Shown in pieces: positions 1 through 64,000 of a stretch of 64,000 nucleotides of DNA (position 1 is the stretch's first letter; the number at the start of each line of letters is the position of its first letter). The notes under the pieces are model-generated. The model had not been told where the DNA came from. It searched no databases and saw only the letters and a list, made by a program, of their open reading frames with translations. The DNA is from Cladocopium goreaui (Eukaryota > Sar > Dinophyceae > Suessiales > Symbiodiniaceae): the NCBI GenBank assembly GCA_947184155.2, contig CAMXCT020002072.1, positions 1 through 64,000 on the forward strand. The letters are read 5' to 3'. A program made the position numbers and the translations under genes.

Positions 1-239
1 GGATCAGTGCCTTGCCAAGGTCTCCGCTTGAACTACCATTGCAACTACAAGGGCCACTGCGTTCAGCTCAAGGTGACGTGCAACTCGGGTCATGCTGCAT
101 TTCATGCTGCTACCTTTGATTCTGACCCGCGACCTGCTCGCAGCACACCTTCATCCACGTGGACTGCCCCGCTGAAAGCGACTCGGAGGAAGACTGCATG
201 CTTTGCAAAATGGGCAGGCCTGTTTTGTGGTTGGAATAG
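1..239 (+). CDS. possible terminal exon, Cys/His-rich fragment (partial)
   Basis: The left edge is open in frame from base 1 and reads as a Cys/His-rich piece: CNYKGHC, then VTCNSGHAAFHAA. This resembles the second half of an extended PHD zinc finger, where a Cys-x2-Cys is followed by a FHxxC signature. A second Cys-rich piece, HVDCPAESDSEEDCMLCKM, is in another frame from about 135 and stops at 237-239. The two could be joined by an intron, or they could be a frameshifted relic. The upstream part of any gene lies outside the window. The family call is weak; only the local Cys/His richness is directly seen. Confidence 0.25.
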
Positions 240-3200
240 AGGGGGAAGAGGTCAGTGTGTTCAAAGTTATCTTGTCACAGAGACTTGGGCAACCTGAGAG
301 TGTAAGGTAAGAGCTGCCAAGATCAACATGCCAATTTCTGTTTATTGTCCTGAACTTGACGCAGGCGTCGCGCACGATCTATGGACAGCAAAGGCTCGGC
401 AGATGTCAGAGATGTGTCAAACCGCGAACTTGATGTTGTTTCTTTATGTTCCTTTTGGCATACGAATATCCTCTCACATACATAGATGCTTTGTACTGGC
501 TTGCCTTGTTTTGGGAAGTCGAGAGAATAAACATTAATAACTGAATAACAGCCTTCTGGCTATAGTTCTAGACCTTTGTTGTTGGACTGATAGCTTTTCC
601 TCGGCGGATTTGCAAGAGGTTTGGACATCATGGACGCAGTCCGTAGCCTAGCACCCTGTACAGAAATGCTTCAGTGGATCAGGACATGAGGCTTGCCACA
701 GGTCTTTGTCTTGGTTGGTACCTGATATGCGTCAAAATGTAAGAGCTTCAGAATCCACACAGCTTGTTCATTGTTAGTCTGCAACATTCTTTAACCATCT
801 CAGTTAGTCCCATAGTTTGTTGTCGACCTCTTAGCGCATTGGGACCAGGAACCGCTAGGACCTCGACGCCAAGCGGTTGCTTGGATGATTGCAGGAATGG
901 TGACAGTTACCATGTTGATATCCTGCTACAAAATGATTTTCATCAGCAAATGTCAATCAATCCCCTAAGATTGTGATGACAATTGTGGGTTGATCAAAGT
1001 TTTTGGATTGATGAAGACTTGCTGATGTTCCCTCAAGTGCAAATGGCAAACATGTGTGCTTCGCTGGGTTTGAAATTCTGAACCGTACCCCATCTAGCGA
1101 AAGGTGTTGCGAACTTTGTAAGCGCAGGTGGTGTTCGCATGAGATTATGTACCTTTCAGAGTCGGAAGCAGCAAGCTTCTTCACAAGAAAGAGGTTCAAA
1201 GCCGAAACTTTGGGTTGGTAAGCGTCCTACTTTGGAAATTTTAGACTTCACCTTCAGATGCTTCCGTTGTTGGTTCGTAGTGATTCCAGCGGGGCTGCTC
1301 GCGGCCGGGGCGCGCGTGCAACTGTGTGTGGGTTGGGTGTTGATTTTTTTTCCCGCCCCGAAAACGGTAGGGACCAACCACTAAGGGCAGGCAACAACGT
1401 AGGCCAGAGGGGACTGCGGGGACTGCCTGTTGACAGAAACAGGCTGCTTAGTCTTTCTTTTGCTGAACAGATGAATCTAGAAGAATTTATAAGATCTTGG
1501 GCACAGGGCAGCGATTGGTTCGTTGCGCTGGATTCAAGGGGTTCACCATGTCATGTGGGTCTGAGTCACATGTCTTTATTTTCGATCATTTATTTTTAAA
1601 GAATTAACTATCCATCAAGAATCAAGAACCGGCTTCGCATTTTGAATTCAATTACTCACCCCATTCTCACTGGTACTCAAAGACTTGGCCCATCCCCATC
1701 TGCAGAAAAGGTTGTCCATCACTGAGCAGGTCAGGCTCTTCTAGCTCCGAACAACAAGCGCAGCAACAAGCTGAACAACAGTAAGACATCGATGCAGATG
1801 TAGTGAAGCGAGGGGAGTTGCAATGCCATGTCGTCAGATTTTGATCGCCACTGTGATTTTACTGCCCGTGTTTACGTTATTTTATTTTGGATCAGTGCAA
1901 ACATTGAAAGCAAACTCAAATGTTGGCAGCTGAAAAACTGGCATTGCAGCGAGCACGATGGACATTGCTAACTGCATTATATTTCTGTGGTGTTTTTTTG
2001 GTGACGCAACTTTGCTGTTGTGGAAGTGTTTTTTGCTGGCAAAATCCACGGCAATGTTTTGAGACTATGCAGGTGGCAATCTTCCAGACTTGCAATGCTG
2101 TGCACGAACTTCTGCGGTTTGCAGCGTTTGTGTCAAAGAAGTAGCACGCATCATTGGTGATAGGTATGTGTTCAGCATTCGTGTGCAGCGGCGCTATGAG
2201 GGGTGGTTTACACCAAGACCGTGCATGGAATTCGCGGATTGTACAGCCTTCAGATTTTTAGCATTCGAACAGCTTTAGTCTCGTGGCCTCAGTCACATTT
2301 GACACTGCTATTGGTCAACTATTGGTAAACCAGTTGAATGCCAGCCCTGACTGGCAGTGCGACTTCATTCACTTACAAAGATAATTCACATGAGCTTGTC
2401 GAAAAACTGCTTATACCTCGAACGCACATAGAGAATCATCATATTCCCCAGCTTTGAGAGGAAAGCCCTTGGCTTGTCTCATTTGTTGGAGCGTAATTCG
2501 GATGTAGATGTGGGTTTGTCCGAAAATAGCGAGATTGATAGGAAAGCATCATCAACCACCAGATTTTCTGTACCCAATTTTCAGATATTTCCACGTGTCA
2601 TGCCTTGCTTGGAGGAGGGAACAATTGCCACAAGAACAATTTTATCAAAGATGATCCACAAGCAATGTCGTTTCTGACTGCTGAAGAGAATTTCAGAAGT
2701 CATCCTGTGCAGAAAGGGCCCCAGTTATGGCACTCATTTGACTTCACGAGTTTTTGACATGCATTCCCCTAAGTCCTGGTATAGGAGGTGACTTCCGAGA
2801 TGCAATTTTGAAGCTTCGGAACCCACCATGTACTGCGGTGCAGGGTGTGGTACTTCTGCTTGAAGGTAGCACGTCGTCCAGCTGGTCGAGCTTGGCTACC
2901 CTCAAGATTTTTGGGCATTTCTCCTCCGCCCCAGCGGATGCCCATAAATCGGCGTCCTAGGCGAAAAGCCTCAGGATATAGAGTCAGAATCCCAGTTGTG
3001 TCTCAGTGTAAGCAGACAATGTATGAATTGCCTTTTTTTAGTGGAAGGAATGATGATAAAGCGGTGGACTTGGGGGCTCCCAAGTTTGAGACAACATAGT
3101 ATGATTTCAAAAAAGAGCATCATTTTTGATGTCTGATGACTTTCGACTAGCAGCACAATCAATCTTGGGAACTTTTTCAGACATGATTGGCATAATAGGA

Positions 3201-3460
3201 AAACCAGCGAGGCATGCTGTATCTGCTTAAACGGCACTTCTACGATTCCACGATTCAGACATGACAATCGAGTAAGAAATGATCTTCGAGCAAGACACTT
3301 TTGACATACAGGGCTCAGACGCTGAGACATGATTTTCTGGTGTATGACTCTTTGCTGGCATTCAAGCCACAGCAATACATTCAAAGCTCCGATGAGTGCG
3401 ACAAAAATGCTAAAGAGGAGTCAGGCATATTGCTGGATAAGCGTTCGTAGGTCCTTTCTT
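240..3460. other. no gene recognised
   Basis: About 3.2 kb without a convincing gene. ORFs are short, occur on both strands, and have no recognisable motif or consistent codon pattern. It may be intron or intergenic DNA. Confidence 0.5.
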
Positions 3461-3465
3461 GTTCA

Positions 3466-3610
3466 CATATATATCATACATATATATATATATCATATAT
3501 ATATATACATAAATGAAAAAATAAATGAATATATATATATATATCAATTTACATATATATATATATACACACATATATATATACACATATATAGATTTAC
3601 ATATATTGAT
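3466..3610. repeat. TA-rich microsatellite at retroelement left flank
   Basis: A run of (TA)n and (CA/TA)n with short TTTACATATAT interruptions. It generates spurious Ile/Tyr-rich ORFs on both strands. The same kind of tract reappears immediately right of the 3' LTR. Confidence 0.85.
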
Positions 3611-3627
3611 CTTTGGCCAGCAGATCC
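3568..3627. repeat. left copy of the duplicated insertion flank
   Basis: The 34 bases 3594-3627, ending CCAGCAGATCC, recur at 22951-22984 directly right of the 3' LTR with one mismatch (CTTTGG versus CTATGG). TA-repeat sequence preceding them is also shared, so the duplication may extend to about 60 bp. That is far longer than the usual 5-bp copia target duplication. Confidence 0.7.
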
Positions 3628-3856
3628 TGCGAATAGAGTGTAGGCTACGGACCATTGTACACTACCACATAATTCATCCCTCAAGGATCCACAGCCAAGG
3701 GGTACATCAACTCGCCCCTTTGGCTCAAGACCACTGCAGGAACCGGAACAAAGAATTGCCATGCTGAAGCCGCCACCCGTGTGACGTCATCACTGAGAAC
3801 ACCCACTCCAAATTCAAGCTACAGTACATAATCGGGGAGATAACCTCCGGTTCACA
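3628..3856 (+). repeat. 5' LTR (229 bp)
   Basis: Starts TGCGAATAGAG and ends GGTTCACA, and matches 22696-22924 base for base as read. It contains TTTGGCTCAAG at 3719-3729, identical to the 3' end of the dinoflagellate spliced leader as I recall it. It also contains GGCTACGGA at 3643-3651, the complement of the leader's 5' TCCGTAGCC. Confidence 0.93.
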
Positions 3857-3872
3857 GGTTATCAGCCGTAGG
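3857..3872 (+). other. primer-binding-site-like sequence
   Basis: GGTTATCAG immediately follows the LTR's terminal CA. It resembles the TGGTATCAG initiator-Met tRNA primer site used by many copia elements, with one extra T. The primer tRNA itself is an inference. Confidence 0.45.
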
Positions 3873-3914
3873 ACTCCTACGGAGCCTACGAGCGGGTAGC
3901 CGCGGGCCTTACAG

Positions 3915-6900
3915 ATGACTGAACAGGATAGCAGCGATAATGCATTTTCTTTCTCTGGACATGCCGTTGTACCAGCTGCCGGCACGCAGTCAAATTCTTC
4001 ACAGAGTATCGACACTGGTGGAAGCGATGCCTCAGAATTGAGAACAAGCCTACCCAGGCGACCTCTGGTTGCTCCTAGAGGGAGACAAATTTCGACAATG
4101 CAAGCAATTGAAGATAGGGACAGTACACCTGGAAAGAGAAGATCATCTGCACGACAATTGTCGCCTCCGATGACTCCAAGGACTAAGGCAAAGACTACGT
4201 CGTCGAATCCGCCTTCACCGATTCAGGACGCTACTCCATCAGGGACAGGATCTTATCAGCAAGTGAACGCCCCGTCGAGTGGTAGCGACATCTTCACTGC
4301 CTATCAGAGTGAACTAGCTGAATACAAGACATCACTGGAAAAGGCTACCGAAGAAGAATCCGTACTACAGGCAAGATTGGCCGAGACGACAGCATATGCC
4401 TATCAACAATTTAATTTCCTGGAAAACACCACTCATCAAGAGATGACGTCGATGACCGAACAACTCCAGATGCTGAACTTCGAGTTACAGGCTGCACAGC
4501 AAGAAGATGAAGGTGCGACCTACAGGATCGAAGAGTTGGAAAGGTATCAGACTATGTCGAACGAAGCTGCATCTCATTTGGAATTCAAATATTCACGACT
4601 ACGTTCGGAATTCGATGAACAAATGGGACAAGCAAACGCAATTATGGTGCATGTGGGCGCTGACGCGAATGCTCATATCAATCAACTCAGACTGGAATTA
4701 GAGAACGCAGAGATGAATGCAAAGCAAGAAGCTCTGGCGGTCGGCTACGCTAATGACCAAACATGTGCTTTACAAATCGAGATGCTCGAGGTTGCCAATC
4801 AGAACCAGACGATGAAGCACACCATGGCCATGAATGTTAGACGACTGGAAACTGAGCTCGATGCTGCTGACATGAAGAGGGACGAGATCATGAAGGAGTT
4901 CCGTAGTAACATAAGATCTGAACATGACCGTTATGCAGAATGTGAACATCACTTAGCTTTGGAAGAATCACAACTTCGACTGCAGGTGATCCACAATGAA
5001 AACTTACAATCTCGACTAGCGATTTCTGAGAACAGGGTTTCTGAAGAATCTCTAGCTGAATCAGGCGGCATGCGGGACATGAGGATAATGGGACTACGTT
5101 CTGAACTACACATGAAACAAAGTCTGTTAGATCGAATGCAACAACAACTGACTGAATCGAAGAATCAGTATCATGAACTTTCCTGTCAACAAGCCAGAAG
5201 ATCTTCACCAAGCAGATCACCGCATGGAGGACCTCTATACGAGATGTATATGCAAGCCGTGCGTGAGCGTGACAGATTGAAGGAATCCAAGGCTGAAGTT
5301 GACAAGTTGTACTTGCAAAACAGAACTGAACTCATTGACACTGAGAACCTGCTCAAAACCTTCCAGCAAAACTTCGATGAAACTGGTAAGAAATATCAAG
5401 ATGCTCTGAACAAGATTGATCACATGAGTAGCAATCCGAATGTGACGAGTAACTTGTTCGACAGTTTGCACAATGAAATCAATGACAGGGACACAGCTAT
5501 TGCTCGCCTTCATACTGAACTTGAAGCCCAAAAGGACTCTCTAGAGCGTGCTCACAGGGATGCAGGTAAGTCCATCAAGATGTTGAACGACAGAAGACTC
5601 GTGATCAAAGGTGCGACTGACTATTCCATTCCCGAAAGCCACTTGACCGAGATGCATCAATTGGCTAATGAGCGTTTCGCTGAGGTAGAAGAGATGTCGA
5701 GCACTATTGCTGCCCTGAAGTTGGAAAACCAAGCTCATTCTTCTTCATCAATGAATAGACCGACTACATTACATGGGTACCCCAGTAATGCTATGCCTCG
5801 GAATGAATGTGAAGAGAAGTGTGCCAAACTGAAAGCAGAGTTGGACGAGATGAAGCAAGAGAGGAACGCTGAAGTTCGAAATCTTCAAGATGAGTTGAAG
5901 AAGATGGAAGATCGGAAAGATTACTACAAGAACAATTTCTCTCAAGCTGAAGATCGTGCCAATGATGAAGAGCAGGAATACCGAGCAGAAGCTGAAGCCT
6001 TCGAGAAGCTCAGGAACGAGTACAACACTAATGTCAAGGAGTTGGAGAATCTTGAAAGGGATAGATCCAAGTCATCCGTATCTCTAAGAGAAGCCGAAAA
6101 GATCAGCCTCCAACCCTGGCCTAAGACCACTGAACTTTCATCCTGGAAGGGAAGTGTCGTTCATGAAGTTTGTGTTGCAAGTGGGGATCGAAACTATGAA
6201 GATTGGAAAGCGTGGCTAGCTCCGTGTCTTGCAGATCAACCTGACTTGGAGGCTCTAGCCAAAGCACCTGATGTGAGATTCCAATCCATTGATGCCAAGC
6301 TATCCAATGCCTTGAGGAAAGTCATTGACAATGCTGGGGACAAGTCCATGCAAGTGAAGTATGACATGTCCATGAAGAACCAACTGTATGGGAGAAGTGG
6401 GGACTTCATCAAGGGACGAGAACTATTCGCAATGATACTGATTAGCTTCAAGTCACCTGACCACACTGAAGTTCTCTACAACGCTCATCATTTGTATATG
6501 TTCGACTACTATGGAGATGACCAGCTTGAGGCCTTCTACAACAAGTGGCTTGACATCGTATACAATATGAAACATGATGATCTGCCTTCCAACAATTCCC
6601 TGCGTGACACATTGTTCCGGAAGATTGAACATTCAAAGCTTATGGCTTTTGATATCAACCGATACAAAACCTTTGATGAAGGGCATCATGAGAAGACCTA
6701 TGCTTACCTAACTGGTATGATCAAAGGATACATAGCACGAGGAAAGCAAGAACGACTATTGAAGGATAGAGAACGTGCAGTGAAACTGTCATTGTCCTCT
6801 ACCAAGACGACACCTGCCCTGGAAGATGCTGACAAACCTGCTGCTCCCATTAAGACCAAGAAGGAGAATGAAGCAGCTGCATCGTCTACAGGTGATCCTC

Positions 6901-9900
6901 CCAAACGGCCTAAAGCGAAGGCGAAGAGTGAAGCTGCATCAGTACTTCCAACACCTTCTCCGAAATCTCATGCCGACAAGAACAACAAGAAAGGCAAAGG
7001 TGGGAAGGGAAGATCATCTTCACCCGTTGACAAGAAGAAGATTTTCTGTAACTACTTCTTCAATAAAGGAGGATGCAACAAAGGTGACAAATGTCTCTAC
7101 AGTCATTCTCAGAAGGTCTATGATGCCAAGATGAAAGGTAAGAAAGGCAGAAGCGGAAGTCGAGATTCATCAAGGGGGAAAAGTAGAGGAAGTTCATCTT
7201 CAGCTGGACCCAAAAAGAAGATATGTTGGAATTGGCAAAAGGGCACATGCACGTTCGGAAGCAAATGTAAATTCCTACATGCAGATCAATCGCCTTCAGC
7301 ATCTTCCGAGAGAACCAGCAAGAAGACACCAAAGAAGAAAGCAACTCCAATTACCATTGATTCCTTCTTTGATAGCGACAATGAAGATTCTATGGATTAT
7401 ACCTCACCGAGGATAGCCAGTGCAAAGAAGTCTTCTGATGATCGCAGGATCTCTTTTGAACTGGAACCTGAAGTGCACGAGATTGCCATTGAGAACTACC
7501 AGGAGGGACTACCCAAGCGTATGTATCGTGATCCCAACAAGCAGTATATCTTCTGGAAAGTCGATGATTTGACCGACGATCAGTCCAAATCCGACAACAC
7601 CCTCGGTTCAGTCCGAGCACGGGCCAAAGCTATCATCATGGACAGATGTGGACTCCATCGTTTTGTTGATGAAGTTAGAATCATCATTGGCCCCAAGTTC
7701 GACATGTTGATCAAGCTGGACAGTGATCATGAGGACTTGACTTTTATTGAAGAGCTTGTTGAGCACGAAGTTGGGAAACCCCTCACGAAGTCCAAGAACT
7801 TGATGTGCATTTCATTACCAGTACAAGCCAAAGATTGCAGATTCATCCTGGATTCTGGCAGCGGACACGATCTGATTTCTGCAAGGAAAGCCGAAAGGAT
7901 GAACTTGAAGCAACGAACTTGTGATCCTATCATGTTCCACACCGCCAACGGTTCAACTGCTACTCAAACTGAAGCGGAGATTGACCTGGGAACCTTTGAT
8001 GTGACCTCTCAAGCTTATGTACTGGACGACACTCCGTCCGTGATGTCTCTTGGGAAACGATGCATGGAAGAAGGATACTCCTTTGTATGGCCATCTGGTC
8101 AAATGCCTTTCATGATTACGAAGAATGGAGAACGCATCGATCTGACAATTCATGACAACATCCCTTACGTTGATCTTGGGACATACGAATGCACTCCTCA
8201 TGAATGTCATCATGCATCGAAGATCCATGACCTATTGACACATTCTCAAGTCGGGTTTAACGATTTCAACGATATTGATGATGTCGGTCAACCCTCACGA
8301 AGAGTACATCTCGATGGAGAAAGTGGTCTTGAGACATCGGTTGGGGATCACAATTGTTCCCGATATGTCAAGAAGCTCAAGGTGAAGAAGAAGAGAAGAG
8401 CAACGAACCGGCAGAAACATTCGGCAACTCCTGGAGAAGAAGAAGAAGAACCACCTGAGGGCGGCGAGTATGAACCTGGAACTCCGTTTGACGGGCCTCC
8501 TGGTGACGAGACTGACTTCGAAGATGATGGTCATGGTGCTCCTGAAGACGCCGCTGAAGGTGATGAAGATGACATTGAGATCGATGTTGTCGAAGGTGAA
8601 TCCAGGGTAGCCAAAAGAGGAACACTCAAGAGAGAAGCTAATAGCTTGAATCACAAATTGACCCACAGATACAAGAATCCATATTGCGACTCATGCATTC
8701 GAGCAAAGATGAAGCACTTCAAGACTCGTCGTGGGGCATACAAGAGGGAACTCAAGAAGTTTGGCGACCTCATTACCTTTGATGCGGTGGACACATCCAA
8801 AGTCCATGATGACGTGTTGGTCCTCGAGAAGGAAGTGCTGGTTGTCAGAGACTGTTTTACAGGAATCATTGGTGCTTATCCATCTGACAGAATGACCAAA
8901 GACGATGTAGTTAGAGCAGTGAAACAGTTCATCGGCGCCAAGAAGGTCAGACAGGCCTACTCTGATCATGCTCCTCAATTCATTGAAGCTATGAATGAGA
9001 TGAAGATTCCAATTGATCATTCATTGCCTGGGAGACCTCAAACCAATTCAATTGCCGAAAGGACGAACCAATTTATTCTCACAGCTACTTCTACATGTCT
9101 TTTGGAAGCTGGATTACCACCTTGTTTCTGGAGAACAGCAATCCTTTGTGTATGTCATCTACTCAACGTGGAACCCAACGATGATGAATTGAGCGCTTGG
9201 TGCAAACTCCATGGATCTGAATTTGCTGGCAAATTCATTCCCTATGGTGCTCGTGTGAACTACAAGCCTCCGAAAACCAGAGAAGCAGGACAACTTCATA
9301 AGTTCGGGCCTGATTCTATTCCTGGAGTGTTTGCAGGGTATCACATTGGTCCAGGGATGCATTGGTCAAGACAATACAAAGTATGGCCTCTGAGTGAATT
9401 CGTACATCAGAATCTTGGTGACGATGCTAGCAAACCTGAACACCGTCTTCTCAAACCTCATTTGACTGAAAAGGTCGAGATGGTCACTCCATTGACATTT
9501 CCATGCAAGCAAGAATATGAGAGGGTGAACACCACATTGGAAGGAATGAAAGAAAGAGAAATCCTCGATGGCGATCCCTCCAAAGTGCCTCATGGAGATG
9601 ACGAAGAACATGACCAAGATGAAGATGATGATGAGCTTGATGACGGAGACGACGGTGGACCTGGACCAAGTGGTGGAAAAGTTTCAAAGAAGCCTCTTGA
9701 TGACTCCGAGGATATCTTCGACAAAGACAAAGATCCAGAAGAGATGACTCTCCAGGAACTGATCGACGCCCAACCAGACCATTGGAAGAAGGGCAAAGCC
9801 GGAGATGGGAAGATATACCTCAATGACGATGGTGAGAAGGTCAAGTTGAACGTCAAGGGTTACCCATACAAGATAGGAGATGACGGTAGACGAATGTTCA

Positions 9901-12900
9901 GAACATCACTGCGTCCCAAAGGGACCTATTCTCCTGAAGAATGGCGCAAACTCTCTCAGTCTGACCGGAATACCATCCTCAAAGCGGAGAAGAAGAAGTT
10001 AGAGAAGAAAGAGGCTGATGATAAAGCCAAAAGATTGGTCGAAGAAAAGAAGAAGAAGGCAACGAAGAAGGAGAAGAAAGATTCAAAGAAAGACAAGGAC
10101 GAGCCAAAGTCCAAGGACGATGAAAGTGGTGATGAAAGTAAGAAGGATGACTCTCATTCAAAGTCAAAGAAATTCGATGCAGGTGTTGGTGAAGTTGTGA
10201 AGAACAAAGTCACCTTACCTATCACATGTACAAGTACGCATCTTGATCTGTACGACATAGTCGATGATGACGATGTACATGGAAGACGATACATTGATTG
10301 TCGAAAAGTGAAGAGGAATGCTGATGCTAGTCCATGTTCCGATGCTTCTACTGATGTCCCGGACGACGAGGAATATCTCACTGAATGGGATGAATGGTCG
10401 GAGGTCGAGAAAGGACGTGGCCCAAAAGCATCGTGGAGTGGTGAAGTTTGGAGCACATTGTCAGGTGAGATTTCAAGGTTCTCCATGGCTACGCCAGGAG
10501 AGTCGACAATGATCAAGAATGGCAAATGTGTTAACGTCAAGAACGTGAAGAACATAGCCACTGATGATGATGAATACATTCCATTCCCAACTATGCCGTG
10601 TACTTCTGCATCAAATCAAAGTCACCGAACCAAGATACCATCAGGAGGCCTTGGAAGCAAACTTTTCAACGCAATGGTTTCACGACCTGTGGGCAGAGCT
10701 GAGATTGAGTCCAACCCAAAGGCCAAAGAGGCAATGCTCAAGGAGTGGAAAGGCCTTCGTGATCAAGAGGTATTCGACTTTACAATGGTTCGTGAATACG
10801 ACGATGTTGTTGCAGAGGCCAAGAAGAATAAAAAGGAAGTACATATGGCCAGGGTCCATGGCATATGCGTGGAAAAGAATTACCAGCTGTCCGAAGACAA
10901 TCCTGGGCGGAAATTCAAGGGAAGAGGCGTTCTGCTAGGAAATCAGGTGAAGAATCAGCATTGGGAGGCAGCATTCTTCCAAGACTTGGGAAATTCCCCT
11001 GCTTCCTTCGAAGCCTCACGATGGGCAGATTTTTACGGATGTCTTCCTGGGCACTCCGTCAAGTTGGCAGATGCGATTCAGGCCTACATCCAGGCTAAGT
11101 TGAGGGGACCTTTGTGTTGGGTGGAGTTACCCACTGATGCATGGCCTCCGGAGATACAGTACTGGAAGTTCCGTCGCCCTGTCGTAAGACTCGACAAAGC
11201 CCTGTATGGACACCCCGATTCAGGCACGATGTGGGAACAACATTGTGACAAGAAAGTTCAAGAAATTGGTTTTAAGCCCATTGGTGAGGAATGGCCTTCT
11301 ATGTATTTTCATGATGAGCTCAAATTGCTGTTGGTAATCTATGTGGATGACCTTAAGCTTGCTGGGCCCTCCGAAAATCTGGCCAAAGGTTGGGAAATGC
11401 TGCGCACTGTTCTGCGCATTGAACCCGAAACCGACTTGGGACTTTACTTAGGATGTGTTTTATCCCAAGGTGAGACCCAATTTCATAATGGTAAGAAAGT
11501 CAAGACCATAACTTATAACATGGAAGGATTGTTAAAGTTATCGGTGGAAAAGTATCTTGACATCATTGGTAAGGACACAAAATTGAAAAAGGTATCAACT
11601 CCAAGCCTTCCAGAGGAAACGAAAAGCAGCCCGTATCGAGCTCCTTCCGATGGAAAACGCAAAGTTGAGTGTCCTTGGTGTGCACATTCCTTCGATCCAG
11701 ATATGCCTGCTCTCTCCGAGACTGGCAACTCATGTCCTGGCCAAGACAGTGAGACGCTGAGCCGAGGGAATCTAGCTCCGCATGCAGCTAGTGTGCTTAT
11801 GAAGCTGCTGTATGCAGCCCGCATTGCGCGGTTTGACCTGTTGAGATCCATCAATGCATTAGCACGTAATGTGACTAAATGGACAAAGGATGATGACGCC
11901 CGTCTTCATCACCTAATGTGTTATGTTAATTCCACATTGTCCCTCAAAATGATAGGATGGGTCGGAGACAAAATTGAAGATTTATCATTAGGACTATTTG
12001 CAGATGCGGATTTCGCTGGATGTGCCCAATCCTTGAGATCAACTTCAGGATCGCACTTACAAGTCCAAGGTAAGTTCACAAGATTCCCACTTGCTGGTGG
12101 AAGTAAGCGACAAGGGTGTGTTAGTCATTCTACCCCCGAAGCTGAAATTGTGGCTGCAGATACTGCACTTAGGACTCTAGGAATCCCCGCATTAAGTCTG
12201 TGGAAAGTCTTAGCCAAAGTTTTTCCTCAACTCCTGTTTCATGACGATAATCAAGGTATGATTGGTGTTGTCAGATCAGGACGGAATCCAACCATGCGTC
12301 ATTTGGAGCGCACACATGGTATTTCCATTGCCTCCATGCATGAACATTTCCAAAAGGATCATTTTGTATTGAGCTATGAAATTACAGCCAAAATGGCAGC
12401 CGATATCCATACTAAAGGGTTCAAGAATCCCATGGCATGGAAGAAAGCTTGTATGTTAATCAACTTGTTGGAACCTCAGGACTTGCAGAGCAAAGAAGTA
12501 TTGGACATGTTGCAGCCAAGCACCGATGTCGATATGACTACTCGCCAAGTTTTCCAATCCAAAACTGAGGACATCCCAAACTTCCCATACACGGAAACCC
12601 CTATTTTGCCAAAAGAAGTGTATAGGAAGGGATTGACTAGTAAAGAGAAGCTACAGTACTTGCCAGGTATGGATCCCATTTTTGTCGTCAAGCAACCGGT
12701 GTTTTATCGTCCTAAGCCACCCGGCTTAATTGTGCCGCCAGATGTATTGAGATCCACATGGGTTCTTCTCAATGGTGCCTGGACAAAGGTCGAACACCGT
12801 GCATCTCCACCAGAGCAGGCTATCAGATTTGATAAGTGGGTTGAACGAGCGTGTTTTCAGTATCATTCGCCCAACAAGCAGCCGTTGATCCCGGACACTG

Positions 12901-13211
12901 TTTCACAATCCGTTTCAACGACCTCAACCCACCGGGTGATGTCGTCAAAGCACGTGCATGCCCCGCCTGCCCACTCGAGCTCACTACGTGACTCGTGTGC
13001 GTCAACACCACATGACCGTGTACAGCATCTGACCGATTCACCAATGCTGATGTTCTCGGTTGATGCCTTGTTTTTAGATGCACAGACATCACCGTCTCAA
13101 CACCCGAAATCCATTCACCAGTGCCTTCAGCCAGCCACACGTGTGATCAATACGCTTATGCGCCTTGTTCATGGGGGGAGTGAGGGTGAAAGGATGGCAT
13201 TCGCACAGTGA
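3915..13211 (+). CDS. ORF1: copia-type Gag-Pol polyprotein (3098 aa)
   Basis: ATG at 3915 lies 58 nt after the 5' LTR. Domains in order: Ser/Pro-rich N terminus; a very long Glu/Gln-rich coiled coil (about 130-720); a capsid-like helical region (about 730-960); Lys-rich linker; two CCCH zinc fingers at about 1042-1065 and 1102-1125 (CNYFFNKGGCNKGDKCLYSH and CWNWQKGTCTFGSKCKFLH) in place of the usual CCHC knuckle. Then comes an aspartic protease with DSGSGHD at 1313; an HHCC pre-integrase finger (H1580, H1584, C1591, C1594); and an integrase with D1623, D1684 (SDHAPQF) and E1715 (NSIAERT), the D-E spacing being 30 residues rather than 35. An acidic/Lys-rich linker follows. RT has YVDD at 2476-2479, and copia RNase H has LFADADF around 2697 and STPEAE further on. 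The product should make virus-like particles, mature them, reverse-transcribe the RNA and integrate the cDNA. The last 50 nt overlap ORF2 in a different frame. Confidence 0.95.
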   Translation: MTEQDSSDNAFSFSGHAVVPAAGTQSNSSQSIDTGGSDASELRTSLPRRPLVAPRGRQISTMQAIEDRDSTPGKRRSSARQLSPPMTPRTKAKTTSSNPPSPIQDATPSGTGSYQQVNAPSSGSDIFTAYQSELAEYKTSLEKATEEESVLQARLAETTAYAYQQFNFLENTTHQEMTSMTEQLQMLNFELQAAQQEDEGATYRIEELERYQTMSNEAASHLEFKYSRLRSEFDEQMGQANAIMVHVGADANAHINQLRLELENAEMNAKQEALAVGYANDQTCALQIEMLEVANQNQTMKHTMAMNVRRLETELDAADMKRDEIMKEFRSNIRSEHDRYAECEHHLALEESQLRLQVIHNENLQSRLAISENRVSEESLAESGGMRDMRIMGLRSELHMKQSLLDRMQQQLTESKNQYHELSCQQARRSSPSRSPHGGPLYEMYMQAVRERDRLKESKAEVDKLYLQNRTELIDTENLLKTFQQNFDETGKKYQDALNKIDHMSSNPNVTSNLFDSLHNEINDRDTAIARLHTELEAQKDSLERAHRDAGKSIKMLNDRRLVIKGATDYSIPESHLTEMHQLANERFAEVEEMSSTIAALKLENQAHSSSSMNRPTTLHGYPSNAMPRNECEEKCAKLKAELDEMKQERNAEVRNLQDELKKMEDRKDYYKNNFSQAEDRANDEEQEYRAEAEAFEKLRNEYNTNVKELENLERDRSKSSVSLREAEKISLQPWPKTTELSSWKGSVVHEVCVASGDRNYEDWKAWLAPCLADQPDLEALAKAPDVRFQSIDAKLSNALRKVIDNAGDKSMQVKYDMSMKNQLYGRSGDFIKGRELFAMILISFKSPDHTEVLYNAHHLYMFDYYGDDQLEAFYNKWLDIVYNMKHDDLPSNNSLRDTLFRKIEHSKLMAFDINRYKTFDEGHHEKTYAYLTGMIKGYIARGKQERLLKDRERAVKLSLSSTKTTPALEDADKPAAPIKTKKENEAAASSTGDPPKRPKAKAKSEAASVLPTPSPKSHADKNNKKGKGGKGRSSSPVDKKKIFCNYFFNKGGCNKGDKCLYSHSQKVYDAKMKGKKGRSGSRDSSRGKSRGSSSSAGPKKKICWNWQKGTCTFGSKCKFLHADQSPSASSERTSKKTPKKKATPITIDSFFDSDNEDSMDYTSPRIASAKKSSDDRRISFELEPEVHEIAIENYQEGLPKRMYRDPNKQYIFWKVDDLTDDQSKSDNTLGSVRARAKAIIMDRCGLHRFVDEVRIIIGPKFDMLIKLDSDHEDLTFIEELVEHEVGKPLTKSKNLMCISLPVQAKDCRFILDSGSGHDLISARKAERMNLKQRTCDPIMFHTANGSTATQTEAEIDLGTFDVTSQAYVLDDTPSVMSLGKRCMEEGYSFVWPSGQMPFMITKNGERIDLTIHDNIPYVDLGTYECTPHECHHASKIHDLLTHSQVGFNDFNDIDDVGQPSRRVHLDGESGLETSVGDHNCSRYVKKLKVKKKRRATNRQKHSATPGEEEEEPPEGGEYEPGTPFDGPPGDETDFEDDGHGAPEDAAEGDEDDIEIDVVEGESRVAKRGTLKREANSLNHKLTHRYKNPYCDSCIRAKMKHFKTRRGAYKRELKKFGDLITFDAVDTSKVHDDVLVLEKEVLVVRDCFTGIIGAYPSDRMTKDDVVRAVKQFIGAKKVRQAYSDHAPQFIEAMNEMKIPIDHSLPGRPQTNSIAERTNQFILTATSTCLLEAGLPPCFWRTAILCVCHLLNVEPNDDELSAWCKLHGSEFAGKFIPYGARVNYKPPKTREAGQLHKFGPDSIPGVFAGYHIGPGMHWSRQYKVWPLSEFVHQNLGDDASKPEHRLLKPHLTEKVEMVTPLTFPCKQEYERVNTTLEGMKEREILDGDPSKVPHGDDEEHDQDEDDDELDDGDDGGPGPSGGKVSKKPLDDSEDIFDKDKDPEEMTLQELIDAQPDHWKKGKAGDGKIYLNDDGEKVKLNVKGYPYKIGDDGRRMFRTSLRPKGTYSPEEWRKLSQSDRNTILKAEKKKLEKKEADDKAKRLVEEKKKKATKKEKKDSKKDKDEPKSKDDESGDESKKDDSHSKSKKFDAGVGEVVKNKVTLPITCTSTHLDLYDIVDDDDVHGRRYIDCRKVKRNADASPCSDASTDVPDDEEYLTEWDEWSEVEKGRGPKASWSGEVWSTLSGEISRFSMATPGESTMIKNGKCVNVKNVKNIATDDDEYIPFPTMPCTSASNQSHRTKIPSGGLGSKLFNAMVSRPVGRAEIESNPKAKEAMLKEWKGLRDQEVFDFTMVREYDDVVAEAKKNKKEVHMARVHGICVEKNYQLSEDNPGRKFKGRGVLLGNQVKNQHWEAAFFQDLGNSPASFEASRWADFYGCLPGHSVKLADAIQAYIQAKLRGPLCWVELPTDAWPPEIQYWKFRRPVVRLDKALYGHPDSGTMWEQHCDKKVQEIGFKPIGEEWPSMYFHDELKLLLVIYVDDLKLAGPSENLAKGWEMLRTVLRIEPETDLGLYLGCVLSQGETQFHNGKKVKTITYNMEGLLKLSVEKYLDIIGKDTKLKKVSTPSLPEETKSSPYRAPSDGKRKVECPWCAHSFDPDMPALSETGNSCPGQDSETLSRGNLAPHAASVLMKLLYAARIARFDLLRSINALARNVTKWTKDDDARLHHLMCYVNSTLSLKMIGWVGDKIEDLSLGLFADADFAGCAQSLRSTSGSHLQVQGKFTRFPLAGGSKRQGCVSHSTPEAEIVAADTALRTLGIPALSLWKVLAKVFPQLLFHDDNQGMIGVVRSGRNPTMRHLERTHGISIASMHEHFQKDHFVLSYEITAKMAADIHTKGFKNPMAWKKACMLINLLEPQDLQSKEVLDMLQPSTDVDMTTRQVFQSKTEDIPNFPYTETPILPKEVYRKGLTSKEKLQYLPGMDPIFVVKQPVFYRPKPPGLIVPPDVLRSTWVLLNGAWTKVEHRASPPEQAIRFDKWVERACFQYHSPNKQPLIPDTVSQSVSTTSTHRVMSSKHVHAPPAHSSSLRDSCASTPHDRVQHLTDSPMLMFSVDALFLDAQTSPSQHPKSIHQCLQPATRVINTLMRLVHGGSEGERMAFAQ

Positions 13212-16200
13212 AAAGGGGCACCCACAGTCCACTTCAACACCTGGCCTATGTCATACGCATCCGGAATTGGACATCAATGATAACATTCCGTTTGTAAAAT
13301 CCACCCGAAAATCCCAAGTGTTAGGTAAGAAAAATGAAGATCATTGGCAGTGGGATGGGAAAGAGACATTGATCCGAATTCACAAAACGCCAAGAAGGCA
13401 AAACTTTGTACCACAGGATTGCGAAGACTGTCCTTGTGACCCTAGGATCATATGTGATGAGAGGGAAACTGAACAAAAGTTCAAAACTAATACTCGAGTG
13501 ATCAAAGACATATGGAGATTCAAGGGCGACAATCATGAATCAACAAACAAGTTGAATGAATTTTGGACTGGAAAATCGACATTCAAGGTGCTCGCCAATG
13601 CTGAAGTGATCGATGGAGGTAAGAACTGTAAAGTGAGTCAGGGAGTAATCACGCTGTGCACCAATTGCAATGACGTGAAAACTATTCCCATCACTGATGT
13701 TTTTGTCCCCTATCAATATCACATTGAAGTAGGCAAACATGAGGTTGACCATCCCAAAGTGTCGGTAACCCTTTGGAGAGAAAAGAAAAACAGAACTTTG
13801 GAATTTCAATTTTCCAAATCACCTTGTGACTTGATGACATCAAAATATGCGAAGTTTTCCCTTGCAATCAATTTGATCGAAGTTCCTCAAGCAGTCCCAT
13901 GCTTCGTCTTGTTATGTTCGGAAGAGAGAAACTGGTTTACGTTCTTGCAGAACAAAATGAAGGACGAAATGAAGTTTCATGTCGTGCCAATCACTGAAGA
14001 TGACGACATGCTCTCTCCGTACGGAATCAGTAAAGCAAGGCGATGCCTTCGGACCAAACTTGATTCAATGTTCTTTGCAGGTCCATGTACAGGAGGTTCA
14101 CCATGGAACCGAATCAACCGATGGGTGAGCGAAGCAACAACACAACTCATCGAAGCAAAGAAGCAGATCTTCTGGGCGATGTGGGAAGTGTTTGCATCAG
14201 TGCTAAGTGAACTTATCAATATGGGATCACCAGCCTTGCTTGAATTGCCTAGAGGTTGTGATTACTGGAAGGACCGTAGAATGACTGACCTTGTAGAAGG
14301 AACCGTATCTCATGAGCACAAATTTGATGGATGCATGTATGGCTTGAAATCACAGTTCCAAGAGACTCCCAAACCAATCAAGAAACCTTGGAAGATTGTT
14401 ACATGGGGGGTGTCTTTTCCAAAGCTTCATAGAAGATGTGATCGCCGTCATGACCATGCTGAGTGTGCTGGCAGGGAAACTCGCATTACTCAGGTTTACA
14501 CTAAGTGGATAGCCAAGATAATCATGAATGGAATCAATGATCATGTAATCAGGAATAGTCCATTTGTGAACGTCAGAGTGATGAAACGTTGGAAGCCGCT
14601 TGCATGTGATGAACAATTGAAAGCTGAAATGTCTCGTGATTCCGAGAATATCCGCAGTCACCCAATCAAGTCGGTGGCAACATCCGTTTGTGCTACTCGA
14701 GGGCTCGACGCCATTGACATTTCGTTCGAGCGATCGCTACTGCACTGGTGCTTTTCGAGATTGACATCAACTTCGGTTCTATCTTCGTGGCACTTTTCAT
14801 TTTCGTGTCGACCGCTTTCTGAATTCGACTCCGATTGGTTGTTACGAGACCTACGGTTCGTACAACTATTTCCGCTGCTCGAACAGTTGTCACGAGACCT
14901 ACGGTCCGTGCGACTTTATTCTGTACAAAGCGGGATGGCCGATACACAGGATCTGAACTCAGTAGGGCAATTTGCCGGAAGCCGAATCACCGTTGCATTA
15001 CGGGTGCTGAAGGGATTGTCCGAAGGGTCCATTGCAGCCAAGACTCCATCACCATTCCGAGACACCCGAGGTTCGAATTTTCGACTGATCTCAGATGAGG
15101 ACACAGCCAACCAATGGATTAGGTTTGGTATGCCGCCTGCAGTTGTCTACTCAGCATACTTCGCGAACTCCAGACACACCAGTGAAGCCACTGCACAAGC
15201 CCTGGAGGTAGCCTACAAGTTGTTGCAAAGAGCGCAGGACATCGAGAAGGGGTGTTCAGGATGGGAGTTTTTGTCAAAAGGGTCGAGATTCGTGAAGGTC
15301 TTTGCTAGCAGATGCCCATATGATGATGCAACTGTGGGACGCTTCATGGACAAAGAGATCTATGACAGACTTGATGAGCTCTGGATCGTATTGTCCAAAG
15401 GACATTTTCCCGAACCTTTTGATGATCAAGCCACTGCTGCAGAAACTGAAGCGAAGATCCGAAGCATGAAACAGATTTATCGAGGAACACCATCATTCAA
15501 CACAGATCCGAGTGCCACATCATGGTTAGCTGTGACAAGGACCGCCGAGTACTTCAAAGTCATGGACGAGTTGACCAAGGTGAATCCGAAGTCTCCATCT
15601 GACAATGATAGCTATTTGACGGCAATGAAACACATGATTGAAATCCAGATGAGGCACCTAGGACATGCATTGAGGTATCACAACGAGCAGAACCCATCGG
15701 ATCAGATCATCTTGCAGGATGTGATGAAGGATGTGGTTGCTTTCGAAACCAACCAACCGAAAGGGAGGAGTGCAGCCCAGAACCATTTCTTGTGTTTGTT
15801 AGCCCTCGGCACGACCCTTGAAAGACACAAGACCAGCGCTCGAGGAGATGGAAACTTGCCGAGAATAGCAGAGCTGTCCGAGATTCAGTTCTCGATCCTC
15901 AAAGTCTTTGACATTCCTCAGGGAATCCTGATTGGGCATGGATACAACGTCTCGATCGCCGATGAAGGAGCCAGATATACTGAGAAGGAAAGACGTCATG
16001 CCTGCCACAGCTCTCTCAAAGATTTCACCACCGTGATGACCGAGACTCAAGCTGGTACAGCCGGAGGCATGCACAACTTTGACAACTGGGATGTTCCCTT
16101 GGTCTTCAATGACGGACGACGACCCTACGAAGTTGACTTCTGGAACAATGAGGAGCCTTCATGGGTGAATGATGACACATCAACTGGACCCAGCGCCCAG

Positions 16201-17070
16201 AGTACATCCGCTCCTACGGAGGGATCACAACCAAAGGCATCACAACAATCACAAAGTTCGAACATTCAACCGAAGAAGATGCCGAGATCATCGACTGGCG
16301 GAGGTTCATCTTCGTCGACCCATGCAGCTTTCCGATCTGGACCTGGAGCGACATCTCAAGGTCGTACCGAACCAGAAAGAGATGAAAATTGGATTCCAAC
16401 TGAAGATTGGATGAAGAGGAGGAAACCTTCAACTGTGGAAGTACGTCTCCATTCTGCCGAAGATTATGCTCGTGAAGAACAGAGAATTGCATTCTTGCGA
16501 TCCGGTAAGGATTTTGTGCTTTCAATCGTAGAGGGTCCTCACACTACTCACAAGTATGGAACCAATTTGATCTGGAAACAGTATTTGAGAAGATTGACAT
16601 TTCATGCTGCCCTGTCTTTCAACATGCTGACAGAAGGTCAACTTGATTCCCACATGATCAATGAGAATGACTACGAATGGCTGAAGCTCTACCACTACAT
16701 CATCACGACCACAAAATTTGTCAGGTGCAAAGGATATCCTGTGACGGAGGTCCTAGCTATGTTGACATTGGGCATTGAAGATACGGTGGAGGGCGAGATT
16801 CGAGTCAAGCTCAAGAGGTTAGGAAACAAGATTGGACAGTACATCATCGGGAAACCTTGGTTGGACAAATGGGATGAATTGGGAGGACAAGTGAGAAACA
16901 ACAAAGCTCTCATCTTGACGGACTTGACCTACCAAACGAGATCTAGCTCGAGAGTCATCAATGACATTGAGGCTGGGCTCAACAACATGGGTCTTTCATC
17001 CATCAAGGTGTACCAACTTCCCTATGAGTCTCTGGAGCAGCACTATTCAGAGGACAAAATCGCATGCTGA
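13171..17070 (+). CDS. ORF2: accessory retroelement protein with methyltransferase-like core
   Basis: The first in-frame ATG is 13171; the frame is closed upstream by TGA at 13144. It overlaps the end of ORF1 by 41 nt in the +1 frame, at a run of six G. In the first ~450 codons, GPCTGGSPWNRIN (Pro-Cys at about 305), LELPRGCDYW (about 359) and FDGCMYGL followed by KPIKKPWKIVTW occur in the order of C5-cytosine methyltransferase motifs IV (PC..S), VI (E.. ) and VIII/IX, but degenerate. Such cores are known to have been captured by dinoflagellate retrotransposons; the match here is my inference. A low-quality, Ser/Cys/Leu-rich stretch follows (14690-14930), then MADTQDLNSVGQF at 14935 begins a different, better-behaved protein. 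It has a helical N-terminal half, a Ser/Gly/Pro linker around 16190-16340, and a C-terminal domain I do not recognise. The ORF may encode two proteins. Confidence 0.85.
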   Translation: MGGVRVKGWHSHSEKGHPQSTSTPGLCHTHPELDINDNIPFVKSTRKSQVLGKKNEDHWQWDGKETLIRIHKTPRRQNFVPQDCEDCPCDPRIICDERETEQKFKTNTRVIKDIWRFKGDNHESTNKLNEFWTGKSTFKVLANAEVIDGGKNCKVSQGVITLCTNCNDVKTIPITDVFVPYQYHIEVGKHEVDHPKVSVTLWREKKNRTLEFQFSKSPCDLMTSKYAKFSLAINLIEVPQAVPCFVLLCSEERNWFTFLQNKMKDEMKFHVVPITEDDDMLSPYGISKARRCLRTKLDSMFFAGPCTGGSPWNRINRWVSEATTQLIEAKKQIFWAMWEVFASVLSELINMGSPALLELPRGCDYWKDRRMTDLVEGTVSHEHKFDGCMYGLKSQFQETPKPIKKPWKIVTWGVSFPKLHRRCDRRHDHAECAGRETRITQVYTKWIAKIIMNGINDHVIRNSPFVNVRVMKRWKPLACDEQLKAEMSRDSENIRSHPIKSVATSVCATRGLDAIDISFERSLLHWCFSRLTSTSVLSSWHFSFSCRPLSEFDSDWLLRDLRFVQLFPLLEQLSRDLRSVRLYSVQSGMADTQDLNSVGQFAGSRITVALRVLKGLSEGSIAAKTPSPFRDTRGSNFRLISDEDTANQWIRFGMPPAVVYSAYFANSRHTSEATAQALEVAYKLLQRAQDIEKGCSGWEFLSKGSRFVKVFASRCPYDDATVGRFMDKEIYDRLDELWIVLSKGHFPEPFDDQATAAETEAKIRSMKQIYRGTPSFNTDPSATSWLAVTRTAEYFKVMDELTKVNPKSPSDNDSYLTAMKHMIEIQMRHLGHALRYHNEQNPSDQIILQDVMKDVVAFETNQPKGRSAAQNHFLCLLALGTTLERHKTSARGDGNLPRIAELSEIQFSILKVFDIPQGILIGHGYNVSIADEGARYTEKERRHACHSSLKDFTTVMTETQAGTAGGMHNFDNWDVPLVFNDGRRPYEVDFWNNEEPSWVNDDTSTGPSAQSTSAPTEGSQPKASQQSQSSNIQPKKMPRSSTGGGSSSSTHAAFRSGPGATSQGRTEPERDENWIPTEDWMKRRKPSTVEVRLHSAEDYAREEQRIAFLRSGKDFVLSIVEGPHTTHKYGTNLIWKQYLRRLTFHAALSFNMLTEGQLDSHMINENDYEWLKLYHYIITTTKFVRCKGYPVTEVLAMLTLGIEDTVEGEIRVKLKRLGNKIGQYIIGKPWLDKWDELGGQVRNNKALILTDLTYQTRSSSRVINDIEAGLNNMGLSSIKVYQLPYESLEQHYSEDKIAC
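14690..14934 (+). other. spacer-like segment inside ORF2 with internal start
   Basis: The translation becomes rich in Ser, Cys, Leu and Arg, and the DNA is pyrimidine-rich. It holds two copies of ACGAGACCTACGGT(T/C)CGT (about 14845 and 14890). ATG at 14935 follows directly and opens a hydrophilic, domain-like sequence. This suggests an untranslated or regulatory spacer that happens to stay open, with ORF2 being two cistrons. Confidence 0.4.
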
Positions 17071-17072
17071 TG
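17064..17072 (+). promoter_or_regulatory. ORF2/ORF3 stop-start overlap (ATGCTGATG)
   Basis: ORF2 ends in TGA at 17068-17070. ORF3 can start at ATG 17064 or at in-frame ATG 17070-17072, giving the overlap TGATG. Such overlaps are used for termination-reinitiation in some eukaryotic RNA viruses and retroelements. Whether that happens here is an inference. Confidence 0.5.
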
Positions 17073-20000
17073 CCAAATGCAGACTTCATCATCAAATTGG
17101 CGGAGATCATCACAGAGATCAGCCAAGCAGCACATCTTCCAATTTTCGTCAACATTTTGAAAGATGCCCGGTTTCTTGGGTCCCAATCTTCCATTGTATC
17201 CATGGCCGAGGAGCTTGCAAGAATCTTGAAGGAAAAGGGCATTATTCACTCCACCAATGAAAGATTCTGGAAACAGATATATGCTTGTGGACGTGAGCCT
17301 TTCTATTGGAAAGAAGGTGAAGGCAAGGAAGTCATTTGGGCTATGCTTGAAAAGTCACTGATGCGACAGAAAGTCTTCTTACATTGTGCAATGGATCATG
17401 ATACAGTCCATGACCTGAATGAAGAGTGCGTCCATGTGAAGAACACCGGATTTGACATTGAAACTATCAAACGATGCACAGAACATCCACGAATTGTTCC
17501 CAGCATTCGTGCTGGAGAAATCACAGATGCTCAAGCTGGATCAGCAAACATCATTGGAGGAATGAAGCACATGAAAGATGCGGTCCAGAGGAGAGCATGG
17601 TCAGACATCCGACGAGGAGTATTTACCCCGGAGCCCCTGACAGATGTGGATGAGCATTGGGTCGAGGTAACCGAAGATTCCGAATTGATGTGCGATGTGT
17701 GCAAAGGATTTCATAAAAATGATTCGAGATTGAATACCTGCACTGAGAACCGCACAAGATGCCTGAATTGCGCAAGCAACTGGACGAGAGCGGCAATCTA
17801 CGGAACTGAAGACATTGGGATGGATGAATTTTCACAGGATGCAAGAGTAGCTGCAAGATTGCTCAACATCTACAATGAGTGCGTTGACTGGAGAGAAATG
17901 GAAGCCGAGAAGGACCTCCGTGGATTCCTGGTCACTGCGACACTTGCAATGCTTTCAGGATACAGGACAACAAGCGATGTGCTCAAACAGGTATCACATC
18001 GAGGTGCCATCCGAATGCCTGCATACATGGTGAAAGGGAAATGCAGACGAGACCTGTTACCCCAATTCAATGTACAACGTGAAACACGAACAGAGGATTG
18101 CGGAGGCGGAATGCACCGAATGCGATGGTATTACAGACTGCTTTGGGATGGTGGAAACGTCGCTTATCATGACTACATGAAGACCGTGCTGACCAAGGAG
18201 GAGATCGCATCAATGCTCAATCCAACCGCCACAGCTGAGTATGTCGGCGACATTTTCGAATTCTGGCTTGGAATGCTTGACCTGGGTATTCAATTCCCTA
18301 CTATGTTTGCTGGATGGGGGGCAAACCTTGACAGTTGCCTCGCAGGACTGGAAGAGTCGTTCTGGCTATTCAGCAGTTCATGTCGACCTACCGACACCAT
18401 CAACACAAAGCGGAACCGGTCCAGGAAAGCATACATCCCGCCGGTCGAGAACAACATGGTGACAACAATATTGAAAGAAGCGGGAATCTTCGACCTACTC
18501 ATGCAGAAGAAGATCACCAGAATGCCGGTGCTCCCGGAAGCCAACTACGATGACCACCCTGAAATGATTGAAGTCTCATCAAGCGATGAGGAGGAGGATG
18601 AAGTTGGCGAACCTGAAGACGAGACCACGACGCCTACGGCGCGGGGCCCTCGAGCAGAACAGACTTCAGGAGAAACCGATGCCGGAGCTGGTGACATCGA
18701 GATTGAGGAGGAGGAAGATGACATGGGGGGCCAACCTTCGGAGGCGAAGAAGCGCCGAACTGAGGTGCGGAACATCCGTGATCGATTTGAGAAGCTGATT
18801 GCAGACGCATCGAGTGTTCAGTATTGTTTCATTTGTGGTGGAATGCATGACATTGATGAATGTACCACACCAGATGACGAGAACATGAAGGACACCCTAT
18901 GGCGCATGAGGTTGATCATGGATCAGAAGTCCAAATCCCCATCATCATCCGAAAGATCCAAAGCTGCGACCAGAGGCAGAAAGGACAAGCTCCCAAAGAA
19001 CGTCATGCCGCGAGGAAAACGTTGGGGAAGAACCAGATTCACTGAGAAAGAAGAAGTGACCAAGTGCTTCTACAGTCAGTCAGCCTTTATGTACGACATT
19101 GGTGATCGTGAAGAAGGAGGACAATACTTAGTGAATGGTGTCGAAGTCAACCCAATTAGCCGAGGTGTGAAGAATCGTCATGAGCTTGATATGCTGATTG
19201 AGCGTGCGGCTGAGGAATCCCCGCCTGTTTTGCCGACCATTGAGGAGCTGAACGCTTGGAACCCCATTGATCATGATGAATATGTGAAATGGCTTACTGA
19301 AGAAAGAAAACAGTATGGAGACAACTGGAACTTCAAGTACATCCAACCATTCACACATGGCCACAACATTGGAACACTTCAACTTGCTCGCATCAATGGA
19401 GAAGAATATCTTGGATTAGGATGGAGTAAGGTGCATCGATATGGCGAGAACGAGTGGATGGGCAACAAGTGGGAAAATCCGCAATGGATAGTCGAATTGT
19501 CGAAAAGATTCAATGCAGCGCTACGCCACTCCGTGGGTTGCGTCAAGGACAATCGGAATCACCGTGGACTACCATGCGATGAAGTAGGTTGGGTCAATGT
19601 TGAGTCGATCTTGAAGTATGACGCCATTTGGAGAGACCAACATACATTGGCTGGAACAACCCATGTCAACTACCCGATACTTGTTGAGAGGTGGAACAAT
19701 TTCCAGAGAGTGATCTTCACTGAGTACAAGCAAACGAAAAGAATCCGAGCTCAAGTGCTAGGACTCAAGGTCACAAAAGGTGAGTTGGAATACGTCATGG
19801 ACAACTTCAATGATGGATTGACCTCGAGACTTGAACGACACACACTGAGGTTGGAGATCGGCACGGCAGATCGAGAGATTTGGCTTTGGCCGGTGGCAAT
19901 CCGTTCCCCTATGGCACATTCAAGAGTTCAAGGCGGTGTGCACATCGAAGACAAGAAGACTTCCTATCAGATGAACCCTGGAGTCGGATACACTCTTGGA

Positions 20001-22175
20001 GGAGGATTTCACTGCACCACTTTTGACAATATCGCTCAAATCTTCAGAGAAGGACTACGTCCCGGAGGAGGAGGCGACCGCATCAATACGTTCTTCGTGC
20101 CATTCGCACCGTGGGACGTGCGAAGTCAGACGGTGCTGAGATTCAGGAAGATTGATCAAACTGATCTTGTCTACATCTACATCACGTACGATTCCATCGC
20201 CAAGTTCTCCCCTCGATTATCAGCAGACGGACATATTTTGGTCCAAGAAACAATTCCATTCGAATCATTCGATGCAGTTTGGTATTACGATTGGAGGGAA
20301 AAGGACTACTACCGTCTCATGATCACAAAGGGAAGAGATCAACTTGTACTTTCTGTGCAAGGAGCGAGGAGGGTGGCCACCATTGAACGATTTGACAAAC
20401 TCATTGGGAACATTGTGCCTGATGAATCATCACCCGATCTGAACGAACTTCGAAAGCTTGTCGATATCAAGACCGGTCACTTCAGTCATAATCACAGATT
20501 GTTCCCTGGACATCCGGATTGGAATGATGCAATATCATTATTGGCAGTCACTCATCATCCCAGCAAGGAGGACCATCGACTATGCCCCGCATGTCTGATG
20601 GAGACCCCGGCACCACTATCGATTTGTGTGATGTGCAAAGGATTTTTGGTGAGTCATGGATGGAGGAAGCGAATCAAGATCACCGTGGCTACAGTACCAA
20701 GTGCCGAATCGCATCATCGAGAAGAAGATCTCAAAGACCATGTCAAGAAAGCATGGGAGGAGGTGAAGATCGATTTGACAGGTGAAGGTGACGATGACGA
20801 GATGATGCAAGATGATGATGATGTCACCATGAAGAGTCCAGAACAAGAACCTCAACCAGAAGAAGAAGATGATGACCAAGCCTCGAAGAAGGGCGACATC
20901 AATGATGAGAGAAGAGACTTCAGAGAACAAGATGAGGTCGACAAGTTTCTCAATCAAGAAGGAAAACCGACCGACGAGAATGACGATGAAGAAATAGCGG
21001 TCGATGAAATCAACATTGAGGAATATGAGGCTGGAGAAGCTCGTGATGCAGTGATTGAGTACCCCAAGTGGATGAAGAGGATTGAGTTTGGATCAAAGGT
21101 CCTACCAATCAAGCCTTGCACAATTGGAGATGCTCAGCCGGAGCTCATCAAAATCCTCCTGTTGCAGATTGGATTACATATCGTCAGGATCTACAGACTA
21201 TTCCAACGGAACTTCTGTGGAGACATCGAGACGGCATGGAAACACTTTCAACAGAACCAGAAATTCAGGATGGACCTGGACTCAAGAGTGCCTTATCTAG
21301 GCGAGGATGAAAATGGTGAACTCATTGAACCAACTGCACAACAGATGAAAGAGCTCTACAAAGAGATCGGCCGACCAAAACAAAAGGACGACATCGGAGA
21401 AGAGGGATTCGTCAATGCATACTATGGGGCAGTGGTACTCAAACGACTTCTCATATATACCCTTGAATGTGGCTACACGTATGATGACTTGCAAAATATC
21501 TTCTATGACGAGGAGATGGAGAAGCTGTCGAAACGTGACACAACAATGGATGAGATGAGAAAGACCACAGCGGCCCGCGAAGCCCTTGACCGACAAGACG
21601 TCATGGTCAGAAGAATTATCGCAGGTGCATACAGAGTGAATGCCGTTTATTTCTTCAGGAACGTCGACTTTCAAGACACAATCACACTGAACCCAGTTGA
21701 CATTGTGTGTGCTCTTCGTCCCGCACTTCGAAGAATATCACTTCTACACCTGATCCTTCAAAATGGCCGACAATTGCCACGACCTCTACTCCAAAAGCTG
21801 TATGATGCAATCGATGACTACAACCACATCAAGCAACGAGATGATCAACGACCAAGATGGGGCATCCACATGTCAGAAGCTCACATACTTGCAATTGCTG
21901 ATACCCCAACTCCTGCCGATCGTGAACGTGCTAACCCGGTCGCTGGCAAATCGAAAGCAGCCCCGAAGGCAGCGCCAGCATTAGGCAGAGTGTCAAAAGC
22001 GAAAGCATCATCGTCAGCAACATGGAGAACCGTCGAAGCCGCTCCTCCGCCAAAACAAGCTCCAGTAACCCCGCCACAGAAAGGTGGAAAAGACCAAGGA
22101 AAAGGTGGAAGATCTTATTCACACCGTGGTGGCGACTGGAATCAACAGGGATACTATGGATGGGGATATAGATGA
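17064..22175 (+). CDS. ORF3: zinc-finger protein with Tpt1/KptA-like RNA 2'-phosphotransferase domain (1703 aa)
   Basis: Starts at ATG 17064 inside the end of ORF2. A Cys4 zinc-binding motif begins at residue 210 (CDVC, later CLNC). An acidic stretch follows, then a zinc-knuckle variant at 588 (CFICGGMHDIDEC, Cx2Cx3Hx4C, one residue shorter than the Gag knuckle). Residues ~812-1060 carry the Tpt1/KptA signature set in order: LSKRFNAALRH (Arg821-His822), a GWVNVESIL strand-helix, IRSPMAHS (Arg947), GFHCTTFDNIAQIFREGL (His983), an Arg at 1006, then DGHILVQETIPFESF. In tRNA splicing Tpt1 uses the RH pair and two further Arg to move a 2'-phosphate to NAD+. A second Cys4 motif (CPAC...CVMC, about 1174), acidic linkers, a helical domain and an Arg/Gly/Tyr-rich tail (GGRSYSHRGGDW) follow. 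The whole looks RNA-binding. Host domain capture is the likely origin of the Tpt1 part. Confidence 0.88.
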   Translation: MLMPNADFIIKLAEIITEISQAAHLPIFVNILKDARFLGSQSSIVSMAEELARILKEKGIIHSTNERFWKQIYACGREPFYWKEGEGKEVIWAMLEKSLMRQKVFLHCAMDHDTVHDLNEECVHVKNTGFDIETIKRCTEHPRIVPSIRAGEITDAQAGSANIIGGMKHMKDAVQRRAWSDIRRGVFTPEPLTDVDEHWVEVTEDSELMCDVCKGFHKNDSRLNTCTENRTRCLNCASNWTRAAIYGTEDIGMDEFSQDARVAARLLNIYNECVDWREMEAEKDLRGFLVTATLAMLSGYRTTSDVLKQVSHRGAIRMPAYMVKGKCRRDLLPQFNVQRETRTEDCGGGMHRMRWYYRLLWDGGNVAYHDYMKTVLTKEEIASMLNPTATAEYVGDIFEFWLGMLDLGIQFPTMFAGWGANLDSCLAGLEESFWLFSSSCRPTDTINTKRNRSRKAYIPPVENNMVTTILKEAGIFDLLMQKKITRMPVLPEANYDDHPEMIEVSSSDEEEDEVGEPEDETTTPTARGPRAEQTSGETDAGAGDIEIEEEEDDMGGQPSEAKKRRTEVRNIRDRFEKLIADASSVQYCFICGGMHDIDECTTPDDENMKDTLWRMRLIMDQKSKSPSSSERSKAATRGRKDKLPKNVMPRGKRWGRTRFTEKEEVTKCFYSQSAFMYDIGDREEGGQYLVNGVEVNPISRGVKNRHELDMLIERAAEESPPVLPTIEELNAWNPIDHDEYVKWLTEERKQYGDNWNFKYIQPFTHGHNIGTLQLARINGEEYLGLGWSKVHRYGENEWMGNKWENPQWIVELSKRFNAALRHSVGCVKDNRNHRGLPCDEVGWVNVESILKYDAIWRDQHTLAGTTHVNYPILVERWNNFQRVIFTEYKQTKRIRAQVLGLKVTKGELEYVMDNFNDGLTSRLERHTLRLEIGTADREIWLWPVAIRSPMAHSRVQGGVHIEDKKTSYQMNPGVGYTLGGGFHCTTFDNIAQIFREGLRPGGGGDRINTFFVPFAPWDVRSQTVLRFRKIDQTDLVYIYITYDSIAKFSPRLSADGHILVQETIPFESFDAVWYYDWREKDYYRLMITKGRDQLVLSVQGARRVATIERFDKLIGNIVPDESSPDLNELRKLVDIKTGHFSHNHRLFPGHPDWNDAISLLAVTHHPSKEDHRLCPACLMETPAPLSICVMCKGFLVSHGWRKRIKITVATVPSAESHHREEDLKDHVKKAWEEVKIDLTGEGDDDEMMQDDDDVTMKSPEQEPQPEEEDDDQASKKGDINDERRDFREQDEVDKFLNQEGKPTDENDDEEIAVDEINIEEYEAGEARDAVIEYPKWMKRIEFGSKVLPIKPCTIGDAQPELIKILLLQIGLHIVRIYRLFQRNFCGDIETAWKHFQQNQKFRMDLDSRVPYLGEDENGELIEPTAQQMKELYKEIGRPKQKDDIGEEGFVNAYYGAVVLKRLLIYTLECGYTYDDLQNIFYDEEMEKLSKRDTTMDEMRKTTAAREALDRQDVMVRRIIAGAYRVNAVYFFRNVDFQDTITLNPVDIVCALRPALRRISLLHLILQNGRQLPRPLLQKLYDAIDDYNHIKQRDDQRPRWGIHMSEAHILAIADTPTPADRERANPVAGKSKAAPKAAPALGRVSKAKASSSATWRTVEAAPPPKQAPVTPPQKGGKDQGKGGRSYSHRGGDWNQQGYYGWGYR

Positions 22176-22688
22176 TAAATCGATATGACCTCTGCATAGG
22201 TCCTGAATGAACGTGGCGAAACGAGGATGCAATCATTGCTCGAGATTTACCTCAATTTCATTTCGAATGATTTCTGAGAGGACTCTGAGCCGGCTAATTT
22301 AGAACCACATTTTTTTTGAACATCATTGCGCGAGACGCTGAGTTTCTACAGCGGTCTACATCTCAACCGACGAAGGAACGGGAAGGTAAACTTCTAGTTC
22401 CATAGTCATCTTTGTGCTTCGATTTTTTTAATTCACATGCTTGAGTGAGATTCCATGCTGGCTACGCCACATCGGATGAACCTCAATGCCGGACACCGAC
22501 TACGTCGTGTCAGCATGCACGTGAACAGAACCTTTATCTTTTGGTAGAGATCGTAGCAAGCCGCCATGTAGATATGAAGTTCTGAACGGACTTTAGCTCT
22601 CCATAACTCAATAAATGAACAGCTGCAGATGTAGTGGATCAATTCAAGGGACACTCCTTTGCGCGTGGCCGACAAAGTTGGCCATGCG
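22176..22688 (+). other. retroelement 3' noncoding region
   Basis: Between the ORF3 stop and the 3' LTR. There is no ORF of note. Minus-strand ORFs here run into the LTR and are not credible. Confidence 0.6.
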
Positions 22689-22695
22689 TGGGGGG
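22689..22695 (+). other. polypurine-tract-like G run before 3' LTR
   Basis: TGGGGGG directly abuts the TG that starts the 3' LTR, the position expected for the plus-strand primer of reverse transcription. It is short for a polypurine tract. Confidence 0.5.
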
Positions 22696-22924
22696 TGCGA
22701 ATAGAGTGTAGGCTACGGACCATTGTACACTACCACATAATTCATCCCTCAAGGATCCACAGCCAAGGGGTACATCAACTCGCCCCTTTGGCTCAAGACC
22801 ACTGCAGGAACCGGAACAAAGAATTGCCATGCTGAAGCCGCCACCCGTGTGACGTCATCACTGAGAACACCCACTCCAAATTCAAGCTACAGTACATAAT
22901 CGGGGAGATAACCTCCGGTTCACA
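22696..22924 (+). repeat. 3' LTR (229 bp)
   Basis: Reads identical to 3628-3856, starts TG and ends CA, and carries the same spliced-leader-like TTTGGCTCAAG at 22787-22797. The sequence diverges from the left copy exactly after CACA. Confidence 0.93.
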
Positions 22925-22984
22925 TATATATATATATACATATATATATAGATTTACATATATTGATCTATGGCCAGCAGATCC
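22925..22984. repeat. right copy of the duplicated insertion flank
   Basis: Begins with TA repeats directly after the LTR. Bases 22951-22984 repeat 3594-3627 with one mismatch. Unique sequence resumes at 22985, so the pre-insertion site probably had one copy. Confidence 0.7.
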
Positions 22985-23190
22985 AGCCACGTTGGCCTTC
23001 TGCAGCTCTTGGCTGAGACTGTTGCAGGCTTCCCCTGCCACAACTGTGACTGATTTACAACTTGAGCAACCCCTGCAGCTTTGTCAGAGATGGTCCCAAC
23101 ATGAATGACAATCTCGGAGTCATTGTTCCACAAGCCTTGTAGAAGCTGTGTGTCTAGTTGCAAGTATCGAAGGTAATATCTTTCCTGGAA
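22985..23190 (-). CDS. exon-like segment, unidentified
   Basis: The minus strand reads as protein-like sequence containing EIVIHVGTISDKAAGVAQVV and, in another frame nearer the element, GEACNSLSQELQKANVAG. This suggests one or two short exons of a minus-strand gene into whose neighbourhood the retroelement inserted. I do not recognise the protein. The open frame continues to about 23550 but looks intronic there. Confidence 0.3.
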
Positions 23191-23654
23191 GTTTGTCATT
23201 GGACGAAATAGGTGGCCCAACAGAGATGATATGTGGCAGATGCAACATGCATCCTCGACCTTTAAGACTGTGTGCAAAGGACAACAGAATTGAGACCTCG
23301 AGACAGCAGGACCTGGAGGAAGACACGGTGCAACCCCAACAGTTACTGCTGTGCAGCTGATCTTCCATGGACGGCGATGGTTCTGAAGCTCACGGGCGAG
23401 GTCCTCAGAAGTCCATGGACAATTGCCTGAACCTGTGCTAAGGGAGCCCTCACATGGTGAATCCATGGCGAATCCATGGTTTGCACCATGAACATGACCT
23501 ACAATTGGTGGATACAGTGGATATATATATATACACCAGTAGTACCGCACAAGGCGGTGGCGGAAGTTTCAAAAATAGGAAACCTATAGGAGAGGTTGGT
23601 TGTTGTGAATCAGGGATGGCAGCGTGAAGCCGCTGATGGACCGAAAGGTGGTTG

Positions 23655-23736
23655 AGGTCTCCTCTCTTTCTCTTTCTTTCTCTTTCTTTCTCTGACTACC
23701 TACCTACCTACCTACCTATCTATCTATCTATCTAGT
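23655..23736. repeat. TCTTTC / CTAC / CTAT microsatellites
   Basis: Consecutive short-period arrays: (CTTT)n-like, then (CTAC)n, then (CTAT)n, all pyrimidine-rich on the plus strand. Confidence 0.9.
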
Positions 23737-23739
23737 TCT

Positions 23740-24600
23740 GCAAAGCTAGGGTCCAGGGTTATATTTTTTTTGTTTGCATTTTTTAAAAATTGTAAAATCC
23801 AAACATAGTTATGCAGAGCAAATGTTTTTGTTGTTGTGAGGAGGCTTTTGAGTGGTGAGGAAAGCAGTGTGGTTTTGTTTCCACCCGTCAGAGCCATTCT
23901 TGGTTTTATTATGATTAAATTATATATCATGATTATTATTACTATCATTATTGTTATATTGATTATACAATTATGGAAGGAATCCGCACTTGCAAGTGCA
24001 GACTAAATCCATGTTTCTTTGAAAACAAAGAAACTAGAAACCAAAATAAAGGAAACACTAAGTATATTTTTTGACGGTAAAAATTGCTTGAAAACAAAGC
24101 AATGACCGCTAAACACTGCAAAAGGGTTGTTCTTCAGGGACACCATATATGCGCATATAATGCATATTTTATGTATGTAGATATATGGTGTATATCTATA
24201 TATTCTATGTATACATAGATATAGATATAATTACATATACACATACAATATTATGTGTATATATATATATACATACATATACACACCATATTTTGTACAT
24301 GTATATTATTCGCTTACAGTTTTTTTTGCTTCGATCCTGACCCTTTAATAGTGAACTTAGTGAACACGGCTAAGGATTCCCGGCTCCACAACGGCTTTGC
24401 TGAGTCTGGTGGACAGGAGCGGACGCAGGTTACTCTGGGTCTTTCAACCCAACTCCCAAGTCATTGATTCTGGACACGCCACTCCTCCAGGATCCTGCGG
24501 CTTACCCAGCATGACCAGGCTCTCAGTTACTTTCGGAAGAGATGTTCATCTCTAGACTGGAATGATATCATGAAGACATTACCAGGGCAACCAGGCGTTC
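23740..24600. other. AT-rich noncoding stretch
   Basis: Strongly AT-rich, with an imperfect TA/CATA microsatellite at about 24180-24290. No coding signal is visible. Confidence 0.6.
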
Positions 24601-24627
24601 CGGAAAAAGGATGTCGGCTTTCAAAAG

Positions 24628-24722
24628 GCTGTTTCGATCCTAGCCGACAAAGTGTTCTTCATGGGAACTTCCCACATCCCGCCAACCTTGCCGCAGCGAC
24701 CAACCATCGAAGCATTGAGAAG
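24628..24722 (+). CDS. candidate exon, unidentified plus-strand gene
   Basis: Follows AAAAG with the AG|G acceptor form, is open for 31 codons plus 2 nt (contains ILADKVFFMGTSHIPPTLP), and ends at GT. The boundaries fit the splice rules seen in the MCM6 gene. The protein is not recognised. Confidence 0.35.
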
Positions 24723-25251
24723 GTATAGCCGCCGTATGGGTTAAACTTATCAACCCTCCATAGATGCCTAAGGTTTCAAAACAAGAAACGATCAATTCTG
24801 TAGGTTCCTTGGTACCCCAATTACTTGACCCGATTTCACAGGTGGCTTTAGCGCTGACCAGCATGGATCGTGAGCAGTTGCAATTTCGAGCCTCTGAGGT
24901 CGGGCCGGGCCGAGTTGTAATCTGTGGCTCCATGAGCGGACACAGAAGACATTGGCTATTTTCAGGGGTAAAGCCCGGTAACGCATTCATTTTTGGGTAG
25001 CAATTTGGAACCAATAAGAATGGGACCATATGATATTGATCTGAAAAACGTGGATGGCTTCATTCCAGGTATGTTGATCTGCCTTCTCCCCCTTTTGCCT
25101 TTTTGCGTGCACCTATCTTCAACGTATCCTGTCGCCCGCTTCCCCATTGAATTTACTTAAAGGACACAATTATATACATGTTGCAGCAAAACCTTGAGCC
25201 CACTAAGAAGCAGCACCTGCATTTGGGTATGGATGAAGACTCGTCAAATTG

Positions 25252-25336
25252 GTTGGTTCAATATGGTTCAATATGGTTCAATATGGTTCAATATGGTTCA
25301 ATATGGTTCAATATGGTTGAATGGTTGAATATGGTC
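25252..25336 (+). repeat. 10-bp tandem repeat (AATATGGTTC)n
   Basis: About six to eight copies of AATATGGTTC, degenerating to TTGAATGG at the right. The related phrase 'gttcaaaattt' recurs in introns elsewhere in the window. Confidence 0.9.
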
Positions 25337-26746
25337 GAATCATCGGAATCCAAAAGAATGGTCAAAATCTGTAAGTCTCAAGGGGTTTTTGACCAACTGC
25401 CATTTGTTTTGGTGAGGCTTCTCAGACACTCTCCTTATGCAAAGAACGTGAGGGTGAGGCAGCGAGAAGGCCAAGGGAGATGCTTCCAGGAGGGTCAGAC
25501 GGGGGTCTTGGCTTTGCGCCGAAGATATGCAACGATTTGAAGCTCCGAGGCTTTACTCAATCTAACCATTGTTGCTGAAGTAGTATATACATATATGTAC
25601 AGATCATCAAATGAAACAAAAAGATGAGGACTTAAAAGACTTAACACCAGCATTTTGTCTCGATTTATTGTTGCGGCGTATTCTCTGTATTTGCCTTCAG
25701 GCCAGTGGAATCGAGTTTTCCTTGCCTTTGCGGCCGGGTGCCAAGGTATTTGGATGTATTTGGCCAAAGGGGACACAATGTGGGGTGAACAAAATCCCAG
25801 AAATTGATGGGACAACGAGGTTTCAAACCGCCGGATTTTTGAACGCTAAGCTCGATGTCTCTGAGGTTTAGCTGTGGAGTGCATCAACGTGGTGGAGCGG
25901 AAGTTGGATGTGCTGACTTTGTTATACCCGTTGGATACCTCTTGATACCAACGTAATCACTGTACATAGTAATATATGATCATTCATGATCATTACATGA
26001 TCTTTTGTGCTTGATCTTCAACCTCCTTCAGACACTAGACCTCTGAGTCATAGCACAGATCAGTTGAACCTAGCCTTGCACTAGGAGAGTTTGGGATCTG
26101 ATCTACTTCAACTGGAAAGACACTGCAAGACGTGTTGCCAGACTTCTTTTACCTTCTTTTCATAGCTTTGCTCTGGAGATCTAATCTACCCCATACTGAT
26201 ACTGACATTACTGACATTACTCACATTACTCACATTACTGACTTGTTCGCAGAGAACAGGGGGATCCTATCACTCGGCCTTGCAAGGTGCAGTATTGCAG
26301 TTGGTCACCATTGATCACCTATGACGAAATTACACTTAGAACTGAGCTTAATAACTCTACATTTTCTCATTTTCTGATGGAGAGTCATTTAACATTTGAG
26401 GAGTTGATCTCTGGTGATAGTTAATTGGCCCATTCGACAAACCCATGTCAATCAACGTTTTCCTGATTGGTAGATGCATTTCCTACAATCGCGATTGGAC
26501 GTTTTCTATTGCCGAGTTGAGTTTCAAGATGTCAAATCCATTTTTTGGTCATTTAACATTTTGATGTTTGTTGGTACAAATGCTTTTCGTTGGTATTTTC
26601 AACATGTTTGTCGGAAAGAATCGCATGTGAATGTTGGTCAATTTCCCCTATGGTTGATCAATTCCCATGGTTGCTGGTTGAATCCCTGCATTTCTCGGTG
26701 TTTGGTTCCAGCTTTTTGTTGGTCAAATCCCAGTGTTTGGCCCAAG

Positions 26747-26834
26747 GCTTGGTGGTAAGGTCCTCATCCTTCCTGCGAAGGAGAAAGCTGAGTTGTCCAC
26801 TGTTCTGGCGAGGCTGGTGACAGCTGGTTGCGAG
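26747..26834 (+). CDS. candidate exon, unidentified plus-strand gene
   Basis: AG|G acceptor and GC donor. One base, then 29 sense codons containing GKVLILPAKEKAELSTVLA. The starting phase is compatible with the 2-nt end of the exon at 24628-24722, so both may belong to one gene, possibly with exons between. Confidence 0.4.
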
Positions 26835-26879
26835 GCAGGGGTTTGGTGGTTGGGCTGGTATGGGTGTGTCTGAAAATTA

Positions 26880-26990
26880 GGTTAAATGTCCATGCAATAA
26901 TAGGAAACATGATGATCAATCGTACATTTTTTGGGTGCCCTGTTTTCAGACAAAGCCGTATGTTGAACTGAAAATAAGTAGCTCCAGGAT
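26880..26990. other. intron-like, nothing seen
   Basis: Short stretch between candidate exons with stops in all plus frames. Confidence 0.4.
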
Positions 26991-27074
26991 CAGAGGCGCA
27001 AAATCTCCCTGAGGTTCTTGCAGCTTTGCTGTTACCGTTGGCAGATGGTGAGGTGGGAAGAAGGGGACGACCAG

Positions 27075-27319
27075 GGCTGTGACCAAAGCTGAAAAGGCAC
27101 TGAATTTAGCAGACTTCCACAGTTCATGGTGCAAGAAGCCCTCAACCAGTGATGATGGTGATGGTGATGGTGATGGTGATGAAAATGATGGTGATGGTGA
27201 TGAAAATGATGATGATGATGATGATGATGATGAATATGATGACCCTACAGCCGTTTTGGACTTCAAGGACTCCGCTGATCTGTCCGAAGCACCGAAGCAC
27301 AGCTTCCTCAGCATTGCAG
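27075..27319 (+). CDS. candidate exon encoding an Asp/Gly/Asn microsatellite tract
   Basis: Open from AG|G at 27075 through TKAEKALNLADFHSSWCKK, a tract of Asp-Gly and poly-Asp from the GAT repeat, then AVLDFKDSADLSEAPKHSF. It probably ends before GC at 27320. Protein-like sequence on both sides of the repeat in the same frame supports a translated repeat. Family unknown. Confidence 0.4.
27151..27239. repeat. GAT/GGT trinucleotide microsatellite
   Basis: (GATGGT)n followed by (GAT)n with AAA interruptions. The plus strand encodes Asp/Gly; the minus strand gives an artefactual Ser/Ile ORF. Confidence 0.9.
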
Positions 27320-27885
27320 GCAAGCAGCTTTGATTGGATCCGAGAAACCTTGGAGGCCGGGTATCGCCATGCGCAGCAGCATAGATCTTGGACAAGTTGG
27401 ACCATCTCGCAGCAGTGAATGTGGGTTGGAACAAACCCTTCCATTCCTAGAGTTGCTTCAAGACACATTGACATAGCCCTATATTGATATTGGACCGTCA
27501 AATTGACATTGCGTGAACAGATTCCTTTGATTCCTTTTTATCCAAACCAATGAATATCAACTTTGATGATTTTGATGGTTAAATGCCACATTTTCTCACT
27601 GAAAACCATGTCAAGTCACCACCGAGGATCTCTCTGATCAGATCGACTTTCTGGCCCTTGAGGTGGGTTCCTCCCATCAGATGGTCGAGATACACAGATA
27701 TACACAGATATGTACTGCATCTACATAGTCATGATCATACTAGTAGTAATGATAATAGAAACCAGTAGTAATGAGTGAAACCAATAATTATGATTGATAA
27801 TGTATGTATCCATATACTTATACATCCGCCAGGATCTTGAGTGTCTCTTTTTCTGAGCTGTTTGTGGAACCAATGCACCACTATC

Positions 27886-28108
27886 GCAGGTCTACTGCGG
27901 ACTGGGCCGTTTGGAGAGCAAAGTGCTTGAGCTGGGCGCCGAAACCGCCAAGGGGGTCCTGCATGTTGACCGAACAAGGGTGGTTCAAGCAGCAACAATG
28001 TCAAAAATCAGTAAAATCCATCCCCCCAAAGTTTTTTTTTCAAGGCCCACTCCAGAAAGTGGCTATGAGGTCGGATGAGCTTCCAGTGGTCCTGGATCCC
28101 ATTGAGGT
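27886..28108 (+). CDS. two candidate exons, unidentified gene
   Basis: After CGCAG at 27886 the plus strand reads GLGRLESKVLELGAETAKG. Around 28050-28108 it reads LQKVAMRSDELPVVLDPIE, ending at a GT. Both are short, open and protein-like, separated by intron-like sequence. The protein is not recognised. Confidence 0.3.
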
Positions 28109-28689
28109 GGGCTGCCACTGCTATTACTGGGTTATTGGGGATTATGAACTAACCCATTATTAAGGAATATTTACTAACCCATACTAACCTAGTATAATGG
28201 GATGGGATAGGGGTAAATTTTTCATGGCTCAATTGGTGGACCTCGCTCCAAGAATCATGGCTCCAAATACCCTTTTTGTCTCGTTTTATGCGACTTTTCA
28301 GACTCGGAGCGTTTGTGCTTGCAACCGCATCCTCATGTGAAGAGCTGACGATACCCGCAACACAGGATTGTCAATCGGGATTCTTGTGACCTTGATACCA
28401 ATTCCATCCGCATCCTGATACAGGGACTCACTTGTCAAGGTAGATGACATTGTCATACATCGGCCTTATCTCCAGGATTTAAATCTAAACTCTGTGTGTG
28501 TGTGTATCTAATTATATAGCACACATATTCACATACATCATGCATATATTGTATATAGTGCAAGCCTGCATTGATAAACCTCCAGGCTGTCTAATTGTGG
28601 GGTACCATTGAAGTATCAGATTATGACTCTTGGGGGAGTACCCCCCCAATTAATAAACCACGATTTAGTATTTTGTGTCATTTTGTCCG

Positions 28690-28790
28690 AAACCTTGGCT
28701 TCTGGGGCTTGCGACGAGTCGAATGTGCAGGATGACTTCGGGGCTTACTGGGGTTCCATCGAGCATCGCCAGGCGCAAGACATGACAAGA
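28690..28790 (+). CDS. candidate exon, unidentified gene
   Basis: The plus strand reads LASGACDESNVQDDFGAYWG followed by SIEHRQAQDM. It is higher in GC than its AT-rich surroundings. Boundaries are uncertain. Confidence 0.3.
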
Positions 28791-28859
28791 CAGGACGATT
28801 ATTTGTTGGTTCAAAGAATGACTTGGGGGTGTCGATTGCAGCAATAGATTTGCGGATTC

Positions 28860-30040
28860 TCGAAATGAACTTTGCTTTAGTGCGTTTTATTATTATTATT
28901 ATTATCACCATATAAAATCAATATATTCGTCCTTGACAAAGAGGGTGACAACAGTTCGAGCGTTCGAAAAAACTGTGACTCTCCTGTGAATTCCTGTGAT
29001 AATTTAGTAAGGCCAGATCAGAGAGTCATTGAAACATACGGGTCTGGGTCAAATCTGGGTACTTCGAAAATTGGATGATTTATTTACTTTACATTGAACA
29101 ACCAACTAAGAATGACCACGAACTGAGGCCCTACAGGAGCTTTCAGCATGGTAGGCAGCCCAGATGGAATTCCACGAGATTGATGGATTGTTCTGCGTGA
29201 CATATGATTGTTATTGGGTTTCTTGACCCACCAAGATGTTTTTTTTACAAACGATTTCGAGCGAAGGCTAAGATCCCCTGATACTGTGATGTGGCTTTCC
29301 TCCCCTCCCAAGGATTTTTTCCTTTGGATAGCCAAGACTCCTCTTCTGACGTCAGCTGAGGCTCATGTGTGTGCTCTTTCGGGCCCTAGGCTATGCCTCT
29401 GTCACAGGTAGAACCGTGGTCAGAGGGTTCTGCCCAAGAAAACTGGGGATGGAAGGGACATGAAGGGACCATAACTGGCAGTCTCTGGCAGTGCAAGTCT
29501 CATAGGTTTCTGTTTCCATAGCTTTTCGATGTGCATTTTTTTCGCTGGGAGCTGACGATGCTGCTGCCAGCCTCTTCGCTCATGGAATTTGTGAACCACG
29601 ACCTTCTTTGTCTTTGCTCGCTGCTTCGAGGTGGGGGTTCTAAGCTAAACAGCTTGAAGTGCTTGGTACACAGGATTTCATCTTGAATAACTTTTTGACA
29701 GTAAAGAGTGGGCTGTGAGCTGCACATGTTTGCACTTCTGGGCAACACCATGAAACTCCTTAAATTTCATTTCATAAAGCTAGCAAGCGCTTTGGCTGCA
29801 AGGTTTGTTCGCAGTTCGAGCAGATGATAGCTCTTTACCGCATGATACCAGCGAGATCCAAGGCGCAGGGATGGATCTGATCTAATGGAAGCTTCTATCA
29901 TCAAGATGATCAGGCAATTCCGTCCCATCCACCAACGCGGAATTGTGATTGATGGTTCGATTTTGTTGGTTATATGTTATATGGTTCTGATGATGCAAAC
30001 CAAACTCCCCCATCCTAGCTGAAGCATCAGCAGTTAGCTG
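28860..30040. other. intron-like region, nothing recognised
   Basis: AT-rich with an (ATT)n tract near 28895. ORFs are short and without motif. Confidence 0.4.
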
Positions 30041-30044
30041 AAAG

Positions 30045-30192
30045 GCCATTGCCTCCCTCCAAAACTTCTGCGGGAGGCGTTGCGCTTGGTGCTCTTTGTG
30101 GGTTGACTGCCCCTGATTTGGCATTTCCTCGCAGTGATGGCAGCGAGGTGTCTGTTTTTGCGGCTGCCTTGGCATCATGGAAGCGGGACCTG
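30045..30192 (+). CDS. candidate exon, unidentified gene
   Basis: Clean AG|G acceptor at 30043-30045, one base plus 49 sense codons (contains SAGGVALGALCGLTAPDLAF and VFAAALASWKRDL), then GT. One of the best exon candidates in the 24-40 kb stretch. No family recognised. Confidence 0.45.
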
Positions 30193-30559
30193 GTGGTATC
30201 ATTTTTAATATATAAACGGCTCTATTATAAATGTCTCATATTTCCATAAACCAATGAGAATAGACACTTTCTTTTGACTGTGCCATGGCTACTACTTGAC
30301 TCCTTTGTAGACGACGCTCCCTTGATAGACAGCTGCCCAAACGAGGAACATAGAAACAGGAAAAGGGCAGGTTGAGCCATTAAGCCACCGTACCTACAGT
30401 ACCCTTAAGGAAGGTATGCACACACACAACCACACACACATTATTATGCTTCTTATTTTTACGATATGCTTATTTGTTTTTTAGTTATTGTTAGGATTGT
30501 TATTGTCATTATTGTTAATACAGCACTACTATCATTGTAGAGCCGGGATGTTTCGGAAT

Positions 30560-30795
30560 GAAGGACTTGGCTGGCAGCGCCGTGTTGGGGCATCTTGGGA
30601 CAAGCGGCTATGTTATGGCCATGTCGCCTATGTTGGCCCATGTTGGGGCGGGCTATCTTGGGCAACGTTGGAGCTATGTTGGGTCTATGTTGAGCCATGT
30701 AATATGTTGTAATGTTGCACTGCCATCTTTGGGCCATGTTGGGGCATGTTGCAGCCATGTTGTGGCGCCATCTTGGCCCACGTTGCAAGGTTATC
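30560..30795. repeat. imperfect minisatellite of ATGTTGGGCC-like units
   Basis: Irregular repetition of GCCATGTTG / TGTTGGGGC / TCTTGGG phrases over about 230 bp. The open frames across it are a by-product. Confidence 0.65.
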
Positions 30796-31018
30796 ACGAT
30801 GGCCTGACTTGAGGTCACCGGTAAATGGACGCATGGACAGCGTTGACAGCGTTGAGAGTGAAGTGTCACAAAGTCGATTCGCCATGCTGAATCCTAAAGG
30901 CCCTGAAGGACGGCGGCTTCCAGCGCCTAATGCCGCTTGCTGACGCTTCCGGACGCGCCAAAAGGCCAGCCACTCTTGAACCGCATGGCCCTGAAGGACG
31001 AACTGCTGGAGGCGTGTA

Positions 31019-31152
31019 ATGCAATTCCTAATTCCTAATTCCTATTCCTACTTCTTGTCCTATTCCTATTCCTATTCGTGTTGCTGCTCCTACTCCTACC
31101 CTATTCATATTCATATCCCTGCTCCTACCCTATTCATATTCATAGTCATATT
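31019..31152. repeat. TTCCTA / TTCATA minisatellite
   Basis: (ATTCCT)n grading into (CTCCTAC)n and (ATTCAT)n. Confidence 0.85.
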
Positions 31153-31183
31153 CATATGTACAAAACTTTTTACAAAACACTCG

Positions 31184-31299
31184 TTTAAGAATGGACGAAT
31201 CATACCCGCAGGAAAACGACAATAATATCAACAAAAACAAAAAAGTTTTGGTTGATATTATTGTCGTTTTCCTCCGGGTATGATTTTTCCATTCTTTAA
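31184..31299. repeat. near-perfect inverted repeat (foldback/MITE-like hairpin)
   Basis: The left arm 31184-31232 and right arm 31250-31299 are reverse complements over about 47 bp with only a few mismatches (shared core AGGAAAACGACAATAATATC). The arms are separated by a 17-nt A-rich loop. No ORF is inside. Confidence 0.85.
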
Positions 31300-31329
31300 T
31301 GATACGCATTGTATATATATACAGATATA

Positions 31330-32250
31330 TATGTCCACACATTTTAACACAGTCTCACCATGATGTGCTAGCTCTACGGCAGTATGGGAGGCAGAAGTCG
31401 ATTCATGCTCGCTGAACACGGCACCTGTTTGCAGGGTGACATCCACGAGCAGAACCGGTCCCTTCACTTCTACTTGGAGGTTGTTGGGGATCCGTTGTAG
31501 AGCATTGGTTGATGCGGTTCTCAAGTGGGTGCCCAACAATAGTACTAGCAAAACGCTAAGACAATGCAACTAGCAAGACTTTCGGGTTTCTCTGCGTTTT
31601 TGGACCTTATCTGCCATGGTCAAGAGTTTGATCAGATGCCCTGCTGCTTGGAGGATGGCCATCATTCCATTTTCATACACATTTATATACTCAGTGTGTT
31701 TTGATTCCTAGGGGATAGATGACCACAACCTATTCGTCCCACATAACTTGACCACGGCACCATGGCGCCAGGTACTTGGAGCTGCCATGGTTGAGACTGG
31801 GGTGCTCGAGGTGGGTTCCCTCAATTGATTCTGGGATATCAATGGATATAATGTTTTTACAATTAGAAACTCGCCCTCAATTAATGCTAGGACTGCTAGG
31901 ATGCAAATAGTCTTCCCAGCCCCGCGATTCCCAGTCTGCTGTGGATGCTGCGCTTGCGCGGAGTAGCCACTTTCCAAAAGAAGGTGCCATGCTTCAGGGT
32001 TGCGCTAATGGAAGTCTAGGGAGATCAGAACTCAGAGCTGCAGGAGAACTCACAGTTACATGTGTGTAGTGTATGTGTACATAATAATATGTGTGTATTA
32101 TGAACTATATATGTATATTCACATATATATATATATACATAATATGCATTAATACGCAACATATACATACATTGACATTGTGAATACTGCATTGCATCTA
32201 GTTTTCACATGACGAGAGGGCTTGCAATTCCATTGGGATTTGCCCGAAAC
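31330..32250. other. intron-like region, nothing recognised
   Basis: Contains TA/CATA microsatellite near 32080-32170. The minus ORFs here lack motifs. Confidence 0.4.
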
Positions 32251-35200
32251 TCGAAGTTCTGGTGCGCTAGGTGCAGCCACAGGCTCCAAGCTGATTCAAT
32301 TCTTGGCCTCGCTGCTAGCGCAGGTGGGGTTTCACAGATGACACTGGGTCAAACATGGACCGCAAGGAACTCACCAAATAGGGGATGTTTTGAACCATAC
32401 CTCTGGGTATGAAGCAGCTTGCTGTTATAGATGTGCATTCGTAATGTTCTTGTTTGACCATTTGACCCATCCCCATATGGTTGCGGATCAAAATTTGAAA
32501 CCATAGGAATAACACAGCTAGGTCATTTTACTAGCTGCTATCATTTTTTCGGACCCCATATAGTCGAAGCAACCAGCAGAATTCGTGGGAGAAAGTTCAT
32601 TTGTCCAGTTACCCAAGGTGGCGACGCCATTGCATGATGATCCACAGTCTCCCTTGCTGAAGCTGAGAGCAGACGCGGGCAGCTCAAAATCATCGACGTG
32701 TTGACAGCCCGTGGATCGATCTAGGGACAATTCTGCAGGAAACCATGCTTTTTGCCATACAAATGGGAAAAAACAACTGGGTTTGTTTGAAAAAAAAGGT
32801 ACCCCCAATTCCATTGGATTAAAACATCAGTTTCCCCAGTTTTTCAATGTTTTTCATGGCCATGTATTGGGGTATACCCCTTTTTTCAGAGGCAAATTTG
32901 GCCGCTCCGCCTGATAAAGTTGGCAAGGTGCATCGAATAGCCGACAAGCTTGGGCGCTTGCTCGAGGTTGTTTCCGCTTGGCACGCAAAGATGAACATCT
33001 TTTTGGGGTTTTCTCAAAATGGGGGGATCCCCAAGTCACCATGGTTTTCAATACTAAAGTGGTCATCCAGTCATCCATGACTTGGATGATTTTGGGGGTA
33101 CCCCCATTTCAGGAAATCTTCATATATACATCTGATCCCCAAGCTTTCCATGAGAACGTTGGCAATTCATACCCGGAGTTAAATCATATTAAATCCACCA
33201 TTTCTCCTAGTTAACCCGCCCTTTTTAGCACAATTTTTGCTTCGTTAACCCACCATTTCTCCTAGTCAATCCACATTTTTTTCCTGGTTAATCCACCATT
33301 TTTCCCAGTTAATCCAGCATTTTTCCCAGTTAATCCAGCATTTTTTCCCAGTTGATCCACCATTTTTTCTAGTTAACCCAGCATTTTTCCTAATTCATAT
33401 CCCCGAAATCCACATGTTTTGATACCTCAAGATACTGCGCAGGCAGTGGCGGCGCAAGGCTTCGACCATCCAATGAATCTCCGTGAGCTGGTTGCCAGCC
33501 GCTTTGGCCCAGATGGCGTGGATGGATGTTATGGGAATCTCAGCAAAAACTTGGACACGACAAAATCTCCAAAAAACTGGGAACACATGAGGGTTTTCTT
33601 ATATGTTGATATATGTTGTAAATGTAAAAAAAAATGATGAGGATTTTAAGCCAGCACACATAGGATCTTAACAGATATTCATCTAAGACGATGGGGATTG
33701 ACCCTGGAAGAATGAAAGAATGGGGAAGTAACCCAAGAAAGATGATGGTTGGTGGTTGTTTGTTGCGGATTCGACCGCCATTTCTATGTATCCTGAGGCT
33801 GTGCTTGCCTGGCTGCAGCCCTTGTTTTGCAAAGCGGGATGTCACTGGCCAAGTTGGGTCACATCCAATGGGTTGAGAGGTCGGAACTGGTCGGATGTGC
33901 TTCACTTACGACTGCAATTTCAGGTTCTTTTGTTTAGCACGGAAACACACTCCCAGTTACATGCGGGAATGCCAAACCTGGGACTGACGCAGATGTTGCC
34001 ATTCAGGTCTGAAGGCTGCTCTGATGACCACTTCACGCGTGAAGCTTAGACATCCAGCTTTGACGGCTCCGGGAGCAAGCACTGAGTTTCTGATGGTTTG
34101 GATGATTTGGGATTGTCTGAGAAAGCCACCAAAAAAGTTGCTGGAGTCAGACAATTGACCCGTCGAATTTTTGGAACGCTTAAGATATTTGAGCATGCCA
34201 AAACCTGCTTGCAGCTCGTGGTTCCCAACATTGCCCAACACTTGGAGCCTTCTTTAAAAGACAATGAAATCCTTTGACATGCTCAAATCCCTGCGTAAGG
34301 TTTAAGTTTTTTTGCTTTCCAAAACAACAAACCCTAAAACCCTAAAACCCTAAACCCTAAATTAAAACCCTAAATCCTGAAAACTTAAAATCAAAATCAC
34401 TGCGTATAGCCAGTGTTTTCATTCATCCTCTTGTGATACGTATATCATATTGTTTGGATGTGTTGTTTGAGTGTGGGCGAACCCGGTGTTTGGAGGGAAC
34501 ATGTTTCAACGGTAGACGGCTCTGAGGCTCAGCTGTCGTCTTCTGGTGACCAGCTGCTGCGATGCCGACCTTGGATGCACAGAGGCGATTTTCCAACGCT
34601 TTGGGGAAACTGGGGTAACATATAGTCACCATCACAAAGATAGAGCAATAAAATCACTAGTTTGTGAAAAAAAAATGGTGGGACTAGTAAAACATAGTGA
34701 TTTACCACTATTTTTTAGTAGGATTCTGAGGGTTGCTGTAAGTATAACTAATTATGTAATTATGCAATATACATATATTTAATATTATTTAATTATATTT
34801 ACACATAATTGATTTTGAGCCATGGCAGCGTTGCTTGGTTTCACCCCCCTAGTTGTTGGTTTCGGTGGGAATTACGTATGCAGCAACCATGGTTTGAGAT
34901 TCAGCGGGGTTACGGTCCAGGGGTTGACCTGACTAGTTTCTGGTGCAACTATGTGATGGAAAGTATAAAAGTGGTGCCAGTTTCAAAGTCTTGATTTTCT
35001 TTGTTTGAAATATATCATTTTGGCAGAGGATTGGATCAACTAGCTGTGAAACACCCAAAAGTCTGAGGATTTTCTCAATTTCAGACCTCCCAAACTTTAC
35101 CAAACCACAACAAACTAAGGAATCCCAATGTTTTGGGTGGTCAATCGTTCCTAATTTTCAGGCCAGCGACCGTGCGGCCATGCTTGCAGCCTTGGGTGCG

Positions 35201-35830
35201 CTGGCTTCGAATGTGGGAGTTCTGATCTCAGGCCCATCTTGCGAGGCTTGACGTGCCTGCCATGACAAGGAGGAAAAACCCAACAGTGGGACGACCCACA
35301 TCCACTACAACCCACAAGGAGTTTTTATTTATCATGCTAATCATGATATCCCGTTATACTGTGTGTAGCCTTGCGGTGTTTTTTCGCACGGATTGGTCAA
35401 ACTGTCTCGTGGAACTTCTTGTTTTTCAAACAGCGTTCAGCCAAGGATTTGGAATACATCAGCCCACGGCTGAGCGAGCACATCAGCCAGCCACCCAGAC
35501 TGTTGAACCACGAGAGTTGGCCAGTGTCCACTGAGTTTGTCTGAAAATATGGTATATATATATAATATATATATATATATATAATATAATCAGTTTTCTC
35601 AGCACCTTCTAAACCATTGGACTTGGGGGTTTACCATTGTTTGAAGCAAACCCACTATTCCCATATATTCCCTATGTTTCTTAAAAAAAACATCGTTTTT
35701 TTTAAAATGCTTTTTTGGTTTCTCCAAGGGCCATTACAACTGGTGAAACTGGGACATTGGGACAGTCTCAGGTCGTCTCTCAGCAGACGATCTCGCGCGA
35801 GCTCGCATGCGGCTCACGCGTCGGCAGCTT
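32250..35830 (+). CDS. cluster of short exon-like segments, unidentified gene(s)
   Basis: Several short plus-strand pieces look like exons by AG|G acceptor, openness and amino-acid texture. About 32265-32321: GSKLIQFLASLLAQ. 32892-32985: PDKVGKVHRIADKLGRLLEV. About 33443-33545: GFDHPMNLRELVASRFG. About 33803-33876: AVLAWLQPLFCKAGCHWPSW. 35162-35231: ASDRAAMLAALGALASNVGV, with GC donor. About 35430-35533: KDLEYISPRLSEHISQPPR, ending in TGA. About 35730-35829: AITTGETGTLGQSQVVSQQ. These may be one large intron-rich gene, possibly continuing from 24.6 kb. I do not recognise the protein and have not proved the joins. Confidence 0.35.
33205..33400. repeat. 21-22-bp intronic minisatellite
   Basis: About eight degenerate copies of GTTAATCCA(C/G)CATTTTTCCYA. 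A related but more diverged array lies at 45655-45775. Confidence 0.8.
34330..34372. repeat. interstitial telomere-like repeat (CCCTAAA)n
   Basis: Five to six units of CCCTAAA/CCCTAAAA in a row, with one interruption (AAATTAAAA). TTTAGGG is the telomere repeat of plants and dinoflagellates. Confidence 0.85.
35548..35592. repeat. TA microsatellite
   Basis: (TA)n with AATA interruptions. Confidence 0.9.
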
Positions 35831-35839
35831 AGGGCGAGC

Positions 35840-38800
35840 CGCAAGATTAGGCCATGAATGCACACATCGCTGGTCCTTTTGGCAATATTGTGTTAGTTAT
35901 AATCGTTATATAGTAGATACATATGTATATTATATAAACTCTGTATATATATATATACATAGAGATATTCACTAAATGAAACGAAATCATAGTGATTTGG
36001 TATGGTATGGTATGATGTAAGTGTAAGGAAGCGATCCAAGCTGTCAATGCCATGTTTCCAAGGCCATGACCGGCACGGCTTAGTGCCAGAATCTCAGAGA
36101 GCCAGACTGGGGCTTTGGATTTGTAATCTGTACATATACTTGTATATAGAATTATATAGATATGTATATACTTGTATAAAATGTCTCCTTGCATAGTTGG
36201 AACTTGGCATGTAAAACCTGGCATTGCGGAGACTCCGAGACATAGCATGACGTGATAGTTTGGAGGTTCAGTTGTGTCCCCACCGTTCATAGTTTTGTTA
36301 ATCTTAGTCCACTGAAGGGACTGGGAATGCATTGACTGCCAGCCAACTCACATCTGACATCTCCCGCTGGCGCAAGACCCCCGTGCGCAAGACCCCATGC
36401 GCAAGACAAATGAGAATGGAATAGGTATATTAGTCATTGGTATTTTAGTCATAGGTATACACTGACACTAATTTACTTTATTCATTTGGCTTCTTACAAC
36501 TTGACATGAAGTCACATGGGTCTGACCACAGCTCTGTAGCGGGGCCTCTTTGAACCAATGCACTGCAGGCTTACGGCAGCCGGCGACAGCTTGTGTTCCC
36601 GCCATTTTTAGATTACGGATCTGGAAGAGCAAGGTTTTTTGTGGATCCGGGAAAACATACTGGCAAAGCTGCTTGGTCGCCCACTTTTGCAATTATCACA
36701 CAACGAATCAGATCTGAGGCAGTTGCGACTGTTTGAGGTTCTTCCGGACCATCGCAAATCATTAAATCACCACAAGGATGCATGGCGATTAGAACGCTGA
36801 TAAACCCATGAATTTTGATGCATTCAATGCTCATTTTCTTCAATCTTGATCCTTGAATTCTGCGATGGCCCAAAATGATTCGAGCCCAAGCTTGGGCCGT
36901 TTCCTGCTCCTAAATTAGATTATGCACCAGCTGATGGACAATTTCCCAGTCTTTATTGTTCACACCCCATTCTCATGGCTCAAAGTCAGGCACCATGCCC
37001 GTTGTTGGATGATTCCCCTACACTCTTGGATCGGTTATCGAATGTGGCTATGGCTCAAACATTGGATACCAATGGATTCTTCAATTCCTGCAATTACAGT
37101 AAGCCCATCCAATTTTGTTTGATTTTGGGTGACCAGTATCGATGGTTGGGAAAGCTGATACCTACTTGTGTTTTTTTGATGCCCGCACTTCATGATCATT
37201 TTATCCGGGTGAAATCCCCTAGCACTTGTTGGTAAACACTTCATATTTTGGTGCTGGAATTGCCTTGGTCTTAAACTCAAAAACTATCAACTTATGATAA
37301 TTTTTATGAATGCCCCCTTGGAATTTGACAAGCACCCAATAGTATTCCCCATAGATATCTCAAAACATTGTATTCCCAATAGTATTCCCACTATAGTTGG
37401 TCTTGTAGCCAGGCTTGCCCTCTTTGGCACAGCGCCAGTGCCACAGGAGGTTGCGCCGCATGCGGCGCCAAAGTCACCTCCTGCGAAACCAGGAGATTTT
37501 GGGGGACACCAAGAAAAATCCATCGAAACATGTAAGATTTCTGGGGGGTTACATCTATCTCTACATGTGTATATGATATGTGTATATAATTATAATATAT
37601 ATATATATGATATTATAACCAGTTAATAACCCATAACATGAACAGACTGGGTAAGTATTCAACCCTCAAGTTTTTTGGGTGAAAGCTATCAAAAATAGAC
37701 ATCGAACCTTAAAAAGATCCGGAATAGGTCGAAATTCGAGACCCTGCGACCCAATGACTTAGGGAATTCTTGATGGTGGAAGAAATATGAAGTTGTGACA
37801 TGTAAACAATCTGCCACTCGGTCCATGACTCCCTTGGCTGATCTCAACTCATATTTCATGTCTGCTGGCCTTGGTTGACATTTCCAACCAACTGCATCTC
37901 TTTTGCATGGACTTTTGCAACTTTCAGGACTCCGGGACATCGTGCAAAACGCACCCAAGGACACTGAGGGAATGAATAAACGGTGAAGCCGTTGCTGATC
38001 TTGGGTCGGCAAAGCCCGATTTGGATCTGTCGAAAATAGGTTTCCCCTAAACCGCCCTAAACCCAAGTCTTCTAAAAGAATCTAAAAATCATCCGCCGAG
38101 TTTTCAGGAGTTACGCTGTGCCCTCGATGAGAAACTTCTATGTGACCCTGTGGTCTCTCCAGGCTGGCTGCAGGTCATGGGTCATGGGATGTGGTTTTTA
38201 CATGTTTTTACAATAGAACATAGAGGTTTCCCGCAATTTTCCCCTTAAGCCAATCCAATGAACTACAGGTTTTGAATGGTTTTGATCATTTTCGGGCCTA
38301 ACAGGCCATAGACTGGCCATTTTTTGTTTGGTTCTCAATTTTGACTCGTACTAAGCTGGATACGGTCGCAAATCGCAGCACTGGCCTGTTGCCAACTCAC
38401 ACACACGCACATGCACACACACACACACACGCACAGACATGTGAGCAGAAAGTTGTATATATTACGTAATATATTTCTTATTGTTACTAATTACTAGATT
38501 ATTACTATCATCATTATTGTTCTTCTTGTTATACTATAGATCACGAAAGCTAGCTTCTGCTAGCTGAAGTCCCTCTTGCTTTAGCAAGGTATTGGCAGGG
38601 ACTGGAATCGCCAATTACATGAAACTTCACAGTTAACTACCCCCCGCCCCTCCCATGTTTTTTTTTGGAAGCAGTTTTGCCGTGGCTCAATCCTCATACA
38701 CCGCTCTTTCACCACACCTTCCTCCTTCTCCCTTACCTTCCCAGCTAGCTTTCGTCCGTGACCCCTTGGCCTGAAGCTATAGATAGATACACATAGATAC

Positions 38801-41640
38801 ACATCATATACGTGTTGTCCTCAACTTACAGATGATACACATAGATACATATCATATACACATACATATATATATACATACACATTTTATACACATAATT
38901 TATCTCGTGTTTTGCACCGGACGTAAGGCGGTGTGATCTTCGAACGCTCCACTTTGGCAAGGTCTGAAGCTCAGATTTGCCCTGTTTCACATGATTGCAT
39001 TCGAAACCAAGAGGTCATGGTCAAACTCATCAACTCCCTTGGTGAACACCAAACTAGATGGGATCTATGGACGTTCATCCCTAATTTTGTGGAAAGTCAT
39101 AGGTATTGATCCCCAGAGACTGTTGAGAAAGAGCGAGCTGGAAAGTTTTTTTTTTTACCCAACAGATTTCTTTCAAGAAGATGGATGACTGCTCACCTTG
39201 GCCCACCACAGGTGGTTGCAGAAACATGGCAACACTTGTCCAGTGACAGGGGAAGGCCTCTGTCAGATGCTCAGAGCTTGGAATGCAATTTCAGATGTGG
39301 GTATGGGTCAAAATTCAAGACCTGGGGGACGACAGACATAGTCAATTCTTGGTATCAAGCATCCAATTATTGGGGTACCCAATTTTGACCCGTACCGTAT
39401 CCATGTGTTTTAATTGGGAAAGTGAAGTTTCAGACCATGATATCGAGGTGATGACTGACTTTATGGCTGTGTAAGGGAACTGGCTGCTGTTGTTGTAGTG
39501 CAAACTGACACCTGCAAGACACTGCTCACATGACACCCGTTCTAGAAATCGGACCCACGCCCAACATGGTTTGAAAAAAAGTCAAACCAGGGCTTGGACA
39601 ATTTCGGTAGGATGGTTCATTGTCCATTCATGAGTCAAAAGGGATATTTGGATGGTTCCACCCCTTCTTTCGATTCGTTTTAGGAGGTTCGTTCATTGTT
39701 GGGAGGGTTCCAAAGAAAAATCCCACTGAACAACCAAGGCTTAGAGGATTGTAGTCGCTCTCCTGAGCTGCGAAAGAAGGTCCGGATGAGGGCCATTAGC
39801 ATGGGCTGGTGGATCCATGGGCTGAACCTTAACTAATGTCAATGTCGGTGATGGGAGATATGGGAGCTGGGGATGATGATTTTTTAGGCTCAGAAATTGG
39901 AGGGTTTGGGATAGAACCTGACCACGGTCGCGTTGCTGAAATCACCGGCTCCAGGTCACTGAGTGGGTGCGAGGTGAGGCGCGCCGTGATGGAAAGCGGA
40001 AAGGCTGAAAAGTTGTCGTGTCTCAAGTGACGGTCACATCTGAATGCCTCAAGTTTGATTTCACTGGGAAAGTGAACAGCTGGGAAACGACCCGAGATTC
40101 GTGGATGCATTTTACCACCGGGTGTTTGTTTGAAAGTTTGTCTTCTCGTCCTGCAGCTGATTTGAGCCATGAATGTGATGCAGCCCGTGAAGGAAGGCTC
40201 TAGCCCAGTCTCGATGGTCTTGAATAGACGTGCTTTGATGTCTTCCAGCGAGCGAAAGTCAATAAAATAACCTTAAGTAAAGTTAGTCTCACTCTCAGAT
40301 TATGGATGCGCCATATTCAGCTGAAGGTGTTTGCTTCAAGCAGCAGGATGTGTACGTATGTCCGTATGTATGTATATAATATACACATAAAAGCTTGTTT
40401 TTTTTGTCATTTGACTACACAGATCTTTGGCAGACCCTCATGGATTTCGGCTGAAAGCGTGGCATGTCGCCTCCGTCCATAGCTCGGTCTGACCATGCTC
40501 GAAATGCTCTGTAGCCAGTTCAGCGATGTTCAGCGTCAAGTGACTCGTACCTTGAAGAAACCAGGGGTTTTCGAGTCGTTTCGAGGTTACAAAAGGAGAA
40601 CGGACAGGGTCAGGAAGCAACAACCATTGCAAAATGCACCAGACAAAAGCAAACAACTTTTGCGTGGTAGCTTGGAGAGTCGGGGAGATTGATTTGCTGT
40701 CGCTGCAAGGTTGTTCAACAGATGAACTGCATTTTAACCAGAGTGTGCATTTCATAAATTCCTCAGCCTTTGTTTCGCAATGTGGAGTCTTCCAGAATCG
40801 CAGGACGCAGGAGGCAATCTCTGTGAGTCTCGTGGAAAAGGTCTGCTGGCCTGAAGGATTGTTGATGGCAAAGTATCATCTGCCCCTGTCCAACTGACTC
40901 AGATTCCCTTGAAGCTCCTCTCATACTGCACTGCACACCAAAGTTTCTTTAGTGTAGTAAAGGAATGAGGGGGAGTCACATGGAGTCACACTCTTGGGTT
41001 GAGTAGAATCAGGCGCTGGTTGCTGTGAACCGTTGAGGTGGAAAGGGAGGCAAAGGCCGTGTGAGGCACTTAGACAAGAGAGGAGAAAGAGCGGATTTGA
41101 GCCTTTGGCGACAAGTCAAGACACCATGGGCAAGTCAAGACATTTGGGATACCCCAAAACCATTACTTTCCTACACACACATCATCAAGCAGCATCAACT
41201 TCAACCATTTTGGAAGGAGTTTTGGGGCCCAAAGTTGTGCGAAACGTACGTAGCGTAGCCCATCTGGAAGAATTCTGGCTGGCGATATCAAGGCCCAAAC
41301 CGAGAAAGGGAGCAAGGAGCCAGTCATGGCATGGAATGGGTTCAATTCTGATGGTTTCTTGCATCTCCATTTTTTTTTGAGGTGAGTTGAAGTTCTCAAG
41401 AGTGGAAGACGGTTTGCAGAAATGCAATCAGATGGCACTTCTGAGACTCCAGTGTTTCCTTGTTTTTTTTTGAGTGCCTCAGCACTTCTGGCTCAATCTT
41501 CGCTGTCTCCTTCCGTCTTCGGATTGACCTTAGAGGTCGCTCCCCGACCCAGTTGCGATATGCACTGACTACTGATACTACACCCCACTGTCCCCACTGT
41601 TCATGATCACCGTCGGTTCAACCGACACAGTTTGCCCTTC
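35840..41640. other. intron/intergenic region with few weak exon-like pieces
   Basis: Mostly AT-rich, with microsatellites (TA near 35950 and 37590; CA at 38396-38438; CATA near 38840). Weak exon-like plus-strand pieces are at about 37400-37510 (APVPQEVAPHAAPKSPPAKP) and 39190-39290 (PPQVVAETWQHLSSDRGRPL). No gene could be named. Confidence 0.35.
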
Positions 41641-41647
41641 CCAGGCC

Positions 41648-44600
41648 ATGGATCCTCTCACTCGCAGCCACTTGATGCAGCGGGTTCAGCGATATTTCCT
41701 TGAGATGCTCGGCACAACTCATGGGGATGTTAAACATTGTTAAACTGAGTTAACATGATCGACATTTCTATAGCATTGATGCTGGTTGATGCTGGTTGGT
41801 GGTTCCAAGTGTTTTCCGGGATCTTTCGAGATAATTATGTAAAAAACATGTTTTCACCGCTGTAGATGAGGTTCCTGGAGTCCTTCAAGCGGGTGAAGGA
41901 AGATGGAGAACGAGAGGATGACCTCTACTACGTGGACCAAGCCAAGGCCTTCAGGGCTCCTTATGCCTCCATATGCCGCTGCAGATTGTGGTGGGTTAAA
42001 ATGAGTCAACATGTTAAAATTGGACCCCCGACATCCCTAGAGGCCCTAGAGCCCCAGTGGTTTTGATCATTTTTCACTTGGAATTGTTGTCAATAATGCC
42101 AAGATATGCCAAGTAATACACTCTAGGCATTCCGTATCATTCCGTGCCTGTCCAGGCGATGATCAGGGAGAACAGGAAGACAATGTATGTGAAAATGGGC
42201 CATTTGGAGCAGGTCTCCAGGGAAATGTGCAGGGCCTCACATTTCCAACGAATGCTAGCAGGGCGGGAAGTAACTCAAATCCAGTACTTATCAGAATCGG
42301 AGTTTGAGGCCACCAAATTTGAAAAGTTTGATTGGTTTGCGGACATCAGCGTCATATTGCCAGAGTTAATCGGAAGTGCAGTTGAATGTGGAGACCGCGC
42401 AAGGCTGACCGGGATGCCGTCTCCTTCGAACCAGAAGACCTCATTGCTGTGATCCACAGCAAGTATATGGTTGTGCAAAATGCACTAAATGCCACTTGAT
42501 ACCATTGGCTCTGTGAGGTTATAGTAGAAGTCTTCCCCTTTATCGGAGGGGTAGGAGTCGGTAGGAGAAAGGTATAAAAAACCTTCAGTGGTTTCTCATG
42601 ATGGAATGGGTGTTTCAAGACCAGTTCAAGCCATGCAGATGCTGTGTGGGTGTTTGATTCAACTCGTAGAGACTGTTGAATCTGGAGGTAGATGGTTAAT
42701 TTGTACTCAAGTTGCTGCTGTTCAAGCTGACCAAACTCCCAGTTCGGATGACCCCTTTTTATCCTTTTTTACACTCCATTGCAACTAGCAGACACTATGT
42801 GGTTGCAGACTAAGCAAAAGCTTGCCAAAGAGTCCCCCAATCCCTTGTATATCAAATCATGTGGTCTCAGGCTGCTGTGCCACAGCTCCTGTCAAAGTTG
42901 GAGGATCCTGACTTGCAAGCAGAGGTGCTGAGCATTGCTGAGCTCAAAGCCTTTGTGTGGGGGGTCAGCTGTTGGTCTTTGCTCAGTCATGGTGCACTTC
43001 ATTTGTTCGCAGGTTGAGAAGATGGATGAGTCCCTTGTCATCACAGCAGTTGGCAGATGCGGGGAGCGCAATTCTCTCCAAATTAGAATCATATTTTCCG
43101 TGTTTCCAAGCAGGATTGACGCTGGAATCTTGTGGACACTTTGTCTAATTGCTGCCATTTCGAAGTGCCTTCCAACCCTTGCAGCACGTGTGTAGAACTT
43201 CACCTTCAGACTGTGGATAGTTTCAGAAGTTTCTGCATTACATTTGGGGGACTCCAAAATCACCGGGTACAACAAGGAGCCCATCCCATGGATTTCATGG
43301 ATCCATGCTGCCATGCTGCATAGGCTGAAGTTCACCGTGGCCTTTTATGACTTGGCGACCTACAGCGGCATCCGCGATCTTCGCACTGACAAGCTGGGCA
43401 GGTGCGACGCAAAACTGGTGGTTTGATCATTTCCAGAGGCTTGTGTGGTCGGTCTGAAACCACCACCCATATTGTTTTTGAACGAACCCAAGACTTATTA
43501 GCATTTATTAGCTTTTCAATGAGCAAACAGTGCTGCATGTTTTGTCCCGGAAGGCTTGTGACCATCTGCGGCACGGTCACCCGCACCACTGACATCAAGC
43601 CGGAGCTGCTGGTTGCAACCTGGAAGTGCAATGAATGCCAGCGTGAAATCAGTGGAGTGGCGCAGGAGTTCAAGGTCACCACACCAGCCCGGTGCCCGAC
43701 CAAAAACTGTGGCAACACGACCAATTGGAAGCTCCTGGCAGAGAGTCGTTCAACTCGTTGGGGCGACTGGCAACGTGTGAGATTGCAAGAAAATGAGAAT
43801 GAAGTGCCGGCAGGTTCCATGCCTCAAACCATGGATGTCATTGTGAGAGATGAGGGAACGGAGCGATGCAAGGCTGGTGACAAGGTTCAGATCACAGGAT
43901 CCCTCATCGTGGTGCCAGACGTTCCGACCCTGATGAGCCCTGGAGAACTCAAGGCCACCGTCAGAAGGTCCCTGAACACCCGCTCCGACCCATCCTATGC
44001 AGCAGGAGAAGGAGTTCGTGGTTTGAAGTCGGTGGGAAATCGAGATCTCACCTACAAGTTGGCTTTCTATGGAACATACATTGATGAGGCTGGAAAGAGA
44101 TGTGGGATGAGGGGTAAGGGCAGGCCGCACATGAACTGACCTCAGTGCTGTTTGGGCTAGCCGTGGCAGGACTCCGATTGGGCAAGCCGTGGCAGTGACG
44201 AGAAGAGCGAGAACATTCGTTCTGAAGAGAAGATGTACTTGTCTCAAGTGGACAAGGACCTGATTGCAGACCCATTGATACATTGCCCCATCGCCGTTGC
44301 ATGGACATGATGATAAGAACACGAAAAAAGCATGAGAAGTAAGACAAGTAGGATGAAGGATGTCCGTAGTTGCTGATGCAGACTTGCAAATTGAGTGTTT
44401 GTGTTCTGCGTTTCTGTTAAAATTTCTGAAGGTATCTCACGTGAACTCAGGTTTTTCATTTTTTTTGTGCTGGAATTCTCCCCAGGAGCGTTTTGAACAG
44501 ATCTCCGAGCACGTCAGCATGGGTGGCAAGCGTGATTGCTTGGACCTCTTGGCCCGAGCCGTGGCTCCCAGCATCAGCGGCTACCTGGATGTCAAGAAGG

Positions 44601-47600
44601 CAGTCTGTGGTTCAAAATTCTTAGCTCAAGTTGGATCAGTACAACATGAATTACTAGACTAAATTATATTGAAATATGATGACATGTCATCATTTTCGGG
44701 TCCATATAGATTCCCCAATTTTCGAGCCATATCCAGAGACAATTTCGGCATTTTCTTCACACGCCAGGGCATCTTGTTGATGCTGGTGGGTGGCGTCAAG
44801 AAGTCCACCATGGAAGGCATTCAGCTTCGAGGAGATATCAACGTGTGCTTGCAACTTGGCACCTGGGGATGGCAATTCTTTCATGTTGCGCCTCAAACAC
44901 ACACATCTGTTTCTTGACTGTCTTGACTGTCTTAGCTTCTTGGCTGTCTTGGCTGTCAGGTTGGGTGATCCCGCAACTGGCAAGAGCGAGATCTTGCGAT
45001 GGGTGTCCAAATTTCTTCCGCTTCTCATCTGCATCTGCAACCATGACAGTCTGCTTCAATTTTGTCCAATTCTGGGCATTTCCTCAGGGATGCTTGACAC
45101 CGGGTACAGCACCGTACACACTGTTCCTAAAAAGATCTTAAACAAATCTCGAGCCATTGTTGGGCCAGTGGATTTATTGACCAGGACTGGCTTGTTTCGA
45201 AGATAATCTGATTAATATCTAGTTGTCATCAGTACTTGGAAAGACGATCCCAACGTTCTAGTTATCATGAATACTCTAATGACCTGACCAATATCACTCC
45301 AAAACATCCCCAAACCATAGCGGGTATAGCTCAAAGTTTGATTATACCTATGTTGGAGGATGTTCATACCACCTTTAACTGTTGGGAAAGGCACGATGGC
45401 CGATATAAGGATTCCTGTCGTGGCATGGATGACCAGACGACCACTGCACACACGGGTTGGTCTGAAAATGGGGTAGCTCCAAAGGTGAATCATTTTGTGA
45501 CTTATCATCATTTTCCGATATTAAAACAGCAATTTGCGGTTATACACCCTATTTTCGGAACATACCCAAATATCATATACTGTCGGTGATAGTTATTTAT
45601 CCACAATTTATATCCCCATGATATCTGAAGTATATCACCATTTTTCTTAGCTAATCATGTTAAATAACATTTTTTTCCAACTTAACCACCAGTTTTCCTA
45701 GTTACTGTTAATCACCTATTGTTCCTAGTTAAATCATGTTAAATCTACCATTTCTCCTCAGTTAAATCCTACACCCCGCCGCGGTGGAGCTCAGGCGTGC
45801 TGTCTTCACCTCCGGCAAGAGCTCCACCGCTGCGGGGCTGACGGCCTCGGTGGTCAAGGTAGTCATGGGTTTTTTCACCATTGGTCCAAACATGGGGATA
45901 GATGGGATAGCTACAGGACAATTGGAGGATAGTTGTAGGATGGGTATGGGATAGCTATAGCAGCTATAGGATAGCTTTTTGCGATAGGTACACGATACTG
46001 ATAGGATAGATATTATGTATGACAGTTTAGTGAATACTCAAAGGACCAACAGATTGGTGGTTGCCAGGGCCTTGAATATTGACGACATGTCATCAAAGGA
46101 TTTCCAGACCGTTGCTCATCCAGTTATCCCCAACCTGCAATGTGGTGCCCCATAGTTGGCAAAGTTGGTTTACAACTAACATCAATTAACACAACAAGTT
46201 GGTTGATGCTTCTGATGTTTGATCTATCGAAGTACTGGGGTTTGTAAAGCAACAAACATCACCGGGGACACCACCTTGTGAGCATAGCATGTCCCGCGAG
46301 GATAACGACTTGGACCAGGAAAGGCTCATTGAACCTGGCGCTTTGATGCTGGCCGTTCCCAGGTGGCACTGCCTGCACACCCAAGGCTAGCATGGTTTCA
46401 CTAAACAGACAGGATCAAGAGATATCAAGAGATATCAAGAGATATCAAGAGATATCAAGAGATGTCAAGAGATATCAAGAGATATCAAGAGATGTCAAGA
46501 GATATCAAGAGATGTCAAGAGGAATAATCTGATATGCAATTTGGGAAAGTCACCTTGCTCTCAGATCTCTGAGGACAATGGTGTGTGCTGCATTGATGAG
46601 TTTGAACTCATGGATGTCAAGGACTGGGAGGGCTGGCCAGCATTATTTTTGGTTTGAAATGGACCCCACTATATAAAGTAAGTACAATCCCTTCTGAGTG
46701 TCCGAGCCACTTTGAATCTGAACATGTGTAATGCTATAGTGCTGTTCCAAAGGTAAGCACTTGTGATACAATATATGTATATATATATATGTTTCAAAGA
46801 GAAGTTCAAGAGTCAAGGGGCTTTCGAGCAATTAACATTCACCCAGGACTTTGTTTGCGCAAACACACTCCGGGATATAAATCACATCACATCTGCTAAA
46901 TGCACAAGCTGATCGCTTTGAAAGAGGAAAGAGAACTAGAGAAAGACAGATTTCAGTCATAGAATCCGGGTTTCACGGCGTTGGGTGGTGCATGGAAGAG
47001 CATAGTTGTCAAGACTGTACTACCAAATGACAGTACAAGGATGACTTAATCCTATAGATATGGGGTCAACATTTCTCTACCCCTCAAAATGGATGATTTG
47101 ATAGTTGACAGAATCGATTTTGTGGATCCATGGGCACCCCAATTAGGACGCAAATACACACATTTTTTTGACCAATCAATCTGTTGGCTTTAGAGGACAT
47201 GGTTGCTATCCACGAAGCAATGGAGCAGCAGACGATTACTCTCTCAAAGGCCCGGAATTTGCACGTCCTTTTTGCTCAGTGCAGTTCCTGCATCTGCTAT
47301 GGCAATTGGCAAAAACTCACCACTGCAGGCTGGCATTCAAGCTACCTTGAACGCAGCTTGTATCAATGATTCTATAGCCCCGCGTTTGAGGCTAAAAGTT
47401 GGCACGCCAACCCTCTGAACGAAGGATCGGAATTTGGTCCAATTGCCAAGGGGATAATTAGCACAGTCACCCCTCTTACAAGCATTTCATTGATGCAACA
47501 TACAAGGGATGGCTGGATGTTAATCCATAAACATGAGGACTGGACACAGGATACATAGCAAACGCTAAAATTGGGGACGGCAACACACGTTCAACAGACT

Positions 47601-48222
47601 CTAGCGGCCTGTGGTAAAAATCTTTGGTACTCATATGTCACAGTGATAGCTTCAAGTTTCAAGCGTCTCTTAAGGCACGTTGTTCCATTTTGGCATCCGT
47701 GTTGCCAAAGAACACCTACTATCAGAGCCTTGGTCGAAAGCCAATCAGTCGCCTGGTGCCAGTTCGTCAGCAGATCTCCTGTGCGAAATTAGTGGTGCCT
47801 AGGGCGACCTTGCCGCTGCATAAGAACTGCGATCTGAGCCCTCCGATCATGTCGCGATTCGACTTGTTCTTCGTCATGCAGGCCATGAGGTCATGATCAA
47901 TGTCCAACATGGAACCCCAAAGAATGGGCCTGGAGGATTGTCCACATTTTGTATAGCAATTGCAGCAATTGTTTGATTCCATGTGAGTATTATGGGAGTA
48001 TAGTGTCATCCTTATCCCTGGTTATCTTTTTGGCATGATGCTTGGCGTATTGTTAACATTTGTTAACAAGATGATCGAGTGATGGGATGTGATGGGTACA
48101 TTAGCTTCCCTGGCAGGACATCCGAGATGAAACCCAGGACCTCACAGTTGCCAAGCATATTGTGGCGTCGCACCAGCGCAAGGACACCTTCGCAGACACT
48201 GACAGACTTGATCTTCCTGAGT
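41648..48222 (+). CDS. MCM6: MCM6 replicative helicase subunit (multi-exon, 3' end not found)
   Basis: Subunit of the MCM2-7 hexamer that unwinds DNA at replication forks. Exons inferred: 41648-41703, 41871-41955, 42156-42212, 42871-42956 (tentative), 43324-43401, 43554-44105, 44196-44265, 44486-44602, 44768-44850, 44960-45019, 45795-45858, 46283-46354, 46574-46621, 47196-47249, 47329-47352, 47675-47881, 48117-48222. All joins keep frame. Visible motifs: N-terminal VQRYFLE|FLESF; OB-fold [20 protein letters not shown]; zinc ribbon CNEC...CPTKNC; MCM6-typical [20 protein letters not shown]; Walker [47 protein letters not shown] (Walker B); [24 protein letters not shown] (Arg finger). Walker A has TGKS where animal MCM6 has TAKS, and DEFEL replaces DEFDK. 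The product stops at [11 protein letters not shown]...DLPE; the ~150 C-terminal residues (winged helix) are not seen before the satellite at 48.4 kb. The 47675 exon holds about 40 residues that fit the family poorly. Confidence 0.9.
43554..44105 (+). CDS. MCM6: MCM6 long exon: OB fold, zinc ribbon, beta-hairpin region
   Basis: The largest exon of the gene, 552 nt. It completes an Arg codon split as AG|G with the exon ending at 43401. It carries the Cys4 zinc ribbon (CNEC...CPTKNC) and the MCM6-diagnostic [20 protein letters not shown], then [19 protein letters not shown]. The downstream boundary at a GA donor (44106) is chosen to keep frame with [15 protein letters not shown] and is less certain. 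Confidence 0.88.
45655..45775. repeat. intronic minisatellite related to 33.2-33.4 kb
   Basis: Repeated GTTAAATC / CACCATTTTTCCTAGTTA phrases inside an MCM6 intron, similar in unit and spacing to 33205-33400. Confidence 0.7.
46416..46521. repeat. 10-bp tandem repeat (AGATATCAAG)n in MCM6 intron
   Basis: About ten copies of AGATATCAAG, three of them with A to G (AGATGTCAAG). It begins about 60 bp after the exon ending at 46354. Confidence 0.92.
47329..47352 (+). CDS. MCM6: MCM6 24-nt micro-exon
   Basis: Encodes AGIQATLN between a GC-donor exon ending in SK (47249) and the exon starting with ARCSIL (47675). The family sequence SK-AGVKATLN-AR is continuous only if this piece is included. It is flanked by GCAG| and by a GC donor. 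Confidence 0.75.
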
Positions 48223-48390
48223 AGGTGTGCTGTCTCAACCAAATTGTGACTATAGTCGTTGTTTTGGGAGTGAGTCACGATATGGATGAAGGGTTTTCAT
48301 GGGTTTTCAAGGTTTCTGCTGCATGGTTAGATACGGTCAGGATGTTTATTTCAATGCAGGGGTAAACGGGGCCCACGCCAACAGGGCGGC

Positions 48391-48788
48391 GCCGAGAAGC
48401 CGAGAAGCCGAGAAGCCGAGAAGCGCCGCGAAGCCGAGAAGCCGAGAAGCCGAGAAGCCGAGAAGCGCCGCGAAGCCGCGAAGCCGAGAAGCGCCGCGAA
48501 GCCGAGAAGCCGAGAAGCCGAGAAGCCGAGAAGCCGAGAAGCGCCGCGAAGCCGAGAAGCTGAGAAGCGCCGCGAAGCCGAGAAGCCGAGAAGCCGAGAA
48601 GCGCCGCGAAGCCGAGAAGCCGAGAAGCCGAGAAGCGCCGCGAAGCCGAGAAGCCGAGAAGCCGAGAAGCCGAGAAGCCGAGAAGCGCCGCGAAGCCGAG
48701 AAGCCGAGAAGCCGAGAAGCCGAGAAGCGCCGCGAAGCCGAGAAGCCGAGAAGCCGAGAAGCGCCGAGAAGCCGAGAAGCCGAGAAGT
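48391..48788. repeat. GCCGAGAA satellite array (8-bp core, higher-order GCGCCGC spacers)
   Basis: Runs of two to five GCCGAGAA units are separated by GCGCCGCGAA, with one variant (GCTGAGAA). Both strands are open over the entire array (Arg/Glu/Lys/Pro/Ala on plus, Ser/Arg/Leu/Phe on minus), which is a consequence of the repeat rather than evidence of coding. Confidence 0.95.
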
Positions 48789-48813
48789 CAGGAGTCCAAG
48801 GAAAAAGAGTGAG

Positions 48814-49420
48814 GAGTTGAACGAACAAGACAGGACTTTAACGAAAGAGAGGCCGCCGACGAAAGAGCATTAGAGAAATGAAAGAAGGAATCCGAACGAA
48901 AGTCAGGAGCCCAACGAAAGAGAGGGGAGTTGAACGAACAAGACAGGACTTTAACCAAAGAGAGGCCTCCAACAAAAGAGCAGTAGACAAATGAAAGAAG
49001 GAATCCGAACGAAAGTCAGGAGCCCAGCGAAAGAGAGGGGAGTTGAACGAACAAGACAGGACTTTAACGAAAGAGAGGCCTCCAACAAAAGAGCAGTAGA
49101 CAAATGAAAGAAGGAATCCGAATGAAAGTCAGGAGCCCAACGAAAAAGAGTGAGGTTTTAAGCGAAAGAGAGGGGAGTTGAACGAACAAGACAGGACTTT
49201 AACCAAAGAGAGGCCTCCAACAAAAGAGCAGTCGAGAAACGACGAACGAAAGTCACGAGTCCGACGAAAAAGAGTGAGGCTTTAAGCGAAAGAGAGGGGA
49301 GTTGAACGAACAAGACAGGACTTTAACGGAAGAGAGGCCCCCAACAAAAGAGCAGTAGAGAAGCGAAAGCAGGAATCCGAACGAAAGACAGGAGTCAAAC
49401 AAAAGAGAGAGGTTTCAACC
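48814..49420. repeat. 113-135-bp tandem array rich in GAACGAAAG
   Basis: The phrase GAGTTGAACGAACAAGACAG starts at 48814, 48927, 49040, 49175 and 49299, giving periods of 113, 113, 135 and 124. Units share CAACAAAAGAGCAGT and AATCCGAACGAAAGTCAGG. Purine-rich, with no coding signal. Confidence 0.93.
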
Positions 49421-49619
49421 GCAAGAATTCCAATAGGATTGTTTCAATTGAATGTGTTTTTAGATCTATTGGTGTTTCCTTCCATGATCATCTCTGCTTG
49501 CTTAAGCCATGTGCACCTGGGAGTCACCCTCGATATTTTTTGTTCGACTGCGCCTCTATCTTGTATATTCAAGTATGCTGAGCCGCTTTTTGGTTCGAGC
49601 GCCTTTAAGATTAATCAGT

Positions 49620-50388
49620 TTTCGTGGCTAACCGCATGGCATTGAGTCTGCGGAAGTTCTATTCCTTACAGGTTCTCCGGAATGGACAGATAAGACGCAT
49701 TCGTGTTGTATCCTGCAGAGGTGATTTGCTTCAATTGCGATACTATTGGAAATCTTTTTGTGATCTCTTGTTCTCCCTCCTTGTTTGCGGGACTGATTAT
49801 CCATTGAAATTGACGGGAGCATTGCTTTCGACTTTGCAGTGAATGGCGTGATACTCATGCAGGAAGTGAAAAGAATGGGCCAGCAGTAGCAGAGATTGCC
49901 TGTAGAATTGACCTTTTGATGCCTTTTGTCTGCTGTTTTTTTTCAAGCAAGAGATTTGTTTGGTCGAATGCTTGGGGAGAAGATTTTCCGGTGAGAGAAT
50001 TTCAATCTGTGCATGGGCGGATTGACGCGTTGTGCATCGTGTCTGTCTTCTTCCGCTGGCAAGTTCTGCTCCTTTTTTTAGTGGATGCATTTTGATTTTG
50101 AAACAGTTGGAAAAGTGATTGATGCGGTGTTGCGCGGCCGTTTCTAGCCACAAGTCTAAGTAAGTCGCATTTGTCAAGCGCACGGCACAGAGCCTGCGAG
50201 ACATGCATCAGAAAATGTTTTGGGATTGACGGGATTATTTTCTATCGGCCTTGCCATTACAATCCAGGGTCGACCAGCATTAGATTTTACCAGACTTGCA
50301 GTTCATTTTTACCTCGAATGATTCCAATGACAGGGGTGGTTCGTTAGATTTCAGGACGATTTGCCTTTAAGCACTGCGTGCTTCTGGC
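49620..50388 (+). other. 5' region of the transposase gene, shared with 61.6-62.0 kb
   Basis: Blocks such as AAATTGACGGGAGCAT, GTGATACTCATGCAGGAAGT, GTCTTCTTCCGCTG and TAGATTTCAGGACGA (here) have close counterparts in the same order and orientation at about 61640-61980. This suggests an upstream region of a repeated element. It also contains a copy of the CGCACGGC-N5-GCCTGCG stem-loop at 50179-50198. Confidence 0.6.
50179..50198 (+). promoter_or_regulatory. stem-loop motif CGCACGGC-N5-GCCTGCG (copy 1)
   Basis: Stem CGCA(C)GGC / GCCTGCG with one bulged C and loop ACAGA. ATGs follow at 50203 and 50215 but open only very short frames; the transposase start is 190 nt away. Confidence 0.5.
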
Positions 50389-53300
50389 ATGCAGCCATGG
50401 CCAAAGCGCTTGCCAGGGGGAGCTCTGAGTAGGAGGACTTTAGATGTTCCATCAGCTTCTTCGGCAGCAATCCAACGACCTAGTGCTCGTGCTGCAGGAG
50501 ATGTTCCATCAGCTGATTCGGCAGCAATTCAACAAGCTCATGCTCGTGTAGCAGGAGATGTTCCATCAGCTGATTCGGCAGCAATTCAACAAGCTAATGC
50601 TCGGAAAGAAGGAGATGTTCCATCAGCTTATTCGGCAGCAATCCAACGGGCCAATGCTCGCGTGGCAGCAAAAAGCCGCAGCAGAAAGAGGAAAGCAGCA
50701 GCGCCGTCAACTGCCGCCCCTCCAACAAAGAAGAGGGTCCGCTCTAGCTGCGCTCCTCGACCGGACTGTATCGAAACCAGTGCAGTAGCGCAAAGGCTGG
50801 TGACGGGTCGCTCTTGTGAGAACTACATGCTCTTGCTTCATACATCTTTGCTGAGCCCTGTTGACAAGGGGCCCACGCAGTCTTTGCCGGCCGTCCGTGG
50901 TCTGACCGCCATGTATCAAGGCCAACCTGTGTTTGTCCTCGACTCTTTCATGTCTCGAGGTTGCCAGAAGAACGGTGTGGCTAACATTCGTCAACTGGCC
51001 AGCGGGGAGTGGATCCTTGGAGGGGTGGTGACCTGCAAGTCCACTGAATTGTCTAACCTTCGCCTCCAGTATGAAGTTACATCCGTAGCACGTGGCCGAG
51101 TGACTCTGAGGCAGTGCTGTGGGGATGAGGCGGTGACGGTGGTCGACCCTGCGCAGTCCGTTCACAGAGCACGTGCTATGGCCGACGAAGCTGCGGAAGC
51201 TCTACAGCATCGGCCCCTTCCTTGGATGTCGGCCAATCCAGAGCCGTTGAGTTTGCGCGCCGTGAAGCCCCAAGCAGCTGTAGAGCATGAGCGCCAGTTT
51301 CCATACCACCGAGTGCAACCACGTCAGGATCGTTCGCGTTTTGAATTCTGCTTAGATGTTCCTTGCCCGCAGATTTGGGACATGACGCCGTGGCGGTGTC
51401 GCAGCTGCGATTCTGAAACTTGGCCGGTGACAGCAGCAGATGTGGATGATGAATGCCTGCGTTTGGGTCTTGGTACACCTCTTCGTTTTACTCAGACTAG
51501 GCATGGCAAGGTGTCTGCCTCTCCTCTACTTTTATTTTGGTTGCTGATGATGCTGTACCGTGACATGAACCTGCATGAGGTGCGAAGGAAGTTGCTAGAT
51601 TTGTACTCCGCTTCCACATTGCATGCTGCGCAAATGACCCCCTCGTTCACTAATGTGTCTCAGCTTCGTTGGATATTGATGTGTGTTCCAGACCACCACG
51701 CTATCAAAGATATCTTGTTGAGCTGCTTTGCAGACTTTGTGCAGAAGAGGGTGGATCTAATGCAGGAGCGTCAGTTCGTGTACAATGGTCAACTGATTCG
51801 TGGTGATGGCAACTATGACCTGGCAAAGGCAGTGGTGCGCTATGTAGAAGGACAGAAAAGTCATCCCTACACAGTTGCTTTCGCTTGGTGCGGGGTGGAT
51901 GGTAGCTTGTTGGTGCCAGTATCGTTTGCCCAAAGTGAGTCTTGGCATTGCATTGAAGCGTCCTTGGCGCCGTTGCTCCGGAAGCTCAAGCAGGCGCGAC
52001 TACGGGCCGGATTCAGTTTGGAAGATTCTATTCCGTGCTTCCATGCTACGGATTCTTACCACAAGCATCGGCAAAAACTCTGCAAACTATATGGCTCAGT
52101 TTGGAAAGACTTGCGCGTGGAGGGCCAAGCACCTACGCGTTGCAAAGATGCTTTCTGCCAGGTAGGTGTGATTTCTGAGGAGGCAAGTCAGGCAAAGTGG
52201 CTGCTTCGTGTCACAGGCGAACCGATGCATGACCTCTTCGCTTTGCGTCGATTGGCTTCTCCAGCTGCCAATGATTGCCGTTCATTTCTGGCAGATCATG
52301 AGAGGTTGATCCTGCGGCTTAATGCTCCTGCCTTTCCTAGTGGGTCATCGTCACATTCGATAGCCGATGACGTCGACATTTCAAACAGTGCTCAACTCTT
52401 ATTGCAAAGGTGTGTCAAAGAGTCGGCAGCATCTGTGGCTGATGCCGTGGCGGCTTCTCCAACCGAAGTAGCCGAGTTGCGTGAACTCATGGCTTCTGAG
52501 AACGTGCAGCAACATATCATCTGGCATACTCTCTTCAGTGCCGCTCCTCCACAAGGCGTCCTCGTTCGTATAGGCAGGCTGTTGGGGGCTTCTTTGCATG
52601 CCAGGCATGCTGAGCTATACAACTTCTTGGGCAAGGACGATTTCGTGGACGAAGTTCGGCGGATGGAGGCTTGGTACCAAAGGCCACGGCGACAATCTCG
52701 CCGCAGGCATGGAATACGGCGAGGAAACAAGCAATCAGAAGAAGTGAAGGGAAGAGCCAAGGTGTGGACAGCAAAGGTTGCCGCTCACTACGCTCGCATG
52801 CGCGCGCCTATCCGATTGCAGGGATTCATGCGGTGGCGGGAGGCAGCTTTGGCGCTGCATGCTGCAGGGATTGAAGCTCATTCTGGAACAGTGCCTGTGG
52901 AGCGCCTCTGGGCGAACATTGGTAGCTTTATCGCCGCAGAGGCCACTAACGTCAGCGAGGCTTGGTGGACCTTTTTGGCCAACTTGTCTTACCTGCGTTT
53001 CAATTATCGCCACTTTCACAAACGAGGCTTGCCCGGTTGGGCACGGGAGGACACGCTCGTGCACGAACAAGTTGAAGGCATCATGAAATTGGCTGAGGCG
53101 GTGCTGTTCGGAGGATGTGACTCTTTGGCTAGAGAGCTGGAAGAGTGGGCAGCTTGCGTCCGACATGGTGGTGAAGTGCCTGTTGTGGCAGAAACAGACG
53201 CCGCTTCTGAGGATGCTTTCGCCAGTTTGGAAGTGTATTGCCGCATTCTGAGCCCAGTCTGGTGTGAAGCACTTGCTTCTGGTGAGAAGATGTTTGAAGT

Positions 53301-53730
53301 GCAGAGGTGCAAGCAGAAAAAAGGCGGCAACGTTTTCAAGTTTGCGAAAGCTGGAGATTGGGTGCTGTTTGGAGCTGCAGGTTCAGAGCAAGTGGCCGGA
53401 GTTGCAGTTCTGTCTGGGCCAGCCGCTCGAAAAATGAAGGCAAGAGAAATCGAAGCCTGTGCTGAGCGCTTGCCTGAACACTTGCGTGCCCCCTTTTCTG
53501 AGTACATGGCAGAGGGGGTTGAGTTTGACATGGTCGAGGTTCAGCTTGTTTATGATTTGAGGCCTTTGAATTTGGTTTGGCGACAGCTCAGCGACTTGTT
53601 GCAATGCAAGATTTCACGGAATATAGGTTTCACCAAAGTCAGGCTCCAGACGCCTGAAGCTGTGCAAAAATTGCGGAGCCGTGTGGCAAAGGCGAATGTG
53701 ATTACTAGAAGGGCGGAGTGCGACGCGTGA
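50389..53730 (+). CDS. DDE-transposase-like protein with C-terminal ASCH-like domain (1113 aa)
   Basis: Single uninterrupted ORF. The N terminus has four 19-residue repeats (GDVPSADSAAIQQANARVA type) and a basic, nuclear-localisation-like stretch (KSRSRKRKAA). A Cys-x2-Cys (WRCRSCDSETW) follows. The core has the layout of a cut-and-paste DDE transposase: RGDGNYDLAKAVV (D473/D476), then AFAWCGVDGSLLVP, FHATDSYHKHR (D555), a helical insertion, and EAHSGTVPVERLWANIGSF (E838). The family is not assigned; a KDZ-like affinity is possible. Residues ~950-1060 (YCRILSPVWCEALASGEKMF, then GDWVLFGAAG and VAGVAVLSGPA) read like an ASCH/PUA-fold domain, which binds nucleic acid or modified bases. No clear terminal inverted repeats were found by eye. 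The intron-free ORF and repeated flanks support mobility. Confidence 0.7.
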   Translation: MQPWPKRLPGGALSRRTLDVPSASSAAIQRPSARAAGDVPSADSAAIQQAHARVAGDVPSADSAAIQQANARKEGDVPSAYSAAIQRANARVAAKSRSRKRKAAAPSTAAPPTKKRVRSSCAPRPDCIETSAVAQRLVTGRSCENYMLLLHTSLLSPVDKGPTQSLPAVRGLTAMYQGQPVFVLDSFMSRGCQKNGVANIRQLASGEWILGGVVTCKSTELSNLRLQYEVTSVARGRVTLRQCCGDEAVTVVDPAQSVHRARAMADEAAEALQHRPLPWMSANPEPLSLRAVKPQAAVEHERQFPYHRVQPRQDRSRFEFCLDVPCPQIWDMTPWRCRSCDSETWPVTAADVDDECLRLGLGTPLRFTQTRHGKVSASPLLLFWLLMMLYRDMNLHEVRRKLLDLYSASTLHAAQMTPSFTNVSQLRWILMCVPDHHAIKDILLSCFADFVQKRVDLMQERQFVYNGQLIRGDGNYDLAKAVVRYVEGQKSHPYTVAFAWCGVDGSLLVPVSFAQSESWHCIEASLAPLLRKLKQARLRAGFSLEDSIPCFHATDSYHKHRQKLCKLYGSVWKDLRVEGQAPTRCKDAFCQVGVISEEASQAKWLLRVTGEPMHDLFALRRLASPAANDCRSFLADHERLILRLNAPAFPSGSSSHSIADDVDISNSAQLLLQRCVKESAASVADAVAASPTEVAELRELMASENVQQHIIWHTLFSAAPPQGVLVRIGRLLGASLHARHAELYNFLGKDDFVDEVRRMEAWYQRPRRQSRRRHGIRRGNKQSEEVKGRAKVWTAKVAAHYARMRAPIRLQGFMRWREAALALHAAGIEAHSGTVPVERLWANIGSFIAAEATNVSEAWWTFLANLSYLRFNYRHFHKRGLPGWAREDTLVHEQVEGIMKLAEAVLFGGCDSLARELEEWAACVRHGGEVPVVAETDAASEDAFASLEVYCRILSPVWCEALASGEKMFEVQRCKQKKGGNVFKFAKAGDWVLFGAAGSEQVAGVAVLSGPAARKMKAREIEACAERLPEHLRAPFSEYMAEGVEFDMVEVQLVYDLRPLNLVWRQLSDLLQCKISRNIGFTKVRLQTPEAVQKLRSRVAKANVITRRAECDA
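50443..50670 (+). repeat. four in-frame 57-bp repeats in the transposase N terminus
   Basis: GATGTTCCATCAGCT recurs at 50443, 50500, 50557 and 50614. The period of 57 keeps the reading frame, giving 19-residue protein repeats. Confidence 0.95.
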
Positions 53731-54110
53731 GGCATGGAATAAGACCAACGCAGCCTTAAAAAAAAGCAACGCTGCCCAGCTTCTGTTGCACTAGGGATAC
53801 ATTCGTTCAAAATTTTCTATTTTGCTGAATGAAGGGGATACATTTGCATATATGCGTTTGACGACTTGCATAGTGCTTCCGCAGCCATCTTCCCACGACG
53901 GTTTGTTGCGAGCAAAACAATTTCGCACAAGCATGCTCGTTGCAAGATATCCATTGTGTGCTAAGGCTCAAGGCATCTTAGTCACAACTACTTAGGATTC
54001 AAATTTTTGTCAAGGTCGAGATTTGTCTTTGTGAGCTGCCCCAGGTGTATTTCTAGTCGCCTTCCTGGTTTCGGCTCTAGCTTAATCTACTTTGCTGCCC
54101 TCTTGGCGCC
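53731..54110. other. intergenic, with a short repeat shared with 54.5 kb
   Basis: GGGGATACATTTGCATATATGCG near 53834, followed by AGTGCTTCCGCAGCC, matches GGGGATACATTTACATATATGC and GGTGCTTCTGCAGCC near 54523. Nothing else recognised. Confidence 0.5.
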
Positions 54111-54350
54111 ATGTTTTTGGTCTTGCTGAGCAATGTCCACTCCGAACCCGCTACAGCCACTGAGGCGCGGAGATCGCAAACCTTCCGTGTGCAGTTCCGT
54201 ACTTCGGAGATGGCGGAGACGTTTGCTCGCAACATGACGTACTTCTTAGTTCTGCACGTCAGTTGCAAATGGGAGCTCGCAATCTACGAAGTGGAGCCAT
54301 TTTGGCCTGATGCCCATGCTCTGCCACTTTTGCGTTGGCGTTGCGGCTGA
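54111..54350 (+). CDS. small protein, module A (79 aa), unknown
   Basis: MFLVLLSN start, then FRVQFRTSEMAETFARNMTY, FLVLHVSCKWELAIYEVEPF and LPLLRWRCG. It is paralogous over its length to the ORF at 55500 (FPVQFRNAQDAERFARF, LLVLHVSVRWQVAIFEVEPF, PPLLSWICG). Conservation of the frame and of hydrophobic positions between the two copies supports translation. It sits upstream of the broken P-loop gene copy in the same order as in module B. Function unknown. Confidence 0.5.
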   Translation: MFLVLLSNVHSEPATATEARRSQTFRVQFRTSEMAETFARNMTYFLVLHVSCKWELAIYEVEPFWPDAHALPLLRWRCG

Positions 54351-54604
54351 GCACAATCGTGCTGCTGCAGCGCCTATAGGATCTCCACCTGACGAAAAGA
54401 GAGCGGCTAAAAGGACACGAGTGCTGGAAGTGCCTAGACTAATGCTGACAATTCTGACAAGCCTCGTTCAAGGATCTTTTCGATCTGCGCTTTGACATTT
54501 CCTTTTTTGGATGTGCGCCCAGGGGATACATTTACATATATGCATGGTGCTTCTGCAGCCGTTTTTAGCGAGAAGTCCAAGTGGTGGCCCTCCAGCGCCC
54601 TCGT

Positions 54605-54624
54605 CGCACAGCGTTGAGCCTGCG
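54605..54624 (+). promoter_or_regulatory. stem-loop motif (copy 2)
   Basis: CGCACAGC-GTTGA-GCCTGCG, with one stem change (G to A). ATG at 54639 (MSGSPRP) begins 15 bases after the last base of the motif. Confidence 0.55.
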
Positions 54625-54638
54625 AGCAATCTGCATCC

Positions 54639-55279
54639 ATGAGCGGAAGCCCGAGGCCTGCCGAGGAGAAGTCCGAATGTTGCACACCACCTGCAACCCA
54701 AAGGAAATTGGAGATGCAAGAGCAAGAGCTGTCCTCTTCCCAACGTTCTCCCGGGCTACCCAAGATGGAAGATGTTCACTTTGGCTTAATTCCAGGATTC
54801 AGCGGCTGCAACTGCAAAGTGGTTGGCAGAGAACCCGCACACCGACCAGGTTGACAAGGTCATGATTGCAGACCGCAACGGACGCAGAAGCTCTCCGAAA
54901 GGAACTCTTTGCCAACAAGTTCGCTTTTGGGATGGGCACAGGAAAGGACATAGCTCAGACAGTCAAGGAGAGGTTGCAAACCTTGACCGAAGATGAACGC
55001 AGCCATCGAGCTGTCAGCGCGGACATCTCATTTGACCTCAGGCGCTGCTTGCCCGTGCCCTCTATGGAAGCCGTCAAAAGTTTGAGTGAGGCCAATGGCT
55101 TGCATGACGAAGCTGTAGCTTGGTGCTTCTACTCCAACATTGCTTTCCTGGAGCATCATGGCCGGCGCGTCGGGCACGTCGCAACCTGTGTGATTTCAAG
55201 TCTCGCGTTTGAAAGCAATGAAGCCGGGCGGGCAGCTGTTTCTTGCGTGTACTTGTTTGGATGTGAATCTTTCACTTGA
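54639..55279 (+). pseudogene. broken copy of the P-loop gene at 56085
   Basis: Begins MSGSPRPAEE at the position equivalent to MSETPRDQ in the intact copy and shares SSSQRSPG.PKMED.HFGL. After HFGL the match continues in another frame (QDSAAATAKWLAENPHTDQV). Near 54866 it moves to a third frame (TDAEALRKELFANKFAFGMG ... VSADISFDLRRCLPV ... AVAWCFYSNIAFLEHHGRRV). Similarity ends at GRRVGH, just before the P-loop of the intact copy; the sequence then runs to a stop at 55279. It therefore has two frame changes and loss of the ATPase half. Short introns are an alternative explanation, but a decayed tandem duplicate is simpler. Confidence 0.7.
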
Positions 55280-55499
55280 CTTGATGCTTCAATCTTAATT
55301 TGAATCTTGCCCTGAATCTTTGAGATGCTGATGTTTTCAACTTTGCCCGTAACAGTCCTTAAATAGCATGTGTGATCATGAAGTATATTGGCGTACTGAA
55401 TGTTCATCGCTTGGATGCATATGGGAACGGCTTACTGTTTCGAACGCATGTGCTACATGTGTGTGTGTATATGTGTTGCGGTGTGTCGGTTCCTGTGCA

Positions 55500-55760
55500 A
55501 TGTTTTTTGTTTTGCTATGCAACTGCTGTGGCTACCGTCCCGCCGGGCCGAGAGAGGAGCCCTGGCGCGGAGCTTTCCCAGTGCAGTTCAGAAACGCCCA
55601 GGATGCAGAAAGATTCGCTCGCTTCCGCGTCTGTCTTTTGGTGCTGCACGTCAGCGTAAGATGGCAAGTCGCTATCTTTGAGGTGGAGCCTTTTTGCCTG
55701 CCAGATGCAGCCGACCCGCCACTTCTTTCTTGGATTTGCGGTCACACCTGTGGCTCGTAG
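55500..55760 (+). CDS. small protein, module B (86 aa), unknown
   Basis: MFFVLLCN start, aligned with the start of the module A protein at 54111. It contains FPVQFRNAQDAERFARF and LLVLHVSVRWQVAIFEVEPF. Longer in-frame extension upstream to 55368 is possible, but only the part from 55500 is shared between the paralogues. Function unknown. It precedes the intact P-loop gene. Confidence 0.5.
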   Translation: MFFVLLCNCCGYRPAGPREEPWRGAFPVQFRNAQDAERFARFRVCLLVLHVSVRWQVAIFEVEPFCLPDAADPPLLSWICGHTCGS

Positions 55761-56048
55761 CTACCAGCTGGCTGTCTTGCGGGGATGCAAAAAGTCTTGC
55801 AGCTGTCAGCCTTCAAGACAAATGCCAAACACTTGTTTTCTTTTCAGCTTTTGTTCGCCGGACTGAAGTTACTCGTGAACTGGTGCTTACAGAAATAGAA
55901 TTGGAAACAGTAGACAGTATTAAAAACACCAAGTGCCCGACAGCCATGGGTCGTGTTACTGTAGCATGTTCACATGCAGGTGAAAAAGCAGCATGCATCC
56001 CGCAGCGATTTTGCTTTGGTTTCCAGTGCTACGATCAGCGGCACTGAT

Positions 56049-56068
56049 CGCACGGCCCGAAGCCTGCG
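56049..56068 (+). promoter_or_regulatory. stem-loop motif (copy 3)
   Basis: CGCACGGC-CCGAA-GCCTGCG. ATG 56085 of the P-loop gene begins 17 bases after the last base of the motif. Confidence 0.6.
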
Positions 56069-56084
56069 AACATTCAAAATTCCA

Positions 56085-57989
56085 ATGAGTGAGACTCCTC
56101 GAGATCAGACACCAAGGACACCGCCTCCCGCCTCTGGTCGCCATGAGCTGTCGCCCGATCCAAGCTCTTCGCAGCGCTCTCCTGGCGTGCCTAAGATGGA
56201 AGACTCGCACTTCGGCCTACGCTTCCAAGATTCTGCTGCGGCATCTGAAAAATGGCTTGCCAACAACCAGCACTCTGACTACGTGCAGCGCTCCATGGAT
56301 GCCTTGAAGTCGGCTACTAATGCAGAAGAGATCCGTCAGTGTCTTTTCTGCCCAGGCTTTGCTGCAGGGATGGGCACGGCCCGAGACATAGCTTCGACTG
56401 TAAAGAAGGCTTTGCACAAAGCAGCAGACGAAGAGCGTGGCCACAGAGTTGTCAGCAGTGACATATCCTTTGATCTGCGGCGTTGTCTGCCGGTGCTGTT
56501 CATGGAGGCTGTCAAGAGCCTCAGCAGAGGCAATGGGCTGCATGATGAAGCAGTGGCTTGGTGTTTTTACGCCAACATCGCTTTCTTAGAGCACCATGGC
56601 CGACGTGTTGGTCACCAAGAAGGAGAACACACAGAGGCGCCCAACATTCCGGTGTTGGTGGGCGGGGCGCCTTCCTCCAGGAAGACATGCTTGATAGCCA
56701 TGACGACCGACTTCATGTTGGATGCATCCGGAGCCCCGCAGACAATGGCAAAGCGAGAGTGCATCCTCGCGGATGCCACGGTTGCAGGCATTAGAGCAGC
56801 CATTTACAACTACAACAGAGCTGCCGTGATTGCCGATGAAGCGTCCAATGTCTATGAGACCCCTTGGTCGGAGAAAGGGTCGGGTGGCATCCACTACTTG
56901 AGCAAGCCCAAAATGAACACCTACGTGCTCAGTGAAGCTGATGATCAAGCCACGGGGAAAGGTCAAGTACACCTCGGCTCCACTCATCACCCTTACCTGT
57001 TTCTCCACAAGGTGGCAGGCCAAACTGAGATTCTTGAGTTCATTGCGCAGCCAGTGACCCATGGCTTCAACAAGCGGTTCAACTTGGTGTTTGCGCCAGA
57101 GCATGCCCCAGAGTCATCCGAAGTTCACACAGGCACTGCCAAGAGTTTCTTTGCACAGCTGCATGCTTGGATGTATAAGAATGCTTGGACCAAGGAAGGG
57201 CATCACTACCTGGATGGCTATGCTTTGACGTGCTACAGAAGTATCAAGAAGGCAGTGGAGGAGTTCGTGCAAGAGAAAGGCATCTTTCTCACCAAGGATG
57301 CCCAAAGGAAAGTCCGATTCTGGTCCACCGATGTCTTGCGCCTAGCCCATGCGAACATGCGCATTTGCCAGTTCTCTGTGGCGCAGTTTGGGAGCTCGAA
57401 CATGGCCGCGGCAGAGGCAGTCAGGACCCAGCCAAAGGTCTACGAGTTCATCTTGGCAGTGAACATGTGGCTCCGGCAGCTGCACGTGCACATCAGCTTC
57501 TACAAGTGGTTCCGGCAAATGACAAACAGCACGTCCAACGCTTCCAGTAGGGAGCTTACTGCTGCCATGGAAAGAGCTGATGATGGAGATGAGTTGAGTC
57601 GGCTCAAGCTTGATCTGTCAGTAGAGGATCGGCTGAAGCATGAGATTCTGGTGCATGAGAAAGCTTTGGTAGGAGCGAAGCTTGCCAGCGACCAGCTCCG
57701 CCTGTGGCTCCGCAACCAGAATTGGTTCAAGAAGAATCGCGTCACCGCAGATCAGATCAAAGCCGCCTTGGCTGACTTGCAAAAGGTGGGCCTTTTGGAT
57801 GTTGAAATGGACCCTGAAGCTGCCGCCTCGCCGCCTGTCTCTGGTGCTGAGGCCAAGTCCAAAGCCAAGTCCAAAGCCAAAGGCCCCAAGCCAGTAGTGT
57901 ACGTCAAGCGCTCTGCCCGGGAGATTGTGGACAATGCGGAGGCAGAGGCTCTCCGCAAGCGGCTTTTGGTGCCCATCAAGTGCTTCTGA
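56085..57989 (+). CDS. DUF3987-like P-loop ATPase/helicase-like protein (634 aa)
   Basis: Start chosen at 56085 because MSETPRDQ aligns with MSGSPRP of the duplicated copy and follows the stem-loop; the frame is open upstream to 55974. Order: Pro/Ser-rich N terminus; ISFDLRRCLPVLFMEAVKSL and DEAVAWCFYANIAFLEHHGR; Walker A-like GGAPSSRKT at 193-201; Walker B-like AAVIADEASN with Asp-Glu at 251-252; DGYALTCYRSIKKAVEEF; a C-terminal winged-helix-like segment (VTADQIKAALADLQKVGLLD); and a Lys-rich repeat (SKAKSKAKSKAKG). The pattern of an N-terminal helical domain, late P-loop and helical C terminus resembles DUF3987 proteins, found in mobile elements and viruses and thought to be primase-associated ATPases. 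The Walker A lacks the usual second Gly. The family call is tentative; the ATPase-like motifs are visible. Confidence 0.6.
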   Translation: MSETPRDQTPRTPPPASGRHELSPDPSSSQRSPGVPKMEDSHFGLRFQDSAAASEKWLANNQHSDYVQRSMDALKSATNAEEIRQCLFCPGFAAGMGTARDIASTVKKALHKAADEERGHRVVSSDISFDLRRCLPVLFMEAVKSLSRGNGLHDEAVAWCFYANIAFLEHHGRRVGHQEGEHTEAPNIPVLVGGAPSSRKTCLIAMTTDFMLDASGAPQTMAKRECILADATVAGIRAAIYNYNRAAVIADEASNVYETPWSEKGSGGIHYLSKPKMNTYVLSEADDQATGKGQVHLGSTHHPYLFLHKVAGQTEILEFIAQPVTHGFNKRFNLVFAPEHAPESSEVHTGTAKSFFAQLHAWMYKNAWTKEGHHYLDGYALTCYRSIKKAVEEFVQEKGIFLTKDAQRKVRFWSTDVLRLAHANMRICQFSVAQFGSSNMAAAEAVRTQPKVYEFILAVNMWLRQLHVHISFYKWFRQMTNSTSNASSRELTAAMERADDGDELSRLKLDLSVEDRLKHEILVHEKALVGAKLASDQLRLWLRNQNWFKKNRVTADQIKAALADLQKVGLLDVEMDPEAAASPPVSGAEAKSKAKSKAKGPKPVVYVKRSAREIVDNAEAEALRKRLLVPIKCF

Positions 57990-58450
57990 GTCAGCAAATT
58001 TCAAGCCAAGGTCAGTCACGATCAAGGCAACTTTGGGTCGGCGTTGCGACCATTTTGAGATTATAGAACGGTCGGCTTGAATGTCAACACATGGATGTGA
58101 TGACTTTACGTCATGCTGAGTTGTAGGAATGAGGCTTCGACACATGTACCAAAAAAAGTTGCTGGTGTGGGATCGTTTCATTTTCACTGAAACGACAGTG
58201 TAGATGGAGTTTGGGCCGAGGATATCTGATGATGAGAAACTTGAAACGACAAGCGGGAAGTGTATAGATTGATGTAGGCCGAGGATGACGGGCAGGTGCG
58301 AAAGTATCTGAGCAACCTCATCGTGATTTTGTCAACACAAGGTAATGGAGTCAAGGGCTTTCCCTCTGCCTTGCCTGAGCTGCTTGAACTTGACTTGGCT
58401 TGGCTCGATTTATTTAGCTTCAGCTATCTTCAGCTAATTTTGTTGCAAAG
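57990..58450. other. intergenic, nothing recognised
   Basis: No coding signal. An inverted pair GTTTCATTTTCACTGAAAC lies at about 58174-58192. Confidence 0.45.
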
Positions 58451-58520
58451 ACACATCTATGTCAGGAGTCAACTCATGGAACAAATCCCTGGTAGTTACA
58501 TCAATTTTGAAGTGGTTAGA
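58451..58520 (+). repeat. dispersed repeat, copy also at 61.99 kb
   Basis: ACATCTATGTCAGGAGTCAA, then AACAAATCCCTGGTAG and AATTTTGAAGTGG, match 61999-62055 (ACATCTATGTCAGGAGTCAA, ACAAATCCCTGGTAGG, AAATTTGAAGTGG) in the same orientation. Confidence 0.8.
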
Positions 58521-58622
58521 CTGTTAAACAAATCAGAAAGAATTTGCAAGAATGCCTTGCTGCTAGTGACAGCTTGATCTTGCCAATCAGGATTCCACCA
58601 ACTGCTTGTAGCAAGCCTCTCC

Positions 58623-58642
58623 CGCACGGCGTGGAGCCTGCG
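58623..58642 (+). promoter_or_regulatory. stem-loop motif (copy 4)
   Basis: CGCACGGC-GTGGA-GCCTGCG. ATG 58659 (MEDRGRCG) begins 17 bases after the last base of the motif. Confidence 0.6.
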
Positions 58643-58658
58643 TAACGTCTTTGCTGCC

Positions 58659-59036
58659 ATGGAAGATCGTGGGCGGTGTGGCTTTGGCGCTGTGGTCGTC
58701 GAGACATTCTCGGAAGCTTTGTTTTCGCCGCTGTTAACGTGGCGAGAGATCAGGAGGCTGTTGGAGCTCAGCCAGCAAATACGGACTGCGTTGCAGGCGA
58801 TGGCAGCAGTGCACGTGATGCAGCTGTGCATGGCGAAGCAGAGGTTGTTTCAGCGAGTTCATGGCGAGCTGGGCTGTCGCATGCAGCATGGCCCGCGAGC
58901 TTTGTCCGTGCTGGAACGACATCATTGTTGGGTGTCACCTGCGATTTGGGTACATCCAAGGAGAAATGCGACACAGCAGCCTCGTTTGTGCTGGCATGCT
59001 GTCGTTTGTGCTGGCATGCTGGCGTTTGGCGGGTAG
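58659..59036 (+). CDS. hypothetical protein (125 aa)
   Basis: Opens at the ATG next to the stem-loop and reads MEDRGRCGFGAVVVETF, TWREIRRLLELSQQIRTALQ and VHVMQLCMAKQRLFQRVHGE. The N-terminal ~75 residues are helical and protein-like, but the tail is less so, so the frame may be left by splicing. A longer overlapping frame (58676-59275) has poorer composition early but better late (AGEMEGTLVLQAWLEKWWEA), hinting at an intron or frameshift between them. Not recognised. Confidence 0.35.
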   Translation: MEDRGRCGFGAVVVETFSEALFSPLLTWREIRRLLELSQQIRTALQAMAAVHVMQLCMAKQRLFQRVHGELGCRMQHGPRALSVLERHHCWVSPAIWVHPRRNATQQPRLCWHAVVCAGMLAFGG

Positions 59037-59351
59037 CAGACCGTGCAGCAGCCTTGCGGCCAACCAGGGCACAGAATGATACCAGACATGAGGAGTGGGC
59101 AACAGAGTATGCTTTCTTGGTGGCAGGAGCGGGCGAGATGGAAGGAACTTTGGTCCTGCAGGCTTGGCTGGAGAAGTGGTGGGAAGCAGGGGCTTGGTTC
59201 TACCGTTTGTTCGAGCTTCCGGCGGGAGGGTTTCTCAGAGCTTCCGAAGACGAGGAGTTTGGCACTGATGGCTAGTGAGAGGCGGAGGGTGCTTGTAGCG
59301 AGGTTTGTGGGATTAGGAAATTTGTTTCCATTCTAAATCATGTGAAGGGGC

Positions 59352-59579
59352 TCATGCTCTACAGCATTTTTGAGAAACGGCACTGTGGTTGCTTGGGGAA
59401 GTCACTCCCATGGAGGTGATGCCTCCAATGTTCAAGAGCAGCTGCTTCACGTGCGGGAACTACATGCCACATCAGCAGCGTTCGCTGCTATCCTGCGAGA
59501 TGGCCACATAGTTGCCTGGGGAGATGCCAATTGCGGGGGCGACAGCTCCCACATTCACGGCGAGCGGACGGAAATGTAA
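59352..59579 (+). CDS. RCC1-like repeat fragment (HERC-type), C-terminal
   Basis: Reads RNGTVVAWGSHSHGGDASNV, QEQLLHVRELHATSAAFAAI, LRDGHIVAWGDANCGGDSSH, then a stop at 59577. The units VVAWG..GGDSS and QL..V..I.AT..AFAAIL.DG are the RCC1-like blade repeats abundant in dinoflagellate proteins. Only about one and a half repeats are present, so this is a partial gene, a last exon, or a relic. The start is not visible; the left boundary is set where similarity begins. Confidence 0.6.
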   Translation, partial: SCSTAFLRNGTVVAWGSHSHGGDASNVQEQLLHVRELHATSAAFAAILRDGHIVAWGDANCGGDSSHIHGERTEM

Positions 59580-60031
59580 TAAAGAACCAATTGTATCACT
59601 TGGGTGTTGCTTTTTTTTAATCTTAGGTGCTCATGTCAAAATGAGATTGACTGACTGTGCTCATTTCAAAAAGGTCAATGCGACTGACTGAGAGCGAGTG
59701 TCACATGACATCATGTCATGTCTCAGTGCCATTTTCACAGTGGCAGTGGCTCGCATTCGCCACCAAAAGTCAATTTTGTTTTAATTGTTTGGCGCAGAGT
59801 TGGCTCACTCAAACATTCACACTCCACAGAGACCTCCAGCGTCACTCAAAAAAAAAGGTATTTCCAGATACTGAAAAGTTTGAATCTAGGTTTACAACTT
59901 TACAACAAGATGACTAATTTTATGATCTTTTTGTGTCACAGATTTCTCAAGCACAGTGATTGCCCATCTTGTGTTGCCCGCAGCAACGAAGGCTCGATTT
60001 CCTCTTTTTTGGTTTGACGCTTGACTTGACC
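59580..60031. other. intergenic, nothing recognised
   Basis: Short AT-rich and TGACTG-repeat-containing sequence; no gene. Confidence 0.4.
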
Positions 60032-60589
60032 ATGGAAATGTCCATGACCGAAGCTTTCACAGCTAAGCTCGCCACTGTGAAGAAAGAACACCGGCTGTAT
60101 GTTGGATCGCACCACATGGAAGTGATCAAAGAGTCGTGCATCCAGCTTGCACCCCTTGTGACCTGCAAGTATCAGCTCCGCGTACTGAAGCAGGTACAAG
60201 TTTTGACTTCTTTTGCCAGGTGCTACCTTGAACATGAAGGAGAAGACCGCCCACAGCTGCATGTCGAGATGTTGAATGTGGATTCCAGCAATGGAGGGGT
60301 CGATCTTTGCAGCCGCATCTCGCAGAGCTTCAGCCAGAACATCTTGAATTTTACGGTTGGACGCAAGCAGGCCCTCCTGGAGGATTTGAATGCTTCCGTG
60401 TCCATCATCGACAGTGGCTTGAAAGATGATGCGCGCGGTGCGTTTTCTTCGCATGGCAATTTTGCATGGCTGTTTTCCCAATGCCTGGCCATCTTGGAAA
60501 ACCACCGAGATATGCTGAAAGGCATTTTGGCGGTTCCAGCACGTTTGGAGCCTGACATGACATTGACAGAAGATATGTTTAGCAAATAG
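60032..60589 (+). CDS. hypothetical protein (185 aa)
   Basis: MEMSMTEAFTAKLATVKKEH start. The frame remains protein-like throughout: HHMEVIKESCIQLAPLVTCK, VLTSFARCYLEHEGEDRPQL, SRISQSFSQNILNFTVGRKQ and LLEDLNASVSIIDSGLKDDA. It ends TEDMFSK. Mainly helical and soluble, with no Cys clusters or membrane segments. An upstream in-frame extension to 59960 looks like noncoding DNA. Family not recognised. Confidence 0.5.
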   Translation: MEMSMTEAFTAKLATVKKEHRLYVGSHHMEVIKESCIQLAPLVTCKYQLRVLKQVQVLTSFARCYLEHEGEDRPQLHVEMLNVDSSNGGVDLCSRISQSFSQNILNFTVGRKQALLEDLNASVSIIDSGLKDDARGAFSSHGNFAWLFSQCLAILENHRDMLKGILAVPARLEPDMTLTEDMFSK

Positions 60590-60854
60590 CTGCCTGATTT
60601 CGAAATGCGGGATCTGCACAGAAGACAAGACGGGCCAAAAAGATTTGTTTGCGGTGAGCTGTGAATTTTGATACTGCTATTGTCAGGTTTCAGTGGTGAC
60701 AGAAGGTTTGCACTGTAGGTCATGGCAAGCTTGCTTGCATTTTTAAATGGTAAACAATCCAGCTCACTGGTTCCACCAAACCAGATGGATGTGTCCCCAG
60801 CATTTTGTTCAAAAAAACAGCCCACGGTTCTCGTCTTTGTTTTCCTCTGGCCTC

Positions 60855-61565
60855 ATGAGCTCCGTTCTGGGACGCATGGTTTCCGAGGAGATCTCAGAGA
60901 AGGACTTCAAGGAGCTGTCCAAGATGTATATCAAACGTGTCAGATTCCCCTCCAAGGTCTATGACGAGTTCACAGATTCCCCAAAGTACCTAGATCAGCA
61001 GCTGGCCATGGAAGCTAACCTGATGAGTGCGTCATGGACCAAAGCTACACTGCAATCAGAAGACATGATCGTGCTCACATCGGACAATCGGAAGAAGAAC
61101 CGCAAGCATGCGTTTCTAGGCCTCCTTATGATGACATGTTTTGTTTCAGATGTATTTTTATTTCGTAACTGTAAAGGAAGAACTTTCCACTGAGCATTTT
61201 AGACTTTTCTTGAAGAACTTGCTGGTCTTCTCAGAAGAACCGTGGTTCAAGAGGTTGACAGCTTCCAGGGTCTCCACCAAGGTGCCTGCCGGGACCCGTG
61301 TATGTGGAATCGTTTTCTTTTAGCCAATTTTTGCCACCAGAAATCTTCTGGCCAGGTGCGCGTGACCTGTCCCAGTGCAGAAGCAGAGGCCGAGGAGATT
61401 TTGGTCATCAAGGATGGCCAGATGGCTTTCACGGATGCTGTCAAGTTTCAGCCGCCCAATGTGATGCATGTGTGGATCCAGAAAAATTTACTTTGCTCCA
61501 ACTTTATGGCAATTGAGATCAAGGCAACAAGCCATGACGATTCTTTCGAAGGAATCAAATTTTGA
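60855..61565 (+). CDS. hypothetical protein, probably three exons
   Basis: From ATG 60855: SSVLGRMVSEEISEKDFKEL, SKMYIKRVRFPSKVYDEFTD, QQLAMEANLMSASWTKATLQ, open to about 61112. A second piece at about 61150-61300 in another frame reads TVKEELSTEHFRLFLKNLLV and a third at about 61355-61485 reads PSAEAEAEEILVIKDGQMAF. AG acceptors and GT/GC donors are available between them. Not recognised; joins unproved. Confidence 0.4.
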
Positions 61566-61639
61566 AGCAGGATCCCCAAGGAAGGCGGAAACCTGATCAT
61601 CGCTGAAAGTGGCAAGACGGTTTGCGGGCAAAAAGGCTG

Positions 61640-61985
61640 CTTGCCTCCCCGAAATTGACGGGAGCATATCTGTTGTCCTCGCAGTAAAAGGCATGATACT
61701 CATGCAGCAAGTGAAAAGAATGGGGTAGGAGAGATTGCGTGTAGAACCAAACTTTGCTCTGCTGAGAATTAATTCTTTCTGAGCTGAAGCAAGAGTCAGC
61801 AAGAGATAGTTTTTGCATGAGATGCATGAGCAGATTGCCGGAGTTTGCATCGTTTTTGTCTTCTTCCGCTGAAAAGCTTCGCTCAAATTTCTCATGGACG
61901 CGTTTGCATCGTTCCGTCCCTTATTTTCTGACATGCCCTGGATTCCAATTATAGAAGTAGGTTCGTCAGATTCAAAAACGAGTTT
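61640..61985 (+). repeat. partial copy of the transposase 5' region
   Basis: Matches 49808-50370 block by block in the same orientation with substitutions and gaps: AAATTGACGGGAGCAT, GATACTCATGCAG.AAGTGAA, GTCTTCTTCCGCTG. The transposase ORF itself is absent, as expected of a non-autonomous or truncated derivative. Confidence 0.65.
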
Positions 61986-61993
61986 GCTTCAAA

Positions 61994-62060
61994 GAAACAT
62001 CTATGTCAGGAGTCAAGACACAAATCCCTGGTAGGTAGATCAAATTTGAAGTGGCTATAA
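61994..62060 (+). repeat. dispersed repeat, copy of 58.45 kb
   Basis: Same repeat as 58451-58520, beginning where the transposase-flank similarity stops. Confidence 0.75.
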
Positions 62061-62115
62061 ATCATTTTTTGGACATCGAATCGCCGTCGAATCGTCCTAA
62101 AGTGATCCGAGCATG

Positions 62116-62272
62116 TGGTGTTTTTAACATTTTCACTTCCAAATGTGCTTCGCTCCACAACGGCGTGCACTTTTTCGACATGTGGACGTCCAAAAGTGGC
62201 CCGAACATATCGTGATTTTAACATTTTGACTTGAAATGTGCTTCGCACCACAACAGCGTGCAATTTTTCATT
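62116..62272 (+). repeat. two-copy tandem repeat, about 93-bp period
   Basis: TTTTAACATTTT.ACTT, AATGTGCTTCGC.CCACAAC and GCGTGCA.TTTTTC occur twice, about 93 bp apart. Confidence 0.75.
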
Positions 62273-62482
62273 TCTCGTCTGGCCGGCAGGCTCCGCACCC
62301 GCCGCTTGTGCGAACCTACTTTTCGACCCGCCGGAGCCACACATCAGTGAAACAACACAATGTTTCGCGACTTTCCTACCTTTTCGCGCACCTGCATCTT
62401 CCCTCCAGCCAGGCCGCGCCAGAGCCATCGCACCTTGAGGTTGCAAGTTTCTTTGCCCAGCGGATGAAGGGTTGACATCTAA

Positions 62483-62502
62483 CGCACGGCGCGAAGCCTG
62501 CG
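62483..62502 (+). promoter_or_regulatory. stem-loop motif (copy 5)
   Basis: CGCACGGC-GCGAA-GCCTGCG. ATG 62515 begins 13 bases after the last base (12-nt gap). Confidence 0.6.
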
Positions 62503-62514
62503 TTTCCTGTACCA

Positions 62515-62730
62515 ATGAGTTTACCAAGTTTTTTGGACTTACTGAGGGTCTTGGTGGATACCGGCTGGTGCTTCCATATTTGGTTGCTAGTCTCACATGA
62601 CCGATTTTTGCAGGGGTCAGCCAAAGCTAAGGCAACCAGCAAGATGGGCATCACATCGTGGCAATATATGAATAATATCAACTTGGAAGCAGAGGGACAT
62701 CGACATTCTTCCTTCAACGGCAAGATATGA
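62515..62730 (+). CDS. small hypothetical protein (71 aa), copy 1
   Basis: MSLPSFLDLLRVLVDTGWCF start after the stem-loop; ends SFNGKI. It contains a hydrophobic stretch (CFHIWLLVSH). The second copy at 62991 differs at few residues. Translation is suggested only by the recurrent leader-like motif and the shared frame. No family. Confidence 0.3.
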   Translation: MSLPSFLDLLRVLVDTGWCFHIWLLVSHDRFLQGSAKAKATSKMGITSWQYMNNINLEAEGHRHSSFNGKI

Positions 62731-62958
62731 ACAAACATTCCCGGTGAGTTTGCGTGGTCAAACACAGTTGCATCGCATTTGCATTAATACTGGTTCTTTT
62801 TCACCTTGTGCTTGCCTGGTTGCGGAGCAATCTTTACCAAACATGTTCATCCACAGATATCTGCATACCAATCCTTCCCTCCAGCCAGGCCGCGCCAGAG
62901 CCATCGCACGTTGAGGTTGCAAGTTTCTTTGCCCAGCGGATGAAGGGTTGACATCTAA

Positions 62959-62978
62959 CGCACGGCGCGAAGCCTGCG
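62959..62978 (+). promoter_or_regulatory. stem-loop motif (copy 6)
   Basis: Identical to copy 5, duplicated with the 476-bp repeat; ATG 62991 follows. Confidence 0.6.
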
Positions 62979-62990
62979 TTTCCTGTACCA

Positions 62991-63206
62991 ATGAGTTTAC
63001 CAAGTTTTTTGGACTTACTGAGGGTCTTGGTGGATACCGGCTGGTGCTTCCATATTTGGTTGCTAGTCTCACATGACCGATTTTTGCAGGAGTCAGCCAA
63101 AGCTAAGGCAACCAGCAAGATGGGCATCATATCGTGGCAATATATGAATAATATCAACTTGGAAGCAGAGGGACATCGACATTCTTCCATCAACGGCAAG
63201 ATATGA
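62991..63206 (+). CDS. small hypothetical protein (71 aa), copy 2
   Basis: Same frame and length as the ORF at 62515 with about three residue changes (for example RFLQES for RFLQGS). Confidence 0.3.
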   Translation: MSLPSFLDLLRVLVDTGWCFHIWLLVSHDRFLQESAKAKATSKMGIISWQYMNNINLEAEGHRHSSINGKI

Positions 63207-63269
63207 ACAAACATTCCCGGTGAGTTTGCGTGGTCAAACACAGTTGCATCGCATTTGCGTTAATACTGG

Positions 63270-64000
63270 CAATGTGGAGAATTGACATGACTTGACCAGC
63301 GATGATAGCGCGCTTACAGTTGGGAAACAATGAAGTCATGGTCCACGGCAGTAAACTAGAGCTGATCTTCATGAAACTCTGATGGGTTACGAACCTTTTT
63401 GGGTGTGACAGCTACGGCTGACTGTCGTCTTGGTCGCTGAGGGGTTGCCAATCTTTCCCGAGACGCATCGGTGCATTCTTCATGGAAAGGATGCGCCCAA
63501 CGGGTGTTTGGATACTTTTGGAAAGATAGTGTTTTTTGTTTTTATGCGAAAGTTCTGAAAGCAAACGGAATTGAGTATGATTAAAATGATTGATGAATCC
63601 ATTCTTTCCATAGTTTTTGGATGCTTCATTGAGATGCTTCACTAAGCCTAGCAGTAACTGGACCCCACCTGGAGGCGACCGTGGTGCCTTCGCTGGATAG
63701 CATCAGCGGACCCAAGGATCTTCCCCCTCAAAAAGGGGGAACTTGCGGACTTCGGGAAGATTTATTGATGGTTGTTCAATAGTTGTAGTGTTGCTGAGTT
63801 TTATGGTTCTGAAAACCTCATGCATTTGCAAGAAGAATCAAAAAACGATTCTCTTTGTGACGTTCACAGGCTCTCAATGTCTATCTTTGGTTTTGTCTCA
63901 AATCGCATGATTTTTCCAAATCATCTCAGACAACAACATCAGGTTTTAAACGTTGTACTCGATACATCACCGCTCGACGCTGACAGGATGCAGTGGATGA
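63270..64000. other. no gene recognised; one short hairpin
   Basis: No convincing ORF. TTCCCCCTCAAAAAGGGGGA at 63721-63740 forms an 8-bp stem with a 5-nt loop and is followed by a nearby GGGAAGAT repeat of the flank. Confidence 0.45.

Follow-up and report, generated by a model that had tools for sequence, protein, structure and literature searches.

The question raised by this locus is whether an RNA 2′-phosphotransferase of the Tpt1/KptA type, which an initial annotation had placed within a retroelement ORF, is encoded there, what kind of element carries it, and what such an enzyme might do for that element. The DNA analysed (the window) is a stretch of 64,000 nucleotides of a Cladocopium goreaui contig (C2072 in our numbering) from a 1.17-Gb genome.

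A giant Copia-type element and its polyprotein

The ORF in question, ORF3, lies inside a giant Copia-type LTR retrotransposon bounded by identical LTRs (Table 1). ORF1 carries CCCH zinc fingers in addition to an aspartyl protease and a Copia-type reverse transcriptase (RT) that both exceed their Pfam cut-offs. An integrase before the RT and an RNase H after it were read by eye in ORF1; Pfam recognized neither at E ≤ 1, and both blocks were collinear in alignment with those of a second family, B, which is described below. ORF2 matched no Pfam family at E ≤ 1, and nothing in the window reached gathering score in Rfam.

Table 1. Features of the retrotransposon in the window and the basis on which each was assigned.
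Feature	Position	Strand	Basis
Whole element, giant Copia-type LTR retrotransposon, 19,297 bp	3628..22924	+	Identical LTRs; RVT_2 and aspartyl protease over Pfam cut-offs
5′ LTR, 229 bp, TG...CA	3628..3856	+	Identical to 22696–22924
ORF1, gag-pol portion of polyprotein, 3098 aa	3915..13211	+	ORF list, Pfam
Aspartyl protease, ORF1 residues 1306–1380	7830..8054	+	PF13650, 30.2 bits (cut-off 24.3)
Copia-type RT core, ORF1 residues 2421–2519	11175..11471	+	PF07727, 35.6 bits (cut-off 31.6)
ORF2, middle portion of polyprotein	13165..17070	+	Shares a frame with pol and Tpt1 in the sister copy
ORF3, C-terminal portion of polyprotein, bearing Tpt1	17064..22175	+	ORF list, Pfam
Predicted Tpt1/KptA-like domain, ORF3 residues ~808–1070	19485..20273	+	PF01885, hhalign, alignment with canonical Tpt1
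Codons of Arg821 and His822, tetrad positions 1 and 2	19524..19529	+	Kept in 131/131 each
Codon of Arg947, tetrad position 3	19902..19904	+	Kept in 130/131
Codon of Arg1006, tetrad position 4	20079..20081	+	Kept in 129/131
Polypurine-tract-like purine-rich stretch GTGGGGGG, directly 5′ of the 3′ LTR	22688..22695	+	Read by eye
3′ LTR, 229 bp, TG...CA	22696..22924	+	Identical to 3628–3856

We found that the three ORFs belong to one polyprotein. In a sister copy on contig C1202, the genome search revealed a single open frame of 6145 aa that spans loci L051 (15–9998) and L052 (2–8449), with RVT_2 in the former, PTS_2-RNA in the latter (24 bits, also under the Pfam cut-off) and the protease in the same frame, while ORF1, ORF2 and ORF3 of the window sum to 6102 aa. 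Because the C1202 copy is a single open frame, the three ORFs represent a frame-broken copy, with breaks at ~13.2 kb, where there are indels relative to the sister copy, and at ~17.05 kb, where the sister alignment ends. Thus, the description of ORF3 as a retroelement ORF was correct as to its place within a Copia element but not as to its independence: it starts at 17064 because the frame is broken, and it is no separate gene. The search for further members of the window's family (family A) gave 881 first-look candidates, of which 131 were scored, all with at least 95% identity, and open frames of more than 5000 aa were present in 12 of these 131; here and in the family B and PF01885 searches below, first-look candidates are not confirmed copies.

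Several minor features were observed at the element boundaries. A short target-site duplication was absent, the five bases adjoining the LTRs being different (GATCC vs TATAT). In its place, a 58-bp repeat (91% identical; 3573–3630 and 22930–22987) flanks the element, adjoining the 5′ LTR but lying at some distance past the 3′ LTR. A near-perfect palindrome (CCGTAGGA C TCCTACGG, 3866–3882) follows shortly after the 5′ LTR, where the primer would presumably bind, and the C1202 copy has retained it. The 3′ LTR of that copy is just 68% identical to the window LTR over 192 bases, whereas most 1-kb internal intervals show 94–98% identity, and recombination or LTR exchange may explain this difference. 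Besides, 15 of 21 bases in each LTR (3709–3729 in the 5′ LTR), including TTTGGCTCAAG at 3719 and 22787, match what we take to be the dinoflagellate spliced leader, a similarity equalled by none of 2000 LTR shuffles. The same presumed leader had 172 exact matches in the genome and none in reverse, which marks the host as a dinoflagellate. This LTR stretch may be a relic of trans-splicing of element RNA. Two further long ORFs occur elsewhere in the window, at 50389–53730 (1113 aa, with only a sub-threshold Pfam match to PF13006, E 0.035) and at 55974–57989 (671 aa).

A Tpt1/KptA-like domain and its predicted active site

The five motifs on which the initial annotation was based occur in ORF3 in the order claimed: LSKRFNAALRH at residue 812, GWVNVESIL at 842, IRSPMAHS at 946, FHCTTFDNIAQIFREGL at 982 and DGHILVQETIPFESF at 1055. 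PF01885 was the sole Pfam family matched by ORF3 at E ≤ 1 (E 6.6e-5 and 23.5 bits with the whole ORF). The suggested profile search was borne out in part: with a 301-aa piece of ORF3 the match was significant (E 1.8e-5, 25.3 bits), but both bit scores fell just under the curated cut-off of 26. PF01885 was also matched at E ≤ 0.01 by 8 of 13 aligned family A members, and a precomputed PF01885 label was present on some relatives in this family.

Stronger evidence came from hhalign. When 22 family A rows were compared with 83 canonical Tpt1s (80 bacterial loci plus L001–L003 of this genome), the score was 63.5 (prob 95.8, E 7.3e-9), against a maximum of 22.5 among 100 column-shuffled versions, and with L001–L003 alone it was 50.5, against a null maximum of 23.55. 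The alignments paired LRH, GW, the IRA..GHS site, H.T and I...GL; because the IRA.QGHS pattern had helped to select the bacterial loci, the lack of variation among them at that Arg is to some extent a product of the selection. Together with the motif order and the catalytic tetrad, this result confirms the proposal of a Tpt1/KptA-like domain in ORF3. In a MAFFT alignment of all families, tetrad positions 1–3 were in register, and position 4 appeared as a gap with an adjacent Arg in six rows (L002, L003 and four of family C). The exceptions were three distant relatives (P0206, P0207 and P0210) that had another residue instead of Arg at column 4 and P0018, which had no Arg at column 1.

Other searches spoke against the match. 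An HMM built from canonical Tpt1s matched the window piece with an E of only 0.24, phmmer with the ORF3 piece returned nothing from PDB at E ≤ 10, NCBIfam gave nothing at E ≤ 1 for ORF3 and its domain piece, and no Tpt1 was found when the A2 family profile was run against PDB. Structure prediction was divided: an AF2 model made with canonical rows matches Tpt1, but AF2 without these rows failed (pLDDT 36.8). A chance resemblance with no homology to Tpt1 would account for the sub-threshold Pfam score and for the lack of a PDB sequence match; however, the hhalign scores exceed their null maxima, the motif order and tetrad fit Tpt1, and families B and C, from the same genome, have clear Tpt1 domains, which makes this explanation hardly credible and the least probable of those we considered. 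We regard it as nearly certain that ORF3 residues ~808–1070 form a Tpt1/KptA domain. The domain is a very divergent relative: it is under the Pfam cut-off, has no PDB sequence match and is reached by the canonical HMM with the above E value only. It resembles cellular Tpt1/KptA (PF01885) in motif order, Arg-His-Arg-Arg tetrad, H.T motif and profile match, but differs from it in being embedded in a retrotransposon polyprotein, in its sub-cut-off score, in reading MAHS and HCT instead of QGHS and HGT, and in having inserts in both lobes. For example, GWV and IRS are separated by ~95 residues in family A and by ~45 in a canonical Tpt1 (L002).

Conservation was assessed in 193 proteins with a BLASTP match (window ORF3 included), of which 131 covered the domain. 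The four residues proposed as catalytic (R821, H822, R947 and R1006) were retained in nearly all of these 131 sequences, as given in Table 1, and so were the NAD+-holding His and Thr of the H.T motif (H983 in 130, T985 in 131), whose middle residue is Cys rather than Gly. After thinning to 15 rows of less than 90% identity, 101 of 259 positions were invariant, including R821, H822, R947, H983 and T985; R1006 was replaced by C in one of these rows and by H in another. Relatives with 41–51% identity over part of the query included P0206, whose IRAPMGHS and FHGT are nearer to the canonical motifs.

Selection and other Tpt1-bearing families

The Tpt1 domain of family A is under purifying selection. 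Across 435 pairs of 30 family A copies, which were chosen as best protein matches and therefore have a somewhat lowered pN, pN/pS in the domain was 0.108, with the strongest constraint in the NAD-lobe windows (0.04–0.07). Variable sites in these copies numbered 22, 14 and 115 of 301 at the three codon positions, and the tetrad was identical in all 30. The flanks, which played no part in the ranking of copies, had pN/pS of 0.11–0.16 (the filter retained 258 to 351 of the 435 pairs). These values bear on the possibility that a host gene fragment was captured by chance and carried along without selection, or that the arrangement is an artefact of assembly or nesting. Such an origin would suit the broken frame of the window copy and the stop found within the domain in 3 of the 30 copies, but we consider it very improbable in view of a constraint similar to that of the flanks and of the scored copies that keep open frames of more than 5000 aa.

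Searching the genome with PF01885 gave 1496 first-look candidates, and all 150 that were scored were over the cut-off. The three best matches (L001–L003) appear to be free-standing Tpt1 genes. Of these, L002 and L003 are similar to bacterial ones and grouped with bacterial KptA in the tree, and their contigs (C5523, 14.7 kb, and C1, 7.4 Mb, respectively) may be bacterial contaminants. Family B, represented by L054, combines in a single frame CCCH fingers, a Tpt1 domain over the cut-off (46 bits) and a weak, sub-cut-off RVT_2 match (16 bits). This is a second Copia family, with 632 first-look candidates and 142 scored, and over 269 residues its RT block shares 45% identity with that of the window. 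In all five loci of family B that were read, Gly stood in place of the tetrad His, and Arg 3 and Arg 4 were kept in four of the five.

Family C comprises 22 loci at 92–101 bits among the 150 scored PF01885 matches and passed the PF01885 cut-off (92.8 bits). In the one element examined (L053, L055), RT and RNase H, then Tpt1, then a tyrosine recombinase were read by eye; the RT and RNase H of this element had no Pfam or PDB match, and the recombinase matches on L055 were weak (XerD E 0.01, XerC E 0.014, PDB integrase E 0.22). By this layout, family C is probably DIRS-like. Tetrad position 3 was Ala in all 17 loci read of the 22, and the median pN/pS was 0.142, taken from the 15 of 136 pairs with pS of 0.02–0.6. 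Between RNase H and Tpt1 (L053:5580–9998), a possible DNMT-like remnant was noticed by eye, for which Pfam reported no match; such a remnant would fit the SymbioDIRS elements described in the accessible part of PMC5890265. The more divergent Tpt1 domains of L147–L150 included two akin to family B (L147 and L148, 33–35%) and two with a complete tetrad by eye (L149 and L150).

These altered active sites raise the possibility that the domain is non-catalytic or largely structural and binds RNA, its winged-helix plus ART fold being retained because it anchors element RNA within the particle. The loss of one tetrad residue in the families B and C, together with the constraint that persists in family C, is in line with such a role. 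On the other hand, in family A the tetrad is complete and the H.T motif persists, and there is no obvious reason for the retention of R947 and R1006 unless the site works. We therefore consider a structural role quite unlikely, and prefer a catalytic one for family A.

In the tree, 18 rows (families A, B and C and L001) were split from bacterial-type Tpt1s with support of 95/94. Families A and B were grouped at 74/47, with a long-branch warning, and a single clade of A, B and C was not rejected (p-AU 0.251). This topology appears compatible with either one or several captures of the domain by the three families. If family C is truly DIRS-like, the domain entered, or moved between, retroelements at least twice. 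A scan of viral contigs with A3 gave 29 pattern matches, none of which was confirmed.

Possible function and relation to known systems

It has been reported that Tpt1 moves an internal RNA 2′-phosphate to NAD+ in two steps, that its tetrad binds the 3′- and 2′-phosphates, and that its role where fungal-type RNA ligation is lacking has yet to be explained (accessible part of PMC6333775). Homologous to Tpt1, intact in its tetrad, constrained by selection, read in one frame with Pol and present in many copies, the family A domain is probably an active enzyme, and NAD+ use and 2′-phosphate transfer would be carried over from the known Tpt1 chemistry. Our best explanation, which we hold as a whole with moderate confidence, is that the window contains a copy of a giant Copia retrotransposon of dinoflagellates that was inserted recently and has a broken frame, that its Tpt1 domain has the full tetrad, and that the element thereby encodes an NAD+-dependent enzyme that would heal phosphate scars on the element RNA or its primer. 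The sister copy predicts a polyprotein of ~6100 residues in which Tpt1, with its complete Arg-His-Arg-Arg tetrad, follows Gag and Pol. The domain would be made within this polyprotein, probably excised by processing as Pol is, and packaged with the element RNA. Using NAD+, it could then strip 2′-phosphates from, or ADP-ribosylate phosphorylated ends of, the element RNA or an RNA primer, so that scars of breakage and ligation would no longer block reverse transcription, to the presumable benefit of the element. A search of the host for a fungal/plant-type RNA ligase (PF09511) was empty, but no control matched either, so it was uninformative.

Instead of removing 2′-phosphates, the domain might act mainly as an ADP-ribosyltransferase that caps 5′-phosphorylated ends of element RNA or cDNA with ADP-ribose and so protects them against degradation or detection by the host. 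The available portion of PMC6582358 reports in vitro ADP-ribosylation of 5′-phosphate RNA ends by human TRPT1 and Streptomyces KptA, for which both enzymes depend on the tetrad that family A keeps intact. No sequence feature favours capping over 2′-phosphate transfer, however, and any change of a TRPT1 tetrad residue to Ala abolishes 5′-end ADP-ribosylation (same portion), so families B and C would be without this activity. We consider such capping unlikely, though less so than a structural role. Returning to the healing of phosphate scars, families B and C have spread despite altered tetrads, and thus full catalysis may be unnecessary. In Runella Tpt1, R64A slowed step 2 by 210-fold and step 1 only threefold, and H17A made step 2 threefold slower (PMC6333775, in the part accessible). 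In families B and C the reaction may end with ADP-ribosylated RNA, or there may be no activity at all, and the accessible parts of PMC6333775 and PMC6582358 point in different directions on this matter. A broader reading, which we offer only tentatively and with some doubt, is that dinoflagellate retroelements recurrently require NAD+-dependent healing of RNA: unrelated types (Copia families A and B, DIRS-like family C) would each use Tpt1 to condition element RNA or primer for reverse transcription, and families that lost one residue would have been retuned, for example to leave the RNA ADP-ribosylated.

Capture of enzymes by retroelements is known, and Tpt1 was not found reported among the captured enzymes: searches of open-access literature (titles and the starts of abstracts, with best matches only for the broadest queries) returned no report of Tpt1 in retrotransposons. 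A close parallel is found in viruses, where a KptA domain is likewise embedded in a polyprotein; a Beihai picorna-like virus and a Botrylloides leachii nidovirus are named, and KptA is also reported in sawfly nucleopolyhedroviruses and Bodo saltans virus (PMC9503650, in part). Those cases are rare and viral, whereas the window family is an LTR retrotransposon with very many copies, and the accessible text of that source contains neither “retrotranspos” nor “retroelement”. KptA domains in viral polyproteins are infrequent, and the window family extends their known range to an element that is abundant. Similarly, Symbiodinium LINE and DIRS elements that carry DNMTs have a captured nucleic-acid enzyme with conserved catalytic residues under purifying selection, but the enzyme is a different one and Copia elements are without DNMT there; “Tpt1” and “phosphotransferase” do not occur in the accessible text (PMC5890265). 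Tpt1 would join DNMTs as an enzyme of dinoflagellate retroelements. Ogre, Burro and similar giant LTR retrotransposons are also very long and have additional domains, but the described giants bear other ones, and “phosphotransferase” and “Tpt1” are absent from the accessible text (PMC6431247). Selection for a full active site in very many retroelement copies suggests that 2′-phosphates or phosphate ends on retroelement RNA pose a problem worth a dedicated enzyme, and dinoflagellate retroelements offer a testable setting for the puzzle of Tpt1 function. Besides, transposons will inflate any tally of Tpt1-like genes in genomes of this kind, which calls for caution.
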